64,000 nucleotides of DNA from Pycnococcus provasolii (taxonomy: Eukaryota > Chlorophyta > Pseudoscourfieldiophyceae > Pseudoscourfieldiales > Pycnococcaceae), in the NCBI GenBank assembly GCA_938743325.2, contig OW568872.1, forward strand, positions 558,001 to 622,000. The letters are read 5' to 3'. The notes under the pieces are model-generated. The model searched no databases. It worked only from the letters and a program-made list of their open reading frames with translations, and was not told the origin of the DNA. A program made the translations under genes and the position numbers. How positions within the stretch are numbered: position 1 is the first letter of the stretch; the number at the start of each line of letters is the position of its first letter. Shown here piece after piece: positions 1 to 64,000 of the stretch.

Positions 1-641
1 AGCGGCGAGGGCGTGCCAAGGCTGAACGTACTCGACCTGCAGATACAGATCAGACGAACGCCTAAGCCAGTCGTAGCGTCCGTTGCAGGCTACGCCGTCG
101 GTGGCGGGCATATCCTGCACATGGTCTGCGACCTCACCATCGCCGCGGACAACGCCGTGTTCGGGCAAACGGGGCCCAAGGTGGGCTCGTTCGACGCGGG
201 GTACGGCTGCGCCGCGATGGCGCGCATCGTGGGACAGAAGCGCGCGAGGGAGATATGGTTCCTTGCTCGCTTGTATAGCGCGGAGGATGCGCTTCGCATG
301 GGTCTTGTGAATACCGTCGTTCCTCTCGCGCAGCTCGAGGAGGAGACGGCCGTATGGTGTCGCGAGATGCTGCGGTAAGTCAAACCTCTAACCAACCGTG
401 GCGGATGATAAACAACAGTCACTAACAACACTACCACACCAATTAAAACAGAAACAGCCCGACGGCGCTTCGATTCCTGAAGGCGAGCCTGAACGCCGCG
501 GAGGACGGCCACGCGGGTCTCGTGCAGCTCGGCGGCGAGGCGACGCGTTTGTTCTACGGCAGCGCGGAGGGGCAGGAGGGTCGCGACGCGTACAACAGCC
601 ACCGCGCGCCGGACTGGAGCAAGTTTACGCGCACGCCATAA
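1..641 (+). CDS. menB: 1,4-dihydroxy-2-naphthoyl-CoA synthase (MenB), 3' part
   Basis: Crotonase-fold enzyme that closes the naphthoate ring in phyloquinone (vitamin K1) synthesis, which supplies the photosystem I quinone. The gene is already open at base 1, so the 5' end lies outside the window. Exon 1..374 joins exon 452..641 across a 77-nt GT-AG intron (donor GTAAGT at 375, acceptor ACAG ending at 451); the split codon gives Arg. The joined product shows MenB signatures in order: [31 protein letters not shown] (oxyanion-hole region), [14 protein letters not shown], then after the intron [19 protein letters not shown] and [19 protein letters not shown]. About 187 residues are visible, roughly the C-terminal two thirds of the usual protein. 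The [10 protein letters not shown] motif separates MenB from generic enoyl-CoA hydratases. The splice is inferred from the sequence but restores the family pattern exactly. Confidence 0.93.
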
Positions 642-701
642 TTTTTTTTTTAAATAGTATGCGTTTCATCATTTCATGAGATTGCCAGTAATTCCAGTAG
701 T

Positions 702-1517
702 TCATGAGAATGCCATTTTCTGTTTTACGTTTTTCTGTTCCACACGGCGCTCCTGTACTTCTTCTTCGTCGTCGTCATCGGCGGCGTCAGCCACTAGTCC
801 GGCTGCGCGCCTCTTTGCGCGCTTCTTTTCGATCCCTCGTTCCCATCGAATGCGAAACTTTAGGTACTGGAGTAGAGCAGCACGCGCATCCTCCGCAGGA
901 TGGTGGCCTTTTTCGCGGCACTCGTTTTTCGCGAAGTCGAAAGTGCGCGCATCCGTAACATTGAGCGGCGGAAACAAGTCCGTCTTGCGATACGAGGGGC
1001 ACGACGCGCAGCTTCCAGAGGAGCAGCATGCGTCTTGCGGAAGCACGCACACGCTCTTCTTGCTATCCGTACAGCATGGCGTTGTAGACTCCTTCCCGTT
1101 CGCCGTCGAACAAAGCAAGCCGCTTCCAAGTGGACCGGGGTCAAAGCACTCGTCCGCCCCTCCTGGAAACGACCACACGGACGCTGCACAAGGCGCGCAC
1201 GCCGGCGCGAAACATTGCCCCTCGCAGTATTGCGAGCACGTGCACGAAACTCTCGTTGAAGCGTCCGCGAATGTCGATTGTTCCAGAAAGCGTCCCGCTA
1301 ACTTGAGACGCGACCTGAGGAGTCGCTCAACGGTTCCATGATCAAAGGCACCATACCTACTGTCCACGTTAGCATCAGCAAACGGGTCAACATCATCGGC
1401 AGTCACTGCGCCTATTCCACGTAACCACGAAGCCACGATAAAACACGAAGCAAAAACATGAGCGGGAGCACGAACACGAGCACGACGACGACAGGAAGGT
1501 ACCCGAGCTGTTCCCAT
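702..1517 (-). CDS. Cys-rich membrane-anchored or secreted protein, unknown function
   Basis: A 271-residue protein starting at ATG 1517. An Arg-rich N-terminus is followed by a hydrophobic stretch (about residues 20-38, FASCFIVASWLRGIGAV) that could be a signal peptide or signal anchor. Residues of about 90-165 hold many cysteines in CxC, CC and CxxC spacings (CTCSQYCEGQC, CCTDSKK, CCSSGSCASC), which suggests a disulfide-bonded extracytoplasmic domain. The C-terminus is charged, with a basic segment and an acidic run (ADDDDEEEVQE). I do not recognise the family. The long frame on the opposite strand (676-1341) is Ser/Arg low complexity and looks like a shadow. The protein is divergent from the downstream methyltransferase gene. 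Confidence 0.6.
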   Translation of the reverse strand: MGTARVPSCRRRARVRAPAHVFASCFIVASWLRGIGAVTADDVDPFADANVDSRYGAFDHGTVERLLRSRLKLAGRFLEQSTFADASTRVSCTCSQYCEGQCFAPACAPCAASVWSFPGGADECFDPGPLGSGLLCSTANGKESTTPCCTDSKKSVCVLPQDACCSSGSCASCPSYRKTDLFPPLNVTDARTFDFAKNECREKGHHPAEDARAALLQYLKFRIRWERGIEKKRAKRRAAGLVADAADDDDEEEVQERRVEQKNVKQKMAFS

Positions 1518-2063
1518 AAGGAAAGTTGAGGAGTAACTGTATCCAATTTACAAAGTCAGTCACGAGAAATTACCACGAGAAGCAAACAGGTGAACACGAG
1601 CACGACGACAAGAATGGACAAGAAGAGCACTTCGTATAAGGGAGATAGAGAACGTGAGACTCTGTGGAGAGTTCTTCCTTATTATGAAAGACTCTCACAT
1701 ACTGTACCAAAGCGGATTTACATACTTTATGGCAGAACGTACACGTACACGTCACAGAAATAATATTATATTATGTGTCACATGAACGAAAAGTTTACGC
1801 ATTCATGCATATGACAACGTAGACCTCCCTCCATCCGTCCGAGAACCGATGTGCACGTTAGGGTTTCTACGTTAGGGGTTAGGGGTTAGGGGTTAGGGGT
1901 TAGGGGTTATGGATTACCTGTTAGGGTTACTGGCATTTTCACCCGCCGCCGCTTTTTGCCTTTTTTCACTTTTTTTACGCTTTTTTGTTTTCGCTCGTTT
2001 TTCATTCTCCTCACGCGCACACGTCACACGTCACACGTCACGTCGTCTTGTTTTTTTTGCCTC
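1518..2063. other. Intergenic region between divergent genes
   Basis: A 546-base head-to-head spacer. It contains a diverged copy of the 5' end of the Cys-rich gene: the 18-base string GAACACGAGCACGACGAC occurs near 1470 and again near 1593, with similar flanks including a cataag/gtataag stretch. It also holds the TTAGGGG array at 1872-1906 and a T/C-rich tract (about 1935-2060) just before the methyltransferase start. No convincing gene is seen. Confidence 0.6.
1872..1906 (+). repeat. Five tandem TTAGGGG units (telomere-like)
   Basis: Five perfect 7-base TTAGGGG units, with degenerate TTAGGG copies on both sides (about 1857-1864 and 1921-1928). The array lies inside a divergent promoter spacer, not at a chromosome end, since coding genes continue on both sides. 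It resembles the telo-box elements of plant promoters. Confidence 0.85.
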
Positions 2064-3542
2064 ATGGCTCATGGACTTCGTGTGCCTTTGCCATTCAAAA
2101 GGGCATCGTGCGTCCCTCCTCTCTTCACTCGTGCGTACGCATACAACAGGTACAGCACGGTCGCTGCAGCAGCCCCTCCGGCTCCTCGGGCTCCTCGCGA
2201 TGGGCGAGGGTTAGGATCAGGTCGGGTCGGCGGGCGCCTCTCGCACGCGGAATCAGAAGGATCAGCCGCGATGGCAGACGCCGCCGAACGGCGAAGCGTG
2301 AGCCCGCCCCTCGTCATTCTCAAGAAAGATAAGGCGCGCATTGTGAGAAGTGGAACGCCGATGGTGTACGGAGACAGCGTGGACTGCGTCGTCGGACGTG
2401 CGCCGGCACCAGGAGCTGTGGTTATCGTGGCAGACAAGGCGCGCACGCCACTCGCTTGGGGACTTTACAACGACAACTCGATGTACCGCGTACGCGTGCT
2501 TCAGACGGCGCAGGATGTTCACAGAGAGGATGCGCAGCTTATCTTCGACGTTGATGCAGTTCTGCAGCAACGGATACGAGAGGCGGTTTCCTTAAGACGC
2601 ACGTTGGCGTGTGACGTTGGGTCGTCAACTGCCGCGTATCGCCTGTTAAACTCCGAGGGGGACGGAACAAGCGGGCTTGTTGTCGACGTATTCGCTGACG
2701 CGGCGGTTGCACAAGTATCAGCACTTTGGATCGAGCAGTCACGAAGTGCCGTCGAAAAAGCCTTGCTAAGTGAGGTGCCTGGTGTGCGCCGTGTCCTTTG
2801 GCGGCGCGTCTCCGCAATGCTTCGCCTTGAGACGGGGGATGCATTCGAGGAAAGTGATGACGGCGTGGACGTAGACGCTGCAGACGACGAGGTGGAGGTG
2901 GTTGAGGACGGCTTGCTAAGATTTGCCGTCGACCTGCGCGGCGGACAAAAGACCGGTTTCTATTGTGATCAGCGCGAGAACAGGAGATGGCTGCGCGCCT
3001 TGCCTTTGGAAAATGCGCGAGTGCTGGACCTTTGCTGTTATACGGGCGGATTCTCGATCTCCGCCGCGGCGGGAGGTGCGAAAAGTGTCCTTGGCGTAGA
3101 CTCCAGTGAGCATGCTGTGGCACTAGCCTCCGAGAATGCTCGACGAAATGGATTTTCGGAGCAGTGCTTATTCCAAAGTGGCGACGCGATCGCTGTTGCT
3201 CGCGAACTCAAGGCGAATGGCGAAATGTACGATGTCGTCGTTTTGGATCCACCGAAGCTCGCACCCTCGGCCAAGGCTGTCGCCAAGGCGAAGCGAAAGT
3301 ACGCTCAATTCAACGCCGCGGCTATCGACGTGCTTAAGCCGGGTGGAATGCTGGTGACGTGCTCTTGCTCAGGTGCTGTGGCTAGGACCGGCATTCTTTC
3401 GGATATCGTTGCCGACGTCGCGCATAAGGCTGGGCGGAGGGCGCAGCTCGTGCGACGCAGCGGCGCTGCACCCGACCACCCGATATCGGCAAAGTACCCA
3501 GAGTCGCAGTACCTCGACTGCCTCTGCTATGTCATTCGATGA
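2064..3542 (+). CDS. RlmI-type class I SAM-dependent rRNA (cytosine-C5) methyltransferase
   Basis: A member of the RlmI/PUA-plus-Rossmann methyltransferase family, which methylates a cytosine of large-subunit rRNA in bacteria; here probably an organellar enzyme. An N-terminal PUA-like part (KKDKARIVRSGTPMVYGDSV) precedes a central domain (LLNSEGDGTSGLVVDVF) and the catalytic domain with GGQKTGFYCDQRENRRW, the SAM loop VLDLCCYTGGFSISAA, motif II VLGVDSSEHA, DPPKLAPS, and the catalytic-Cys region TCSCSG. ATG 2064 adds about 70 residues rich in Arg, Ala and Ser that look like a transit peptide; an internal ATG at 2271 (MADAAERRS) is the alternative start. Length from 2064 is 492 aa. A hydrophobic T-rich extension upstream of 2064 has no ATG and looks like 5' leader. 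Function is by family resemblance; the organelle is inferred. Confidence 0.88.
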   Translation: MAHGLRVPLPFKRASCVPPLFTRAYAYNRYSTVAAAAPPAPRAPRDGRGLGSGRVGGRLSHAESEGSAAMADAAERRSVSPPLVILKKDKARIVRSGTPMVYGDSVDCVVGRAPAPGAVVIVADKARTPLAWGLYNDNSMYRVRVLQTAQDVHREDAQLIFDVDAVLQQRIREAVSLRRTLACDVGSSTAAYRLLNSEGDGTSGLVVDVFADAAVAQVSALWIEQSRSAVEKALLSEVPGVRRVLWRRVSAMLRLETGDAFEESDDGVDVDAADDEVEVVEDGLLRFAVDLRGGQKTGFYCDQRENRRWLRALPLENARVLDLCCYTGGFSISAAAGGAKSVLGVDSSEHAVALASENARRNGFSEQCLFQSGDAIAVARELKANGEMYDVVVLDPPKLAPSAKAVAKAKRKYAQFNAAAIDVLKPGGMLVTCSCSGAVARTGILSDIVADVAHKAGRRAQLVRRSGAAPDHPISAKYPESQYLDCLCYVIR

Positions 3543-3635
3543 AACGATATGTAACGACAACATTTCTTGTTTTTCTTTCAAGGTGTTGGAACTCGTTCGC
3601 TTGTATTATTTTCTTCTTAAGTTTAATTGTTGTGA

Positions 3636-4773
3636 TTACATCCAAGACTCGGGAGGCGTTTCGATTACGCGCACGAACTCGGCATACGAGAGCTTACCGT
3701 CTTTGTCGACATCAGCGAACGCCAACATGCGTTCCACGAACGATGTCGCCTCCGCCGACTGCGGCGGCGTTGGCGTAGCCTCCTTGGAATCGCCGTCCTG
3801 TGTGCTTGCAGCTGTGATTTCGTCGTTCTCCTCCTGTGATTCCTCTGACTCACCGAGCATTGACCACAGCTTGAACAAGTCGTCTCGAGACAAAAATCCG
3901 TCACTGTCGCTGTCTAGCGACTCAAAAACTCGGCGCTGTGCTGTGTCGTCGAGCGGATCCATAGCACCCATGTTCGACTCACTCTCGCCACTCGCCTCCT
4001 TCATCAACTCGAGAAATTCGCCAAAGCCAACACGCCCGCGGCCGTTGAAGTCCATCGTGTGCAGCATGAGAGAAACATTCTCTTCTGTTGTGTTCACGCC
4101 AAACCTGCTCAGCACCTCCACGAGTTCTGTCGCGCTCAGCGTACCATCTCGGTCCGTGTCGAAAAACTGAAAAGCCGTACGGAACGCCTCGTGGTCAGCG
4201 AACTCTGCTGGTGCGAACCTTGTCACGTGTCCGTCGTATCTGAGGAGTGGCGAGGGTGCACCGACGCACTCGAGGAGCGCTCGTCTTGTTGGCGAGAGCG
4301 GTGCGACGGGTGTTGTGACGGCACGTTTTTGCAAGGTCTCCTTTGGTCTCGGTGTGGCTGCTGGTGCCTCGACGAGGATGAGCTGCGACTCGCACCGGCG
4401 GTTGAAGATGAGTCTCCGCACGTTGGAGATGGAACGTGCGAGCGGTATGCAAGCTGAGTCGCCCTTCGCGTAGACGATGGCTCCCTGCGGTTGTATTTTG
4501 TGTGTGCAAGGTTCGTTTTGTGAGTTTCGCGTTTGCTTGTAGTTTTTGCAACGGAAGGTTTAAGGCTTTTTGCATATTGTGACGTACGTCGTTCCTGAGT
4601 CCGCTTGCCGATATTCTCCTCAGCGCATCTGGGTCGCCCTTCATATTTTCACTGCTCGAGCGTTCGAGTGGTCCTTTCTTTGCACGCAGTTGGCCCCCCT
4701 TTGTTGGCGTGTCGAGTGTTGCGGCGATAGAGCGCGCGCGTTCCACCACAGATGGTGGGTTGCCCTGTGCCAT
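3636..4773 (-). CDS. Four-EF-hand calcium-binding protein (calmodulin/centrin-like), spliced
   Basis: Two exons on the minus strand: 4773..4588 (62 codons from ATG 4773, MAQGNPPSVVERARSIAA) and 4484..3636. The 103-nt intron (4587 to 4485) has donor GTACGT and acceptor CCGCAG, phase 0; without it the EF-hand frame has no ATG start. The 344-aa product has a Ser/Arg-rich N-terminal half and four EF loops: DTDRDGTLSATE (about 171), DFNGRGRVGFGE (about 208), DSDSDGFLSRDD (about 253) and DVDKDGKLSYAE (about 322). Loop 2 has Arg at position 5, so it may bind calcium poorly. An acidic Ser/Glu-rich linker separates loops 3 and 4. It is probably a calcium sensor; the target is unknown. Its 3' end converges on the methyltransferase gene with a 93-bp gap. 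Confidence 0.85.
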
Positions 4774-6500
4774 TTTTGTGCTTGTTTGCTCCTTTTTCTG
4801 TTGTGTCAGGTTGGTATCTTCAGCTGACTTTACACTCGTCGTGACGAGTGTGCGTCGACCGCTGTAAGACCAGAAGTGAAAGGCGAAACGAGAACGTGAA
4901 CGTGCGTCCACCGAGTTCTTCGAAGCGAACACGAAGCGCCTTTTTTGTTTCGTTCCGGAAGAGATAACGCTCTCTTTCCCCCGCCGTGTCTTCTAACGCT
5001 CCGTCAGCGAAACTCGAGACTTCACGAGGTGCAGTGCACGGTGCGCGCAGAGGTCTTGCAGCACGTACACGGAAGTGCTTACTTACAGCTACACTAGAGC
5101 AGTGGCTGGAGGCACAAGCTGAGCTATGCGTGTTACGCAGCAGCACACGGCGCGATGCGCGTGGTTGTGTGGGTGCACTGCCTGGCGTCGTCGCCGGTGA
5201 CCCGCTCCTGACCTCCTGGCCTCCTCGCGGCCTTCTTGGGGGGTCCCACCGAGTTCGTCGAAAGGCGTCGAAAGGCGGACTGACTACTGTGGATGATGCC
5301 TCGACTAAAGTCCCCCCTGAATCCGGATGGCTGATGCCCCCCTGGTCGGGGCAGAAGGTCGGGGCATTCCCCCTGTCTGACTGCTCCTTCCGCCTTTCTT
5401 TCCGTCTGTTTGCCGCATTAGACGTGTCCTGGAAGGGGATGGATAGTACTATCGTAGATAGCCTTCCTCCCACCGGACGCCTCCGCCTCGCTGGACCTGC
5501 GGCAGTGCGGTGGGGTTCCGAGACGACGAAAAACACGCGGCTTCGGCTTCGCAGTGCGCACCTCGAAAACAACTTCTCTCTCTCAGACTTTCTACTTCTC
5601 TAACCTTATTAACGCGCGGCCTCTGCTGCGCTGCACATTTAGTGCACAATGCCTTGTGGAGTTGTGTGGTGGCCACCGCCTGTCTCACTCTGCGTTGCCT
5701 TTCATTCGGATGTGCGCAGCTACTTCAGGTCACGGCATTTTCCTCATTATATTTTCCTCGCGCGGCGCGCCTACAGTACTCGACTCGCGGTAAAAGTTTC
5801 CTGTCTACGCCTGTAAATTCCTCTTGATTTCGGAGGAATTTGTTTTTCGTAATTAAATTTCCATATTTTCCGCCATATTTTGCATTCATTCACCAACGAA
5901 ACGAACAAGCAGGTGCTGTGCAAGTGACCGTGTGGTTTAGGGAACCCAGCCTACAAGCAAGAGGGCCTGTCTGCGTGGTGTTTGGCCGGACAGCGTACAC
6001 TGTATAAGCGAACGCATGAGCAGAAACACCAAGGAAAAAAAACACAAACAACACAACACCAAACAACACACAAACAAAACAAAACACACACCAAGCAGCC
6101 AAGTCCCAGTCACCTGAGTTTGTCACCTGTCATCTGGCTCCATGGATTCGGGTCCCCTATTGTTAATTCATATGTATGTAAGAAACCCCGGATCAGGATA
6201 ACCCTAATGCCTAACCCTAAGGGCTAGCTTAGACTAAGATTGAAGATTGAAAATGGGTGGCCTTTCCCAAACCCTAACCAGGAATCCGTTTCTTCCCTCC
6301 TTTTGTTAGTTGTTAATTTCCCAGGAGGATTCTTCTTCGTCTTCGGGGGCCCCCTGTCTGCCTGTTCCGAGTTTCGCGCTCCCCCCGGGCCCCGGCGTTT
6401 CTCCCTCCTTTCCCGGTCCACTTCATTTCGCAGGCAGCACTTTCCTTGTGGCGTCTGCTCTTTTCTTTGCTCTTAGCTCTGTCAGAGGCTTGCTATAGGT
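4774..6500. other. Gene-poor region of 1.7 kb
   Basis: No convincing coding region. Long frames on both strands (4820-5572 minus, 4986-5603 plus) lack an ATG at a plausible start and have low-complexity Arg/Ser composition. Visible features are a direct repeat GTCGAAAGGC (twice near 5257-5276), G- and C-run-rich DNA at 5220-5380, an A/C-rich low-complexity tract at about 6015-6095, telomere-like CCCTAA strings at 6199-6221 and 6271-6279, and a T/C-rich tract at about 6290-6480 leading to the MOR1 start. A non-coding RNA cannot be excluded. Confidence 0.5.
6015..6095 (+). repeat. A/C-rich low-complexity tract
   Basis: About 80 bases almost without G or T, built of AACACC, AAACAACAC and AAACAAAAC-type strings. 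It lies in the long spacer upstream of the MOR1 gene. No unit is strictly periodic, so this is simple-sequence rather than a satellite. Confidence 0.7.
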
Positions 6501-9500
6501 ATGTCAGACGACGCTTCGCTGCTGTCCAAGGCTGCCCTTTTGCCCTTTGAGCAACGCGTCGAACACAAAAACTGGAAAGTGCGCAATGCCGCATACGAAG
6601 ACATGACGAAGAAATGCCAACAAACGTCGTCGCACGAAGAGGTGAAGGAGTTTGGTACGTTTCCAAACCATAGAGAGAAGATCCGACGTCGAATCGTTTG
6701 ATGATCGCACGCATTTTTCAACGAAGAACTTACAAACAAACAAACACACACGCAAACAAACAAACACGTCAATCACAACACGCACGCCTACATGGATTAG
6801 CCGGCCTGCTCTCACACGCCGTCGCAGACTCGAACGCCGCCGCGCAGGAACACGCGCTCGACGCGGCGTGCGCATACCTCGCCGTCACAGACGAGTCGAC
6901 GGCAAGTCGACTCGCTCCCGTGCTGTGCCCCGCCATCGCGAAGAAGTGTCTGAACGGACGTCCTCGCACCGTGGAGAAGGCGACGGAAGCTTTCATGCTA
7001 TGCGCTGAACTCGAGGCGAGCGAGCCTGCGGTAGAGGCGCTCCTCAAGGCTGCTACCACAAATAAGGTTCCAAAGGTGGTACTCGCCGCTGCCAACTCGC
7101 TGCTCACGCTCGTCAGCAGCTTCGGCTCGCCGACGGTTGACGCGAAGCCACTGCTCAAGGGAATGACGCCACTCTTCGAGGCGAAAGACAGCAAGGTTCG
7201 CGACACCGCGAAGCAGCTCGTCGTTGAGCTCGCACGGTGGGTCGGATCTGGAGTCGTCACCAGCCTGCTTATCGATCAAATGCGCGACACGATGCGCAAG
7301 GAGATGGAGGAGGCTCTCAAGGACATCGGCTCAGGAGGAAAACCAGTGCCTACGCGCCTGACGCGAAAAAGGCAGGCTGCTGCCGCTGCCGCGACTCCGG
7401 GACGCAGCAGCCAGCCAGCGAGCCCAGGTGCATCTGGCGCATCTGGCGAAAGCGGGCCTCCTCCGCTGCCACCGTCGCCCGCCGCACCGGAGATTGACAC
7501 CTTCGATCTGAGCGAGCCGCAGTCGATTCTCAAGGAGCTTAAGGATGACGTGTTCTGGACGCCGCTGTCAGCAGCCAAGTGGAGCGAGCGACGCGATGCG
7601 CTGCTACATCTCAAGAAACTCGCCTCCGTTCCTCGACTCGCGAGTGGTGAATACGGAGACGTGTCTCGCGCACTCGCAAAAATCATCAAGAATGACAGCA
7701 ACGTCGTGTGCGTTGCGGAGAGCCTGAATTGTGCAGCAGCGCTAGGGCGTGGATTACGCAGGGAGTTTGCAGGGAACGCGCGCAGCTTCACGTCCATCTG
7801 CCTGATGAAACTCAAGGATAAGAGCGGCGCTGTCGTCAACGCCTCGCTCGACGCACTTGCAACCTTCGGGGCGCACTGCTTCCTGCTCTCCGACGTGATG
7901 GAGGACGTGATCGAGCACTTCAAGGCATGTAAGGTGCCCAAGGCAAAATCGGGGGCACTTGGATGGCTCGCGGAGTGCGCGTCCAGCTCGAAGGATCCGA
8001 GGAAGGTTAAGGACCTCGTGAAGGTGTTCAAGGAGTTTGAGAAAACGCTTGCCAGTCTCGCCGCTGATGCCGATGCCTCGGTGCGCGATGCAGCGCTAGG
8101 ATGCTCCGTTGCCTTCTCCCTCGCCGGTCCCGAATGCAAGAGCCTTGTGGAGAAATTTGCGGGCAAACTCGACGACAAGCAGCGCAAGAAGTTCGAAGCG
8201 CTCGCCGCGGGTGAGGACATCGAGACGGCGGCACCATCACGCAGCTCGTCGGCGCCACCGCAGCGCCCAGCGACGGCGGCGGCAGCACCAATATCGAGGC
8301 CATTGGCACGACCTGCCAGCGCGGCACCTCGGCGACCCGTCACCTCCGCCGGGGCTCGACCGCGCACGGCGGGCGCGTCACGCGGCGCCCCAAGCTCGCC
8401 GACCAAAGCTGAGCCGCAAGACGCACCTCTTCCAACGACTGAGATTGCGGAAGAGCGCGTGGGGGAACTGCTCGGCACCTCGCATATTGCGGGACTCGCG
8501 TCGTCGGACTGGAAAGTGCGACTAGCTGCGGTGACGGCTCACAAAGAGGCTATCGAGGCGAAGACAGCCAGCATCAGCAGTCCACCGGACACGGATTCGA
8601 GCGCGTTCGATGCGAGCAACACCGAGGCGCTAATCGTGTTTGCGTGCTCGCGCCCAAGCATCGACAAGGAAAACAATTTCCAGGTGATAAAGGCATCTGT
8701 GGAAATGATGAGCGCCGTCGTGCTGGGATCGGCATTCATTACCAAGTCGCTGGCACATCACGCCATCTTGGCGTGCACCGCAAAGCTCAGTGACACGAAA
8801 CTCAAGGTCCCGACAAGCGAGCTGTTCCTGAATCTTGCGGAGTGCACTTCACCCACGTTCGTCGTCAAGCAGGTGTTCCAGGCGGGAGGCTCAGAGGTGG
8901 CGAAGAAGAATCCGAAACTGCTCTCCGAAATTCTTCGTTTCCTAACGGCGAGTATGCTTGCATTTGGCGCGACCGCCGCGCCGTCGCCGAGGGCGGTGGA
9001 CCTCAAGGTGGTGCTGGGCATGTGCAAGACTTCGCTGAACGCCGCTGCATCACCGCTCGTTAAGAATGCCGCGATGGAGGCGATTGGATGCGCCAACACC
9101 TTCCTTGGTAACGCCGGGACACTTGCTGTTCTTAACGCCGCACCAGGCGATGAGCTGAAGAGTGCGCTGCTGTCGAACATCGAGAATGAGTGCAACAAGA
9201 ACCCATTAAGCGAACACCCGCACGAGCCGGAGCGTAAAGTCCGTGGTGCGACAAAACCGAAGGCAAAACCGTCTGCGGCTGCCGGCGCGGCTGCTCCATC
9301 AGGCGATTCTGACGAGCCTGAGGTGCTACTCATCGACGGCGCCGATGGGCCTCGGGTAGACATCACGTCGCGCATTACGCAGAAGTTGATCAAGGATCTG
9401 TATAGCAACAACTGGAAGGAGCGCAATGCTGCTCTGCAGGCCCTTGAAGGCATTATCGCGGAAACGAAGCTTCCCGGATGCGGTGGTGCCGCGCTTGAGC

Positions 9501-12500
9501 CTGGCGTCCTGAGCGACCTTTTCAGCGCCCTCAAGGGACGGCTGTCGGATAGCAACAAGAACCTTGTTGCGCTCGCTCTCAATGTTTTGGGCAAACTTGG
9601 AGCTGCACTCGGACCTGCGCTTCTGCGAAGCATTGGCACCATGCTGCCCAGCATTCTCAGCACTTTCAACGACAACAGAAAGGCGACGCGCGATGCGGCA
9701 ACGACGTGCCTGACGACGTGGATTGATTCTGGCCGTTCTGAGGTGCTTGACAAGATGCTGCACGGATCTAGCGCAATGCGCAACTATGTGACCGACACCA
9801 AGTCGTCCCCCGATGGAAAGGTGGACGTTCTGCACATGCTCAAGGGCTACGCGGACGAGAGCGCGATGCGCAGCTACCTGAAGAAGGTCGCGGATGCTGC
9901 GGCTGGCGACAAGTCTGCAGCTGTGCGTGCTGCTAGCGCTGACTTGTCCAACGCGGTCGATTCGATGCCAGCAGTTGCTGGCTCTCCCGCCAAGGCTTCT
10001 GGGGAGTCGAACGCCTCCTCTTTCTCGGACCGACCGGCAACGGCAGTCGTGTCGCCCCGTCCAGCAGCGGCAGTCGTGTCGCCCCGCCCGGCGACGGCAG
10101 CATCATCGGTGACTTCACGCCCGGTAACCATAGAAGCATCTGCCAGCAGTGGCGAGGACGAAGAAGCGGTGTTCCGCGTTTCCGCGGGAGCAGCCGCGGC
10201 GCGCGAGGACCGTCTGCGCCGCGTTCCGCGTCGCCTTAAATTCGACGATGGCCCGAGGACATCAGATCTGTACGACGCTGTGTACGACGCAATGTCGGGA
10301 AATCTTCGCGGCGATGTGCTGGAAATGCTCCGCAGCTCGGACTTCAAGGTGCTCTGCCGCGGCGTGGACGCGGTGTTGGCGGAGGTGCAATCCTCTCCCG
10401 GGCACATGGCACATCTGCAGACTGTTGACGTGTGGTTCCGCTGGATCAGCCTGAAGCTGTGCGAGGGGAACACGACGGTTATCCTTAAGGTGCTCGAGCT
10501 CGCGTCTGCTCTGGTGGAGAGCGTGGGCGCTATTGATGGTGGCCTCGTGGACCAGGATCTGTCGCTGCTCCTTCCGACCGTGGTGGAGAAGCGCGGCCAC
10601 AATCAGGATCGCATTCGTCAGCTGCACCGTGAGCTTCTGCAGCTCATTTGCTCTAAGCTCCCGACCTCGAAGGTGATGACCTACATTCTCGATGGACTGA
10701 AGAGCAAGAACAATCGTACTCGCATCGAGTGTGCCGATGACGTGGCCATTCTTGCCGACGAGGCGTATGCAATCGGAACGGAGGTATCGCCTCCGGGTGG
10801 CGACGAAGTTCTGACGTTCCTCAATCATCGCGCACTTGCCGGATCGTCAATCAGTGAGGTGCTGACGACGAGCTTCGAGAGCACGAAGAAGGCAACGCAG
10901 AGCCTGGTGCTCCTTGCCGGGGAGCGTGACGCGTCGCTGCGTGGCAGTGTCATGGGCGCTATCGCGGCAATCTACCGCTGCGTTGGTCAGGATGTGGTTT
11001 GGAAATTCGTGGGCCACATTCCCGACGCTCACCGCAGCCTGCTGGCGGATAAGTTCAAGTGGGAGGACAAGCAGCTCGAGAAATCGGGCATGCCAAAAGC
11101 TGGTGCTATGCTGCACGGCCCAGGTGGCAAGGTGGAGAAGGAGCGTCCGTCGACAGCGTCTGCTGGTCGATCTCGACCGAGCTCTGCAGCTCGCTCGAGC
11201 CCGATGCGTGCCTCAGCACCGGAACTGCCCACGGGTGGTGCCATGCCCGCACTCGCCCCGGTTGCCACGGAACCGGCAAGCCCAGCGCGCACACCGGTGG
11301 CCCCTGAGGAGGGCATGGCTCCCGTGACCCCGTACAAGGTTCATCCCTCGATGGTGGCGCCGCCTGCTGAAGCTGATGTGGCGGAGCAGTGGCGTCGCGG
11401 ATGCACGGCGGCTTCCGACCACGAGGAGGCTGCGTCTGTCGAGGGCATGAAGCTGCTATGCACGCTCCTTGCGCACGCGAGTGGTGGACGGCTGACGGAT
11501 TCCGGCATTGAAGCTGTTGTGGATGGTGCCGACCGAGCCGCCGCTGGCCTTGCCGATAATGCGGACGTGGCGCTCGGACGCGCCGCCGCGGGTGGCAGCA
11601 CGCGTGGAGCGAAGTACACGGTGAACACGCTCATGATGCTCTTTAACATACCGCGGTGCGCTCGCGCGGTCAGCCAGCCGGTGCTCGAGAGAGTGATGGC
11701 GAACCTGCTCGTACGACTGCTCGATGATCGTCTGCCTCGTCTTAGCGAGGGTCCTCAGCTTCTCAAGGCGCTGAACATTTTGATGCTTCGCGTACTTGAG
11801 AGCTCTGACCGCACAAAGGCGTTCAGCGTCCTTCTCCTGCTCCTGCGCGTGCCACCGTCTCGCCTGTCTTCGACACGCGTCATTGACGATGGTCTTGGCG
11901 GGCTGACTGACGGGGATGCGCAGACGAAGAAATTCCTCGAGCTGGTTGTGAAGTGCCTCATCAAGCTGACAAAGGCGCTGAGTGAGTCCATCAGCATGAT
12001 CGACGTGGACAAGCTTGTGCACGCCATCCACGGCTTCTTTGCTGGTCTTGGCGTGGATGAGCTGCGTCGCCGTGGCTCGACGGACGACAAGCCGTTGCGC
12101 ATGGTGAAGACTGTGCTGCATGAGCTGTGCAAAACACTTGGGTACAAGGTAAGGCACCACATGAGCCTCGTTCCCATTGCCGAGCGACCGACTCCAATCA
12201 TCCTCGCCTACATCGATCTGAACTTGAGCAGCCTTGCAAGTGCCGGGCACACCATTGCCGTGGATCCGAATGCAGTCGATGCTAGCGTCGCGTCGTCGTC
12301 GTCGTCATCCAGCGTGGCAACGCTTTCCGCACGTCCTGCCACGGCGGGAGCTTCACCCTCCGATTTGAAGAGTCAGCTCGCGTCCATCTTCAAACAGATT
12401 GGCGACAAATCGACGACCTCGGCTGGCCTGGAAGCGTTGTACCGCTTCACCAAGCGGCATCCTTCCGTGGACATCCATCCTCACCTCGCGAAGACGAGTG

Positions 12501-12946
12501 ACGCGTTCCGGGCGTACATTCAACGCGGTCTTGCGAAGTGTGCGAGCAACGACATGGAGCTCGAGAAGGAAAATGCGGGACAGCGAATTGGTGCCGCGCC
12601 ACAGATGGCTGCTCGTGGCGGCGGCTCGGGTGCCGCCGGCGGCCCTGCGCCGACCCCGGCGACCAAGGCTGTAGAGCAGGTGGAGGCGATGAGCCGGCGT
12701 TTCCGAGACTTCCGCCAGCAGATGGCGGCGCCGGCAGCGCCGGCACCAACCTCATCCGCAGCATCGGCGGCTGGCTCGAATCTCGAGGACATCAAGCGTC
12801 GCTTTGAGAGCATTCAGGCAAAGGCGCAGACGATTCAGGGAAGTGCGGACACCGGGCGGCCAACAACTGCAGATGCAGGTGGCTCGAACCTTGCAAACCT
12901 TCGCGCGCGCCTGAACGAGTTGAAGACAACAAACGATCGCTCGTAA
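6501..12946 (+). CDS. MOR1: XMAP215/Dis1/MOR1-family TOG-domain microtubule polymerase
   Basis: Exons 6501..6654 and 6801..12946 with a 146-nt intron (donor GTACGT, acceptor GATTAG); the split codon gives Ala in EEVKEFAGLL, as expected inside TOG1. The 2,099-aa product is near the length of Arabidopsis MOR1. It binds tubulin and speeds plus-end growth. TOG-like HEAT arrays start at about residues 1, 275, 600, 920 and 1240, each opening with a WxxR or similar motif (EHKNWKVRNAAYEDM, SAAKWSERRDALLHL, SDWKVRLAAVTAH, NNWKERNAALQAL). Pro/Ala/Ser linkers separate them, one holding a short tandem repeat (VVSPRPA units, about 10040-10095). The C-terminal region (LKSQLASIFKQIGDKSTTSAGLEALYRF) matches the conserved MOR1 tail domain, followed by short predicted helices. 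More than 6 kb are open without an intron. The gene converges on a kinesin gene. Confidence 0.95.
10030..10105 (+). repeat. Tandem coding repeat in a MOR1 linker
   Basis: Imperfect units of about 30 bases (GGCAGTCGTGTCGCCCCG core, twice perfect) encoding ATAVVSPRP / AAAVVSPRP / ATAASS. It sits between TOG4 and TOG5, in a disordered, probably microtubule-lattice-binding linker. Confidence 0.75.
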
Positions 12947-13095
12947 ATGTATTTAATTTGCGAGTTACGAAATATGACTTGAGATTTTCATCTCATCCGA
13001 TTAATCGATCTATAAATAGAGAAAAAATACTCTCCCCAAATATTGTTGCAACAACAATCCCACAGTACATCATCCATCATACTGCATCTCGGCTT

Positions 13096-14808
13096 TTACT
13101 TTGTGCGCCCCAGCACGCACGCAGCTCCCACAAGCACGGCGGTATTGAGTACAATCTCCATGAGAAGAGGCATCGTTGTTTTCCCACCAAAACCACCTTG
13201 CACCGCCTCGACACGTTCTCGTAGCGTGTGCACCTCATCCACGAGCGTTTGACGCTGCTTTCGTAGCCAGATCAGCTCCTCTGGACTGCCTGGCTTTGGG
13301 GAAAAGCCTTCCATCTCCTCCTTCGGTGCATGCCGAGCCATATGCTTCGCACGTGCCGCAAAGCGCAGACTGCTCATCGTCTCCTCCACGTCCTCCACGT
13401 CGGGACTCACACAGACGACGATGCGCGTGCGCGAACGGCCGCCTAAGCTCTGCTTGAGAGCATGTGTAAGCCGACTGCTACGATACGGCACGTGCTGCTT
13501 CTTCTGCGACGCGAGGGAGTGCACCACATTCCCAAGTGTACTCAGGCTGCTATTTATGTGCTGCGCCTCCTTGAGCACTGTTCCCTCCGCTCCCGTCTTG
13601 TCAACACGCTCGGATCCGGCGAGGTCACACAGAGTGAGAGAGCCGCCGCGAGTCTCACCATCACCGCGGCGCATGACGACCACGAGATGCGAGCGTGATG
13701 ACGCGACGTTGCACGCTGTGGTTGCAGTTGCACGTCGAGACCCAGCTCGCTCGACGATATCAAGAGCTTCTGCTTTGCTGCGAGCGAGCTCTGTGCTGAG
13801 TCCCACCACTTCGACATTTCCGTCATTATCCTCTTGGAGGTTCAGTGTTGCTGGTGCTGGTGATGACGATGATGATGCGCTTGTAGTCGTCGACGTGCAG
13901 AGCAGGTCGATGATCGTCTCACGGTAGATTTCGTACATAGAAATATGCACACCGACTTCACCGCTAGTGCTACTGCCGCCGCCGTCCTCCGCCGCAGCAA
14001 AGAAAGCGTCCAAGCAACGTGGCAGAAGGCCAGGTGCTGTTTTCGACGAAGGCGTGCCGAGCACCGTGTACGTCTTGCCAGAACCCGTTTGTCCGTAAGC
14101 GAATAGTGTGACGTTGACTCCACTCTGCAAGCACGCGCGCACATCCTCCGCGACAGTGCCTTCGAAGACGGTGCACTGGTCCGTATCGCTTGCAAACACT
14201 CGATCGTAAGCAAACGGCTCGTCGCGATCTGCGCTGAGCACATATTGGTCTTGTTGGATTGTCCAACAAGAAGATGATGATGACTGCTGCTGCTGTTTTT
14301 TTGCATCATCATCACGTGGCGGTCGAAATCTCACAAAAATGCGCACGCGATTGTCCTCTGATGAGCCGTCGTCATCGCCGTCGCTTTCCTCAATTTGGTT
14401 TTTGTCGTTATCATCTTTCTTCTGCTGCTCATCTAGCTTGAGTTTGTTCTTCTTCGTCGTCGGCGGTGTCGGCGACTGTTTTTGTTGTTGTTGTTGTTGT
14501 TGTTTCCTGTACTTTGCCGCTGAGCCGGCGGCGGTGTTGCTGCCCGGCGTCTTGTTGCTTCGAGCGCTGTGATGAGTACTACTACTACTACTACTAGTAC
14601 TAGGAGTAGAAGCACTGCTTCGATATTTCCCATTCGTAGTTGTTGTTGCAGAAGCCGACGACACGGCGGGAGATGATGAGGAGGCAGGTGGTGATGGCGG
14701 CGGCGTAGCACCGTCGTACATCGTCGCGGCGAGCACCGTCGACGGCGACCGAGCACCTTTGGCTGACGTACATTTTCGAGACGGCGCCCCCTGAGGAGTC
14801 GACGCCAT
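13096..14808 (-). CDS. Kinesin motor protein with C-terminal transmembrane anchor
   Basis: A 570-aa kinesin starting at ATG 14808 (MASTPQGAPS). Residues 1-150 are low complexity (Ser/Thr, poly-Gln, Lys/Asp). The motor domain runs from about 154 to 525: VRIFVRFRPP, P-loop AYGQTGSGKTY (about 237), NVASSRSH switch I (about 371), DLAGSERVD switch II (about 396), HINSSLSTLGNVVHSL and YRSSRLTHALKQSLGG. A short coiled-coil-prone segment (LRKQRQTLVDEVHTLRERVEA) follows, then a hydrophobic stretch PLLMEIVLNTAVLVGAACVL and four residues GRTK at the very end. That layout is a classic tail anchor, so the motor probably carries a membrane cargo directly. The motor is N-terminal; I cannot assign the kinesin subfamily. 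It is convergent with MOR1, 149 bp between stops. Confidence 0.93.
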   Translation of the reverse strand: MASTPQGAPSRKCTSAKGARSPSTVLAATMYDGATPPPSPPASSSSPAVSSASATTTTNGKYRSSASTPSTSSSSSSTHHSARSNKTPGSNTAAGSAAKYRKQQQQQQQKQSPTPPTTKKNKLKLDEQQKKDDNDKNQIEESDGDDDGSSEDNRVRIFVRFRPPRDDDAKKQQQQSSSSSCWTIQQDQYVLSADRDEPFAYDRVFASDTDQCTVFEGTVAEDVRACLQSGVNVTLFAYGQTGSGKTYTVLGTPSSKTAPGLLPRCLDAFFAAAEDGGGSSTSGEVGVHISMYEIYRETIIDLLCTSTTTSASSSSSPAPATLNLQEDNDGNVEVVGLSTELARSKAEALDIVERAGSRRATATTACNVASSRSHLVVVMRRGDGETRGGSLTLCDLAGSERVDKTGAEGTVLKEAQHINSSLSTLGNVVHSLASQKKQHVPYRSSRLTHALKQSLGGRSRTRIVVCVSPDVEDVEETMSSLRFAARAKHMARHAPKEEMEGFSPKPGSPEELIWLRKQRQTLVDEVHTLRERVEAVQGGFGGKTTMPLLMEIVLNTAVLVGAACVLGRTK

Positions 14809-15111
14809 TGTTTTTGTTTTTGATTTTGATTTGAAAAAATATATAAAAGGGACCCGGGGCACACACACACACCTCGACAGGCGACAGATGGCATCTGCTT
14901 TCCATCGAGAATTGAGGAGAATTCGATCGAGGTCATCAGGGGTTTCGGGGGGGCCTATCCCCTATGTGATATTTGGCAAACCCCTAACCTTTCTCCCTCG
15001 TTAGGGTTAGGGTTAGGGTAGGGTTAGGGTTAGGGTTAGGGCTCCCCCTCCCCACGCCCCACGGGGCTACCCACTCGTTTTACATATTTGGTAGTACTAG
15101 AATTAATGAGA
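14809..15111. other. Divergent promoter spacer, kinesin / glycosyltransferase
   Basis: A 303-base head-to-head spacer with a TATA-like string (ATATATAAAAGGG, about 14838-14850, plus orientation), a CA run (14862-14871), a G run near 14945 and the TTAGGG array at 15001-15041. No ORF of note. Confidence 0.6.
15001..15041 (+). repeat. TTAGGG telomere-like array
   Basis: About seven TTAGGG units with one slipped unit (TAGGG) in the middle. It lies in the spacer between two divergent genes about 70 bp upstream of the glycosyltransferase ATG, so it is interstitial, not a chromosome end. Confidence 0.85.
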
Positions 15112-16233
15112 ATGGCCGCGCCGGAGGGTGAGATGTGTCGAGATGACGGTGATGTGTGTCCGCTGACGGTGGTGTTGACGACGTCGCCGTGCGTCTCACA
15201 CCCCTCCACCTACCTCATGCAAAACACTATGCTCTCGCTCACCGCGCACTGCGGCCCGCTCGCGCGACGCGTGCCCATCATCATCGTCTGCGACGGATAC
15301 GCGCTGCGCGACGCCGACGCCGAGAAGAGCGTGTTCCGACAGGCGAAGGTGACGAGGGAAGATGCAGAGAGATATGCGCGATACCTGAACAGACTGGAGG
15401 TGCTGTGCGCACGTGCACGCGACTTGGAGCTCGACGACTCGCCATTTCGCAACGCGAGCATGCTCGTGCTCCGTGAGCACCACGGGTTTCCGTACGCGCT
15501 GCGCAGGGGCCTGCAGCTCGTCAAGACGCCTCTCGTCATGGTCTTACAGCACGACCGCTCGTTCACGAACGACGTGGACCTCGCACGTGTCTGCCGAGAG
15601 ATGCAGCGGTGCTGCAGCTGGCTCTACTACGTCGGATTTCCGACCAAGTCGACGATACGCCACGACCTCGTCATGCGCGGGCAGACGAACGGCGCGCTCG
15701 TGCCGACGCCGCTGCGCACGCAGCCTGCAAGAGATACTTGCGCGGCGCTCGACGCGAAGCGCGGCACGTACATGGATTCGAGCGAGGATGGGTTGACGCT
15801 TTTGCCGCTGTGCCGGTTCTTCGACTCCACGCACGTCGCGCGCACGGCGTGGTACACGAATTTCATATTCGGGCGCAACGCTCCTTGGGCATTCGTGAGG
15901 CGCGGCTTCGTGGAAGAGAAGGTGACTGAGGTGATGACGCCCGAGCTTCTCTCGGGCGGCTTGGATGAGGCGCACAAGCCGTACGGCATGTACGTGCTGT
16001 GGCCGGATGGCGCTGCGGACCGTCCCGTTCCTCTGTCGTACGACGCACGCGAGCACGACGCGCCGATGGCTGAGCCATACGGCGGCATGTGGCCAACGGT
16101 GGTGGGTCACGTCAACGGCCACCGTGACGGTTTGGAGCGCAAGATGCAACACCAGGTGTCGTTTGTGCTGGACGCGGAGATTGACGCGTACGACGCCGCC
16201 ACGCGCCGCGAACCTGCGCAACTTGTAATGTAA
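15112..16233 (+). CDS. GT-A-fold glycosyltransferase-like protein
   Basis: About 373 aa from ATG 15112 (MAAPEGEMCRDDG); an in-frame ATG two codons earlier (15106) is equally possible. The order of motifs fits a nucleotide-sugar transferase fold: a first strand PLTVVLTTSPCVSHPST, VPIIIVCDGYALRD, the long helix with FPYALRRGLQLVKTPLVMVL and then LQHDRSF, where HDR stands at the DxD position. Later conserved-looking blocks are RFFDSTHVARTAWYTNF and GGMWPTVVGHVNGHRDG. No signal peptide or membrane segment is seen, so it may be cytosolic. I know of similar uncharacterised proteins in prasinophytes but cannot name a substrate. The stop is followed directly by TGTAA (TGTAATGTAA). Confidence 0.7.
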   Translation: MAAPEGEMCRDDGDVCPLTVVLTTSPCVSHPSTYLMQNTMLSLTAHCGPLARRVPIIIVCDGYALRDADAEKSVFRQAKVTREDAERYARYLNRLEVLCARARDLELDDSPFRNASMLVLREHHGFPYALRRGLQLVKTPLVMVLQHDRSFTNDVDLARVCREMQRCCSWLYYVGFPTKSTIRHDLVMRGQTNGALVPTPLRTQPARDTCAALDAKRGTYMDSSEDGLTLLPLCRFFDSTHVARTAWYTNFIFGRNAPWAFVRRGFVEEKVTEVMTPELLSGGLDEAHKPYGMYVLWPDGAADRPVPLSYDAREHDAPMAEPYGGMWPTVVGHVNGHRDGLERKMQHQVSFVLDAEIDAYDAATRREPAQLVM

Positions 16234-16357
16234 CAACAACAGTAGTACCATAGTCTAAGCATCTCCAATCCGTGTACAGTATAGGTAAGTTGAGTCCTGT
16301 AAGTTACGCGTCCCGTGTTGGTTTCTTTTACCCTTAGTTAAGAAAAAATAAAAACCT

Positions 16358-16379
16358 TACAGTACTGTACAGTACTGTA
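16358..16379. repeat. 22-bp perfect palindrome
   Basis: Self-complementary sequence with core CAGTACTGTACAGTACTG, 125 bp after the glycosyltransferase stop. A partial inverted copy (CTTACAGTACAGTAAGG) lies just downstream at about 16394-16410, so the region could fold into a cruciform or an RNA hairpin. It could be a 3'-end element or a chance low-complexity relic. Confidence 0.7.
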
Positions 16380-16600
16380 CCTAAGTCTATGTACTTACAG
16401 TACAGTAAGGTTCGTACATACTAGGGTACGATAACCTAACCAGACTACGATAAAAAGGCAGACCTGTGATCACGCTCAGGCTTGATCCACATCCTCCTCC
16501 TCCTCCTCCTCCGGGAAGCTGTGACCCCACGCCTGGCAGCCACCTCCACCTGGGGGCCAACAACCCGTTCCCGAACGCAAAGGCCGCCCCCCAGGTATAA

Positions 16601-16670
16601 CCGGAACCGGGATTGGGACCGGGATACCTGACCGGGATTGGGACCGGGATTGGGAAACCTGATTGGGAAG
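16601..16670 (+). repeat. G-rich quasi-tandem repeat
   Basis: Three to four copies of ACCGGGATTGGG-type units interspersed with ACCTGA. It lies between the palindrome cluster and the CCCTAA array. Its regular GGG runs could form a G-quadruplex; no function is shown. Confidence 0.7.
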
Positions 16671-16703
16671 GCGAGGACTGCACTGCGGCTTCTTCGAGCA
16701 GTC

Positions 16704-16736
16704 CCCTAACCCTAACCCTAACCCTAACCCTAACCC
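16704..16736 (-). repeat. CCCTAA telomere-like array
   Basis: Five perfect CCCTAA units plus CCC, about 200 bp upstream of the coiled-coil gene start. Interstitial. Confidence 0.85.
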
Positions 16737-16936
16737 GACAAGAAGCTGGTTTGGTTGAGTGAGTGGTTGTTGATTTTTCATTCCTTCCAGAGGCCTTCTA
16801 TTTCTTATTTTCCTGTTGTGGTGGTGGAATTCGCCCTCCCCCTGTTCCCCCTGTTCTGTCCCCCTTCCCCCTCCCCCCACTGCCTGCTAATAAATTGACA
16901 GCTCGCCTTCCCCTCCCACTCCCTGTCCTGTTCTCC

Positions 16937-18151
16937 ATGGAGTACCTCGGCGACGCCGCTTTGTGCGCGCAGATGCACACATCGCATCAACGCGCGCTGC
17001 TCGAGGAAAATACAAACCTGCGCGCAAAACTACACGAGACGTCGTCCGAACTCATGGACCTCCGAGGCACGTTCGCCGCACGAGACGCGGAACTCTCGCT
17101 CATGCGCAACGAACGTGCACTCACCTCACGCGCGTCCATCATACGAGCAAGTGCGCTGCAGGGGGCTCACCAGGAAAAGGACGGCGAGCTGCGCAAGGCA
17201 CGCCTGCAGCGTCAGGTGCTCGCAGAGGAGGCGGAAATGGGACTCTGCGAGGAACGCATCAAGGCGTCCGCGCTCAGAATCGCTCTTGCTTTCGCGGCGG
17301 CGGATGCTGACGTGCAGGCGAGCTACCAGAGGTGTGTGAACCGACGACTCTCGGAGGTGCGTGGTGGCGCAAAGTCGACACTCGGGGACGCGAACAGGCG
17401 TCTCGAGGAGGCGGAGGAGAGGAGTGCAAACCTGAAGCGCGAGCTGAAGCAGTCGGAGGTGCGACGCGACGAACTCGAAACGAAGGCGAAGGAGGCGGAG
17501 GAACGCTTCGACGGCCTCGCGGAGAAAGTTAAGAAGGCTGCTGCGGCACAGCAAGATCGTCAGCGCCAGCAGCAGCAGCAGCAAGCAAAGCCTCCTCCGG
17601 CACGCCCTCAGGCTCGTATAATGGAAGACGGCGAGGAGACGGAGGACGAGGCTGAGGATATGCCAACGCCGTCACCAGAGCCAGCGCCGAAGCGTCAGGC
17701 GAAGACAGTGCGTACACGCAAGCTGGAAGCGAAGCCGGCACCGCCACCCCGTGCTCCTGCATCCAAGCGCGTAACTGCTAGCCTACTTGCCAGTCCGGGA
17801 TCGCCACCGGCTGACGTAGCTGCCTCGGACTCGCCACCGCCACCGTCGCCACCCGTGGCGGCAGCACCTCGTGCTCCCTCACCGGCAAAACCGGCACCGC
17901 CGCCGGCTGCTGCTTCAGCTCGTGTGCCACTTTCGCTTGCCACCGCGAACAAACCGCCACCGCCACCTGCCGCCGCGGCGAAGCCGAAATCGCGTGGCCC
18001 GAGCTCGTGGCTGAGTGCGCTCGGCACTGTGCCTCAAGCGCCGGCGGTAAGACCTGCGGTTGCCGGAGTCAAGCGCAAGCCTGCTCCCGCTGCGACAAGT
18101 GCAGCAAATCTCTTCGCAGGCTTCAAGGTTCCCAAGCTGATGATGAAGTAG
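16937..18151 (+). CDS. Coiled-coil protein with proline-rich tail, unknown function
   Basis: A 404-aa protein from ATG 16937 (MEYLGDAALCAQMH). Residues of about 15-210 are strongly heptad-like and charged (EENTNLRAKLHETSSEL, LKRELKQSEVRRDELETK), indicating a long coiled coil. A poly-Gln run (about 212-220) is followed by an acidic patch (EDGEETEDEAED) and a Pro/Ala-rich basic region. The C-terminus (LFAGFKVPKLMMK) is compact and may be a short motif. I do not recognise the family; a cytoskeletal or chromosome-associated scaffold would fit but is only a guess. A pyrimidine-rich tract directly precedes the start codon. Confidence 0.8.
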   Translation: MEYLGDAALCAQMHTSHQRALLEENTNLRAKLHETSSELMDLRGTFAARDAELSLMRNERALTSRASIIRASALQGAHQEKDGELRKARLQRQVLAEEAEMGLCEERIKASALRIALAFAAADADVQASYQRCVNRRLSEVRGGAKSTLGDANRRLEEAEERSANLKRELKQSEVRRDELETKAKEAEERFDGLAEKVKKAAAAQQDRQRQQQQQQAKPPPARPQARIMEDGEETEDEAEDMPTPSPEPAPKRQAKTVRTRKLEAKPAPPPRAPASKRVTASLLASPGSPPADVAASDSPPPPSPPVAAAPRAPSPAKPAPPPAAASARVPLSLATANKPPPPPAAAAKPKSRGPSSWLSALGTVPQAPAVRPAVAGVKRKPAPAATSAANLFAGFKVPKLMMK

Positions 18152-18462
18152 AAATCATTGGCTATTTGGTTCTGTTTTAAACGTTTCCCCTTTTTTTGTT
18201 TTTGGTTGGGTTTCAGGGACTTGGTGTTGTGAACACCACCATTTTGAAAACAAATAACATTTACGACAATTATGACTTCGATTACAGACTCTGTATCCAC
18301 GTGTATTTCGCAACTTCATTCGTAGTCGTCTCGTAGTGTATGGTCGTATCGTCGTTTGGGTTTGTGTGCAACACGCCGTGCTTCGTCATCAAAGGCTCGA
18401 CGTAGAGTGAAACAAATAATCAATTCTTTTTTACACTTGCTTAACTTTACTGGACAATCGTT
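18152..18462. other. Convergent intergenic spacer
   Basis: A 311-base AT-rich spacer between two 3' ends. It contains T runs and no ORF with support; probably both 3' UTRs. Confidence 0.6.
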
Positions 18463-19902
18463 CTAACCGTATGAATTACTTCGTCTGGACATCGCACGCT
18501 GGGCAGCCTGTCGACGGTACCAAGCTGGAGGAATAGGGCGTCGCGAAAGTGTCGACCGACGCAAGCCTCCAGAACTAGGTCTAGAGGACGACGACGGCGG
18601 CGGCGGCGGGTCCCTCGGCGCACGGCCTTTCCTTAGCGCTGCCGTCTTCACGGTCGGATCGTCCGCCGTGCACACCGTGGCATGTCCCGCAAGGTGCAAC
18701 AGTCGCACGAATGCCGCGTCAAATGTCCAGCTGTGACCCCCGAACATAATTGGGCCACCGCTCACGTAGTGCCCTCCGCGCGATCGAAGCTGCGCTTCGT
18801 CATACGTAAACCCATAGAGGCTGAGCGGGTACTGGTCGCATAAAATCGCCATGAGGATCATCGCGTGGATGCCGCTTGAAAGAGCCTTGGGGCAGTTGAA
18901 TGGGCCGAGACCAAGTGCCAGCAAGTCGCGTCGTGCCTGCCAGTACACCTGATATACCGCGCGGCTCGCATCAGGGCTGAAGAGGCGCGGTGTCACGCGG
19001 CGGTACAACCTCTTCATCGTCGGAAAGTCGGAGACAGACTCGTAGTTCCAAAAAAGCCAAGTCTCAGACGCGGAGAGGCTGAGCTGCTGACCCATGCCCG
19101 TACGTATGCCCGTGCATCTCCGTCGTGTGCAACCAGACGCCTCCGAACCTCGGGGTCGGTTGAACACGCGGTGCGTTGTGCGCGTTCCCAGGCGCAGTGT
19201 CTGGCTTCCCACCGAGGCTGCGTTGAAGCGCGCGACGTGGCTGTGCGCGTCTATAGACGCGCCATTTCGATTGAGCATCGTAAGCGGTCCATTGGCTATC
19301 AACGCGCACGTACCCGCCAGTTTCTTTGGCATATCCATCGCAGGTCGCGCGCTCTGGGGGTAGAACTTGCCGACAGGTAGGTAGGTGTCGACGTTGCCCA
19401 CCAACCGGCCGCACCGGCTGGTTCGCGTAACACTCACGCACTTAACTTTAGACCGCCTCAAGTTTCTGAGAAGCTTCATGGATGGCAGCGACGCTGCCTG
19501 TGCTGCAGTGACTTCCGCCCTTGCGCCACTCGAAGCGCATCCCACGTCGTTCTGCAGGCAGAGAGCTAGCGCGGAAAGCTGGCGCTCAGTCTGCATGCCG
19601 TGGTTGCGCGGCTCGCGCAAGCAGTACGGACTCGGACTCCACTGTCCGGACGAATCGCCCTGCGTGCGTCGCACGCGAGGCAACGTCACCGCACGCAGGC
19701 CCTTCGTCGGATCATCCGGAACACCCTTAGTAGCAAGTTGGTTCATGTTCAGCGGCGCGGTCGAGCTGTTGAACGGGCTCCACGGAAACGGAGCACCGTT
19801 GCACACGCCGAGTTTCTGGCCATGCGCGTGGTTGATAGATCCGGCGAGGACGAGCGCGCAGTAGAGTACCGCCGACGTGTTGAGGAAGCGGCCGGCAGCC
19901 AT
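18463..19902 (-). CDS. GT29 sialyltransferase-like protein, copy 1
   Basis: A 479-aa protein from ATG 19902. The N-terminus (residues 1-28, MAAGRFLNTSAVLYCALVLAG) is a signal peptide or type II anchor, fitting a Golgi enzyme. GT29 sialylmotif L is seen in GTCALIANGPLTM..GASIDAHSHVARFN (about 190-225), motif S in LSSGIHAMILMAILCDQYPL, and LYGF, and motif VS in GGHSWTFDAAF, where the usual downstream Glu is Asp. A second GT29-like gene lies 3.7 kb to the right. Acceptor and donor are unknown; algal GT29 proteins need not use sialic acid. The 3' tail is Pro/Arg/Ser-rich and probably disordered. The opposite-strand frame (19385-20016) is a shadow. Confidence 0.85.
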   Translation of the reverse strand: MAAGRFLNTSAVLYCALVLAGSINHAHGQKLGVCNGAPFPWSPFNSSTAPLNMNQLATKGVPDDPTKGLRAVTLPRVRRTQGDSSGQWSPSPYCLREPRNHGMQTERQLSALALCLQNDVGCASSGARAEVTAAQAASLPSMKLLRNLRRSKVKCVSVTRTSRCGRLVGNVDTYLPVGKFYPQSARPAMDMPKKLAGTCALIANGPLTMLNRNGASIDAHSHVARFNAASVGSQTLRLGTRTTHRVFNRPRGSEASGCTRRRCTGIRTGMGQQLSLSASETWLFWNYESVSDFPTMKRLYRRVTPRLFSPDASRAVYQVYWQARRDLLALGLGPFNCPKALSSGIHAMILMAILCDQYPLSLYGFTYDEAQLRSRGGHYVSGGPIMFGGHSWTFDAAFVRLLHLAGHATVCTADDPTVKTAALRKGRAPRDPPPPPSSSSRPSSGGLRRSTLSRRPIPPAWYRRQAAQRAMSRRSNSYG

Positions 19903-20182
19903 GTCGGAGGCGTGTTGGCGCGAGTGGCGCGTGCGAGGTGGGATCGGGCGACAGGTGACGGACGAGAGGAGGAGAGGAGAGGGTTGGTTCGACCACCTGG
20001 TTGGACAAATTCATAAGAGAAGAGGCCTCGTTCCAAAACCGGTGGTCTGGTGACGGCTAAACTTTACCACACCCTTAGACGCAGATATTCCACTGGGGCA
20101 ACGTTGGGGCGAAAAGGGTCAGAAAAGGAAGGGTCTTTGCACCTTTACAGTAGGGCTTTAGGAAGAGGGAAGTTGACCCTTT

Positions 20183-20215
20183 ACCCTTAGGGTTAGGTAG
20201 GTTGGGTTAGGTTAG
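20183..20215 (+). repeat. Degenerate TTAGGG-type tract
   Basis: Strings CCCTTAGGGTTAGG, TAGGTTGGGTTAGG and TTAG in succession, with irregular spacing. Same kind as the other interstitial telomere-like tracts near gene starts. Confidence 0.6.
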
Positions 20216-20442
20216 CTCACGGTCGGTGAGATCTGTGTCAAGCGTGGGATGTGAATCATGTGACCATCATCATCTTGTATTTGGTAGGAGACGCACATAG
20301 TGAACGACGATCATGGCGCGTAACGGCCCGTAGACAAACAGATTTGCACATTGCTCATCTTCTGGTCGAAATCGCCAAGGGCGCAGTTCATCACCGACCA
20401 TGCGCCTGTCGGAAAGGAAATTGTATCGTTTTCTTCGGGTAA

Positions 20443-20712
20443 GGCTCAGAATCTAGCCTGTGGCGTGACAATGATGGAAAATGCACTGACTGCACCGAGC
20501 TCGCCCGGATGAATGCAAAGGCGGCGCTCAAGCGAGAGGCGAACCGCGATCGCGATCGCAAGAGCAAGCAAGCGTCCAAGGCGAACTTTGAGGCCGCCGC
20601 CGCGCGTGCCAAGGCGGCAGCCGAGGCGGCATCGCTAGGCGCCGGCGACGAGGCGGCAAAGGAAGAGGCGAAGGCGGGCCGGAGGTGTCCGGGAGATCCC
20701 TACACGAAGTAA
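20443..20712 (+). CDS. Possible terminal exon of a small Cys/Lys/Ala-rich protein
   Basis: The frame from about 20452 to the stop at 20710 reads SSLWRDNDGKCTDCTELARM then a Lys/Arg/Ala-rich helix (ALKREANRDRDRKSKQASK) and a tail GRRCPGDPYTK. The CTDC motif just before the first ATG (20509) suggests that coding begins upstream of it. A second ORF in the same frame (20251-20442) ends with CACRKGNC, which has the C-x-C-x4-C spacing of CXC domains, and is separated from this one only by a TAA at 20440 inside GGGTAAGG. Either an unplaced intron joins parts of the two or the gene is decayed. No family assignment is safe. Confidence 0.3.
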   Translation, partial: GSESSLWRDNDGKCTDCTELARMNAKAALKREANRDRDRKSKQASKANFEAAAARAKAAAEAASLGAGDEAAKEEAKAGRRCPGDPYTK

Positions 20713-20938
20713 ACGCAGGGAACGTTGTGCGCCGCCATTGAATGTCGGCTCGAGCGGGATCCCAGAAATCCCCTCCACGATGCCACCTAGAAAATGGGTT
20801 CTGCAAGGGATCCCCGTCAGTGTCTCACAGCATCTCCTCCCGGCTGAGACTTCTCGACCTAATTCCAGGGTTGGAATTCTTTGTTCGCGCCCATCCATTC
20901 ATTCTGTTGTGCTTTTGTGGTTAGTCACTTCGTCAGCC

Positions 20939-23275
20939 ATGCCGATAATGATGGAGCGACGACGTTTGCATCATGATGATGATGGAGAAGCGAATGATGA
21001 TGTTCGGAGGCACGACGCCGCCGAACACATCAACATCAACAACATCAACATCAACGACGACGACAACAACAACAACTACGAAAACATCATCACCGAAACG
21101 CTTCGCATCCTCGTGCTGATGCCTCTGCTCCAACCGCCGCCGTGGTGGTGGCGTGATCTCCTGCGATGCCGCGTTCTCCTCCTGCTCATCTCCATGCCAT
21201 GGTGGTGGCTTGTGTTTCGATCGTCGCGTGCAGGACGAACCCGTGAGACGCGATTTACGCCGACGGAGTCGTGGATGTGTCGCGACCCTTTTGGCAACAC
21301 CACAAACGACACGTGGCCTGCGAACAATCCACAGGGATTCTGCACGGGAACCTTTGATTTGAGCACGGATGCTCGTGTCGTTCAGTGCGTCTACTTGCGC
21401 GGTAATCTCGTGGCGTCATCAGATCTCGTGTACGTGCCGTGGAGACTACGTGTTCTCGCAGGAAATTTGACCGTCGAAGACAACTCTCTGTTCCAGAATC
21501 TCGTCGAATTCGACGAACTCGCGATCATCACCGGCAACCTGAAGCTCGTCAACAACACCAACCTACGCAAAATTGCAGGATTCTCCAAACTGCAGTGCAT
21601 CGGAGGACGATTCATCCTGAAAGACCTTCCTAACCTGTACGACATGTCCGATGCGTTCCAGAGCCTCTCCGTCGTTGCTGACTCCATCCAAGGACCACCG
21701 ACGGACGAAATCGCCTTTGAGATCAGCAAAACTGCAATCAAAGATTTGCTCAACTTCTACTCGCTGATGAGAGTTGGCGCGCAGCTCTCATTGCCATTCG
21801 AAATTCTGACCAACGACTACAACCCGCTCGCGTGGCGCGGGCAGCGAATGGTCATCGTCGACAACCCGTTCTTAACCACGCTCGACGGACTGCAAAACCT
21901 CTATCTGATCGCGCTCCCAGGCGACAACAATGCTAGGGGAAGCGACTTTGGTGGCCTTATCGGCGACTTTGGACCTTGTGGATTTCTCAGTACAGAGAGC
22001 TTGAAGGAAGGCTTACCCGTTGGCAAAGCACCGCTGGAACCACCTAATCTCGTCATCTTTCAACGCAACCGAACGTACGGTCTCTGCCACTATCCTACGG
22101 ATTTTATCGATCAAGGCAATGCCGGCACGTACACTAGTTACCCAACGTTCACGGATCCAAACAAGGGCGAAGGACCGTGTCGACCCGGCATTGAAGTGTG
22201 CACCGGCTCAGTTCGCGCCATCAATCAAGGCACGTGGTGGTGGCCACCCGCGTCGAACAATTACGGCTTTCTCATCGACGGCATTGGAACGTTTGGAAAT
22301 CGCAACACGAATCTGATGTATCGCACCTGCCAGGTGTACCAGAATGGCAAGCCGCTGTACGGCCTGCCGCCTGTGCCTGGTTTGGGAGGGCTGGCGCAAT
22401 CCGTGCTACCACAGATCCGAGGCAACGCGTATCGCAGCTACGTGTGTGCTCCCACCGCTATGACGATCCTCAGCAACGTCGTCGCCAATCAGCTCGGATC
22501 GTACTTCGAGTTGGCACTTGCCTCAGGTCTCGAGGATACCCTTTCCTCCGTCGCGTCGCGGGTGACAGTGATGGCACCAACCGACTATGCCATTCATCGA
22601 ACCTTTGGCGGCATAGGCGGAATGACGTTCAGCGTTGGCGGTCTTCTCACGGCGAACTTCGACTTTGCACGACGCGTTGCGCTGTATGCGGTGGGTTTTG
22701 CAAATCAGCCTCTCAGCGGAGGTGGCTACAAGGAGGCACGCGTTCGAGAGGGGGCGTTCGGCACGGAAGGATTCCCCAAGGGTGGACGTCTGCAGCCTGG
22801 TCTTGCGATTCCGACGCTCGACTGCGCGCTTCCCGACTTTGCTTGCAATCGCATCTTCGTGTTTGCGTCGAAAGCTGCGGATCCCGTCGGCCCGTTCAGC
22901 CGCATGTGCAATCTTGTGAGCCGCGTCGTCGGAGATGCCGAGCTCAGCCTTCCAGGCCGAGCTGTGGGTCGAGGCGTGCAGCTCAAGAAGTGCACAGACC
23001 CGCCGCTGCTGTACGGATATGCCCCTTGGATCACGAACACGACGAAGGGTCCGGACTTCGCGTGGGTGCAGCGCGAGGCGCATCGCGACGTGAATCATTC
23101 TCTTCCCACTGCTCCTCCCACCGCCGCCTGGAACGCGGACGTGAGTTTGCCCGAGTACGCGTGTGCGAATGGCGTCGTTTACGCGGTTGGCGAGCTGTCG
23201 GAGCAGGCGCTGGCTCCTCCGCGCGACGGGTTGCGCACGCAGTGGCTACGAGGCGGCGCGGCGGCGTTCCCATGA
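20939..23275 (+). CDS. Membrane-anchored protein with receptor L-like and fasciclin (FAS1) domains
   Basis: About 778 aa from ATG 20939 (MPIMMERRRLHHDDDG); an in-frame ATG at 20780 is the alternative. An acidic Asp/Asn/Ile-rich cytosolic-like N-terminus precedes hydrophobic segments (ILVLMPLLQPPPWWW and VLLLLISMPWWWLVF, to about residue 97) that should act as a signal anchor. Next comes a leucine-rich part like the receptor L domain (LAGNLTVEDN, DELAIITGNLKLVNN, TNLRKIAGFSKLQCIGG). The C-terminal third has FAS1 boxes: VTVMAPTDYAI (H1) and NGVVYAVGELSEQAL near the end (H2). Many Cys and N-x-S/T sites fit an extracellular domain. It is probably a surface or adhesion protein. It sits between two GT29 genes. 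Confidence 0.75.
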   Translation: MPIMMERRRLHHDDDGEANDDVRRHDAAEHININNININDDDNNNNYENIITETLRILVLMPLLQPPPWWWRDLLRCRVLLLLISMPWWWLVFRSSRAGRTRETRFTPTESWMCRDPFGNTTNDTWPANNPQGFCTGTFDLSTDARVVQCVYLRGNLVASSDLVYVPWRLRVLAGNLTVEDNSLFQNLVEFDELAIITGNLKLVNNTNLRKIAGFSKLQCIGGRFILKDLPNLYDMSDAFQSLSVVADSIQGPPTDEIAFEISKTAIKDLLNFYSLMRVGAQLSLPFEILTNDYNPLAWRGQRMVIVDNPFLTTLDGLQNLYLIALPGDNNARGSDFGGLIGDFGPCGFLSTESLKEGLPVGKAPLEPPNLVIFQRNRTYGLCHYPTDFIDQGNAGTYTSYPTFTDPNKGEGPCRPGIEVCTGSVRAINQGTWWWPPASNNYGFLIDGIGTFGNRNTNLMYRTCQVYQNGKPLYGLPPVPGLGGLAQSVLPQIRGNAYRSYVCAPTAMTILSNVVANQLGSYFELALASGLEDTLSSVASRVTVMAPTDYAIHRTFGGIGGMTFSVGGLLTANFDFARRVALYAVGFANQPLSGGGYKEARVREGAFGTEGFPKGGRLQPGLAIPTLDCALPDFACNRIFVFASKAADPVGPFSRMCNLVSRVVGDAELSLPGRAVGRGVQLKKCTDPPLLYGYAPWITNTTKGPDFAWVQREAHRDVNHSLPTAPPTAAWNADVSLPEYACANGVVYAVGELSEQALAPPRDGLRTQWLRGGAAAFP

Positions 23276-23635
23276 CATGTGATATGATGCGACGACTCAT
23301 GTGAATGGATGAGTAAAACATATCTTTGGCAAAACCATTCGGGGTAGGGTTAGGATTAGGCCTCCCGCGCCGCGTCCCTGATTGTGTGACGGCGAGCGCT
23401 TGGCGCCGACAACAATGACAAAAAGTCGCAAGTGGAGCTCTCATGCCGGATGCATACGAAAAGCGGCTTGATAGTAGCTTCAAAATTACCAGCGCCATAC
23501 ACAAATGCGCTGTTGAATGGCGCCGCTGAACGGGCTGAATGTGGAGTGTGAATGGCGTGAATGGACGACCGTTTGACAAAGTAAAGTACACTCCATTACT
23601 GAATGAGCGATCTTAGGTCTCAAGGCGGCAGGTGG
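23276..23635. other. Convergent intergenic spacer
   Basis: A 360-base spacer between two 3' ends. It contains GGGTAGGGTTAGGATTAGG at about 23342-23360, the one telomere-like string found away from a promoter. No gene seen. Confidence 0.55.
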
Positions 23636-24673
23636 TCACGGATAGTACGTGACTGGCGTGGGAAGTGAGCCTTCGGGCATCGCCTCCATCGCACGCACGA
23701 TGGATGCCTCGAGGGCCGTATTGTGGTTCGACGTGAGGCCTCGGCCATTCTTGCCGTCCCAGTAACGCGGACCCATCGTTTTGGAGATACCAAAGACGCC
23801 AATCGACGCGCACAGCCGGCTGTACAGGAGGTGAAACAGCAGCACGTATCCCGAGCTGAGGTCAGGTCGATCCGATTCCTTGCCGCTGTGACGCATGCGA
23901 GGCCGCAGTCCCATCGCGATGTCAACCGCCTTCTCCGCCGCACCACGGCTAGCCTCACTTAAGCTGGCGTAGTTGAGGTTTGGAAAGCCGTTTGTGCCGT
24001 TCGCGACGAACGACGCGTAGATCATGATAGGCTTGCCGCTTCCTCCCGTAATCTTGCGCACGGTCGCGTCGCGCCCACCGCCCATACTCGCATATTTGAA
24101 GCCGTTGTGGTCAACACCGGCAAAAACGCCCTTAGTCGCGCGCAGCTTGCGCGTGCGTATGTATATGAAGCCAGCGCGACTGCCCGCGTTCTTCGCGTAC
24201 TTTGCAAGCGGGATGAGACCAAACCGAAAACTCGTGTCGTGCTCGTCAATCAGCTCACCGCGTGGGTTCATCATTAAGTTGGAACCAAAGGCAACGAGCG
24301 CACACTTGCCGAGCGAGCGAAGGGGCACGTCAGTTACGGTAGACACCTCTTCCTCTGTCAGCGTGTGGTACCACGACGGATGATTGCGAAATGTTTTGGG
24401 TTGTCGCAGTTCACCAATTTTCGTCTCGTAATTGTGCCAGCTAGCCGTGATCACGGGCATGCCCGGCTTAACACAAGCGCGTGTGTAAAACGTGCACTTA
24501 GTGTCAACGTCGCGAAGCATAGCCTGTATTTGCGCAGCCTTAGACGAAGAGAGATCTCCCACTGAACGCCTTCTGGAGCGTCCGGAACGCGCGCGACCCT
24601 CTGATGTGATGGGAAAAGCTGCGACGTGCGCAATCACAACGAGCGTTGTCAGGAAAAGAGATCGAGCGTGCAT
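23636..24673 (-). CDS. GT29 sialyltransferase-like protein, copy 2
   Basis: A 345-aa protein from ATG 24673. Residues 1-20 (MHARSLFLTTLVVIAHVAAF) form a signal peptide or anchor. Sialylmotif L reads GKCALVAFGSNLMM..GELIDEHDTSFRFG (about 120-150), motif S reads LSSGYVLLFHLLYSRLCASI with GVFGIS, and motif VS reads HNTALEASIV with the His and Glu at the expected spacing. It is shorter than copy 1 and diverged from it, so a recent tandem duplication is unlikely. Probably a Golgi glycosyltransferase acting on surface glycans; the sugar is not known. Confidence 0.85.
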   Translation of the reverse strand: MHARSLFLTTLVVIAHVAAFPITSEGRARSGRSRRRSVGDLSSSKAAQIQAMLRDVDTKCTFYTRACVKPGMPVITASWHNYETKIGELRQPKTFRNHPSWYHTLTEEEVSTVTDVPLRSLGKCALVAFGSNLMMNPRGELIDEHDTSFRFGLIPLAKYAKNAGSRAGFIYIRTRKLRATKGVFAGVDHNGFKYASMGGGRDATVRKITGGSGKPIMIYASFVANGTNGFPNLNYASLSEASRGAAEKAVDIAMGLRPRMRHSGKESDRPDLSSGYVLLFHLLYSRLCASIGVFGISKTMGPRYWDGKNGRGLTSNHNTALEASIVRAMEAMPEGSLPTPVTYYP

Positions 24674-25248
24674 CGTGACAAGGGCTAGCCGAACTCGCCA
24701 CGAAAGCTGTGGAAGACCACCTGCGAGGATGAGGAAAGCTCAACGCTGGCGTTCCGCTTAGTCGGCACCTGCAAATCGAGCTGACGACTCGATTTGCTCC
24801 GTAGGCTGGGCGTATGATCAAGACCGCGCGTCGCCTTGTTCCGTCGCCGGCCCAGCGTTCAGCGCGCGGGAGAATTTGCAAGTTCAGACGGCCGTTGCCT
24901 TGGCAGCGGCGGCCGCGACACCAGGATCTCTCCAGTGCCAGTGCCACGGTGCGAGCGACGGCAGCGTGAGCGATGGATGGGGCGGACCTGGTTGGGAGGA
25001 GAGCTCCCAGGGGCCGGGGAGGGAGGGGAGGAACAAAACCCGTCAAAAGGCGTCTCCCACATAATAAGGGCGAAGGAAGGGAATGGGCGATTAATCCCCG
25101 AACTGTTCTCAGCCCTGTGGATGGAGTTCCACTCCACTGGGGGGAGACCTTTCCCGTAAATTTTACCGGGTAGTGCGAGAACCTGGGATCATCACCAACC
25201 AGCCTTTTCCTCTTCCACCACCTCTCCCCGGTGTGGAATCGAGCCGTC
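24674..25248. other. Divergent promoter spacer
   Basis: A 575-base head-to-head spacer, GC- and GGAG-rich around 24970-25060, with a pyrimidine-rich tract (about 25201-25230) just before the next ATG. Frames crossing it on both strands have no conserved features. Confidence 0.5.
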
Positions 25249-26535
25249 ATGTCCGAGCCGCTCATATGCACCTTCTGCGACGCGAAGTTCGAGAGTCGCA
25301 ACGCTCTCTTCCGCCACCTCAGGGACGCCACCGAAGGAACGTGCGGCGCGCACGTCGCGTCGCTTGGCGGAATACGGACTTCTGAAAATGATGGCAAGCG
25401 GCGACTATGTGTGCCGCGAGGACCACGAAGCAAAGAGAGAACGACGACGACGGCACACACATCCACCGCGACGCCGGGCGAGGACGATGCGACGCTGTGG
25501 ATTGGCGACCTTCCACGGAAAGCGGCAACGAAGCGCGTGCTCCACGACATTCTCTATCGCGCACTGCCTCGTGGCCGAAGCATAATCATGCCTGCAATCG
25601 TTGCTATACACGCCAAAGCCTACAAAAGTGACGGCGAGTGGCGTGGTTACGCTCTGGCGGTCTTTCGCGACAAGGCTGAGGCTGAGGCTGCGCTCGACGC
25701 CAACGGCTTTGAGCTTCACAGCCTGTGCGGCGAAGATGTTCCACCGTTTCGAATTCGCGTGCAGCGCCGGAACGTTCGAGAGTCGCCGAGCACGGGCTCT
25801 GCGACGCCGCCGGCGCAGCGGCCCCAAACGCTGCAGGATCAAGACCCGCCCATGAGGCGCGTGCTTGCCTGTATCACTCGGGGCGAGGCGGAGGAGCGCC
25901 TGGAGCACATCAGGCCTGGCGTCGCAGGCGGCAGCTTGAGTGACAAGTGCCTCGTAGATGAGCTGCTCGATGCGCACGAGGCGTCGCCGCCCGTGGAGAT
26001 ACGCCACGATGGCGTGCCACTTCCACGTGAAGCATGCGACGAGATAAGACGCATTTTAGAAAAGACGCGCTGGCCGGCAAGACCACAGCGCAAACGCGTA
26101 CACGCGAGACACTATATGATTCTGAAGCGCAAGGTGGCCGTTGATGACTGCTACCTGGAACTGAAAAGTGCGTGCGAGCGCATCATGAAAATCGTCAATC
26201 CGTCATTTCCATACGACACACTGGCAATTACGGAAGGTTTTGTTGGCAACGCGCATAAGGACGACGATCAGGCGCCTCAGTACGCGATTTCGCTTGGCGA
26301 CTTTGAGGATGGAGGCGAGCTTGTCATTGACGATGGCAAGGTTCGCCACGTCATCTCGACGAAGAATGCTGTGGCTTGCGTCGACGGCCGATTCACGCAC
26401 TGGGTGCGCCCTTGGGCAAGAGGCACCCGTTACTCTATCATCTTCGTCGTTCTGAAGCCTGAGAATTTCGTCGCGCGTGCTGGCGCCGTGCTTGCCCCTG
26501 TGGCCCCGCCGAATGCATGTCGGAATGAATTGTAA
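25249..26535 (+). CDS. C2HC zinc finger - RRM-like - 2OG-Fe(II) oxygenase fusion
   Basis: A 428-aa protein from ATG 25249; the frame extends upstream only from a GTG. Residues 5-30 form a zinc-finger pattern (CTFCDAKF..HLRDATEGTC). Residues of about 75-170 look like an RNA-recognition motif (ATLWIGDLP, GYALAVFRDKAEAEAAL). The C-terminal part (about 285-415) is a 2-oxoglutarate/Fe(II) oxygenase core: His336 and Asp338 (NAHKDDD), GDFEDGGELVI, His384 (GRFTHWVRP) and Arg394 (RGTRYSIIFVV), the last being the 2OG-binding position. All metal and co-substrate ligands are present, so it should be active. The RNA-binding parts suggest a nucleoprotein substrate (inference). It is not recognisably AlkB. 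The stop is followed by TGTAAATGTAA. Confidence 0.82.
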   Translation: MSEPLICTFCDAKFESRNALFRHLRDATEGTCGAHVASLGGIRTSENDGKRRLCVPRGPRSKERTTTTAHTSTATPGEDDATLWIGDLPRKAATKRVLHDILYRALPRGRSIIMPAIVAIHAKAYKSDGEWRGYALAVFRDKAEAEAALDANGFELHSLCGEDVPPFRIRVQRRNVRESPSTGSATPPAQRPQTLQDQDPPMRRVLACITRGEAEERLEHIRPGVAGGSLSDKCLVDELLDAHEASPPVEIRHDGVPLPREACDEIRRILEKTRWPARPQRKRVHARHYMILKRKVAVDDCYLELKSACERIMKIVNPSFPYDTLAITEGFVGNAHKDDDQAPQYAISLGDFEDGGELVIDDGKVRHVISTKNAVACVDGRFTHWVRPWARGTRYSIIFVVLKPENFVARAGAVLAPVAPPNACRNEL

Positions 26536-26597
26536 ATGTAACTGTTCAATCGTGTAGATTTTACTAATACAATATTTGGAATATACACACGCGCGAG

Positions 26598-27401
26598 CTA
26601 CGTTCGATCGTCAGGCGCCAACATCGGACCCTCGTTCGGATACATTTCAGGCGCGCGTATGTGTAACGCGTGACGCACTACGCGGATGTCTCTCCAAGTT
26701 AATGCCTTTGGACTGCCAGCCTCCTTGCTCTGGTTCCGGAGAAGGTAAGCTGGGTGAAAGATAGCCATTAGAGCCGGTGAACACGAATCTGGCGGCGTGA
26801 CCGCGCCTGGCTCGAAGGCGTCCTCGTCGTAGGTCGCGACGTCCTCACGTGGTTTTAACCACCGACCACGCAGATACGTGATACGTTTCTCGGTATCTGT
26901 GTCCAGTGCAAGTGTGCTCATGGCGATGCGCCCGACAAGAAGAATGATGGCAGGCTTAAGAGCTCGAATCTGGTCCAACAGCAGTGGACGCCAAAATTTG
27001 ATCTCGTCAGGTGTGGGGTCTCTGTTATCAGGTGGTCTGCGCTTCACGACGTTGGTGACGTAGGTGTCCTCTGGGTTGATTGAAGCCGCGCTCAAAATCT
27101 GGTCAAGGAGTTGCCCGCTGCGTCCCACGAAGGGTTTGCCAAGCTGGTCCTCGTTCGCTCCCGGTGCCTCACCGACAATCATAAGCTTTGCGTTCGTGGA
27201 GCCACGGTACACGACGATGCGTCGTCCTGCGTTCGGGTCATCACAGGCTGGATCGTTGTCGAGAGACGCGATGCGCGCGTGCAGCTCTTCCATCTCAGCT
27301 CCGGAGTTGCTTGCGCATGCGCGCACGCGCGGAGTCACTCCACGGCGTCGTGAGCATGTCGACGTGGTCGTGACTAGGCGCCACGTTCTTACTCGCCACA
27401 T
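26598..27401 (-). CDS. Family-4-type uracil-DNA glycosylase
   Basis: A 267-aa protein from ATG 27401. The first 35 residues are Arg/Ser/Thr-rich (RGVTPRVRACASNSG) and look like an organellar transit peptide. The core has family-4 motifs: LMIVGEAPGANEDQLGKPF (motif 1, water-activating region), VGRSGQLLDQIL, YVTNVVKRRPPDNRDPTP, LKPAIILLVGRIA and IFHPAYLLRN (motif 2). The enzyme would excise uracil from DNA, the first step in base-excision repair. Three of the four Fe-S cluster cysteines usual in this family appear replaced: the CxxC is CDDP, VVKCRPP is VVKRRPP, and the Cys before the following Pro is Trp (FWRPLL). It is divergent from COQ4, 117 bp apart. Confidence 0.88.
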   Translation of the reverse strand: MWRVRTWRLVTTTSTCSRRRGVTPRVRACASNSGAEMEELHARIASLDNDPACDDPNAGRRIVVYRGSTNAKLMIVGEAPGANEDQLGKPFVGRSGQLLDQILSAASINPEDTYVTNVVKRRPPDNRDPTPDEIKFWRPLLLDQIRALKPAIILLVGRIAMSTLALDTDTEKRITYLRGRWLKPREDVATYDEDAFEPGAVTPPDSCSPALMAIFHPAYLLRNQSKEAGSPKALTWRDIRVVRHALHIRAPEMYPNEGPMLAPDDRT

Positions 27402-27518
27402 GTATGGATGTATGGCGGAAGTGTTGTGGGATCGAGGGGAAAAAAACTTGTGACTTTTTGCTAGTTGGGGTTTTAGGGCCTGTGGTCCGACTTGTTCCGC
27501 CCCACAACATCAAACACG

Positions 27519-28367
27519 ATGGCGACTAGCCTTGTGTGGCGCCAACCCGCACAAGCGCTCCTGCGAGCACGCACGTCACACGGATGCGTGCTCAGTGCTC
27601 AGTGCTTCGCGTCCACGTACACAACGTCAACAACCAGCAGTGACGACACAACTCCGGCGCTGACGCCTCTGCAGCGTGCCAGGTTGTCGTTGCAGGCTGC
27701 AGCAGGTGCGTTGGCGGACCCGAGTCGCGCCGACCTCGTCGCGGCACTGGGAGAGACTACAGGCGACTTCGCGCTACGCGCCATGGCACGGCGGCTGAAT
27801 AACACACCGCATGGCCGCGGCATCCTCGAGACGCAGCCGCTGTTCGACGACGCATTCTACGATGCGTGCGCGCGTGCGCCGCCAAGCACGCTCGGGGCTG
27901 CGTACCACACCTTCATGACGAAGCGAGGATTTCACCCCAGCGAGAGACCGGCGGTGCGATATGTAAGCAACGACGACGCAAAAGGATTTGCCGGCGACCT
28001 GAAATACGTCATGCTTCGTTATCGGCAGGTGCACGATATATGGCACGTGCTTTTCGGTCTCAACACGACGGTGTTCGGCGAACTCGTGCTGAAGGCTATT
28101 GAGGCAAGGCAGACGGGCTTGCCGATGTGCTACATGTCCGCGTTCGTTGCACCCGCCGCGCGACTTCCACGTGCACAGCGCGAGCGTTTTTATGCCGTCT
28201 ACCTGCCTTGGGCGTGGCGTGCTGGCAACACGTGCGTGGACTTGATGGCTGTCGACTACAACGAAGCGGTGGAAAAACCACTGGAGGATGTGAGACGCGA
28301 GTGGCGCATTTCGGTGGCACCGGCACAGGTTGCAGTCACACCATCATCACCGTCGTCTGTTTCCTAA
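27519..28367 (+). CDS. COQ4: COQ4, ubiquinone biosynthesis protein
   Basis: A 282-aa mitochondrial protein of the coenzyme Q synthome, which recent work links to C1 decarboxylation/hydroxylation of the head group. ATG 27519 gives a presequence rich in Arg, Ala and Ser (MATSLVWRQPAQALLRARTS). The family zinc motif HDxxHx11E is exact: HDIWHVLFGLNTTVFGE. Other conserved blocks are LTPLQRARLSLQAAAGAL, DLVAALGETTG, ILETQPLFDDAFYD, LRYRQ and YLPWAWRAG. Length fits the family. It shares a short divergent promoter with the UDG gene and converges on the ELIP gene. Confidence 0.95.
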   Translation: MATSLVWRQPAQALLRARTSHGCVLSAQCFASTYTTSTTSSDDTTPALTPLQRARLSLQAAAGALADPSRADLVAALGETTGDFALRAMARRLNNTPHGRGILETQPLFDDAFYDACARAPPSTLGAAYHTFMTKRGFHPSERPAVRYVSNDDAKGFAGDLKYVMLRYRQVHDIWHVLFGLNTTVFGELVLKAIEARQTGLPMCYMSAFVAPAARLPRAQRERFYAVYLPWAWRAGNTCVDLMAVDYNEAVEKPLEDVRREWRISVAPAQVAVTPSSPSSVS

Positions 28368-28434
28368 GATTTCTGTTCTGTTACAAAAAGAGTGTTTAAA
28401 AAATTGGAAAAATTTTGCAAGTGGTTTTTCTTTT

Positions 28435-29106
28435 TTACCACTGCAAGATGCCGTGGCCGAGCATGTTCTCCACTGCCATAAGTCCAGCGATGGACACCAT
28501 AGCGACACGAGAGTTGAGCATCTCCGCCTCGGGTCGGAAGAAGAAGGTCTTCTCACCAGGCTCCGTCAGTCCGTTCGGCGTCTTTCCGCGAAGAGCGGGA
28601 GCGATGGATCCCGCGAACACAAGAATGAAAACCGCGACGGCGTCGAACAATCCCTGCTTCGGAAGCCACAGTGTCCTGATGCCTACGTCGCGCAGGTTGT
28701 AGCACTGCTGGAACACGCTCTCGTTGTTGAGAATCTCCCTCCAGAGCGCGTACACAATTCCCATCTGCGCCATGCGGCCGTTAATCGCCTCAGCACTCTT
28801 CAAGGAGAAGACGGCGCCGACATTCTGGAATGGGTTGTAGTCTCCCAGAGGTGCGCCGTAGACGACCGAGCCGTCACCGGGGTCGACGAGACCACGCCCG
28901 CGTGAGATCTGCGCATCGTCGTTGGCAGATGGCTGGACGAAGGCGGGTCCCTCCTCCGCGGGCGTCGTCGTCTCAGCGACGGCGGTGGAGGCGGACTCCT
29001 CCTTCTGCGTGGGCGTGCACCTGGCGACCCGGCGAGCACGCACGTTCGTGCGCGCGTTGGCCATAGCCTTCTTGTTGGTTTTGATGGCGCGGTTGAGCGA
29101 GAGCAT
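28435..29106 (-). CDS. Early light-induced protein (ELIP)-like, LHC superfamily
   Basis: A 223-aa plastid protein from ATG 29106; the frame continues upstream but that part lies in the leader. The N-terminus (MLSLNRAIKTNKKAMANART, VRARRVARC) is a chloroplast transit peptide. Two chlorophyll-binding LHC-type helices are seen: SAEAINGRMAQMGIVYALW (E..NGR.A) and EAEMLNSRVAMVSIAGLMAV (E..NSR.A), with a third hydrophobic segment between them (FDAVAVFILVFAGSIAPAL). Three helices with two symmetric motifs are the ELIP layout. It should bind pigments transiently and protect against excess light. It is head-to-head with a Psb27-like gene. Confidence 0.88.
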   Translation of the reverse strand: MLSLNRAIKTNKKAMANARTNVRARRVARCTPTQKEESASTAVAETTTPAEEGPAFVQPSANDDAQISRGRGLVDPGDGSVVYGAPLGDYNPFQNVGAVFSLKSAEAINGRMAQMGIVYALWREILNNESVFQQCYNLRDVGIRTLWLPKQGLFDAVAVFILVFAGSIAPALRGKTPNGLTEPGEKTFFFRPEAEMLNSRVAMVSIAGLMAVENMLGHGILQW

Positions 29107-29524
29107 GATGATAGTGATGAGAGTAAAGTAGAAGTGGGTTGTAGAATGATAGACGTGTGGAGTGGATTGATGGGGGGGGGCCGAGGGGGGAATTCTGCGA
29201 GTAATACAAGCCACAAGCTTCTTCTTGACGATTCCCCCGGGGCCACACGAGCCCATAGGAGCAAATCAACGATGATATGAACCGCACGCAGCTTGCATTC
29301 AGGAGTGAGTCTTCCTGCCTTCCTGGTGACGCCTCTGCTGAGGGAAAGGTTAACCCCGAATTACAGGAATCAATGCATTTGGCTCCAAGCAACCCCCGGG
29401 GGATCCCCCTTCCCTTCGGACCTCGTCCTCCCCTCTCCTCCCCTCCCCTCCACCCGCTTTGCTTTCTTTCCCCTCCCTTTCCTCGCACCCAGCAATATCT
29501 ATCACTCCTTTTTACCAAAGCACG
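29107..29524. other. Divergent promoter shared by ELIP-like and Psb27-like genes
   Basis: A 418-base spacer. The plus-strand side has a strong pyrimidine tract at about 29425-29495 (CTCC/CCCTTT runs) just before the Psb27-like ATG. A G run lies at 29171-29179, and GGGGGATCCCCC lies near 29398-29409. No ORF with support. Confidence 0.55.
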
Positions 29525-30250
29525 ATGGCCACGCACGTCAAAACCAGCTCCTTTCAACATGCACGTACTAGTCCTGCACCGCCGCGTCGTACCGCTGTGA
29601 CGGTGGTTCGAGCCACCAAATCCAACGCGACGGCGACACCACCTGCTGTCGTCAAAAACGCTCTGATGTCCGCAGCAGCGGCCGCCGTGATCGCCATCTC
29701 CGCACCAGCCTTGCCGGCGATCGCCGCGGACAAGGTGTCGGCACTCGGCGCGCAAGGGTGCCTCGCAGGCGTGAAGTGCTGGGACGGATCGTCCGTCAAG
29801 GGATGCCCGCTCGGCGAGGAGGGTGAGGAGTGCCGACGCAAGGCGCTCTCGGACGTCGACGTCTCCTCGTACAACACGGATAAAAAGCAGGCGGGCGCGT
29901 CGCTGCAGAGCAAAAAAGGAAGCATCAAGAACGAAAACAGCAGCGAGGCGTACGGCGGCGACCTGAAGGGACTCGGTGAAAGCATCACCGTCTATTTGAC
30001 TCTCGACGACTTCGATCCCGCGCGCGTCAAGGCGACGAAGGACGTGCAGGAGTCGTGCAAGACGTGGGCTGGAAAGTACGCGCCTGGTGGAAAGTCTGCT
30101 CGCAAGAGTGGAACGGCAATGAACGTGGCGTGCAACTCGCTGCTCGGCTGGACGTCCTTCAACGGACTTGCTCCTCTCGACTCGGGGACGCGAAGCAATA
30201 TTGTGAGCAATATTGAGAAGAGCATCACTTTGCTAGGCGACGACCTTTAA
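29525..30250 (+). CDS. Thylakoid-lumen protein, Psb27-like
   Basis: A 241-aa protein from ATG 29525. Residues 1-40 are a chloroplast transit peptide (ATHVKTSSFQHARTS, VVRATKS) and about 42-75 a lumenal signal (MSAAAAAVIAISAPALPAIAA), cleaved near AIAA-DK. The C-terminal 100 residues follow the Psb27 pattern: ITVYLTLDDFDPARVKATKD, SCKTWAGKYAPGG, and the helices ending IVSNIEKSITLL. Psb27 binds CP43 during photosystem II assembly and repair. Between signal and domain is a Cys-containing stretch (CLAGVKCWDG, CPLGEEGEECRRK) that canonical Psb27 lacks. An MPH2-like lumenal protein is the main alternative. Confidence 0.6.
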   Translation: MATHVKTSSFQHARTSPAPPRRTAVTVVRATKSNATATPPAVVKNALMSAAAAAVIAISAPALPAIAADKVSALGAQGCLAGVKCWDGSSVKGCPLGEEGEECRRKALSDVDVSSYNTDKKQAGASLQSKKGSIKNENSSEAYGGDLKGLGESITVYLTLDDFDPARVKATKDVQESCKTWAGKYAPGGKSARKSGTAMNVACNSLLGWTSFNGLAPLDSGTRSNIVSNIEKSITLLGDDL

Positions 30251-30384
30251 ATAAAAACCAAAGAATGTCGACATTTAGTAATGGAATAGACGTTACTTCG
30301 TACAACAAAGGTTCTGACATTATTTTTTGAAGACGCCATTTTCACATTTCACCATCCAGCAAAAATGAAGCTGATTCCTCACCA

Positions 30385-31467
30385 TCACACGCGATTTTCA
30401 CTCGCAAGGCTGCTACGTCGCGGTCGGTGACTGAATCGTGACGAATGCGGCACCCTCACTCGTCCGTGGATATAATCTCCAAGCCATTTCCCGTCCAGCG
30501 CGGACTCGAGCTCGTCAAACGTTGGCACAGCCCATGCGCAGTCCGTCTCGATGAAGAGCGTATTTTCTCCAATTGGTCCAATGCGAAAGTAGCCGCCTTC
30601 GCCCCAAAAACGACCCCATGAATTTCGCGCAATCCAGTGCGATGGCCCGCCATTGCGTTCCTCATCTTCCCATCCAATTATCTCTATGTCGTGATCCACC
30701 TCCTTGATCGTGTGGTGACGTGTGTCGACGAAAACGCCGCCATGCCGTTCGACGTTGCTCGCGTATCTGTAAACGAACTCGTCGTCAGCAATCATGGAGC
30801 ACACAATTGGACCGCGCGCGACAATTTCTTTTTTCATTGCGAAAACGTCGCCCGGCGGCAAGTGCCCATGCTCTGATACTCGATATCCGACCCAGTTTGG
30901 GACTTCAAAGCATTTGCCAGGTGCATTTGGCTTGTCGTCTGGTGGTGACGCGCAGTTTCTGCATTGATTGGCAGGCGTACAACCTTCAGGACGATTTCGT
31001 GCCTCGTAAGGCTGGCATGTCTCGTCACTGATTGGCTGCTGTGCCATGTAATCGTGTATCATCCAGGCGTCCCCACCCATGCAGCCTGGAGGCGGCGCAG
31101 TCGCATTCTTCGGGTCAGGGATGCAGTCCATCACAGCTTGACGGGATAGCATAATGTCAGGGAACCGGCCTTTGCGCGCAATCTTGATTCGATCGTTTAG
31201 AGCAGCTATCGTCCCATGCACCCAGCAGCTACCGCAGTAAAGCGGGGAATGCTGCTGCACATCCGCCGTCACGTAGGAACGTCCTTCGACATTTCGCCAA
31301 TCAAAGTGCGTGATTTTTGCGATTGAGTCGTCGCTGATCGTGTCTTGTGGCAGCGGGCTCGTCACCCTGCTAACCTTCGAGCGCCACCCGTCGGAAGAAA
31401 CATGTCCTTGGGCAGATGCAGCAGTCGCACCAGCAAGTATTGTGAATGATACAAGCACAGCCGCCAT
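30385..31467 (-). CDS. Cathepsin Z/X-like papain-family cysteine protease
   Basis: A 360-aa secreted protease from ATG 31467. Residues 1-20 are a signal peptide (MAAVLVSFTILAGATAASAQ). The short pro-region ends before FDWRNVEGRSYVTADVQQHS; the catalytic Cys81 is in YCGSCWVHGTIAALNDRIKI, His in VDHDIEIIGWEDEE and Asn in WIARNSWGRFWGEGGYFRIG. Insertions and spacing (LSRQAVMDCI, GCMGGDAWMIHDYM, NQCRNC) match cathepsin Z/X, which is a carboxypeptidase, rather than cathepsin L or B. Upstream in-frame codons pass through a CCCTAA repeat and are taken as leader. The C-terminus has a basic Ser/Arg extension of unknown role. A vacuolar or secreted role is inferred. Confidence 0.92.
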   Translation of the reverse strand: MAAVLVSFTILAGATAASAQGHVSSDGWRSKVSRVTSPLPQDTISDDSIAKITHFDWRNVEGRSYVTADVQQHSPLYCGSCWVHGTIAALNDRIKIARKGRFPDIMLSRQAVMDCIPDPKNATAPPPGCMGGDAWMIHDYMAQQPISDETCQPYEARNRPEGCTPANQCRNCASPPDDKPNAPGKCFEVPNWVGYRVSEHGHLPPGDVFAMKKEIVARGPIVCSMIADDEFVYRYASNVERHGGVFVDTRHHTIKEVDHDIEIIGWEDEERNGGPSHWIARNSWGRFWGEGGYFRIGPIGENTLFIETDCAWAVPTFDELESALDGKWLGDYIHGRVRVPHSSRFSHRPRRSSLASENRV

Positions 31468-31511
31468 TTTCAGAAAACAAAACAAAGTGGCTGGGAATCT
31501 TGAGAAAAATC

Positions 31512-31529
31512 TTACCCTAACCCTAACCC
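31512..31529 (-). repeat. Short CCCTAA tract
   Basis: Two CCCTAA units plus flanking matches, 45 bp upstream of the cathepsin ATG (minus strand), so it would be read as TTAGGG in the gene's own direction. Confidence 0.7.
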
Positions 31530-31624
31530 AAAATCTTGTCATACCAATATCTACTAAAATCTTCACTTTATATTGGCAGTCTTAAAGTTACACATCATAT
31601 CACATCACATCATACAACTACTGT

Positions 31625-34600
31625 TCACTTCTTCTTCTTCTTCCCAGGTCCCTTCTTGCCCTTGCCTCCGCCGCGACGACCTCGCGAGGCACCACCTCTC
31701 GGGCGTCGACGTCCGTCACCTGATGGGAGAACGCTTAATATGACGTCGTCTTCGTCTTCGTCGTCTTCGTCGTAAACTTCTTCTTCTTCTTCGTCGATTT
31801 TGGCGTCATCATCATCTATCTCATCAGGTGTTCGTGCCTCTTCCTTCTCGGCAACGTGCATCACCGACGCCGTCGTTGTTTTGGCTTTCGTTTTCTCCTC
31901 CTCCTCCTCCCCCTCGTTCGATTTCACGGCTATCGGCACTTTCCTCGGCACTTTTGTGCTCCGCGGAGCTCTCGGCAGGCACTTTTCTGCGCTCTTTGTA
32001 TTGCCCAGCGCGAGGTACAGCTGCCGCGCTAACATCGGGTAGCCTCCGTAACGCAAGCATGCAGCCGCCTCGGGAGCCCACGTCACCCCCTCGCGCGCCT
32101 CCAGGAACAGCTGTGCCGCTTCGTATCGCATCTGCACCTGTCGCACCTTGTCCCTGCTGTTGCTGCCGCTCTTTGCTTCCGAAGACTCCATCACGAGGTT
32201 CAAAGCATCCGCCGCAGCCTGCTTGCGCCGCTCGCCGGCATGCTGGAAGCAGAATGCCGCCTGCTTGTACAGCTTCTTGTCCATCATGCTCTGGCCACGT
32301 TCGAGCCACTCCTCCTTTGACGATTCCCTGCCTCTCGCGAGCGTAATGCCGTCAGGATCCAGCCCCTTTGAGATGCGACGAACAAGCCCGCGAACGCCCC
32401 AGAGCTTGAACATCGGCGCGCGAGCCTTAATGTTCTCATCGTACACCCACAGATTGACGCGAGCGCGCGTAATCGCCGTGTAGAGAGCACGAAGCTCGTC
32501 GAGGAGCAGCTTGTGCCTCTCTGGGTTGAATTCAAGCCGGCGAGCCTCCCTGCCCTCAAGCCTTGCGACGTCACTATTCTCCTCCTCAGGAACCGCCGCG
32601 GACGACTCTCCTCTCTCACCCGCCTCCTCGAGAAGCTCGAGCACGCATCGCCACTCGTTATTCTTCGTGGGGCTATCCGAGAAGAAGTTGAAGAGCAGCA
32701 CGTCGGTAAACTCAAGGCCCTTGGCCTCAAAGACGGTACAAACGATGCTATCTCGCAATGCTGCTGGCAGGCGCCTCTTTGCCTCTTCGTCACGGACGAT
32801 GATCACCTGGCCTGCACCAAACTCGATGTGCCCCTCAGCCTTGTTTCCTGAATACAGCAGAAGCACGAGCTCGTCGAACGAAGCAGCCTCCAGCAGACAG
32901 GGCAGCGGCCCATCGAAAAGGCCGGTGTCAGGCTCCTGCGTGTCAATCGAAAAAGGGAATAGATTCTGCATCAGCTCGATGCAGATATTCGCACAATTCA
33001 AAATACCGGAATGCGTTCGCATGTTGTGAACGAGCTTGTATGGGTCGCGAGGTACAACAATGCTTGTATGATGCCTCTGGCTCAGATGGTAGAAGATGCT
33101 CTTCAAGTCCTGAAAGCGAAAGCTGAGGCCTCGTGCGATGCACTGTGCGGTGTCGCCCGTGAAGAACATCTTGTTAGGCATGGCACTGATGTGAACGAGA
33201 AGAGCCAGCTCCGCCTCGGTGAAATCCTGCACCTCGTCGACGTACATAGCGTGCAGCGGCGCACCAGTGTATCCCGTGCCGGCGGCACCCTCGCCCGCCC
33301 TCGCCTGGTCGAGAAGGCCACGCCATATGTGGTGCACCAGGTCGCAGGCGTCGAATCCACGAATGCCAGCCTTCTTACGCTCGTACGCCTCGAACATTCG
33401 GTACACATCTTCGCGGTTGCCCGTGAAGTTCGGCGCTCGCTTCGCCCCGACGCTTTCGTACTGCTCGAGAGAAAGTGCGGTCACTCGCGTTCTCTGCGCA
33501 ACGTCCACGTTCACGTCGTCATTGTCGCCGTCGCCGTCGCCGTCGCCGTCATTCGCGAACGGCTTGAGCACCGCCTCCACCGACCCCTTAATGAAGGATA
33601 TGATCTCTGACCAAATGAGCGCGGGTGAGTACTTGCTTTCGCCACCAGGAACAGTCTTGCAGATAGATGGCCACAGCTCTCGGGAGAAGACGTCGTAGTC
33701 AATCTCCTTAGCGTAGCGTGAGCTCTTTTTGAACTTCGTCGACCCTGACGCTGTCACCTGCTCTTGATCCCCCATCTCCTCCTCCATCTCCTCCTCCGAC
33801 TCCTCCTCATCTTCGCCATCTTCATCGCTGTCGATGTCGTCATCCTCATCATCGAGGAGGGCTTGCATTGCCGATTTCTCAACAGGGCCCCATGCAAGGC
33901 GGGCACCCTCGCGAGACAAAGTGCCATCAGGGCCGCTGCGCGCGAAAAATGGATGCCGAAGTGTGCCGTCGATGAGCACAAGAATCTCACGCTTCGTCAC
34001 GAAGAGCGGAAATTCCGCGTCGGACGCAGATGACAGGCTAGGCGTCGCCAAACCACACATGTCGCGATCCGACGGGGGAGTTGCGGGAGGAAGTCGAAGT
34101 TGCGTCGCATCGTCCTCCGCACCACGGATGAGGCTTATGACGAGCTTTCGCACCTCCGACCGAAGGACAGGGTTTGCTGTCACAAAGCACTGATGGTAGG
34201 AGGAGGAAGAACTTTCATGTGACGCCCCAACGCTAGCAGCGGTGGCGCCGCGAAGCAGTCCGGACGGGTCACCGCCGGTAAACTCGCGCCAGAGACGGTA
34301 TTGCGCCCACATGCGGAACACAAGGCATGTCGTCTTTCCGGTGCCAGACCTGCCCAGTAGCAGCATACTCTCCATGCTCCCCTTTGAGTTGTCTAGTCCT
34401 AGCTTGCAGATGTCATCCTCGTGCTTGCTCAGGCGAAACGGGTAGTCCACGAGTTCCTTGGTCTCACTGACGAACCGATCCATCAGCGATGAGAGCATGG
34501 GACCCGTAAATTCGTAGAATTTGATCAAAGTGTATGAATCCTCGGAGGGCAGCGCGGGTGGATACCACAACACTGACATCGCGCTGTCATCTATCACCGC

Positions 34601-37600
34601 ATCATCGTCATCTAGCTTCTCTAGCTTGTCCTGAAGGTCAAGCGGAAGGATTGCTCCCGCCATCTCGTCCGCCACTGGCTCAAGTAGACGAGGAAGCTTC
34701 AGCTGCACACCTGCTTTACTCTCGCGCTGATCGCACTGCGAAGTTTTTCCCACAAAGCGCAATTTACGCTTCAGATGGCTTAACTTTCCCTTGCGATGGG
34801 CATTATACACGCGGTCGATCGCGGCGTCCTGGTCATCATGCTGATTTAGGATGGCCCAAACGCGGACCACCTCCGTCCATGACTGCAACTTGCTCGAGTA
34901 ACCCACCGCACGCTCCCAGAGGATCCTACCACCTTTGGAGAAGTTTGCCCGAAACAGGTTGAAGGTCGCGTCGCCATACTTGGTCGTTCGCTGACGTGCA
35001 TCCGAGGCCCAGTCTCCCTGCGCAAGGCACTGCAACTGCTTCGCGACGGAGGCACGATCGATTGGCGACTCGAGGCGCTCCCACTGAAGTCGTGCTTCAC
35101 GGGTTAGCTCCATCTCCCATGCAGCGTCTTTCACCCAGCTGCGAAGATCGTCAATCTCCTTCTTCCACTGCCGAGCGGTAGGAGTAGATGTCGGTGGCTC
35201 ACCTGTGATGCGATTTGCACCGTCAGGCACCTTCTCTTCTGAATCAACATCTTTGTCCAGGGCAGTCACGTCTGTTCCAGCCGTGACTGGCGAACGACTT
35301 ACCTCCTTCCCTTTTCCAGCTTCCTTCTGTTGACTGTGCTCGTCTGACACCTTGGACGCTTCGATCGCGGGTTCGAGGGACGCCTGCATTCTTAACACAT
35401 CCTCGAGTTCCCGCGACGCCTCAGCCACAATGCGTGCGATCTTTTGTTCCTCGGTATCTTCCTCACGCGCAATACACTCTGCCGGCTCCCCGTCATCATT
35501 GTCTTCGACGTCGACGTGCTTTTCGCGCGCAGCATCATTCTCTGCCGCCTTCTCCAGTTTTTTCATGCGCTGAATCTTCCGCTTCTCGGCGTTCTTCTTC
35601 TTGCGGATCTTGTCTCGTTTGGCCTTGATCATCTCCTTGATCCTTGATCCTTGCTCACCGTCATCCTCTGTGCAGTCGTCCGCCATTTTGTTTTCGGCAT
35701 TAAGAGACGAAGGATTCGCATCAGTCTCGTCCAAAATCAGGCGTACGATGTCCAACTTGCTCAGACGTGCGCACATGTGTAGGAGCGGGTATCCCGAAAC
35801 ACAGGAGGATGCCCCAACTAGATCTTTTGCGCTCGTGGGGATGTCATTTATCTTCAGGGAGCCCTGTTCGAGTAAGCCAAGGAGAAGTAGACGAAAATTC
35901 TCATAGCGTTTGCCGGCGATTTCAGCCTCCACAATATGGCTGACAGCAAAATTAGGAGCAGAGAGAATGTTCACGATAAGCTTCTCCGCGAGCTGTGCCT
36001 GTCTCTTCGAAAGCTGCAGGTTCGAGGACGCGCCGCAGAAATCCATCCATACGCAAAAGTCATCGAAGGTTTTGACATGTCTCCTCCTCTCCTTGAGCTG
36101 GGATAAGGTCAGCAGATCGAGCTGCACCTCGGGAGCCAATGCAATTTGGAGATCTGAGACTTCAAAGTCGGGCATACCCAACTTCTCCGGTTCGATCTCT
36201 CGATCTTGGCCATCAGACTGCGCCTGCAGGAAGTCGCCGGCAACTTTTGGCGCAATCTTGCGCCAAACGTCGTCGTCACGAAAGAGGAGGAATTCCAGGA
36301 ATGTTAGGCAATCCATCCATGTTGTGTCCCACGATTCTATGCGGTCGATGCTCTTCTTGATCGTCACATCCTTGTGTGTGCTGCCGTGCGCCGGCTTTTC
36401 ACCATTCACTTCGGGAACTTCGTAGCGCTCAAAATTCTCCGAAGCCACCCACTTCTCAATGATACTGTCAGACAGCCTCTTCCGAATTTGAGCAGCACGC
36501 GTCAGAGTGTCTTCCATGCGAGAGCTTGGATCAGACCGAATCCGCTTGGGATCGCATGAAGCATTCACAGGAAGCTGCGGCTCGTGTTCGATGGTGCCCT
36601 CATCTCTCTTGAAGATGCCCCTTGGAACGGTTATCACCTCTTGTGCTTCATTGTCGACGAGGTAGAGGTTGCTCTTGTGCTTCAACGCCGCACGTGGCTC
36701 GAAAACGACATCGCGTGGGCACGCATTGATGCAATCATGAGCTTTTAGATCTAGCTCACACGGCGTTTTTGTTTCATCGATCTCGTCTCCATTAATGCAA
36801 AACTTCACGCTTGAACGGGTCACACCGAGACACTCAACGCAGTAGTATATGAGATAGTCAGAGACTGGCTTCTCACTATCCACGTCGATGCAAGCCTTGT
36901 ATGGAAACGAGTCGAAAGAATGCCCATAGGCGTCTTCCCAGTCGATGACAAGAGTAATTCTCGTGCCATCGTTGGAAACGTCGCTGTCGTCGCCACTCTC
37001 GCGGGATTTATGCATAGTCTTCCTGAATGAAGCATCCATGATCCTTTCGTTCAGCAGCTTGGAGGCACGACAAGACGCCTCGCGATCCTGCGTCGTGGGC
37101 ATAGGCAGAGGCAACGGCTCCTTGCCCTCGAGTGCAAGGTAACCATTAGACAGCTCCGCCATGACCACCATGAGGATTTGCGTTTTTTTGGACAAAACGG
37201 CATCTCCAACTTGCGCATGCCATCTCCCATGAGTGGGGGCTTTTTCTGTGAAATTCAAACGAATCTCCTTTGACCAACGGCCAAAATCGTTCGCGGAAAT
37301 AGCTCCAGCAAGGTGAGGAGGCAGCTTGGATGAGTTTACGGATAAGCACGGATCCAAAGGGGCGCGGACAAGGTCATCAAGCGGCAGTGTTGGACCCCTC
37401 TCGAGCTTGTAGGTTGCTGAGGCCAGTGCTTCCGGCGTTGGAACGGTATCGGATATGGTATACAGATGCTCGAAAATGCTTCTATAAACTGTTCCGACGA
37501 CTTCGGCGGCGGCTTGCGCAACACGCGTCTGGTTTCTCTGCGTGATGAAGTACGTATCTTCTTCGTGCTCCTTGTCGTCGCCACGAATCAAGAACTGAAC

Positions 37601-38923
37601 GCGCTCGGACCATGGCGCAGCCTGCACAGGGTCACCTGATGAAAAGAAACGCACGAGATTTTCCACAGGAAGAAGCCTAACCTGAAGCTTCCTTCGCACC
37701 GACCATAGCACCGTCACCTTATCATCTTTGACAAGCCTTCCATGTGGGATGAAGCCTACCCTCCCATTAGCAGCTGCTAGATCTCCCGTAAAGCCACGAA
37801 GAGTGACTGTTGTGTACGGTGCAAACAGTCGGCGGATGTCCACACGCTTCCTGACGACTTCAGGCGAGATTTCCTGATGCAGCATCACCGAGTTCGTTGG
37901 CCTTTCAATCAAGCGAAGTTTCGAAGACGTTGCACGATCATCTGACGGGTCGGTTCGCATCCAGATAGATAACAGCGATGACCGATCATCTCCATCCGTC
38001 TTGCCTCCTTCACTCTTACGCGACGCATCGACGATACCTTGTTTCGACTCGAACGTAAGTCCTACCGTCACGCGCGTTCCGATGGAAAAGGGTTCCGGCG
38101 GCATGATCAGATCGTCGTCGTCATCATCGTTATCGTTGTCGCTGCTTTTTTTTCTACGGCCTTTCCTTAATGGTGATGTCGTCCGACGACTCTGGCGCGC
38201 TTTCTTTGGTGCGTATTCCAGGGGATCGGAGTCTGAGTCTGACCCATTTTGTGTCAGCTCTGCGTCACTTTCGACATCAGAATCAGATGCTAAAGGTGGT
38301 GGATCGTCGCTGTCGCTGCTTGAATCATCGAATTTTTGGGAAGAGCGAGCGCTCTCACTGTCGCTTTCAGACCGTGAGCTTCTTAGAGATGGCGGCCCCT
38401 CGTCGCCCGACACATCGTCACTGCTATCCTGAAGCGACGGCGGTCCCGAGTCTGAGTCTGAGTCTGCACTCACACTCGCACTTGATGCGTACTGCTGCTG
38501 CTGCTGCTGCTGCTGCTTGACATAATCAGTGGCCTTCACCTCGAAGACGCAGACGAGCTCGTCGATGAGATCACGCCACCTTCCAGCCTCGCCCACGAGC
38601 TTCTCGAGGTGGTCATCGTCCATCCGTTCTTCCAAACCTGGAGACGATCGAAGAGCGCTGATAAGCGAGTCGTACGCGGCGCGCACGCCTGGATCTTTGA
38701 CAGACTCTTGCATCAGCGCTTTCTTCGTGTCTTTCGGCATGTCTGCGAGCAGAAAAGGGCATCGTCGTTTGAGAACGAGCAGCTGCGCGCCGAGTGCGGC
38801 GTTCCACACTCGTTTTTGTGCGTCGCGGCTGTCAGCATGGTCGGCGCCTACTGCTTTGTGCTTGTTAGTATTGCTGGATACGCCGAGCGGCTGTATTGCG
38901 TCGTTGTACACGGAGGAGCTCAT
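31625..38923 (-). CDS. TRANK1-like SF1 (UvrD/Rep-type) helicase with ankyrin and TPR-like parts
   Basis: A 2,432-aa single-exon protein from ATG 38923. The N-terminal 300 residues are acidic and Ser/Asp-rich with a poly-Gln run (coded at about 38494-38517). An ankyrin-like segment (LLHMCARLSKLDIVRLIL) lies near 1050. The helicase core starts near 1515: LLLGRSGTGKTTC (Walker A), MYVDEVQDFTEAELALL (Walker B, about 1895), FFTGDTAQCIARGLSFRF, NMRTHSGI, TVFEAKGLEFTDVLLFNF and LYTAITRARVNLWVYD. TPR-like repeats (KLYKQAAFCFQHAGERRKQAA) follow, and the tail is acidic then poly-Lys. The layout matches TRANK1-type proteins; nucleic-acid target and role are not known. Codon use and GC match neighbours, so contamination is unlikely. 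Confidence 0.88.
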   Translation of the reverse strand: MSSSVYNDAIQPLGVSSNTNKHKAVGADHADSRDAQKRVWNAALGAQLLVLKRRCPFLLADMPKDTKKALMQESVKDPGVRAAYDSLISALRSSPGLEERMDDDHLEKLVGEAGRWRDLIDELVCVFEVKATDYVKQQQQQQQQYASSASVSADSDSDSGPPSLQDSSDDVSGDEGPPSLRSSRSESDSESARSSQKFDDSSSDSDDPPPLASDSDVESDAELTQNGSDSDSDPLEYAPKKARQSRRTTSPLRKGRRKKSSDNDNDDDDDDLIMPPEPFSIGTRVTVGLTFESKQGIVDASRKSEGGKTDGDDRSSLLSIWMRTDPSDDRATSSKLRLIERPTNSVMLHQEISPEVVRKRVDIRRLFAPYTTVTLRGFTGDLAAANGRVGFIPHGRLVKDDKVTVLWSVRRKLQVRLLPVENLVRFFSSGDPVQAAPWSERVQFLIRGDDKEHEEDTYFITQRNQTRVAQAAAEVVGTVYRSIFEHLYTISDTVPTPEALASATYKLERGPTLPLDDLVRAPLDPCLSVNSSKLPPHLAGAISANDFGRWSKEIRLNFTEKAPTHGRWHAQVGDAVLSKKTQILMVVMAELSNGYLALEGKEPLPLPMPTTQDREASCRASKLLNERIMDASFRKTMHKSRESGDDSDVSNDGTRITLVIDWEDAYGHSFDSFPYKACIDVDSEKPVSDYLIYYCVECLGVTRSSVKFCINGDEIDETKTPCELDLKAHDCINACPRDVVFEPRAALKHKSNLYLVDNEAQEVITVPRGIFKRDEGTIEHEPQLPVNASCDPKRIRSDPSSRMEDTLTRAAQIRKRLSDSIIEKWVASENFERYEVPEVNGEKPAHGSTHKDVTIKKSIDRIESWDTTWMDCLTFLEFLLFRDDDVWRKIAPKVAGDFLQAQSDGQDREIEPEKLGMPDFEVSDLQIALAPEVQLDLLTLSQLKERRRHVKTFDDFCVWMDFCGASSNLQLSKRQAQLAEKLIVNILSAPNFAVSHIVEAEIAGKRYENFRLLLLGLLEQGSLKINDIPTSAKDLVGASSCVSGYPLLHMCARLSKLDIVRLILDETDANPSSLNAENKMADDCTEDDGEQGSRIKEMIKAKRDKIRKKKNAEKRKIQRMKKLEKAAENDAAREKHVDVEDNDDGEPAECIAREEDTEEQKIARIVAEASRELEDVLRMQASLEPAIEASKVSDEHSQQKEAGKGKEVSRSPVTAGTDVTALDKDVDSEEKVPDGANRITGEPPTSTPTARQWKKEIDDLRSWVKDAAWEMELTREARLQWERLESPIDRASVAKQLQCLAQGDWASDARQRTTKYGDATFNLFRANFSKGGRILWERAVGYSSKLQSWTEVVRVWAILNQHDDQDAAIDRVYNAHRKGKLSHLKRKLRFVGKTSQCDQRESKAGVQLKLPRLLEPVADEMAGAILPLDLQDKLEKLDDDDAVIDDSAMSVLWYPPALPSEDSYTLIKFYEFTGPMLSSLMDRFVSETKELVDYPFRLSKHEDDICKLGLDNSKGSMESMLLLGRSGTGKTTCLVFRMWAQYRLWREFTGGDPSGLLRGATAASVGASHESSSSSYHQCFVTANPVLRSEVRKLVISLIRGAEDDATQLRLPPATPPSDRDMCGLATPSLSSASDAEFPLFVTKREILVLIDGTLRHPFFARSGPDGTLSREGARLAWGPVEKSAMQALLDDEDDDIDSDEDGEDEEESEEEMEEEMGDQEQVTASGSTKFKKSSRYAKEIDYDVFSRELWPSICKTVPGGESKYSPALIWSEIISFIKGSVEAVLKPFANDGDGDGDGDNDDVNVDVAQRTRVTALSLEQYESVGAKRAPNFTGNREDVYRMFEAYERKKAGIRGFDACDLVHHIWRGLLDQARAGEGAAGTGYTGAPLHAMYVDEVQDFTEAELALLVHISAMPNKMFFTGDTAQCIARGLSFRFQDLKSIFYHLSQRHHTSIVVPRDPYKLVHNMRTHSGILNCANICIELMQNLFPFSIDTQEPDTGLFDGPLPCLLEAASFDELVLLLYSGNKAEGHIEFGAGQVIIVRDEEAKRRLPAALRDSIVCTVFEAKGLEFTDVLLFNFFSDSPTKNNEWRCVLELLEEAGERGESSAAVPEEENSDVARLEGREARRLEFNPERHKLLLDELRALYTAITRARVNLWVYDENIKARAPMFKLWGVRGLVRRISKGLDPDGITLARGRESSKEEWLERGQSMMDKKLYKQAAFCFQHAGERRKQAAADALNLVMESSEAKSGSNSRDKVRQVQMRYEAAQLFLEAREGVTWAPEAAACLRYGGYPMLARQLYLALGNTKSAEKCLPRAPRSTKVPRKVPIAVKSNEGEEEEEKTKAKTTTASVMHVAEKEEARTPDEIDDDDAKIDEEEEEVYDEDDEDEDDVILSVLPSGDGRRRPRGGASRGRRGGGKGKKGPGKKKKK

Positions 38924-39238
38924 CCCGCCGTGAGTGTTGAGTGGCGAGGTGGCCGGGAATGTGGCTGATGTGACAGTGCGTTGGCGGGATAGTGAAAGGA
39001 CTGAAATCTCCGCAGAGGCTCGGTTCAGGAGGATCGGGGTTTTGTAGGGGTCTCCCGATCCACTCCAAACCCCAACCCTTGTTCACATGTACATAGTCTA
39101 TGGCGGAGACCGAAACGCACGAAGACAACGGCAGTGGCTGGTGTTGGGAGCACCACGCGTCATGCGTGGGCCTGGTATGCATATCCTTAACAGAGTACTT
39201 CAGTTACCCACGATCGAGGCAACGACCTCAGCCAAGTC
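38924..39238. other. Intergenic spacer upstream of the helicase
   Basis: A 315-base spacer between two minus-strand genes (the helicase start and the CFAP77 stop). It contains CCAAACCCCAACCC near 39064-39077. No gene seen. Confidence 0.5.
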
Positions 39239-40080
39239 TCAGCGGCGCGTCGACACCTTGCTTGTTACCTTGCCGAACTTCTTAAGCTTGAACGGCTCTC
39301 TCTGCGCCTCCACAGCCTTCGCGCTGTTCATGGCGTGTCCGACGGAAGCGCGCGTCGACATAGGCTCGATTTTTTCATGAGCTTCTTCAAACTCCTCCCT
39401 GCGCGTCATGTTCATCTTCACCCAGTCGGAGCTGTACTGGCCTTGCATAAGGTCCACCATATCAGGCTGCTGTCCAGTGAGGCGAACCTCCTCGAACGGG
39501 CGGTTTGCGCTCCGGCGGCCGTACGTGTGTGCTTCGTTATTGTCGCTGGGAAGTTCCGGCTTGGGCGACTCCTTCACGCCGAGCTCAACCTTCACCGGGT
39601 TCTCGACACGGTACGGACGCTGTTGCGTCGCCTTGGTAAGTCCCTCCATCGCAGCTCCCTTGTTCATAGCCACGAAGTTCGGGCCGGGCTGAGAGTCTGG
39701 GTTCGCCTCGTGGTACTGCCACGACATTGAGACCTCTCGCGCCCCCTCAGGGTCGCGCGCCTTGGCAAGGCCGTAGGCGTGGTCTTCAGGCAGGTCGGCA
39801 GAGCAGTGCAGCTTTTTAGACTGAGGTAGTTTATGAGTGAACGCAACATGAAAACGTGTTCATATGCAATAAAGTGTGCGTGTGTGTGGAATGGGTGTTA
39901 GCCTTCGTTTCAAAAGCTCGCCTATAATTCATTGCCGTCTTAAGGAGAAATATAGCGTACCTTGCTGAGTCCTGTCTTCGTGAGAAGTACGTTTGAGCCC
40001 ATCGTCGGGCGTGTCACTCCGCATCGCGGCTCCGACGGGTCCATCGAGAGACTTGCAAGCAAGCCAGACGCAGCCGGCAT
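39239..40080 (-). CDS. CFAP77: CFAP77-like ciliary protein, spliced
   Basis: Two exons on the minus strand: 40080..39961 (40 codons from ATG 40080, MPAASGLLASLSMD) and 39820..39239; the 140-nt intron has donor GTACGC and acceptor CTCAG, phase 0. The joined 233-aa product reads TMGSNVLLTKTGLSK then CSADLPEDHAYGLAKARDPE, GPNFVAMNKGAAMEGLTKA, AHTYGRRSANRPFEEV and DLMQGQYSSDWVKMNMTRR. That block order agrees with what I recall of CFAP77, a microtubule inner protein of the axonemal B-tubule. The tail is basic (KLKKFGKVTSKVSTRR). Using the genomic ATG at 39727 alone would lose the first conserved blocks. It is head-to-head with a TPR gene. The family call rests on memory of short blocks. Confidence 0.7.
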
Positions 40081-40849
40081 TTTTGTGCACCAGTATTCTC
40101 TGGCGCAGGCTCGTTCGCTCTGAGCGCTAACTCCACAAGTAGGGTAGTAACGCGGCGACGAGCGAGCGTGGCCGACGCCGAACCGAGTGGTGTAGCGAGG
40201 TGGGTAAGCGTTGAGGGGAGAGTTGAGTTGAGTTGAGTTGAGTTGAGTTGAGGAGACGACGGGAGGCGAGCGACCTGCAGAGGCGAGCGACCGGCGCCTG
40301 GACTCTTCCCTTCCCTTCCCGTCTTCGGCTTCGGCCTGGCAGAGGTGCCCTTGCCCTTGTCCGCCTTCCCGACTTCGCCCCACAACGGCATCGCACAACG
40401 GCAATACGGCATCGCACCGGCCCATGCTCACGGGTAGGTCGGTACAGTACCCCATGGTCGAAGGTCTTGGGCCAATCCGCCTCTCGCGCTCATGCACTGC
40501 ACTCGTGCACAAGGCAAGGCACAAGGCACGTACCATGCGCACGGTTTTTCATTCACCGTTCAACCGCAGCCTTCAACCGCTCCACGCTCACAGTGCTGCC
40601 CCAGTTCTTGCCCCAGTCCTACGCCGGCCGTGCGAGCGTCCGTCCGGTTCAAGAGTGGAGTCCCAATTTGACTTGGACCCCAGGACTTTTGGATCCCAGC
40701 TTCCCAGGCTTGACCGCCGTCGGATGTTTGGTCGGCCTTTTGGCGTGGTCGAGTCCACGCCCAGTCCCGCCCAGTCCTCGCCCTCCAGGTCCCTTACCTT
40801 TACCGCCCCAACTCAAATAGAAACCTCGGTCAGCGCAAGCACACTCTCC
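40081..40849. other. Divergent promoter spacer, CFAP77 / TPR gene
   Basis: A 769-base spacer with six AGTTG units at 40221-40250. An in-frame ATG at 40424 would extend the TPR protein N-terminally through a poorly conserved Pro/Arg/Ser-rich stretch, so part of this may be coding. No other gene seen. Confidence 0.5.
40221..40250 (+). repeat. Pentanucleotide microsatellite (AGTTG)6
   Basis: Six perfect AGTTG units in the CFAP77/TPR divergent spacer. Confidence 0.9.
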
Positions 40850-43086
40850 ATGGCGTCGTCCGGCAACAACACCGCGGCCGTGGCCAACTCCACCGTGCAA
40901 GCGAACACCGAAGACTTAAAATTCCTCGCATCCTCAACGCTGCTGCGACGCTCCGAGCCACTCGAACCTGAGGCGTCGTCAGCGCCGCGGGTTCCTGAAG
41001 AAGGCGCGGACAGCGCAGCGGGAAATAACAGACGCCCGAGGCACTACGAGCTTAGGCGCAATGCCGACGATACCAGCGTCATCGCTGCTGCAACACGAGT
41101 CTTGGACGATCATCCTGACGATGGCAAGGCGGCCGCGATCCGAGCGCAGGCATACTTTCGGTTGGGTCGATACGACGAGTCGGCGGCAGACTTCGCGGTT
41201 GCCGTCAGGGCGTCACCCGAGGATGCGAGCCTGTGGTTTGGCAAGGCGCAGGCCCACGAGCGTCTCGAGCAATTCTCAGAAGCCATGGCAAGTTATAACA
41301 GCGCGCTCGCCATTGAGCCAGATAATGTGCGCGCCGTGTATGCGCGCGGTGCGTGCATGAATCTCATGGGCGACTTGGATGGCGCCGTGGCCGCCTACGC
41401 GGATGCTATTGCACTTGACGCGAAAGGATTTCAGCAAGGCCTGAATGGGAAACGAAATCGAGGGACACGAAATAGTATCGCCGTTCAGCCACCATCGTCG
41501 AGTCCTACGGATGCGTCCACGGTTGTTCCGCCGAGTCCCGCGCTGGATTCGCGCGCGGCGGGCGGGACCCCTGCGCTTCGCGCGGGCGCACGTGACGCTT
41601 GGGACGTCTACGGCGGAGGTCAAACAGCGAAGATGAGCTACCAGCCGTCGCGTATTGAGCGAGCTCCGGCACCTGCCTCCGCACTTAACCTTGACGCTAT
41701 CGTTGGACCTCGTGCTGGATCCGCAGCCGCCGACGCAGCGCCGCGCAATCGCGGCGAAAACGACGAGAATCACCCGAACATTGCGAATGGCAAGAGTTCC
41801 AGTTCCGCATACCAGAGTGGTGATGAGGATGTGGCGAGCCTTGCTGAAGTTCATCACGCGAAGGGATTTGCTCATCGCAAGGCTGGGCGTTTCGAGGAGG
41901 CGATAGAGGAGTACACGGAAGCACTTTCATACGATCAGCGGCACTTCCGCGCGCTTTTCAATCGCGCATTCAGCTATGACCGAATCGGCAATCTCGAAAA
42001 TGCGATCGAGGACTACAGCACAGCTCTCAGCATTGAGCCACGCGCATCTTTCGCGCTGTACAATCGCGGCATCGCGCGAGACAAGGTGAATGATCACGCA
42101 GGAGCGATTGACGATTTTACGCGCGCCATCGCGGAGGACCCGAACAACGCCGATTTCTACCACAATCGCGGCTTCGCGAAGCGCAAACTTGGCGACTTCC
42201 CCGGAGCAGTGCTCGACTACACGGCGGCCATTCGGTTGAACGCGAACCACCATCGCGCGTACTACAATCGAGCATACGCATACGGTACGAATGGACTTCT
42301 TAATCTCCTTTTACGCGTGTCTTTTCACACGCCCCTCCCGCGTTGCACAGCAAATGGACTAACGAACACACTTTTCCCCCTTTTGTCTACGGACCGCCAT
42401 ACTTGAACATAGAGAGACTTGGGCTTCTGCACGAGAGTGCAGATGACTACACGACAGCGCTGCAATTAGATCCGGAAAATGCCGCAGCCTACCACAATCG
42501 CGGGAGCCTGCGCGAGCGGCTGGGAGACAGAAGTGGCGCCGTGCAAGACTTTTCTAAGGCTCTGGCTCACGCGGCACCAGGCGCATGTGTCGCGACGACG
42601 CTTGCGGCGCGCGCAGCCGCTAGACATATCCTTGGAGATGTCGCGGGGGCAGCCGACGACATCGACGCGGCGATTGCGCTTGAGCCCGAGGCTGCGTCTC
42701 ACAGGCGCTGGCGCGCGGCTCGGCGTCGCGACGCCGGTGAACTCGAGCTTGCCGCGGAGGACCTCGCGGTGGCGGTAGCGAATGACCCATCGAACGGTGT
42801 TGCATGGAGCAGCCGTGGGTACTGCCTACGAAAGTTGGGGCGCTTCGCGGAGGCTCACGAGGCGTACACGTACGCGCTTCGACACGTCGACATCGCGAAG
42901 GGCGAGGACCTGCGCATTTCTACGGCCCGCCTGTACTCGAACCGTGCGTACTGTGCGGCACGCCTCGGTCAATTTGCCGATGCGGCGGCGGATTACACGA
43001 AGGTTTTAGAGCTGACTCCAGACGACGCTCACGCGGCCCACAATCGCCAAGTCACGCTCGAGCGTCTGTCTGGGAAGAGTCCGTGA
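40850..43086 (+). CDS. Tetratricopeptide-repeat protein (TTC6-like), spliced
   Basis: Exons 40850..42284 and 42413..43086; the 128-nt intron has donor GTACGA and acceptor ACATAG, and the split codon (G/AG) gives Glu in YAYERLGLLHESADDYTTAL, restoring a TPR. The 702-aa product starts at ATG 40850 (MASSGNNTAAVANS). TPR units occupy about residues 75-190 and 330-700 (for example HHAKGFAHRKAGRFEEAIEE, RALFNRAFSYDRIGNLENAI, ALYNRGIARDKVNDHAGAID, FYHNRGFAKRKLGDFPGAVL). A Ser/Pro-rich linker separates the two arrays. Regular NRG/NRA-type repeats are typical of TTC6 and related ciliary or chaperone-adaptor proteins. The head-to-head position with CFAP77 supports a ciliary role (inference). Confidence 0.88.
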
Positions 43087-43336
43087 CGTCAAGGACTCTG
43101 TCCATGTAAATCATTCATTTTCATGTTGAACCCCGAACTCCCCTATTCTTACCCTAGTCGGGAAGCGGACTGCGGGACAGGCTGCGGAACCCACCCTTCC
43201 ACACACCCTTCCCCCTTGCGCCGGTGCCCCGTTTTTTGCGCACCTGCAGGCGCTGCCCAGGCCCGTCCTTCTCCTCCCTTCGCCAAACTCCACTCATCAT
43301 CAGTCGAGGCGCGCGAGAGGCGGGCGAACGGCGGCG

Positions 43337-44082
43337 ATGGGTCAGCTGTTGTCCATAGGCGACGACCCGCTCTTTCGGTGGCTCTTCTCGTTTGGAGGCT
43401 CGCAGCGCACGTACAGGCTCGTTCTCGTGGGACTTGACAACGCCGGTAAGGTACGTACCTCTCGTGATGGTCGCTCAACTCGCCGCTCAACTCGCTCAAG
43501 TCTAAAGTCCACACGCTGACGCACCAACATCATCACACACACACCTACTCAAACACGCGCGCGCACACACAGACGACTGCGCTATACCAGCTTCAACTTG
43601 GTCAGCCTGTGACAACAAGTCCAACCGTCGGATGCAACGTCGAGGAGGTGTGCCACGGCTCCGTTCGTTTCCGAGCGTGGGACTTGGGCGGACAAACAGC
43701 ACTGCGCAATCACTGGGGTGCGTACTGCGCCGGCGGCGTGGACGGCATCGTGTTCATCGTCGATGCGGTGGACCGTGGGCGCGTGTACGAGGCTAGAGAC
43801 GAGCTGCAACGATTGCTTCGGCTGGAAGCGTGCGACGGTGCCGCCCTTCTCGTTCTGGCAAATAAGCAGGACATGGACGACGCCATGTCACCTGCGCAGA
43901 TAAGCGACGAGCTTAAGCTGATGGAAAATAAGATGCGTCCGTGGCACATACAGGGCGCATGCGCGCTCAATGGGAAGGGACTTCGCGAGGGCCTTGGGTG
44001 GTTAGCAGGTGTGCTCACTACCGAGGCAGATTCGTCGGTCGCCGCGAGTACCAGCGCTGGAAAAGGCTGGTGGAGTACATGA
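43337..44082 (+). CDS. ARL5: ARF-like small GTPase, ARL5 type, spliced
   Basis: Exons 43337..43450 and 43573..44082 with a 122-nt intron (donor GTACGT, acceptor CACAG, phase 0), which falls inside the P-loop codons: LVLVGLDNAGK / TTALYQLQLG. The 207-aa product has Gly2 for myristoylation (MGQLLS), switch I TSPTVGCNVEEV, switch II WDLGGQTALRNHW, NKQDMDD and the CAL base-contact motif (ACALNGKGLREGLGWL). The TSPTxGxNVEE switch I and IQ(A/G)xCAL block fit ARL5, a trans-Golgi GTPase that recruits the GARP tether. The C-terminus is extended by about 25 Ala/Ser residues relative to animal ARL5. Confidence 0.88.
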
Positions 44083-44325
44083 CGATGGCGATCGCCGCGG
44101 AAGATCTGCTACTATCGTAGTAGTAGAAGATGTGCTTTGTAACGTGTATCTCTTTGTTTTCTCACTATATATGATATTTTTTTTTCTCCATTTCTCAACA
44201 ATTCAACAACAATGTCTTCCTTCGCACGCCAAGCCAGCCCCTTTGCCCACAGCTGTTCGCACCATCCAGCGCCACGTTCGCCCGTTAACTCTACCCGTAA
44301 CAGAGCCCATACTATGACGAATCGA

Positions 44326-45273
44326 TCAGTCGAGGTAAAACAGGCAGACTATTTTGCGTATAGACTTGGCCTCCCGGCAAGTCTCGAGGAGCAGGTTGGA
44401 GTCATGGAAGACGAAGCATATGAGCTGCACCACGCGACCAACAATGTCCTGGTTGCAGATGCGGCTCGCGTCGAGCAGCGTGAGGTGGTCATTCTGAGGC
44501 ATCTCAATCACCTGCGTCACCTTCTGCAGCTGCTCTTGGGTCTCCGCCGGCTGCTTTGACATACTCTGCGGCAGGACGACAGTCAGCAGCTCGGGGCGTT
44601 CGGCACGCAGCGCGCCTCGGATGACCGCGGCGTTTGTTCCCGTCGCGCCAGACGTGTAGATGTGATTGCCTGTGAGCACCATGGCATAGCTCAGAATTTC
44701 AACTAGCTGCTGGTGCAAGTATCCCATGTTCCGCGTTCCGAAAAAGCCGATGCTTTTGGGCTCTGTGTTTTGGATGGCGAGCAGCTCCTGCAGGTACTCA
44801 AGGTCGCTGGGGCTGCTCGACGGACCGTCCAGGTTGTCCTGCTCTGCAACTGCCGCCCCCGCGCCGCTTACGGACGTTCCCTGCGTGGGCAAGTCCGCTG
44901 GCCCACCTCTTCCTCCGTTCGGGTCGCTGTAGTTGCTGACTTCCACGCGAACCCCGAGCGAGGCGAGTGAGTGCGCCGATGAAGACGCGTTCGCCGCGCC
45001 ACCCGTGGCGCTTGCGGTCGTCGGCTCGTCGGCGTTCGCTGTGCAACGTCCCTCTTCCCCCCCTCTGCTCGCAGGCATCGCGCGCGGTGGCAGATATCCC
45101 CATCCAACAGCTGCCCCGGTCGTACCCCGGTGAGCACGGGCGCAGCACGTGCTGGAGTGCAAGCTCGTGGTCAGCTGCGGCCGTCTTGCGTTGTGCGTCG
45201 TCGCCAGTGCGTGCGGTGCCCCCTTTGCACTCGCTTTTCTGAAGCAGTGTTGCGCACGAGTTGATACACGCAT
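44326..45273 (-). CDS. Conserved plastid/cyanobacterial SLOG-like Rossmann protein
   Basis: A 315-aa protein from ATG 45273; the frame is open further upstream to ATG 45498, but that part is Pro/Arg low complexity. The first 50 residues (MRVSTRAQHCFRKASAKGA) look like a chloroplast transit peptide. The core is strongly patterned: SIGFFGTRNMGYLHQQLVEI, LTGNHIYTSGATGTNAAVI, LLTVVLPQSMSKQPAETQEQ, VIEMPQNDHLTLLDASRICN and RKIVCLFYLD at the end. The GT-N and TSGATGTN loops are nucleotide-binding style as in the LOG/DprA (SLOG) superfamily. I recall very similar proteins across cyanobacteria and plants without known function. It is head-to-head with the PsbP-like gene. Confidence 0.75.
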   Translation of the reverse strand: MRVSTRAQHCFRKASAKGAPHALATTHNARRPQLTTSLHSSTCCARAHRGTTGAAVGWGYLPPRAMPASRGGEEGRCTANADEPTTASATGGAANASSSAHSLASLGVRVEVSNYSDPNGGRGGPADLPTQGTSVSGAGAAVAEQDNLDGPSSSPSDLEYLQELLAIQNTEPKSIGFFGTRNMGYLHQQLVEILSYAMVLTGNHIYTSGATGTNAAVIRGALRAERPELLTVVLPQSMSKQPAETQEQLQKVTQVIEMPQNDHLTLLDASRICNQDIVGRVVQLICFVFHDSNLLLETCREAKSIRKIVCLFYLD

Positions 45274-45583
45274 GGTGTTGTGAAGAGGCACTCGCAGTTG
45301 CCGCCGCCCCTTGTTGGATTGGTTGGCGCTCCCCGGCGTTGATGGAGCTCGTTCTCGCCTCGCCGATGGGGGCGGGGCCGGAGGGAGGGAGACGGAGGGC
45401 GGGGCGGGGCGGGCGGAGGTTGGAGGAGGGGGGGAGAGGAGCCGTTTCGGTGGCGGAGGAGGGGATACCGGAATGGCGGAATCACGGGCCATTGTCATTG
45501 TCGCGATTATTCGGGGTTTCGCACAAGACCTGTGCCCTTTTCCGCCCCTTTTTCGTGTGCCACCTCAGGCGGGCAAACTTTGT
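45274..45583. other. Divergent promoter spacer, SLOG-like / PsbP-like
   Basis: A 310-base spacer with a long purine tract on the plus strand (about 45382-45440, GGAGG and GGGGCGGG runs), which is pyrimidine-rich in the sense of the minus-strand gene. Frames of both flanking genes remain open across it, so true starts are uncertain. Confidence 0.5.
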
Positions 45584-46471
45584 ATGGCTCCCCTCGCGCC
45601 GCCTCTCACGTCCCGAACGACACCGCCGTCGACGACACCTTCTGGTGGAATTTCGACACGCACGGGGTATGGGCGTCTCGGGTTGGCGCTTTTGCGTTCA
45701 CGGTATTTGCACCACCACGAGACGGCGATGAAGCAAGACAGGCACGACAACACGAGCCTCGCGCCAATACACCTTGTGCTAACGTCTAGCCGTCGAAACC
45801 ACCTCGTTGGCTCGCTTGGAGCACCTCTCGCTAGCTGGAAGGAGGACTGCGCGAGTGCGTTGGGGGAAAGTGCTGCACACGTGGCGTCGAGCTCGTCCCA
45901 GTGCTCGCACGGCAGACGGGCGGTCAACAATGCTGCCGTGTCAACGGCACTCGCGTGTGCGCTCCCGAGAGACGCGAGGGCGGAGGATGGCGTGGTCTCT
46001 CCTCCGTCAGCACCAGGGAAGGAAAAGCGCCGCGACGAAAAGCTCCGTTACGAGGTGTCTATTCCCGAAGGCTGGGAGTTCGTGGATAAGGCTGGAGCGA
46101 CGTTGCTGACACGCGACCCCGAGAAGAAGAGCAACACGCTCGGCGTCGTCGTGAGTCCAAGTCGCGTGGACAACCTGAGCTCGTTCGGCATGCTCGACGA
46201 CGTGGCTGATAAGCTGGTGGGTGCCGAGAAGAACAAGGAGAGCACCATCAGCTGCGAGCTTGTGAGTGCGGTGGAGAGAGGTGGAGGAGGGAACCTCATT
46301 TACGACTTTGAGTACCGCCTGGACAGCACGAGAGGCAAGAAGTACGTGCTGAGCAGCGTCAGCATAGCGAACCGTTCGTTGTACATACTAAACGTGAACC
46401 TGAAGGGAGAACCTCCGGTGGAACTCGTTGATCAGATGAGAGAGGCTGTGGCAAGCTTTGACGTTCTGTAA
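45584..46471 (+). CDS. PsbP-domain lumenal protein (PPD-like)
   Basis: The PsbP fold is clear from about 46030 to the stop: RYEVSIPEGWEFVDKAGATL, DPEKKSNTLGVVVSPSRVDN, LSSFGMLDDVADKLVG, YDFEYRLDSTRGKKYVLSSV and LYILNVNLKGEPPVELVDQM. Before it, AVNNAAVSTALACALPRDARA-ED looks like a lumenal signal with an AxA-type cleavage site, and the preceding Ser/Arg/Thr-rich region a transit peptide. The start is uncertain: ATG 45584 (295 aa) is given; 45473 and 45728 are in-frame alternatives, and an unplaced 5' intron is possible. PsbP-domain proteins assist photosystem assembly or stability. It is probably not the oxygen-evolving PsbP itself, given the divergent N-terminal part of the domain. Confidence 0.85.
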   Translation: MAPLAPPLTSRTTPPSTTPSGGISTRTGYGRLGLALLRSRYLHHHETAMKQDRHDNTSLAPIHLVLTSSRRNHLVGSLGAPLASWKEDCASALGESAAHVASSSSQCSHGRRAVNNAAVSTALACALPRDARAEDGVVSPPSAPGKEKRRDEKLRYEVSIPEGWEFVDKAGATLLTRDPEKKSNTLGVVVSPSRVDNLSSFGMLDDVADKLVGAEKNKESTISCELVSAVERGGGGNLIYDFEYRLDSTRGKKYVLSSVSIANRSLYILNVNLKGEPPVELVDQMREAVASFDVL

Positions 46472-46553
46472 GTACATTTATACGCCATCACAAAACATGA
46501 AAACTGAAGAAAAAAAAGTTTTTACACCACGCGATAAGGTAAGGCAAGCCTCA

Positions 46554-47567
<1,014 letters not shown>

Positions 47568-48266
47568 ATGTCCGCCCGCGTACTCACAACCAACAAACAC
47601 GCACACCGGTATGCACTCGCAAAGCGCACCAACGCACCGAGCAGACACACAACCGTCGCGCGACGACCTTCCCGAGTCTGCGCCGAGGAAACCACCACCG
47701 CAACCGCCGCCCCGAAATCAGTCAAGCCAGAGCAGGAGGTGGAGCTGAAGAGCGGCGTGGGATTCGACTACGCGCCGCTCAGGGACGCGCTCGCAGAGGG
47801 AGATTTCTACAAGGCGGACCAGATCCACCGCGAGGCTCTCATCACAGTCGCCGGCGAGGAGGCGGAGGAGCGAGGCTGGGTTTACTTTACGGAGGTGAGG
47901 ACCATCCCCAAGGAGGACCTGCTCACGATGGACAACCTATGGAGCGCATACAGCGACGGGAAGTTCGGCTTCAGCGAGCAGCGCCGCATCTGGCTGAAGA
48001 ACAACAAGCGATGGGAGAAGTTTTACAAGGCGATCGACTGGACGTCGGGAGAGAACAACAACTACCGGAAATGGGCGACAAAGGAGTACTTCTACACGCT
48101 CGACGAGGCGTGCGAGGGACACCTGCCGCTGACGAACGCGCTCCGTGGCACGAACCTGCTGGAGGAGATTATGCTGCACCCCGCATTTGAGGAGGCGGCG
48201 GAGAAGGCTGGGAAGAAGAAGAGCAGTCTCATGGGCAATTTTGGCCAGGTGAAGAAGCTCTTCTAA
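47568..48266 (+). CDS. GUN4: GUN4 tetrapyrrole-binding regulator of Mg-chelatase
   Basis: A 232-aa plastid protein from ATG 47568. Residues 1-50 (MSARVLTTNKHAHRYALAKR, VARRPSRVCAEE) are a chloroplast transit peptide. The GUN4 domain follows: YAPLRDALAEGDFYKADQIH, RGWVYFTEVRTIPKEDLLTM, DNLWSAYSDGKFGFSEQRRI and WEKFYKAIDWT. GUN4 binds protoporphyrin IX and Mg-protoporphyrin IX and stimulates the ChlH subunit at the first step committed to chlorophyll. Length and motif order are standard for green algae. It shares a divergent promoter with NACA and converges on the RdRP gene. Confidence 0.95.
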   Translation: MSARVLTTNKHAHRYALAKRTNAPSRHTTVARRPSRVCAEETTTATAAPKSVKPEQEVELKSGVGFDYAPLRDALAEGDFYKADQIHREALITVAGEEAEERGWVYFTEVRTIPKEDLLTMDNLWSAYSDGKFGFSEQRRIWLKNNKRWEKFYKAIDWTSGENNNYRKWATKEYFYTLDEACEGHLPLTNALRGTNLLEEIMLHPAFEEAAEKAGKKKSSLMGNFGQVKKLF

Positions 48267-48354
48267 AATTTTTGTGTCGTGTAAAAACGTTGATAGGGCG
48301 ATTCGGAATAAAAAGAAAACATCTAAAAGTTCGCCAACGGTCGTTTGAAGTTGA

Positions 48355-50277
48355 TTACATTGTTGTCTTTGGTCCCATGTGGTAGCCGCTGCCATGCTTA
48401 TCGTGCTCGAGCGCTTGCACATACGCATCCGCGTAACACCTCGCATCTGGATCGTCCATTCCTGACTGAGAAGTTCGGCAGCACTGCTCCCAACGTCGAT
48501 ACAATTTGCACACGTCAATGTTCTCTCGCAGAGCGCTCAAGTCAAGCATGTGCCGTTGTGCCTCAACAAGCCACTGCTCTCCGAGGGTGACATCTCGTGC
48601 CGACGCATTGGCTCGGCAGCTTTCCTTCGTCGCCTTCGCCACATCGCGAGGCTTGACGTGCGCCAAAATATTCTCGTCCCAACACACGAAGTAATAATCG
48701 CCATCCAGATCCCCGTCAGCGCACAAGCTTGGTAGTGGAACATTACCCTTGGTGCTAAAGATAAGCGCGCCAAACGGCAGCTTAGAGAGCCAATCCCACG
48801 ACACGTTGTCAATCCCACGTGGCTTTGTCGAGCATACGATGGGTAGCAGGCGGCCATCCTCAGGCTTCACGCAGGGGCTGCGCGTGACGAAAATGCGTTC
48901 ACTCGACAAGTTGTCCGCTGGCATGCCAGTCACGTAAACGTGCCCCTCGGGTAAGTTTCCAGTGGGGTCTGCAACGCCAACGAGCCATGCAAAATCCGCG
49001 CTGTAGTCGTTGCGGCGAGATCGTGCCGTGAGCGACTCGACATGTTCAGGTGGAACATCCAAAGTGGTCAATAATAGGGACACCATGTCACTCAGCGGCT
49101 TTTTTCTATTGTGCATCGGCGTCTTCGGCGAAGCACGTGGCGCTTCACCGCGAATCCTTTCTCCAAGCCTCATGTTGTGCGTGGTGGGATGCATCATCCG
49201 CACCAGAAGCAACGCCCATTCGTCGTCGTCGTCTTCATCATCGCCACGTTGTTGCGCAGCTGGCACCTTGCGCATTGAAGGCGTCAGCTGAATCTTGTCT
49301 GTGAATGGAGATCTCATCAAAACACCCTTGAATAAACCGAGACGTGGCGCAATCACGCGCACTTGAAGAGACACGATGGCACGAGCCGCATCTCCATAAA
49401 GCTTTGTCAGGACCTCGTCTCCAATGAAGCCACATCCATCCGCCATAACGTCACGAGAAGATTCAAGTTCGAGCACCTCAAAGTCATCGTGGCGCAAGTG
49501 CATAGCTCCCGCCTTTGCACCGCATCCTGACGTGCGGCTGCAAAGTAGCTCAAGACGACTCGCCGCCTTGCGCCCGTTCGGCAGCATGTCAAAGGCGGCA
49601 AATTGGGTCAAACGGGACGCCAGGTTTATTGAAGGCATATTTGGTGATTCTGTGACGGCGTAGTGCAGCGTGACCGTTTTTCGACCGAAGAAACGCCCTG
49701 CTCCGCCGGAATCCGTGTCTACTTTGCGCGCAACAAGTTCAAGTTTTTTTCCGTCTGTGAATATGACGCTGGGGGGCAGCGCTTCGTCCGTATTTGCACG
49801 AGAAGTCGGCATGCCCAACTCGAAACTCACAAGCCTCCCACCGAGCCACAGCGACAAGAAGCTCGTCCCTTCTGGAGACGTTTCCTTCAGCGACTTGAGC
49901 GTACACTTCGTGACACGCAATGACTCGCCAACGCACCAAGCGCCGGCACCACCGTCCAACTGCCACGATGCGCGAGGCTTAGACTTGATTCTCTTAACAG
50001 CAGCTAAACTTGCATCACGTTGTTTCCCACCGCCGTCGTTTTGTCGCCGGCGTTCCGACGTTATGTCTTCAATTAAGTTAAGTTTTGTTCGTCTATTTCT
50101 GCCACCCACGTTTTTCGCCACGCAGAGACCTTCGTCGTCGATCAAATTGCGTAGCTGCGCAAGCGACAGCGCATGGAGCAGCTGGGTGTTGTCGTTGTCG
50201 TGGTTGTCCTGGTTGTCTTCACTTGCATCAGCCTCCCATCCTGCAAAAATCGCTCGCCTAATCGTCTCCAAGAGCAT
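48355..50277 (-). CDS. Cellular (eukaryotic) RNA-dependent RNA polymerase, short form
   Basis: A 640-aa protein from ATG 50277; the frame extends two codons further only from a GTG. RDR-family landmarks in order are LTQFAAFDMLPNGRKAASRL, MADGCGFIGDEVLTKLYG (the DGCG block), APRLGLFKGVLM, RIFVTRSPCVKPEDGRLLPI (the TRSPC-type block), STKPRGIDN, and the catalytic DGDLDGDYYFVCWDE (about residue 524), with three catalytic Asp in the DLDGD motif typical of the alpha clade. It would copy RNA into double strands for small-RNA silencing. It is about half the length of plant RDRs: the N-terminal RRM-like and part of the head seem absent or diverged, replaced by an Asp/Asn-rich start. There is no sign of viral origin. 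Confidence 0.88.
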   Translation of the reverse strand: MLLETIRRAIFAGWEADASEDNQDNHDNDNTQLLHALSLAQLRNLIDDEGLCVAKNVGGRNRRTKLNLIEDITSERRRQNDGGGKQRDASLAAVKRIKSKPRASWQLDGGAGAWCVGESLRVTKCTLKSLKETSPEGTSFLSLWLGGRLVSFELGMPTSRANTDEALPPSVIFTDGKKLELVARKVDTDSGGAGRFFGRKTVTLHYAVTESPNMPSINLASRLTQFAAFDMLPNGRKAASRLELLCSRTSGCGAKAGAMHLRHDDFEVLELESSRDVMADGCGFIGDEVLTKLYGDAARAIVSLQVRVIAPRLGLFKGVLMRSPFTDKIQLTPSMRKVPAAQQRGDDEDDDDEWALLLVRMMHPTTHNMRLGERIRGEAPRASPKTPMHNRKKPLSDMVSLLLTTLDVPPEHVESLTARSRRNDYSADFAWLVGVADPTGNLPEGHVYVTGMPADNLSSERIFVTRSPCVKPEDGRLLPIVCSTKPRGIDNVSWDWLSKLPFGALIFSTKGNVPLPSLCADGDLDGDYYFVCWDENILAHVKPRDVAKATKESCRANASARDVTLGEQWLVEAQRHMLDLSALRENIDVCKLYRRWEQCCRTSQSGMDDPDARCYADAYVQALEHDKHGSGYHMGPKTTM

Positions 50278-50487
50278 CTCCACACAGAGCTCTTCTCCAC
50301 ACTCGCTTGCGACGAGTTCGTTCGGGCGTTTGTGTGTGTGTGTGAGGGGTCGCTCTATCGGGTCTGGACACCTGGTCTGGACTCTGGCATCGGGGAGCTG
50401 TCGAGGGGGCGAGGAGTGAAGACGAGGAGGGGTTTCAGAGGGGTTTGGGGGTCTTGGGCGTGGTTGGGGTTTACAGGACGAGTCACG

Positions 50488-51363
50488 TCAGTGCCATGTC
50501 GAAGGATCGGCTGTCACAACTGACTTTGGAGTCAAATTGATTGGCGCGTCGTAGTCGAAGGCTGGGTCAAGCGCAAAGACTTCCACGGCGTCCACCTCAT
50601 CCGGTGTTGACGTCTCCGCCACATTGTTCCGCAACGCGATATCTGGCAAGACTCCAACCGTTGGGGCTTGACGGTCTGATGAAGGTTCCACAGGATGTGA
50701 CTCTTCGTCGGCGACTTCGACATCAGGCGCCGCTCCCTTGACCTTAGAATTATCGCTACCGACGATGACGACATCGTCGTCATCGTCGTCATCGTCGTCG
50801 TCGCCAAGGGCCGCCTTGGCGTCCGCCGCGGCGGCGTTAGCCACCACTTCTCCTGGATATGTGGCCTCAGTGGCACTTGCCAACCAAGGAGGCAGCGCGC
50901 TGCAGTTGTCTTCACCTTCGTCGTCGACAAAGTTGTCAAGCTTGGCCATTCGTGGACTTTCAAGGCAAAAACCAGATCCAGAGTCGCCGGATGCGATCTT
51001 CTCCTCGACCAAGTCGTCGTCGTCGTCGTCGTCGTCAGCGCCGAGCGCCGCTGTCGCATCCGCCGCAGCGATGCGTCTTGTTCCCGGTGCACCAGGTATA
51101 CCATCATACCACTCGCCAGGCTCAACGTCAAGCTCGTCGCCGTGAATTCGCGCAGCCTCTCGCACGTCGTTAGGCATGTCTTTGCCGTCGCTAAGAGGCT
51201 TGCCGTTGCTGTCAAGGCGCAGACTGGCAAAGAAAGCCTCCTTAGTCTGCACCGGCCCGAGTCCCGTTGCCGCTAAGGTCTTTTCCGCGACTGCGACAAG
51301 TTTTTCCTCCTCCTCGGCCGTTAGCGGTGCGCTCGACTCGGTTCTGTAACCAGGCCTTGCCAT
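50488..51363 (-). CDS. Acidic protein with duplicated module and SUMO-interaction-like motif
   Basis: A 291-aa protein from ATG 51363 (MARPGYRTESSAPLTA). It carries a module twice: AAADATAALGA followed by eight Asp, and AAADAKAALG followed by ten Asp. The second copy leads into VVIVGSDNS, so the acidic run plus VVIV is a textbook SUMO-interacting motif pattern. Other parts are Glu/Asp/Ser-rich (ESPRMAKLDNFVDDEGEDN) and end with the block VFALDPAFDYDAPINL. No fold is recognised; it is probably disordered and perhaps nuclear (inference). It is tandem with the RdRP gene (210 bp between) and divergent from the adenylation-domain gene. Confidence 0.7.
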   Translation of the reverse strand: MARPGYRTESSAPLTAEEEEKLVAVAEKTLAATGLGPVQTKEAFFASLRLDSNGKPLSDGKDMPNDVREAARIHGDELDVEPGEWYDGIPGAPGTRRIAAADATAALGADDDDDDDDLVEEKIASGDSGSGFCLESPRMAKLDNFVDDEGEDNCSALPPWLASATEATYPGEVVANAAAADAKAALGDDDDDDDDDDVVIVGSDNSKVKGAAPDVEVADEESHPVEPSSDRQAPTVGVLPDIALRNNVAETSTPDEVDAVEVFALDPAFDYDAPINLTPKSVVTADPSTWH

Positions 51364-51440
51364 TGAATCCTTACGAAATGGGAGTGCGGCCGCGGGCTCA
51401 ACAGGGGAAATCTCTAAGGAATAAGACAAGGACGGGGTAA

Positions 51441-51458
51441 GGTTAGGGTTAGGGTTAG
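51441..51458 (+). repeat. Short TTAGGG tract in a divergent promoter
   Basis: Two and a half TTAGGG units in the 218-bp spacer between the acidic protein gene and the adenylation-domain gene. Confidence 0.75.
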
Positions 51459-51581
51459 TCCAGGGTATGCCTCTTTCCACCCACTCATTTCCCCAATAAT
51501 GCCGAAGCGTGACGGAAGGGCTCGCCGCGCGATGGCTGGGGGTTGGTGACGGCGGCGAAAGCCTCTCGAACGAGCAGGAGG

Positions 51582-54500
51582 ATGTCGAGATACCGTGAAG
51601 GCGGAGCAGGTGCTGACGTCACCACCAACCACCTCGAAGCAAGATGCATAGTTGAAAACCTTCGAGCGGGTGTTGGCACGTTACTGCACGCGGACTCCTT
51701 GGAAGATGCGCCGCCGTTCACCTCCGAGCCGAGCTCGCGAGGTGTGTCAGCACTCACTAGTACGGACTTGCATTTCCTCGCCACGCGTGCGGGTGCACGC
51801 CTGCTCGCTTTGGCTAATGGGATGTCAAACAAAGCTTCTGTGGCAATAACGTGTGACAGCTCTTGGCCTCTTGTTGTGAGCATGTTCGCCTGCACGCTTG
51901 TCGGCCTGCCTTTCGTACCCGTCGATCTCGCACATCCCGTCAATCGTCTCGCCGACATCCTTACTGTCGTCGCGCCGTGCGCCGCGGTTATCTTCGAACG
52001 TGCCAGCCTGCCCGCGCACGACTCTGCACCTCTGCAACTTGCGTCCGTGGTTCAAGCGAAAGCGGTTTCGATTGACGAGCTCGTTGCAGACGGGAGTCCG
52101 GTGGCAACTTTGGGAATCGTGGACGCGGTGGTAACGGACGCCACAACGCCGTGCTACCTCGTCTTCACATCTGGGTCCACAGGCCGTCCCAAGGGCGTTG
52201 TGTGCTCACACGCCGCGATCGGAACATTCGCCTGTGCAAAGGCGGCGGCGGATCGACTTCTGGATGTTGGTGACGTAGATAAGAACAGCGCGCCTTGTCT
52301 TTCCAGCGCTCTTTGTCATGAAGCTGCACTACAGCCGCCAGTTAAGGAGAAGATTGCCGACAACAGCGAACGTCCAGCTGATCATAACGTTGTGCTGCTC
52401 GTTGCCGCTCACACCTTTGACCTGACGCATGGGGATGTATACGCCACGGCAGTTGCAATGACATACGGAAGAAGCAGCCTGGCTGCACCACGCCGTGCTC
52501 GGACGAGAGCCAATCTTGTTGATCTTATCAACATATTCAGCGCCACGCACCTCAGCATCACACCCGCGGTATGGTTGCTCGCTGGCGCACAAGCGGGGCA
52601 GGGTCCCGCGCCGCACGAAGTTCCCACAATGCGATGCATCAACCTTGGTGGCGAGCCTTTGCCGCCACGTGTTGCCGCCCAGTGGCATGGCATCTTTCGC
52701 TCCAGGCCAGGAAACTCGCGCGCACTTCACCCAGTCCTACGCAACATCTACGGGTGCACCGAGGGTACTGTCGTTCAATGCTTCGACGACATTGTCGACG
52801 GCGACGCTGGACGATGCGTTGGGCGGCCGTACAGTTGCGCGACGATTCTTGTCGTCGCAGAAGATGCGGATGGTGAGGACGACCTCGACCTGCATATCTG
52901 CCAGCCGGGCGAACGTGGGCGCATCGTCGTCGGTGGCGGAGGGCTTCTCGGCTGTGGATATGCCACACATGAAGAGCCACTTTTCGTGATGCGTCCGCCA
53001 TCGAGGAAGCCGGCGGGCTCAATGGGCTACCTTGGCACGCATCCACGGCACGGCCCACTGTTTGACACAGGGGATCTCGGACGTATGGTGAGTTCCATCG
53101 AGGGGGAAAACTGCAAACTAAAGCTGCATCTGAATGGCAGAACGGACGATTTGGTCAAAGTACATGGCGGCAATCGTGTTCACCTGGGAGACGTTGAGTC
53201 GGCACTGCGAGCGCTACCGATCGTCAGTGCAGCTGTATGTACGTGTCTGCCAGAATACGATGGCAGTCTATCGGCACACGTTGCACTTGTTGAAATAATG
53301 GATCCTCACTCAGGGAACGATGACGAAGAACTTGAAATAAAGAATGCGTGGGCCTATCGATCTAGAGCGTTTACAGCGATGAGAGCGAGGCTCACGAAAG
53401 TCCTTCCCATCGCGCACATTCCAAGCGTATGGCTTCCCATGGGCGGCAAAGCATCTCCACATGTGCCGTACACAGAATCGGGGAAGCTTGACCGCAATGT
53501 GCTTCGCGAACGTCACATGGAAAGTATGCGTGATAGATCATCACATACCACAGCATCGGAAGTTGCGTTCTTGCCAACAGATACCCTCGAGGAAACAATT
53601 GCACAAACGTGGGCCGATTCGCTTGGACTCGCGGCTCTTCCCGGAAGCAATCGTGGGGGAGGTAGCGGATTTGTCGGGGCGCCCGATGACATTACGGCAC
53701 GACCAAATTTCATCCACCTCGGTGGAACTAGCCTGCACGCGCTGCGCTGCTCCCAGATGCTAGTACAGCGCCTAGACGCAAGCGAAGACGTGCGATTAGA
53801 CGTATCTGTGACTGCATCGGCAACTCACTACATCGCGGAAGGCATTGGTGTAGCTGGAGATCGTGCTACTGCAGCAGCACCGATCCAAGCGGGACCAGCA
53901 TGTGCCTTCGGCGACGCGCTTGGTGCACTCGCACCACACGAGCTTCTTCGTCGACCAGATTTTGATGAATTTGTCGCTTACGTGCGCAGTACACTTGGCA
54001 AGCAAATTGAAACAGGAACGATGGCATCCCCACCATCATCGAAAGCATCTGATGATCTTGATCGTGCTCTTACATGGGCGTGCGCAAGAGGCTATCCACG
54101 CCTCGTGGCATCCTTGATAGGCGCAGGTGCGGGTTCAGGGGAGCATGCTGCGAATGATGCGCTACTTGCTGCGTGCGCAAGCGGCCATCCTAATGCCGAA
54201 CGTGTCGTGCGTATGCTCGTCCACGTGGGTGCGTCGCCACTTGCAATTGGCTCTGAGAGCGCTCATGTTGCATTTGCAAGAGGACATTCTGCAGTTGTGC
54301 GCGAGCTTCTTTGTCATATTGGCACAGCTGAGGGATGCGCAGAACTTCTCTCGCGGTGCGATGCCGCTGGAAGAACACCGATACACTATGCGGCAATGTG
54401 CGTTGACGGAATTGCCGGTGTCTCGTGCTTGATGCTTGCGAATGCGTCCGTGAAAGGTGAAGGGATTGAGTTAGACGCACGTGATGACGCACATATTGCA

Positions 54501-55541
54501 GAGGAATGTCATTGGTTAAGCTGCTTAGGAATTGACTTAACCAATAGAGCTGAGCAAATTGCGTTGGTCATTGGCAAGATTGACGACGCAACCTGCATCT
54601 GGAATGCTCCTGACTCCATTGCGGGGGACTCTCCAACGGATGCAGCTGCCATGCATGGAAACGTGGCTGCGCTTACAGCCCTTCGCTCCTTTGGGGGCCA
54701 GGCAAGAAACCGGCAAGATTTGGCGTCAATGCTGTTGTCTTGGTTGCAAGAGACCGAAGATCGAGATGTCGAAAGGGGCGACCAGCCGAATAAGACACGG
54801 TATGCCAATTCTTCAAGAAGTGGTCTTCCGCCAATGCGTGCAGCTCGCAAAGAGTCTGACGACAGTGTTGCTGTGCGTCGACTTTTAGAGGCTGTTTGCG
54901 ACGCTACGAAGCGCGTGTGGCAACGAGCGCCTCCGTCGCGATTGGGGACTGGAACTCCGGATCTGCGAAGTGCAACGGAAACGCTACGTAATTTAGTATG
55001 CGCCAACGCGGCGAATCGCTCCGCTGCTCTCGACGCCGGAGCTGCTGACGAACTGATGGGGTGCGTCGCTTGTCTTGTATTGATGAGTGGCTGCCTCGAA
55101 CGGTCAGACAGCTTTGAGAGCGACCTTGTGAAGATTGCAGTTGCTTTCGTCGAGAAGAATTCGGAAAAGTCCTCTAAGTATGAACTAGGCACATGCAGTG
55201 CACCGGGTGAAACCATGATTGGTGCCGCGCTTATTGAGATCCTTGGAATACTCCGCAATCTGGCTTTCGGCGCAGTTGGTGGCAAGTCGGAGTTGCGCCA
55301 TTGCGGAGCCGTACCTGTGCTATGTGAGCTTGCAAATCGCGGCTTGGGCAGCGAGCGCGGCGCTCTTCGCATGGAGGTGGGTCGAAAAGCGGCGGCGGCC
55401 CTTATGTCCCTCATGCAAGGTGATGCAGTGAATCGCGATCTCGTTTCCTCGTATCCAGGCACAACAGACTCGATCAGTCACTACTTTCAAAGCGGACGCA
55501 AGGCAGACTCGGCAACATTAGTAAAACTTCAAAAGATGTAA
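51582..55541 (+). CDS. Adenylation domain - carrier protein - ankyrin - armadillo fusion
   Basis: A 1,319-aa single-exon protein from ATG 51582. Residues of about 60-640 form an ANL adenylation domain: LVFTSGSTGRPKGVV (about 193), YGCTEGTVVQ (about 390), LFDTGDLGRM (about 493), GRTDDLVKVHGGNRV (about 520) and ESGKLDR (about 634). A carrier domain follows (ETIAQTWADSLGL, then HLGGTSLHALR at about 715), whose Ser should take phosphopantetheine. Residues of about 825-960 contain ankyrin-like repeats (DRALTWACARGYPRLVASLI, GRTPIHYAAM). The last 200 residues look like armadillo repeats (ETLRNLVCANAANRSAALDA, LRNLAFGAVGGKSEL). No condensation, thioesterase or reductase domain is present. It should activate a carboxylic or amino acid onto its own carrier; what then takes the acyl group is unknown. 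Confidence 0.88.
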   Translation: MSRYREGGAGADVTTNHLEARCIVENLRAGVGTLLHADSLEDAPPFTSEPSSRGVSALTSTDLHFLATRAGARLLALANGMSNKASVAITCDSSWPLVVSMFACTLVGLPFVPVDLAHPVNRLADILTVVAPCAAVIFERASLPAHDSAPLQLASVVQAKAVSIDELVADGSPVATLGIVDAVVTDATTPCYLVFTSGSTGRPKGVVCSHAAIGTFACAKAAADRLLDVGDVDKNSAPCLSSALCHEAALQPPVKEKIADNSERPADHNVVLLVAAHTFDLTHGDVYATAVAMTYGRSSLAAPRRARTRANLVDLINIFSATHLSITPAVWLLAGAQAGQGPAPHEVPTMRCINLGGEPLPPRVAAQWHGIFRSRPGNSRALHPVLRNIYGCTEGTVVQCFDDIVDGDAGRCVGRPYSCATILVVAEDADGEDDLDLHICQPGERGRIVVGGGGLLGCGYATHEEPLFVMRPPSRKPAGSMGYLGTHPRHGPLFDTGDLGRMVSSIEGENCKLKLHLNGRTDDLVKVHGGNRVHLGDVESALRALPIVSAAVCTCLPEYDGSLSAHVALVEIMDPHSGNDDEELEIKNAWAYRSRAFTAMRARLTKVLPIAHIPSVWLPMGGKASPHVPYTESGKLDRNVLRERHMESMRDRSSHTTASEVAFLPTDTLEETIAQTWADSLGLAALPGSNRGGGSGFVGAPDDITARPNFIHLGGTSLHALRCSQMLVQRLDASEDVRLDVSVTASATHYIAEGIGVAGDRATAAAPIQAGPACAFGDALGALAPHELLRRPDFDEFVAYVRSTLGKQIETGTMASPPSSKASDDLDRALTWACARGYPRLVASLIGAGAGSGEHAANDALLAACASGHPNAERVVRMLVHVGASPLAIGSESAHVAFARGHSAVVRELLCHIGTAEGCAELLSRCDAAGRTPIHYAAMCVDGIAGVSCLMLANASVKGEGIELDARDDAHIAEECHWLSCLGIDLTNRAEQIALVIGKIDDATCIWNAPDSIAGDSPTDAAAMHGNVAALTALRSFGGQARNRQDLASMLLSWLQETEDRDVERGDQPNKTRYANSSRSGLPPMRAARKESDDSVAVRRLLEAVCDATKRVWQRAPPSRLGTGTPDLRSATETLRNLVCANAANRSAALDAGAADELMGCVACLVLMSGCLERSDSFESDLVKIAVAFVEKNSEKSSKYELGTCSAPGETMIGAALIEILGILRNLAFGAVGGKSELRHCGAVPVLCELANRGLGSERGALRMEVGRKAAAALMSLMQGDAVNRDLVSSYPGTTDSISHYFQSGRKADSATLVKLQKM

Positions 55542-55629
55542 ATTTGTTGTTGTTGTAAATAATAAGAATTACTATACTCGACACCACGAGCGGAGATTAT
55601 TTATTACATATCATAATTACAGTATGTGT

Positions 55630-57618
55630 TTACAGGCGCCGACGCAGCAACAACCGCAGGATAGAATCGTCAAATAGTGCGCTCAGACGTCGTAGGCCTT
55701 TCATATGCGCAAGCCGCTCGCGAATCGACGCGCGCATGTTCTTCACACGCGATTTGATCTCCAAAACGCGCTGGCGAGCAGCCTCAACCTTAACACGCAC
55801 CGCCGCCTTGTGCTCTTCCGAAGCAAAGCGAAGCTGCTCCAAGAATTCCGCCGTAAATCCTGGCACAATGCCACCACCCCCGTGCCTGCGATGGCGGTCC
55901 GCTTCTCTGAGCGTCATGTCAAGCAACTCAGGTGGTACCTCGACGGAGTAGATGGAGGCGTGCTCAACATCCTCCACCTTCTGTAGCAGCATGAAGGGGT
56001 CGCCGCATTGCTGGAGACCGTCTTTTCCGCGTGGGTCGATACCAAGAGCATTATTCAACCGCTTCAAGTTTTTCCCGTAAAATTCATTCGCGCGATCTCG
56101 CTTTGATTTTCCATCTTCGTCTTTCTTAGGATCCGGGATACTGTTGAAAATGCCTTCTTCGGGGGGCACACGGCCATAGATCAGGTCGTAGACGCCGCGA
56201 CTCACCTTATCGAAAGTGAAGCTCTCGCCATTCAAGCGCGAGACAATACGCCCCAACGCCATGATGTTGTCCGCCGAGCCGGCATGGCGCATCATCTTCT
56301 CTCCACCAGTGTCAAAAATGTAGTGATGGATGCGGTGGCAGAAATCGTCATCCTCCGCTCCCCAGCCCCAGTACATGTTCGCGTAGCCGTCAACTTTTTC
56401 CATCGCCGCCGTGGTGAGCATCATCACGCCTGAGCAGTAGCCGTGGTAGGGCAAGCCGCCAGTCCAACTGAACTGCGTGATGTTTGACGAGAGGTGACGC
56501 ACACCTGTCGCGCTCTTACGCGGGTACGAGTAATCCACCGACTCCTCGGGGAGCATATCCACGTCGTGCAGCACCACGTAGTCGACGCTCTCGCGCGCAA
56601 CCTTGAACCCCATGTTGAGACACCAGCCTCGGTTGAAAAGGCGCGGCACGCCAATCTGCTCAAGTACGATGATCTTGTATCGGATACGCTGGCGCTCGAG
56701 GTGTGCATGCATGTGCTCCTGGAAGATTCTCAGGTGACGGTGGCGATTGCGAAATGGGATTATGATACCAAGAATCTCAGTCTGGTGACCAAGGTCCGTC
56801 CACGCGCTGTCGCTGATTCCATAGCTCTGGTAGCGGCGTGAGCGGACGAGCTCGATATTCTTGGCGGTGTCGACAGCAGGTGGTGGTGGCGGTGCTGGCG
56901 GCGGAAAGGATTCAGCGATGCCACCTGGGGTATTGGAATTATCGAAATACCACGACTCCTGCGTACTCTCCTCCTCCGTGTCTTTGTTGGTATGGACGAC
57001 GCTGTCGTCACTGTCGGCGCTATCAGGAATGTCCGCCTGCTGCTGCGTGCTCTCCGCCTCGACTTTGTTGGTGTGCGCCTCCTCTCCGTCGTCAGGCTCG
57101 GCACTATCAAGAAGGTCCACCTGCTGCGTGCTCTCCGCCGCGGCTTCCCCTCCGTCGTCAGGCTCAGTGTTATCAAGAAGGTCTACCTGCTTCTCCAGCA
57201 CGTCCAGCCTTTCCTCGAGCAAGTCCACCTTCTGCGTGCTCTCAGCCTGGGTCGTCGTGGGGAAGTGCTCGCCTTCAGGTACGGCGTGCACTTCTTGCGC
57301 TGCTGATGGAATCTCTCGCTGCGCGTGCTGTTCACCTTCTAGACGCGAGTGAAGGTGATCCGCTCTTCTTCGCGCGGTTGCTGCGAGGTGGTTTTCGTCG
57401 GTGGCGTCAAGGATGTCGTCAGCTAGGGAGCTGAGCCGCGAGTACGCGCGCTGTTCGATGTTTCTGAATGACTCGGCGGACTGGCGCGACGCGAGCAGGA
57501 AGAACGACAGCACGACAAGCACCGTGAGGAGAAGCAGGGCGCGTTGCGTGTGCGACCCATACCCGTGCGAAAGACCCACAAGGTTGCCTGGGGCCCTGCG
57601 AACGACATGGACGGCCAT
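55630..57618 (-). CDS. Beta-1,4-galactosyltransferase-like (GT7) type II Golgi protein
   Basis: A 662-aa protein from ATG 57618 (MAVHVVRRAPGNLVG). A transmembrane segment lies at about 26-43 (RALLLLTVLVVLSFFLLA). The stem holds an acidic tandem repeat, ESTQQVDLLD(N/S)xEPDDG(G/E)EA, in three to four copies (about 150-245). The GT7 catalytic part begins near 270: IIPFRNRHRHLRIF, VPRLFNRGWCLNMGF, VLHDVDMLPEE (metal site DVD), SWTGGLPYHGYCSGVMML and YWGWGAEDDDFCHRI. All key motifs of B4GALT enzymes are kept, so it should be active with Mn2+ and UDP-Gal or UDP-GalNAc/GlcNAc. A C-terminal extension includes a basic coiled-coil-like tail. It is head-to-head with the peptidase gene. Confidence 0.92.
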   Translation of the reverse strand: MAVHVVRRAPGNLVGLSHGYGSHTQRALLLLTVLVVLSFFLLASRQSAESFRNIEQRAYSRLSSLADDILDATDENHLAATARRRADHLHSRLEGEQHAQREIPSAAQEVHAVPEGEHFPTTTQAESTQKVDLLEERLDVLEKQVDLLDNTEPDDGGEAAAESTQQVDLLDSAEPDDGEEAHTNKVEAESTQQQADIPDSADSDDSVVHTNKDTEEESTQESWYFDNSNTPGGIAESFPPPAPPPPPAVDTAKNIELVRSRRYQSYGISDSAWTDLGHQTEILGIIIPFRNRHRHLRIFQEHMHAHLERQRIRYKIIVLEQIGVPRLFNRGWCLNMGFKVARESVDYVVLHDVDMLPEESVDYSYPRKSATGVRHLSSNITQFSWTGGLPYHGYCSGVMMLTTAAMEKVDGYANMYWGWGAEDDDFCHRIHHYIFDTGGEKMMRHAGSADNIMALGRIVSRLNGESFTFDKVSRGVYDLIYGRVPPEEGIFNSIPDPKKDEDGKSKRDRANEFYGKNLKRLNNALGIDPRGKDGLQQCGDPFMLLQKVEDVEHASIYSVEVPPELLDMTLREADRHRRHGGGGIVPGFTAEFLEQLRFASEEHKAAVRVKVEAARQRVLEIKSRVKNMRASIRERLAHMKGLRRLSALFDDSILRLLLRRRL
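56960..57260 (-). repeat. Coding tandem repeat in the GT7 stem
   Basis: Units of about 25-32 codons, each with ESTQQ, a DLLD or IPDS core, EPDDG/SDDS and a HTNK or AAAE tail; three to four copies of decreasing similarity toward the N-terminal end of the catalytic part. It should lengthen the luminal stem. Confidence 0.7.
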
Positions 57619-57724
57619 AGCTGACGATGCGTGCGCGGGAATGGACAAGACGAAGGGACGAACCCACCAAGAAACACAAAGAAACACATTACGATAATAG
57701 AGCAGCCAGGGCGTGATCCATCCG

Positions 57725-57752
57725 TTAGGGTTAGGGTTAGGTCCGTTAGGGT
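57725..57752 (+). repeat. TTAGGG tract in a divergent promoter
   Basis: GTTAGGG units (three in a row, then one more after GTCC) in the 176-bp spacer between the GT7 and peptidase genes. Confidence 0.75.
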
Positions 57753-57794
57753 AACACCTGGAGCCCTTCGCCATTCTTGCCATTTTTCGTTCGC

Positions 57795-60287
57795 ATGCGC
57801 GCTGTGTGTCAAAAGATTTCTCTCGCCTCCGTGAACGTGAACGTGAACAGAAGTGTGTCGTGCAGAAGCAGCTTTAGGTCAGGTGCTGCATCTTTTAGGA
57901 AGTGTGCTTCTTCTAATCATAAGAAGAATATGTCGTCATCCATGTCAGGCTCAGTGTCTGATGCAGCGTCATCATCGTCATCCGCGATGCCTGGCCCTTT
58001 GGCCGAGTCTTCTATTTTAGATTCGCGCATCTGGCTCGAGGATGTCTTAGGTGAGAAGTGTCTCGACTGGGTGCGCGAGCAAAATGACGCAGCCTTAACA
58101 AGCATCGGAAACCCCGCGCTTCAACCCGAATACGCAACCACGCTCGCCGCTTTGGACAGCCGCGAAAAAATACCGCACGGTGTATTCAGAGGCGGGTACA
58201 TTTACAACTTCTGGCAAGACGCCAACAACAAACAGGGACTGTGGCGACGTGCACCTTACGAAAGCTACGTCAATGCAAAGTCCGCGGACGACGTCGCGTG
58301 GGACATCGTGCTTGACCTTGACAAACTTTCCGCCGACGAGGGAATGACGTGGGTGTGGAAGGGTGCGCGAGTGCTTGACGAGGGACCTGACGGACCCAAG
58401 CCACGTGAGGCGAAGCTGGCGATGGTCATGCTCAGCGACGGAGGAAAGGACGCTACCGAGATGCGCGAATTCAACCTGGAGACGAAATCGTTCGTCAGCG
58501 GCGGGTTTTACGTACCGCCTTCCAAGTCACGCGTCGGATGGGTGGATGCGAACACGCTCATCGTGGGAACGGACGCCACGGGCGACGGGGCTCCGGAAGA
58601 CACGAAGCAGCCCTGGACAGACAGCGGATACCCGAGAACTGTGCGTATCTGGAAGCGAAACACGCCGATCCAGCAGTCCAAGCTCGTGTTCGAAGGTGAG
58701 GCGGCTGACGTCGCCGTGAGCGGATACTGCTACTTCGACAACCATGGAACGTCGACGCGATTCTACGAATTCAACCACAGATCGATGACGTTCTACACCA
58801 GCGAGGCGTATATCAAGTGGCCGCCAGCAGCCAGCCCTGCATCGCCGAGCGACGGAACGTTTATCAAGGTGCCCATCCCAGACGACGCATCCGTGTCGAC
58901 GTTCGCAGATCAGGCACTCATCAGCCTTCGCACCGCGTGGGAGGATGCGCCAGGCGCGTCGTCGCCATTTCCCGCCGGCGCGCTCATTGCGTGCCCACTG
59001 GAAAGCCTCATAGAAGGCAAGGCGGACGTTGCGTGGACGGTGCTATTCGAGCCAACGGAAATGAGGAGTCTTGATGGCTACGGTGCAACGAAGAGCCGGC
59101 TGATTGTGTCATTCATGGATAACGTCAAGTCGCGGTGCCAGATTTGGACGCTAAAGTCGGGCAAATGGGAAACGGTTGGCAAGGTGGCTGGACTTGGCAC
59201 GGACTCCTTCAGCCTGAGTGCGGTGGACAGCGACGAGAACGATAGAGTCTGGATCACGCGTAGCGGCTTTCTGAGCCCGAGCACGCTGTACGTCTCAGAT
59301 GGCGATGTGGACGATCTGGTGTTGAATGCGTCGTCGGCAGAAGGCGGCGACGACCTGACGCTGTCGCTGCCAGCTCGCGGGCCGCTTTACTCGCTGCCAT
59401 CATTTTTCGAAACGGAAGACCTTGTCGCTACGCAGCGTTCGTGCAAGTCGGCTGATGGCACGGTCATTCCATATTTTTTAATTGGCAAGCGGGAGACACT
59501 CGAGCGTGCTGCGGCTGCCGGAGGAGGAGATGCCGCCGACCAGCCACCTTGCCTCGTCTACGGCTACGGAGGGTTTGAGATCCCCATGCAGGCTGGCTAC
59601 AGCGCAAGCATTGGCATCGGATGGCTTCGTCGCGGAGGCACGTTCGTCGAGGCGTGCATCCGAGGAGGTGGTGAATTTGGACCAACGTGGCATCAGGCTG
59701 CGCTGAAGGGTAAGCGCATCAAGGCTTACGAGGACATGAAGGCTGTGTGCGACGACGTCGTTGTGCAAAAGCTTGCACGTCGCGGAGGCGTTGGCATCCA
59801 GGGTGGCAGCAACGGTGGTTTGATGGTGGGCAACATGCTCACGCACTTCCCGGAATGCTTCGATGCGGCGGTGTGCCAGGTTCCGCTGCTTGACATGCGA
59901 CGCTTCCACAAGCTGCTTGCTGGTGCGTCGTGGATGGCTGAGTACGGGAATCCCGACGAAGATTGGGAGAGCTGGCTTGAGAGGTACTCGCCGTACCACC
60001 AGTTGGGCTGGAGGCAGTGCTGCGCCGACGTGTCGTCGTTGCCGCCCACTCTGTTCACGACGTCGACGCGCGACGACCGTGTTCACCCTGCGCATGCGCG
60101 TAAGATGGTGGCGAAGCTCCTCGACCTTGGCAGCGACAAGACGTTCTACTACGAGAATATCGAAGGTGGCCACGGCGGTGCGGCGAACAACGAGCAGAGG
60201 AGCTTTATGAAAACGCTCGAGTACAGCTTCCTGTGGAAGATGTTGTCTGCATCTGATAGCGATGATGACAAGGCGGCGAAGCTCTAA
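57795..60287 (+). CDS. Prolyl oligopeptidase family (S9) serine peptidase
   Basis: About 830 aa from ATG 57795; ATG 57930 (MSSSMSGSVSD) is the alternative. The extra residues (MRAVCQKISLASVNVNVNRS) could be a mitochondrial or plastid presequence. The N-terminal part is the beta-propeller (SRIWLEDVLGEKCLDWVREQ, then WVWKGARVL, GYPRTVRIW). The hydrolase domain has YGYGGFEIPMQAGYS, ACIRGGGEFGPTWHQAALK, nucleophile Ser in GIQGGSNGGLMVG, Asp in STRDDRVHPAHARKM and His in IEGGHGGAAN. The triad is complete. It should cleave short peptides, often after Pro. The S9 subgroup is not assigned; its spacing is like bacterial S9 enzymes, so organellar use is possible. Confidence 0.92.
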   Translation: MRAVCQKISLASVNVNVNRSVSCRSSFRSGAASFRKCASSNHKKNMSSSMSGSVSDAASSSSSAMPGPLAESSILDSRIWLEDVLGEKCLDWVREQNDAALTSIGNPALQPEYATTLAALDSREKIPHGVFRGGYIYNFWQDANNKQGLWRRAPYESYVNAKSADDVAWDIVLDLDKLSADEGMTWVWKGARVLDEGPDGPKPREAKLAMVMLSDGGKDATEMREFNLETKSFVSGGFYVPPSKSRVGWVDANTLIVGTDATGDGAPEDTKQPWTDSGYPRTVRIWKRNTPIQQSKLVFEGEAADVAVSGYCYFDNHGTSTRFYEFNHRSMTFYTSEAYIKWPPAASPASPSDGTFIKVPIPDDASVSTFADQALISLRTAWEDAPGASSPFPAGALIACPLESLIEGKADVAWTVLFEPTEMRSLDGYGATKSRLIVSFMDNVKSRCQIWTLKSGKWETVGKVAGLGTDSFSLSAVDSDENDRVWITRSGFLSPSTLYVSDGDVDDLVLNASSAEGGDDLTLSLPARGPLYSLPSFFETEDLVATQRSCKSADGTVIPYFLIGKRETLERAAAAGGGDAADQPPCLVYGYGGFEIPMQAGYSASIGIGWLRRGGTFVEACIRGGGEFGPTWHQAALKGKRIKAYEDMKAVCDDVVVQKLARRGGVGIQGGSNGGLMVGNMLTHFPECFDAAVCQVPLLDMRRFHKLLAGASWMAEYGNPDEDWESWLERYSPYHQLGWRQCCADVSSLPPTLFTTSTRDDRVHPAHARKMVAKLLDLGSDKTFYYENIEGGHGGAANNEQRSFMKTLEYSFLWKMLSASDSDDDKAAKL

Positions 60288-60585
60288 AGGTAAGATAAGA
60301 TCCTGCTAACCACGATCGGGTGGGTTCGTCCAAAACAGAGCGAGCGAGGATGTAGAGAACATACATACAAAAGTAATAAAGTATCCATACCGTAGTACTA
60401 ATATACTCCTATAGTATGATCATCACGCCCATGACGCCCATCATCACGCAGCAGAACTACCAACTATATCTTTTTCGGTTCCCGGGATTTCCCCTGTCAC
60501 CTGGGATGTATTTTCCTGTATCGCTCCGGACCGGACAAACGGTATTTGATCGCTACCGTAGTACTTTGTAAATGTATGAATATCT
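60288..60585. other. Convergent intergenic spacer
   Basis: A 298-base AT-rich spacer between two 3' ends, with imperfect GTAC/TAGTACTA strings and TGTAAATGTA near 60567. No gene seen. Confidence 0.55.
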
Positions 60586-63426
60586 TTACTGAGGGGGTTC
60601 AAGATCACCTGACTCCACGTCATCCGGGATCGTAATCTTGTGCCAAGGCGCCTCGTCTACTCCAGGCGGCTGCGGCGGTGGAGGGGAGTGTCGTATGAGC
60701 GCATCGAGCTCCTCTGCGACCTCACCACCACGTAGAGATCCCATCACATCGTGGCAGAATGTAAGATTGTACCATCGGCGCATGGCATCCCATCCAATGC
60801 CTGCGAAGGCTGTTGGCTCATACACCTCCGCAAGCTCACCAAACTCGCCTAGCTTATTGGCGTCGACGCCTATCGTTTGGGATGCAGACCACTTGTGAAG
60901 TGCCTTTTCCCTCTGCGATCCGCCGGCGAAGAAGAGCGGGCCAAGCTGCTCGAGCCGAGTTGCATTGAAGACGTCGTGTGGGCCGAGATCATACATGCCC
61001 GGTAGCTCGACAAAATCAACCTCAGCAACGCGTGCACAAGACGACAGTGCCTCAGCTGCTGATGGCCAGCCATCAGAGCAAAGTCCGGATTCAATGGCTG
61101 TCGTCATCCGCCGCATCGCCTCATTAGAGAGATAGACTCCAGTTGCCGTCGAGATAACACGCTGATATCCCGGCGGATCGTATGGGTCGCCCGTCTCCTC
61201 AGTATTCACCGCCCGTGATGCAACAGACATGTGAGGATCGCCGGGCTTAGGGATGGCCACGCGCCTTGTCCGCCCAGCTATAATAGGCTGGTCAGGGTCT
61301 AGGAAAGATAGGAACTGAGCCACTGCCTTGACTTGCGTGTGCGTCGTCGTTTCGATGAGCGAAACCCACTTAGGGCATCCTAGACTGTCGAGGCGGTACC
61401 TTAAATATGTGACTGAGGCGAGTGCAAGGCTGGCACTCTTTGCGGGACCCTGTGCAATGCGGTCAAGCTCGCCACCTCGTTTCTCCGTGAATGGTCGCAC
61501 CTCTGGGAGTACCTCCTCATTTACCAACGCGTTAAGAAGCTTGTCAGATTGTGCACCATCCTCGTCCGTCGCCTTAGCCGCTACTCCTGTCGCTTCGCCG
61601 CTAACAGCAATTTTGCTCTTTCGACTCTTCAGAAGCGAACGCCTTCCAGCAGCTCCATGCCTTTTTAAATGGTCTGTGCCTGCGGGGCGACGATGTACGA
61701 GGTAAACTCCGAAGGCACGCCTTGCGTCAACATATGTGGTGGCACCATCCGCCTTCTTGAGGCGCCCACTCAGCCACGTTTCGCGCAAGCCATTGTTCAC
61801 CTGTCGATCGTCGATTGCTTCGTCGTGATGAAGGGCAAGGACGCCAAAGACAAGCTCAGGCTTCAGCAGATCAATAGGATATGGGCCAAGAGGATTGGCA
61901 ACCTCGCCAGGTGGGAATGCTAGCGCATTTCCTGCGGCAGCATTCGTTGCATTCTCCATGCAAAGTGACAGCCACGTCGCGTGTGGCCTAAGCTCGCGCG
62001 ATGCAAGCATACCCCACGGCTTTGGTCGCGTGCCAAGCGGATCGAACGGGCCAATACACTTTAAGTCGTTTTTCAATGTCCAGTCCTCTGGCAACTTTGG
62101 ATGGCCGTGCTTCGCCGACGCATGCGTCGGACACGATCCTAACGAGAAGGCGCTGAGTTTATTAGCCACTCCATCCGTATCGGTTGCCGACGCCTTGCCG
62201 CCATCTTCGGCGAGGTCGCTGGCCTCAATGCTAGAGATCATACCGGATTTTCCGTCGGCACGGCGTGGCGGCGCGGCGAGGTACGGCATCACTGGATCAG
62301 TTTCCTCGACACCATCCCAGAAGAATCGTTCCACAATGCATGTGTCGCGTCGCTTCATCGCCGCGCGAAGCTGTAAATTGGTCAAACGGAACAATGCCGA
62401 ATCCGCATCCTTTGCAGCGCGCTCGAGCGCTTCATTTTCGACACGGTGACCTCTCACAGAATCAGTCACCGCCTCGAGTTCAGCCTCGGCAGTCTGGCAT
62501 CGGTGCTTCACATGCGTCTCGCATCTGTCGAGCGCGTTCTTGCGCGAGATTGCGTCCGCCGTGGCCGTGGCGCCCTTGGTGCGCAGCGCATCAGCCTGCC
62601 GACTCCAAACGTCCATGCATCGCTCCCAGAAGAGCTTGTTGCTCTCAACCGTCAGATCCTTCTTCGCGCGATGAATGCAGTCCGACGCGTCGGCATCCTC
62701 CGGAACGCCAAAGTCAATATTCGTGTCGTTTACTACAACCACGTCCTTGAACACGTCCTCAAAGCGCGTGAAGTCCTCGCGCATTTCCTGCGCACGCAGA
62801 TCGGCGCGCGCGCCGACTCCCTGCCGCAACGTCACGGCCTCGACGTGCTCCTCAAGCTGCTTTCTTGTTGTGTTGTAAAGCCGTTCGAAGTGCAGTGCTC
62901 TGTGAGCCCAGTACCTCATAAGTTCGGAAGGAGCTTCCGTGCCGTCGGGCACCTTCAAGTCATCGATGGCTGTGTCGTTCGTCATTCGTGGATTTAGTAC
63001 CCAGTCACTTTTGATGTTCCCATTCTCGTCCATAAACGGATAAAGCTCCTCCCCCTTCATGCTACTATTGCGGAGATTGAACGGCTTGACTACCGCCACG
63101 ACACTCTTCGCCTCAAGCTTTGGCTTGCCGTCGTCGTGTGAGTGTTCCGACGAAGTGGAGTGGCCGCCACACGACATGAGCGCACGGTCCAAACCAAGCG
63201 CACCTGCCAAGCCTTTCGTGGCGTCTCCGACGACGACGGAGAGTGCCACGAGCAGTGCAATGGCCAACGGCAGGCTGATCAGCAGCGCGGTTCTGTTTCT
63301 CCTAGTTGCAGCGGCGAGCCGGCCGACCATCGCGAGTTCGTCATCCGTCGCCGTCGCAAGCATTCTCGTTCTGTCCATCGGCCGACTCCGGCCTCCTGCG
63401 CCCAAGCTGTCGTTGTCGTCGTACAT
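60586..63426 (-). CDS. Large type II membrane protein with GT31-like (galactosyltransferase) domain
   Basis: A 946-aa protein from ATG 63426 (MYDDNDSLGAGGRSR). A single transmembrane segment lies at about 44-67 (TALLISLPLAIALLVALSVVV). The luminal part has a Glu/Asp-rich, probably coiled segment (about 175-330). From about 545 a GT31-like fold appears: LVFGVLALHHDEAIDDRQVN, GLRETWLSG (RxTW), then RYRLDSLGCPKWVSLIETTT where the family has the DxD-containing DDDT, FLDPDQPIIAGRT, TGVYLSNEAMRRM (the xGGAGY-type block) and a GMYDLGPHDVF tail. The DDD acidic cluster appears replaced by ETTT, so the usual metal ligand may be lost. It may be an inactive or modified GT31. The call is weaker than for the GT7 gene. 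Confidence 0.6.
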   Translation of the reverse strand: MYDDNDSLGAGGRSRPMDRTRMLATATDDELAMVGRLAAATRRNRTALLISLPLAIALLVALSVVVGDATKGLAGALGLDRALMSCGGHSTSSEHSHDDGKPKLEAKSVVAVVKPFNLRNSSMKGEELYPFMDENGNIKSDWVLNPRMTNDTAIDDLKVPDGTEAPSELMRYWAHRALHFERLYNTTRKQLEEHVEAVTLRQGVGARADLRAQEMREDFTRFEDVFKDVVVVNDTNIDFGVPEDADASDCIHRAKKDLTVESNKLFWERCMDVWSRQADALRTKGATATADAISRKNALDRCETHVKHRCQTAEAELEAVTDSVRGHRVENEALERAAKDADSALFRLTNLQLRAAMKRRDTCIVERFFWDGVEETDPVMPYLAAPPRRADGKSGMISSIEASDLAEDGGKASATDTDGVANKLSAFSLGSCPTHASAKHGHPKLPEDWTLKNDLKCIGPFDPLGTRPKPWGMLASRELRPHATWLSLCMENATNAAAGNALAFPPGEVANPLGPYPIDLLKPELVFGVLALHHDEAIDDRQVNNGLRETWLSGRLKKADGATTYVDARRAFGVYLVHRRPAGTDHLKRHGAAGRRSLLKSRKSKIAVSGEATGVAAKATDEDGAQSDKLLNALVNEEVLPEVRPFTEKRGGELDRIAQGPAKSASLALASVTYLRYRLDSLGCPKWVSLIETTTHTQVKAVAQFLSFLDPDQPIIAGRTRRVAIPKPGDPHMSVASRAVNTEETGDPYDPPGYQRVISTATGVYLSNEAMRRMTTAIESGLCSDGWPSAAEALSSCARVAEVDFVELPGMYDLGPHDVFNATRLEQLGPLFFAGGSQREKALHKWSASQTIGVDANKLGEFGELAEVYEPTAFAGIGWDAMRRWYNLTFCHDVMGSLRGGEVAEELDALIRHSPPPPQPPGVDEAPWHKITIPDDVESGDLEPPQ

Positions 63427-63722
63427 ACCGCCCACACCTTAACGCCCCTCCCTAGAGGGTGATGGGAGTGGACGCGATCGCACTCGGGGGAGGGGAGGAC
63501 CTGACGGGAGGGCTGAAACGGGGGGGCATGTGGGAATGGTCGGGGATGTTGGTCGGGGTTCCTTGCAATTTCTTGACATGCACCACCCCAACCCCGAATA
63601 CCAATGAAAAAGATTTCTCCGGAGTTTCCGGAGCCGGACGGTTCTTTTCCGCGTCGAGGCTTTCGCACCGATCGCTTGTTGCCTTGTTACTCCCACTCGG
63701 ATCACACGCTGACACTCGACTC
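63427..63722. other. Divergent promoter spacer
   Basis: A 296-base spacer, with G runs near 63486-63525 and CACCCCAACCCCGAATACC near 63583-63601. The minus-strand frame across it lacks domain features. Confidence 0.45.
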
Positions 63723-64000
63723 ATGGCGTTTGTGAAAACCACTGGCAGCATGCGACTACACATGCGGCTACCACAACTACCTACGCCGAAGACTGCAAGA
63801 ACAGGACACAGATGCGGATACGTAACGAAGCGCCGTGTCGCTCCACCTCGATCACGACGGTACGACCAGCAAAGGTGGCCACGACGTATGTACGACTCGC
63901 AAATGTGGCGTGCGAACGTCTTCCCGCTCGACGTCTCCGACGCCTTGGGAATCACGAACGCACAGTATGAGCAGGTTGAAGGCGCGCTTTTCGGCGCGTC
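63723..64000 (+). CDS. 5' end of a gene running off the window, organelle-targeted N-terminus
   Basis: ATG 63723 opens a frame that is uninterrupted to base 64000 (92 codons). It is absent from stop-to-stop lists because it has no stop here. The first 55 residues are Arg/Thr/Pro-rich without acidic residues until the YDQQRW stretch (MAFVKTTGSMRLHMRLPQL, KTARTGHRCGYVTKRRVAPP), a transit-peptide-like composition. Then it turns into a mature-like sequence (SQMWRANVFPLDVSDALGIT, NAQYEQVEGALFG). The family cannot be told from this fragment. It is divergent from the GT31-like gene. Confidence 0.65.
   Translation, partial: MAFVKTTGSMRLHMRLPQLPTPKTARTGHRCGYVTKRRVAPPRSRRYDQQRWPRRMYDSQMWRANVFPLDVSDALGITNAQYEQVEGALFGA

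Follow-up and report, generated by a model that had tools for sequence, protein, structure and literature searches.

A predicted adenylation-carrier protein joined to ankyrin repeats and a helical C-terminal region in the green alga Pycnococcus provasolii

Introduction

In the Symbiodiniaceae, PKS or NRPS domains that are monofunctional and probably act in trans frequently occur as fusions with HEAT, ankyrin or PPR repeats, according to the available portion of the source (PMC6361889). In animals, ACSF4 and Ebony are single-module proteins with domains other than ordinary condensation domains; Ebony has an atypical condensation domain, and ACSF4, or AASDH, is given as a beta-alanine-activating enzyme with citation of Drozak 2014 (PMC10531068, available portion). 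An ankyrin protein was also described as a separate gene of a cluster (PMC10512218, available portion), and in the available portion of PMC4890743 ankyrin occurs in a reference title.

The protein described here resembles the Symbiodiniaceae fusions, both being algal proteins in which single NRPS/PKS-type domains share a chain with ankyrin or helical repeats; the two were compared by description only, and the order adenylation (A), carrier (T), ankyrin, armadillo is not named in the available portion of PMC6361889, with armadillo absent from its main text. As a eukaryotic protein of a single module without ordinary condensation domains it also resembles ACSF4/AASDH, as far as the latter is described in the available portion of PMC10531068. 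With insect Ebony it shares the layout of a one-module A-T protein, but no condensation domain was recognised in the algal protein. ACSF4 carries a PQQ-type beta-propeller at its C-terminus, whereas the algal protein ends in ankyrin and helical repeats; no propeller family was found in the Pfam scan of its 1319 residues, and the models of its C-terminal region, of low confidence, are helical.

The beta-aminoacyl ligases 6m01, 5jjp and 5jjq are stand-alone enzymes and scored highest when the A domain was run as a single sequence against the PDB, but their solved chains, of 543-552 residues, are about as long as an A domain by itself. Bacterial NRPS A-T modules have the same order, A then T, and shared motifs; they differ in that annotated cases lie within larger assembly lines and in that identity is low, 22-30% among the tblastn matches listed and 30-32% against four bacterial A domains.

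Among the open-licence papers listed by our searches, we did not find the exact order A-T-ankyrin, with or without armadillo. The first-pass annotation had known of no described system with this layout, which was too strong, because repeat-fused single NRPS/PKS domains are published for the Symbiodiniaceae (PMC6361889) and ACSF4 and Ebony are single-module proteins (PMC10531068), both in the available portions; the kind of protein is thus already known, and the layout seems uncommon, yet precedented. We favour, with roughly even confidence, a stand-alone NRPS-like loader that would charge its own carrier with an amino acid, which a partner bound at the repeats would then receive.

Open reading frame and domain layout

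The gene lies in the 64,000-nucleotide stretch of contig OW568872.1 that was analysed as a whole (the window), and its features are listed in Table 1. The reading of one uninterrupted frame was borne out, with 25-60 stops in each of the five remaining frames over the same interval. Judged from this open frame, the stretch may be one exon. The layout proposed earlier, a complete adenylation core and a carrier with LGGTSL followed by ankyrin-like and armadillo-like repeats, with no release or condensation domain, was mostly right: its A, carrier and ankyrin parts held, as did, in the Pfam scan, the lack of release domains, while the armadillo repeats did not reach significance in Pfam and are at best suggestive.

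Table 1. Features of the predicted protein and their positions in the window
Feature	Residues	Position	Strand	Evidence
Open reading frame	1-1319	51582..55541	+	ATG at 51582, stop ends 55541, 1319 aa, no internal stop
Adenylation domain	57-638	51750..53495	+	Pfam AMP-binding 57-455; TIGR01733 best stretch to 552; bacterial alignment
A3 FTSGSTGRPKG	195-205			
Insertion of about 39 residues between A3 and A4	227-265	52260..52376	+	alignment with four bacterial A domains
A4 Asp	280			
A5 YGCTE	390-394			
A7 FDTGD	494-498			
A8	518-539			
A10 SGKLDR	with Lys635			
Carrier (thiolation) core	660-738	53559..53795	+	profile match; sub-threshold PF00550; Ser717 column
Predicted phosphopantetheine Ser, in LGGTSL	717	53730-53732	+	Ser in 112/119 bacterial rows (6 gaps, 1 Gly)
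Possible last carrier helix	781-797	53922..53972	+	by eye; mostly gaps in bacterial rows
Ankyrin repeats	830-939	54069..54398	+	Pfam Ank_2, Ank_4, Ank; PDB ankyrin matches; shuffles
Possible extra ankyrin repeat core, GDSPTDAAAMHGN	1015-1027	54624..54662	+	by eye
C-terminal helical region, two or three armadillo-like motifs		54834..55538	+	weak profile/shuffle signal; low-confidence helical models
Armadillo-like motifs	about 1127-1159, 1216-1251, 1265-1277			

Adenylation domain

Pfam AMP-binding matched with an E-value of 3.9e-40 (138.3 bits, cut-off 29.9), and the NCBIfam model AA-adenyl-dom (TIGR01733) with 1.2e-47, yet at 162.6 bits the latter stayed below its cut-off of 317.4. The motifs A3, A5, A7 and A10 are all present, with departures at Cys392 and Phe494.

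For comparison we aligned 119 bacterial stretches, drawn from 132 matches in 83 of 85 loci; the other 13 matches were left out because they covered at most 480 query residues, or for strand or stops. All 119 rows agree with the algal protein at Asp280, Tyr390, Gly391, Glu394, Gly497, Asp498, Arg520 and Asp522, and 115 agree at Lys635 (3 gaps, 1 Asn). Motif A8 keeps Arg520, Asp522 and Lys526, but departs at Leu524 (Gln in 118 of the 119 rows), His528 (Arg in 113) and His534 (Glu in 117), and contains an inserted Gly529 where every bacterial row has a gap. Phe494 of A7 stands against Tyr in all 119 rows, and Cys392 of A5 against Pro in 108. Adenylation or thiolation could be weakened by these departures in A5, A7 and A8, and those in A8 count against the reading as a loader; from the conserved residues, the protein is predicted to be competent for activation and loading.

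When genome contigs were searched with a profile of the A-T alignment, at least 599 stretches and at least 444 relatives were found, of which 80 were kept, at 22-29% identity; these 80 were collectively taken to be probable bacterial NRPS A-T regions. The plasmid tblastn search returned 192 records, all below 60% identity, and all four whole genomes gave matches, as short segments of up to 43% identity. Viral contigs yielded 2 pattern stretches for the full protein, 6 for its C-terminal part and 13 for A-T, with no relative among them. In the genome, plasmid and viral sequences searched we found no relative with the same layout, which counts against the reading as a loader.

Carrier domain

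PF00550 was absent from the Pfam scan of the full protein, and the carrier fragment reached only E 0.11 (13.2 bits, cut-off 20.8). Of the 119 rows, the 91 that contain the A10 motif, the carrier motif (G-G-x-S) and enough downstream sequence went into a bacterial profile, which scored 27.6 bits on residues 639-850 and 22.2 bits when run on the whole protein. Among 2000 shuffles of the region the highest score was 4.3 bits, and none reached the real score. Together with the serine in LGGTSL, this match supports the carrier. An 18-residue insertion precedes the LGGTSL motif, and this insertion and the failed Pfam cut-off count against the reading as a loader.

Repeat regions

The ankyrin identity of the repeats following the carrier is secure. 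The Pfam scan of the full protein gave Ank_2 (8.4e-8), Ank_4 (3e-6) and Ank (2.2e-4) above gathering and Ank_3 below it, and PDB ankyrin structures matched the repeat region with a best E-value of 1.6e-6. A typed ankyrin query was run in one, two or three copies against residues 821-1070, and its full score was reached by none of 5000 shuffles.

The armadillo identity of the region further downstream is suggestive only. Arm was absent from the full-protein Pfam scan, and two fragments gave E-values of 0.039 and 0.049 (14.5 and 14.2 bits), below the cut-off of 20.6; phmmer found no PDB match to residues 1007-1319 at E<=10. We then used a typed designed-armadillo sequence in one, two and three copies with 5000 shuffles. 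Its full score on residues 1085-1319 was reached in 116, 17 and 24 shuffles and on 995-1319 in 286, 50 and 74, so that overall 0.3-6% of shuffles scored as high. The best-domain score was reached in 570, 103 and 100 shuffles (1085-1319) and in 837, 166 and 238 (995-1319), and in a separate shuffle test 19 of 2000 shuffles outranked the real 995-1319. Against the A domain or the ankyrin region the same query gave no armadillo signal: either 1681-1839 of 5000 shuffles equalled the real score or no match was returned.

Two AlphaFold models, computed without alignment, are helical, with mean pLDDT of 41.9 and 46.3, and Foldseek with these low-confidence models gave no match at E<=0.001. Fold matches of the low-confidence models were given no weight, both for residues 775-1319 (designed repeats 1.6e-3, beta-catenin 1.9e-2, PPR10 3.2e-2) and for 1085-1319 (designed 6.4e-2, TPR 0.15, importin-4 0.33).

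Substrate and release

The ten-residue specificity code is DLGSNGIVVK, taken from the bacterial alignment at the PheA positions, and no substrate could be matched to it. Asp280 of A4 presumably corresponds to Asp235 of PheA, which contacts the amino group. Domains with Asp at the first code position tend to prefer amino acids to plain carboxylic acids, and Asp280, an Asp in every bacterial row, therefore favours an amino acid as the substrate.

The Pfam scan of the full protein found five families, with no condensation, thioesterase or reductase family among them at E<=10, a setting under which the HMMER filters still discard most matches above about 0.1. We also scanned 30 of the 37 other frames of at least 250 aa in the window with Pfam at E<=0.001, the 7 left out overlapping other frames. 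No condensation, thioesterase, NRPS/PKS part or reductase, or phosphopantetheinyl transferase was found in these 30, so a partner, if any, would be encoded elsewhere or among the 7 frames, and the scanned frames give no sign of a gene cluster. The matches included a chlorophyll a/b-binding protein, Pbs27, PsbP, GUN4, Coq4, kinesin, an XMAP215-type TOG protein, an RNA-dependent RNA polymerase and two GT29 glycosyltransferases, and the surrounding DNA is probably nuclear DNA of a photosynthetic eukaryote.

The protein could instead be a single enzyme of the Ebony/ACSF4 kind. A small amine or a macromolecule would then take up the loaded aminoacyl group without any separate partner enzyme, and the repeats would serve localization. 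Both models for such an enzyme are known single-module animal proteins that work with domains other than ordinary condensation domains (PMC10531068, available portion). The single-sequence PDB search also points this way: 6m01, whose record is named beta-aminoacyl-ACP synthetase, scored 69.6 bits, 5jjp 68.6 and 5jjq 67.8, the next match below this group was 7xbs (CmnG) at 56.6 bits, and GNRV in A8 is common to 6m01 and 5jjp. We take 5jjp and 5jjq to be beta-amino-acid enzymes, and the ranking hints at a beta-amino acid as the substrate. Against this, the best segment of a Nocardia genome scored 53.3 bits, similar to the best 6m01 segment at 53.7, and with the A1 profile (four of its five rows bacterial NRPS) 5jjp fell to 59th and 6m01 was absent among the best 60 PDB matches. 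The beta-amino-acid lead is thus weak and we base no substrate on it; as Pfam also gives no catalytic domain besides A, we consider direct release by a single enzyme rather unlikely, though it is the best placed of the alternatives.

One gene or two

An A-T gene and an adjacent ankyrin protein could have been read as one. A Met stands at residue 814, immediately ahead of the ankyrin part, and GC3, which is 0.50-0.65 across residues 1-540 and 0.30-0.60 thereafter (training genes 0.54-0.70), has its minimum among the 22 blocks of 60 residues, 0.30, at residues 781-840, right where the A-T/ankyrin junction falls. This dip counts against a loader fused to repeats; GC3 is, however, low already inside the A domain, 0.38 in block 541-600.

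No stop separates the A-T and ankyrin parts, which argues for one gene. Such an open stretch might arise by chance in about 3 of 100 cases when counted to Met814 from residue 738, the last with profile support for the carrier (estimated as (61/64)^75), and in about 46 of 100 when counted from the by-eye helix end at 797 (estimated as (61/64)^16). Codon scores favoured frame 0 in 19 of the 22 blocks; the exceptions were 301-360, where a reverse frame was best, 361-420, where frame 1 was best, and 1021-1080, which was tied. The junction block 781-840 scored 0.21 in frame 0, against 0.04 and -0.65 in the other forward frames and 0.14 in the best reverse frame, a result limited by the general weakness of the score, -0.06 to 0.28 per codon along this frame and 0.10-0.30 even for training genes. 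We regard two genes as unlikely.

Proposed working

The conserved residues, the carrier, the ankyrin domain, the absence of any release domain recognised by Pfam and the published repeat fusions of single NRPS/PKS domains (PMC6361889) speak for the favoured reading, in which the sequence itself backs only the ability to load. The adenylation domain would activate the amino acid using ATP, a phosphopantetheinyl transferase would prime Ser717, and the amino acid would become bound in cis, through a thioester, to the carrier of the same protein. A partner may then be kept close to this carrier by the ankyrin repeats together with the helical tail. It could be an enzyme that bears an amine or acyl acceptor, or else a protein that undergoes modification, and the aminoacyl group would be handed on to it in trans. 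Binding of a partner is suggested by the usual role of such repeats, and its docking and the transfer would follow by analogy. The first-pass annotation had likewise proposed a carrier loaded with an amino or carboxylic acid and a partner bound by the repeats; we favour this reading for its adenylation, carrier and ankyrin parts, while the armadillo part is unproven and docking and transfer stand by analogy.

A degenerate A-T protein that has lost loading and now acts as a scaffold would agree with the departures in A5, A7 and A8, the inserted loops and the low identity to bacterial A-T regions noted above, but Asp280, Glu394, Asp498, Lys635 and Ser717 are retained, and we hold this to be improbable. 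Least probable of all would be a dedicated eukaryotic amino-acid ligase, a thiotemplated system for protein aminoacylation in an alga, whose ankyrin and armadillo-type repeats would choose the protein to be modified and whose carrier would donate the amino acid from its thioester.

If the loader reading is right, the putative protein-binding tail, being built in, would offer a direct route to fish for the partner. If the protein is only a repeat-fused loader as in dinoflagellates, it would add one more layout among the algal NRPS-like proteins.

Predicted frames in the window

Two frames encoding GT29 (sialyltransferase family) proteins were found within this one algal window. An open frame of 2,432 aa showed only sub-threshold Pfam matches, to UvrD-like helicase, and another frame matched the RNA-dependent RNA polymerase family PF05183, the family to which RNA-silencing polymerases belong.

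Frames and telomere-type repeats (window positions)
Feature	Position	Strand	Pfam E
GT29 frame	18463-19902	-	8.2e-11
GT29 frame	23636-24673	-	1.6e-7
2,432-aa frame	31625-38923	-	
PF05183 frame	48355-50283	-	5.2e-36
Asp-rich frame	50488-51480	-	
Telomere-unit array, 7-base variant	1871-1909		
CCCTAA/TTAGGG array	15000-15041		
CCCTAA/TTAGGG array	16704-16736		
CCCTAA/TTAGGG array	31515-31532		
CCCTAA/TTAGGG array	51437-51460		
CCCTAA/TTAGGG array	57725-57742		
Additional single telomere-unit matches	6209, 6266, 20187, 23338-23361, 31109		

Telomere-type repeat arrays

The sequence CCCTAACCCTAA, allowing at most 2 mismatches, matched 29 times in the window against 1.47 expected, and none of 100 shuffles reached 29. 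Short arrays of CCCTAA/TTAGGG, the human-type telomere unit (a 7-base variant of it at 1871-1909), were located near predicted 5′ ends of frames. One of them (51437-51460) sits 122 bases ahead of the ATG of the adenylation-carrier-ankyrin gene and inside the 5′ part of the Asp-rich frame; this frame (330 aa, rich in Asp runs) is divergent from that gene, and the Pfam scan revealed no family in it at E≤0.001. The arrays could be promoter elements, resembling plant telo-boxes.
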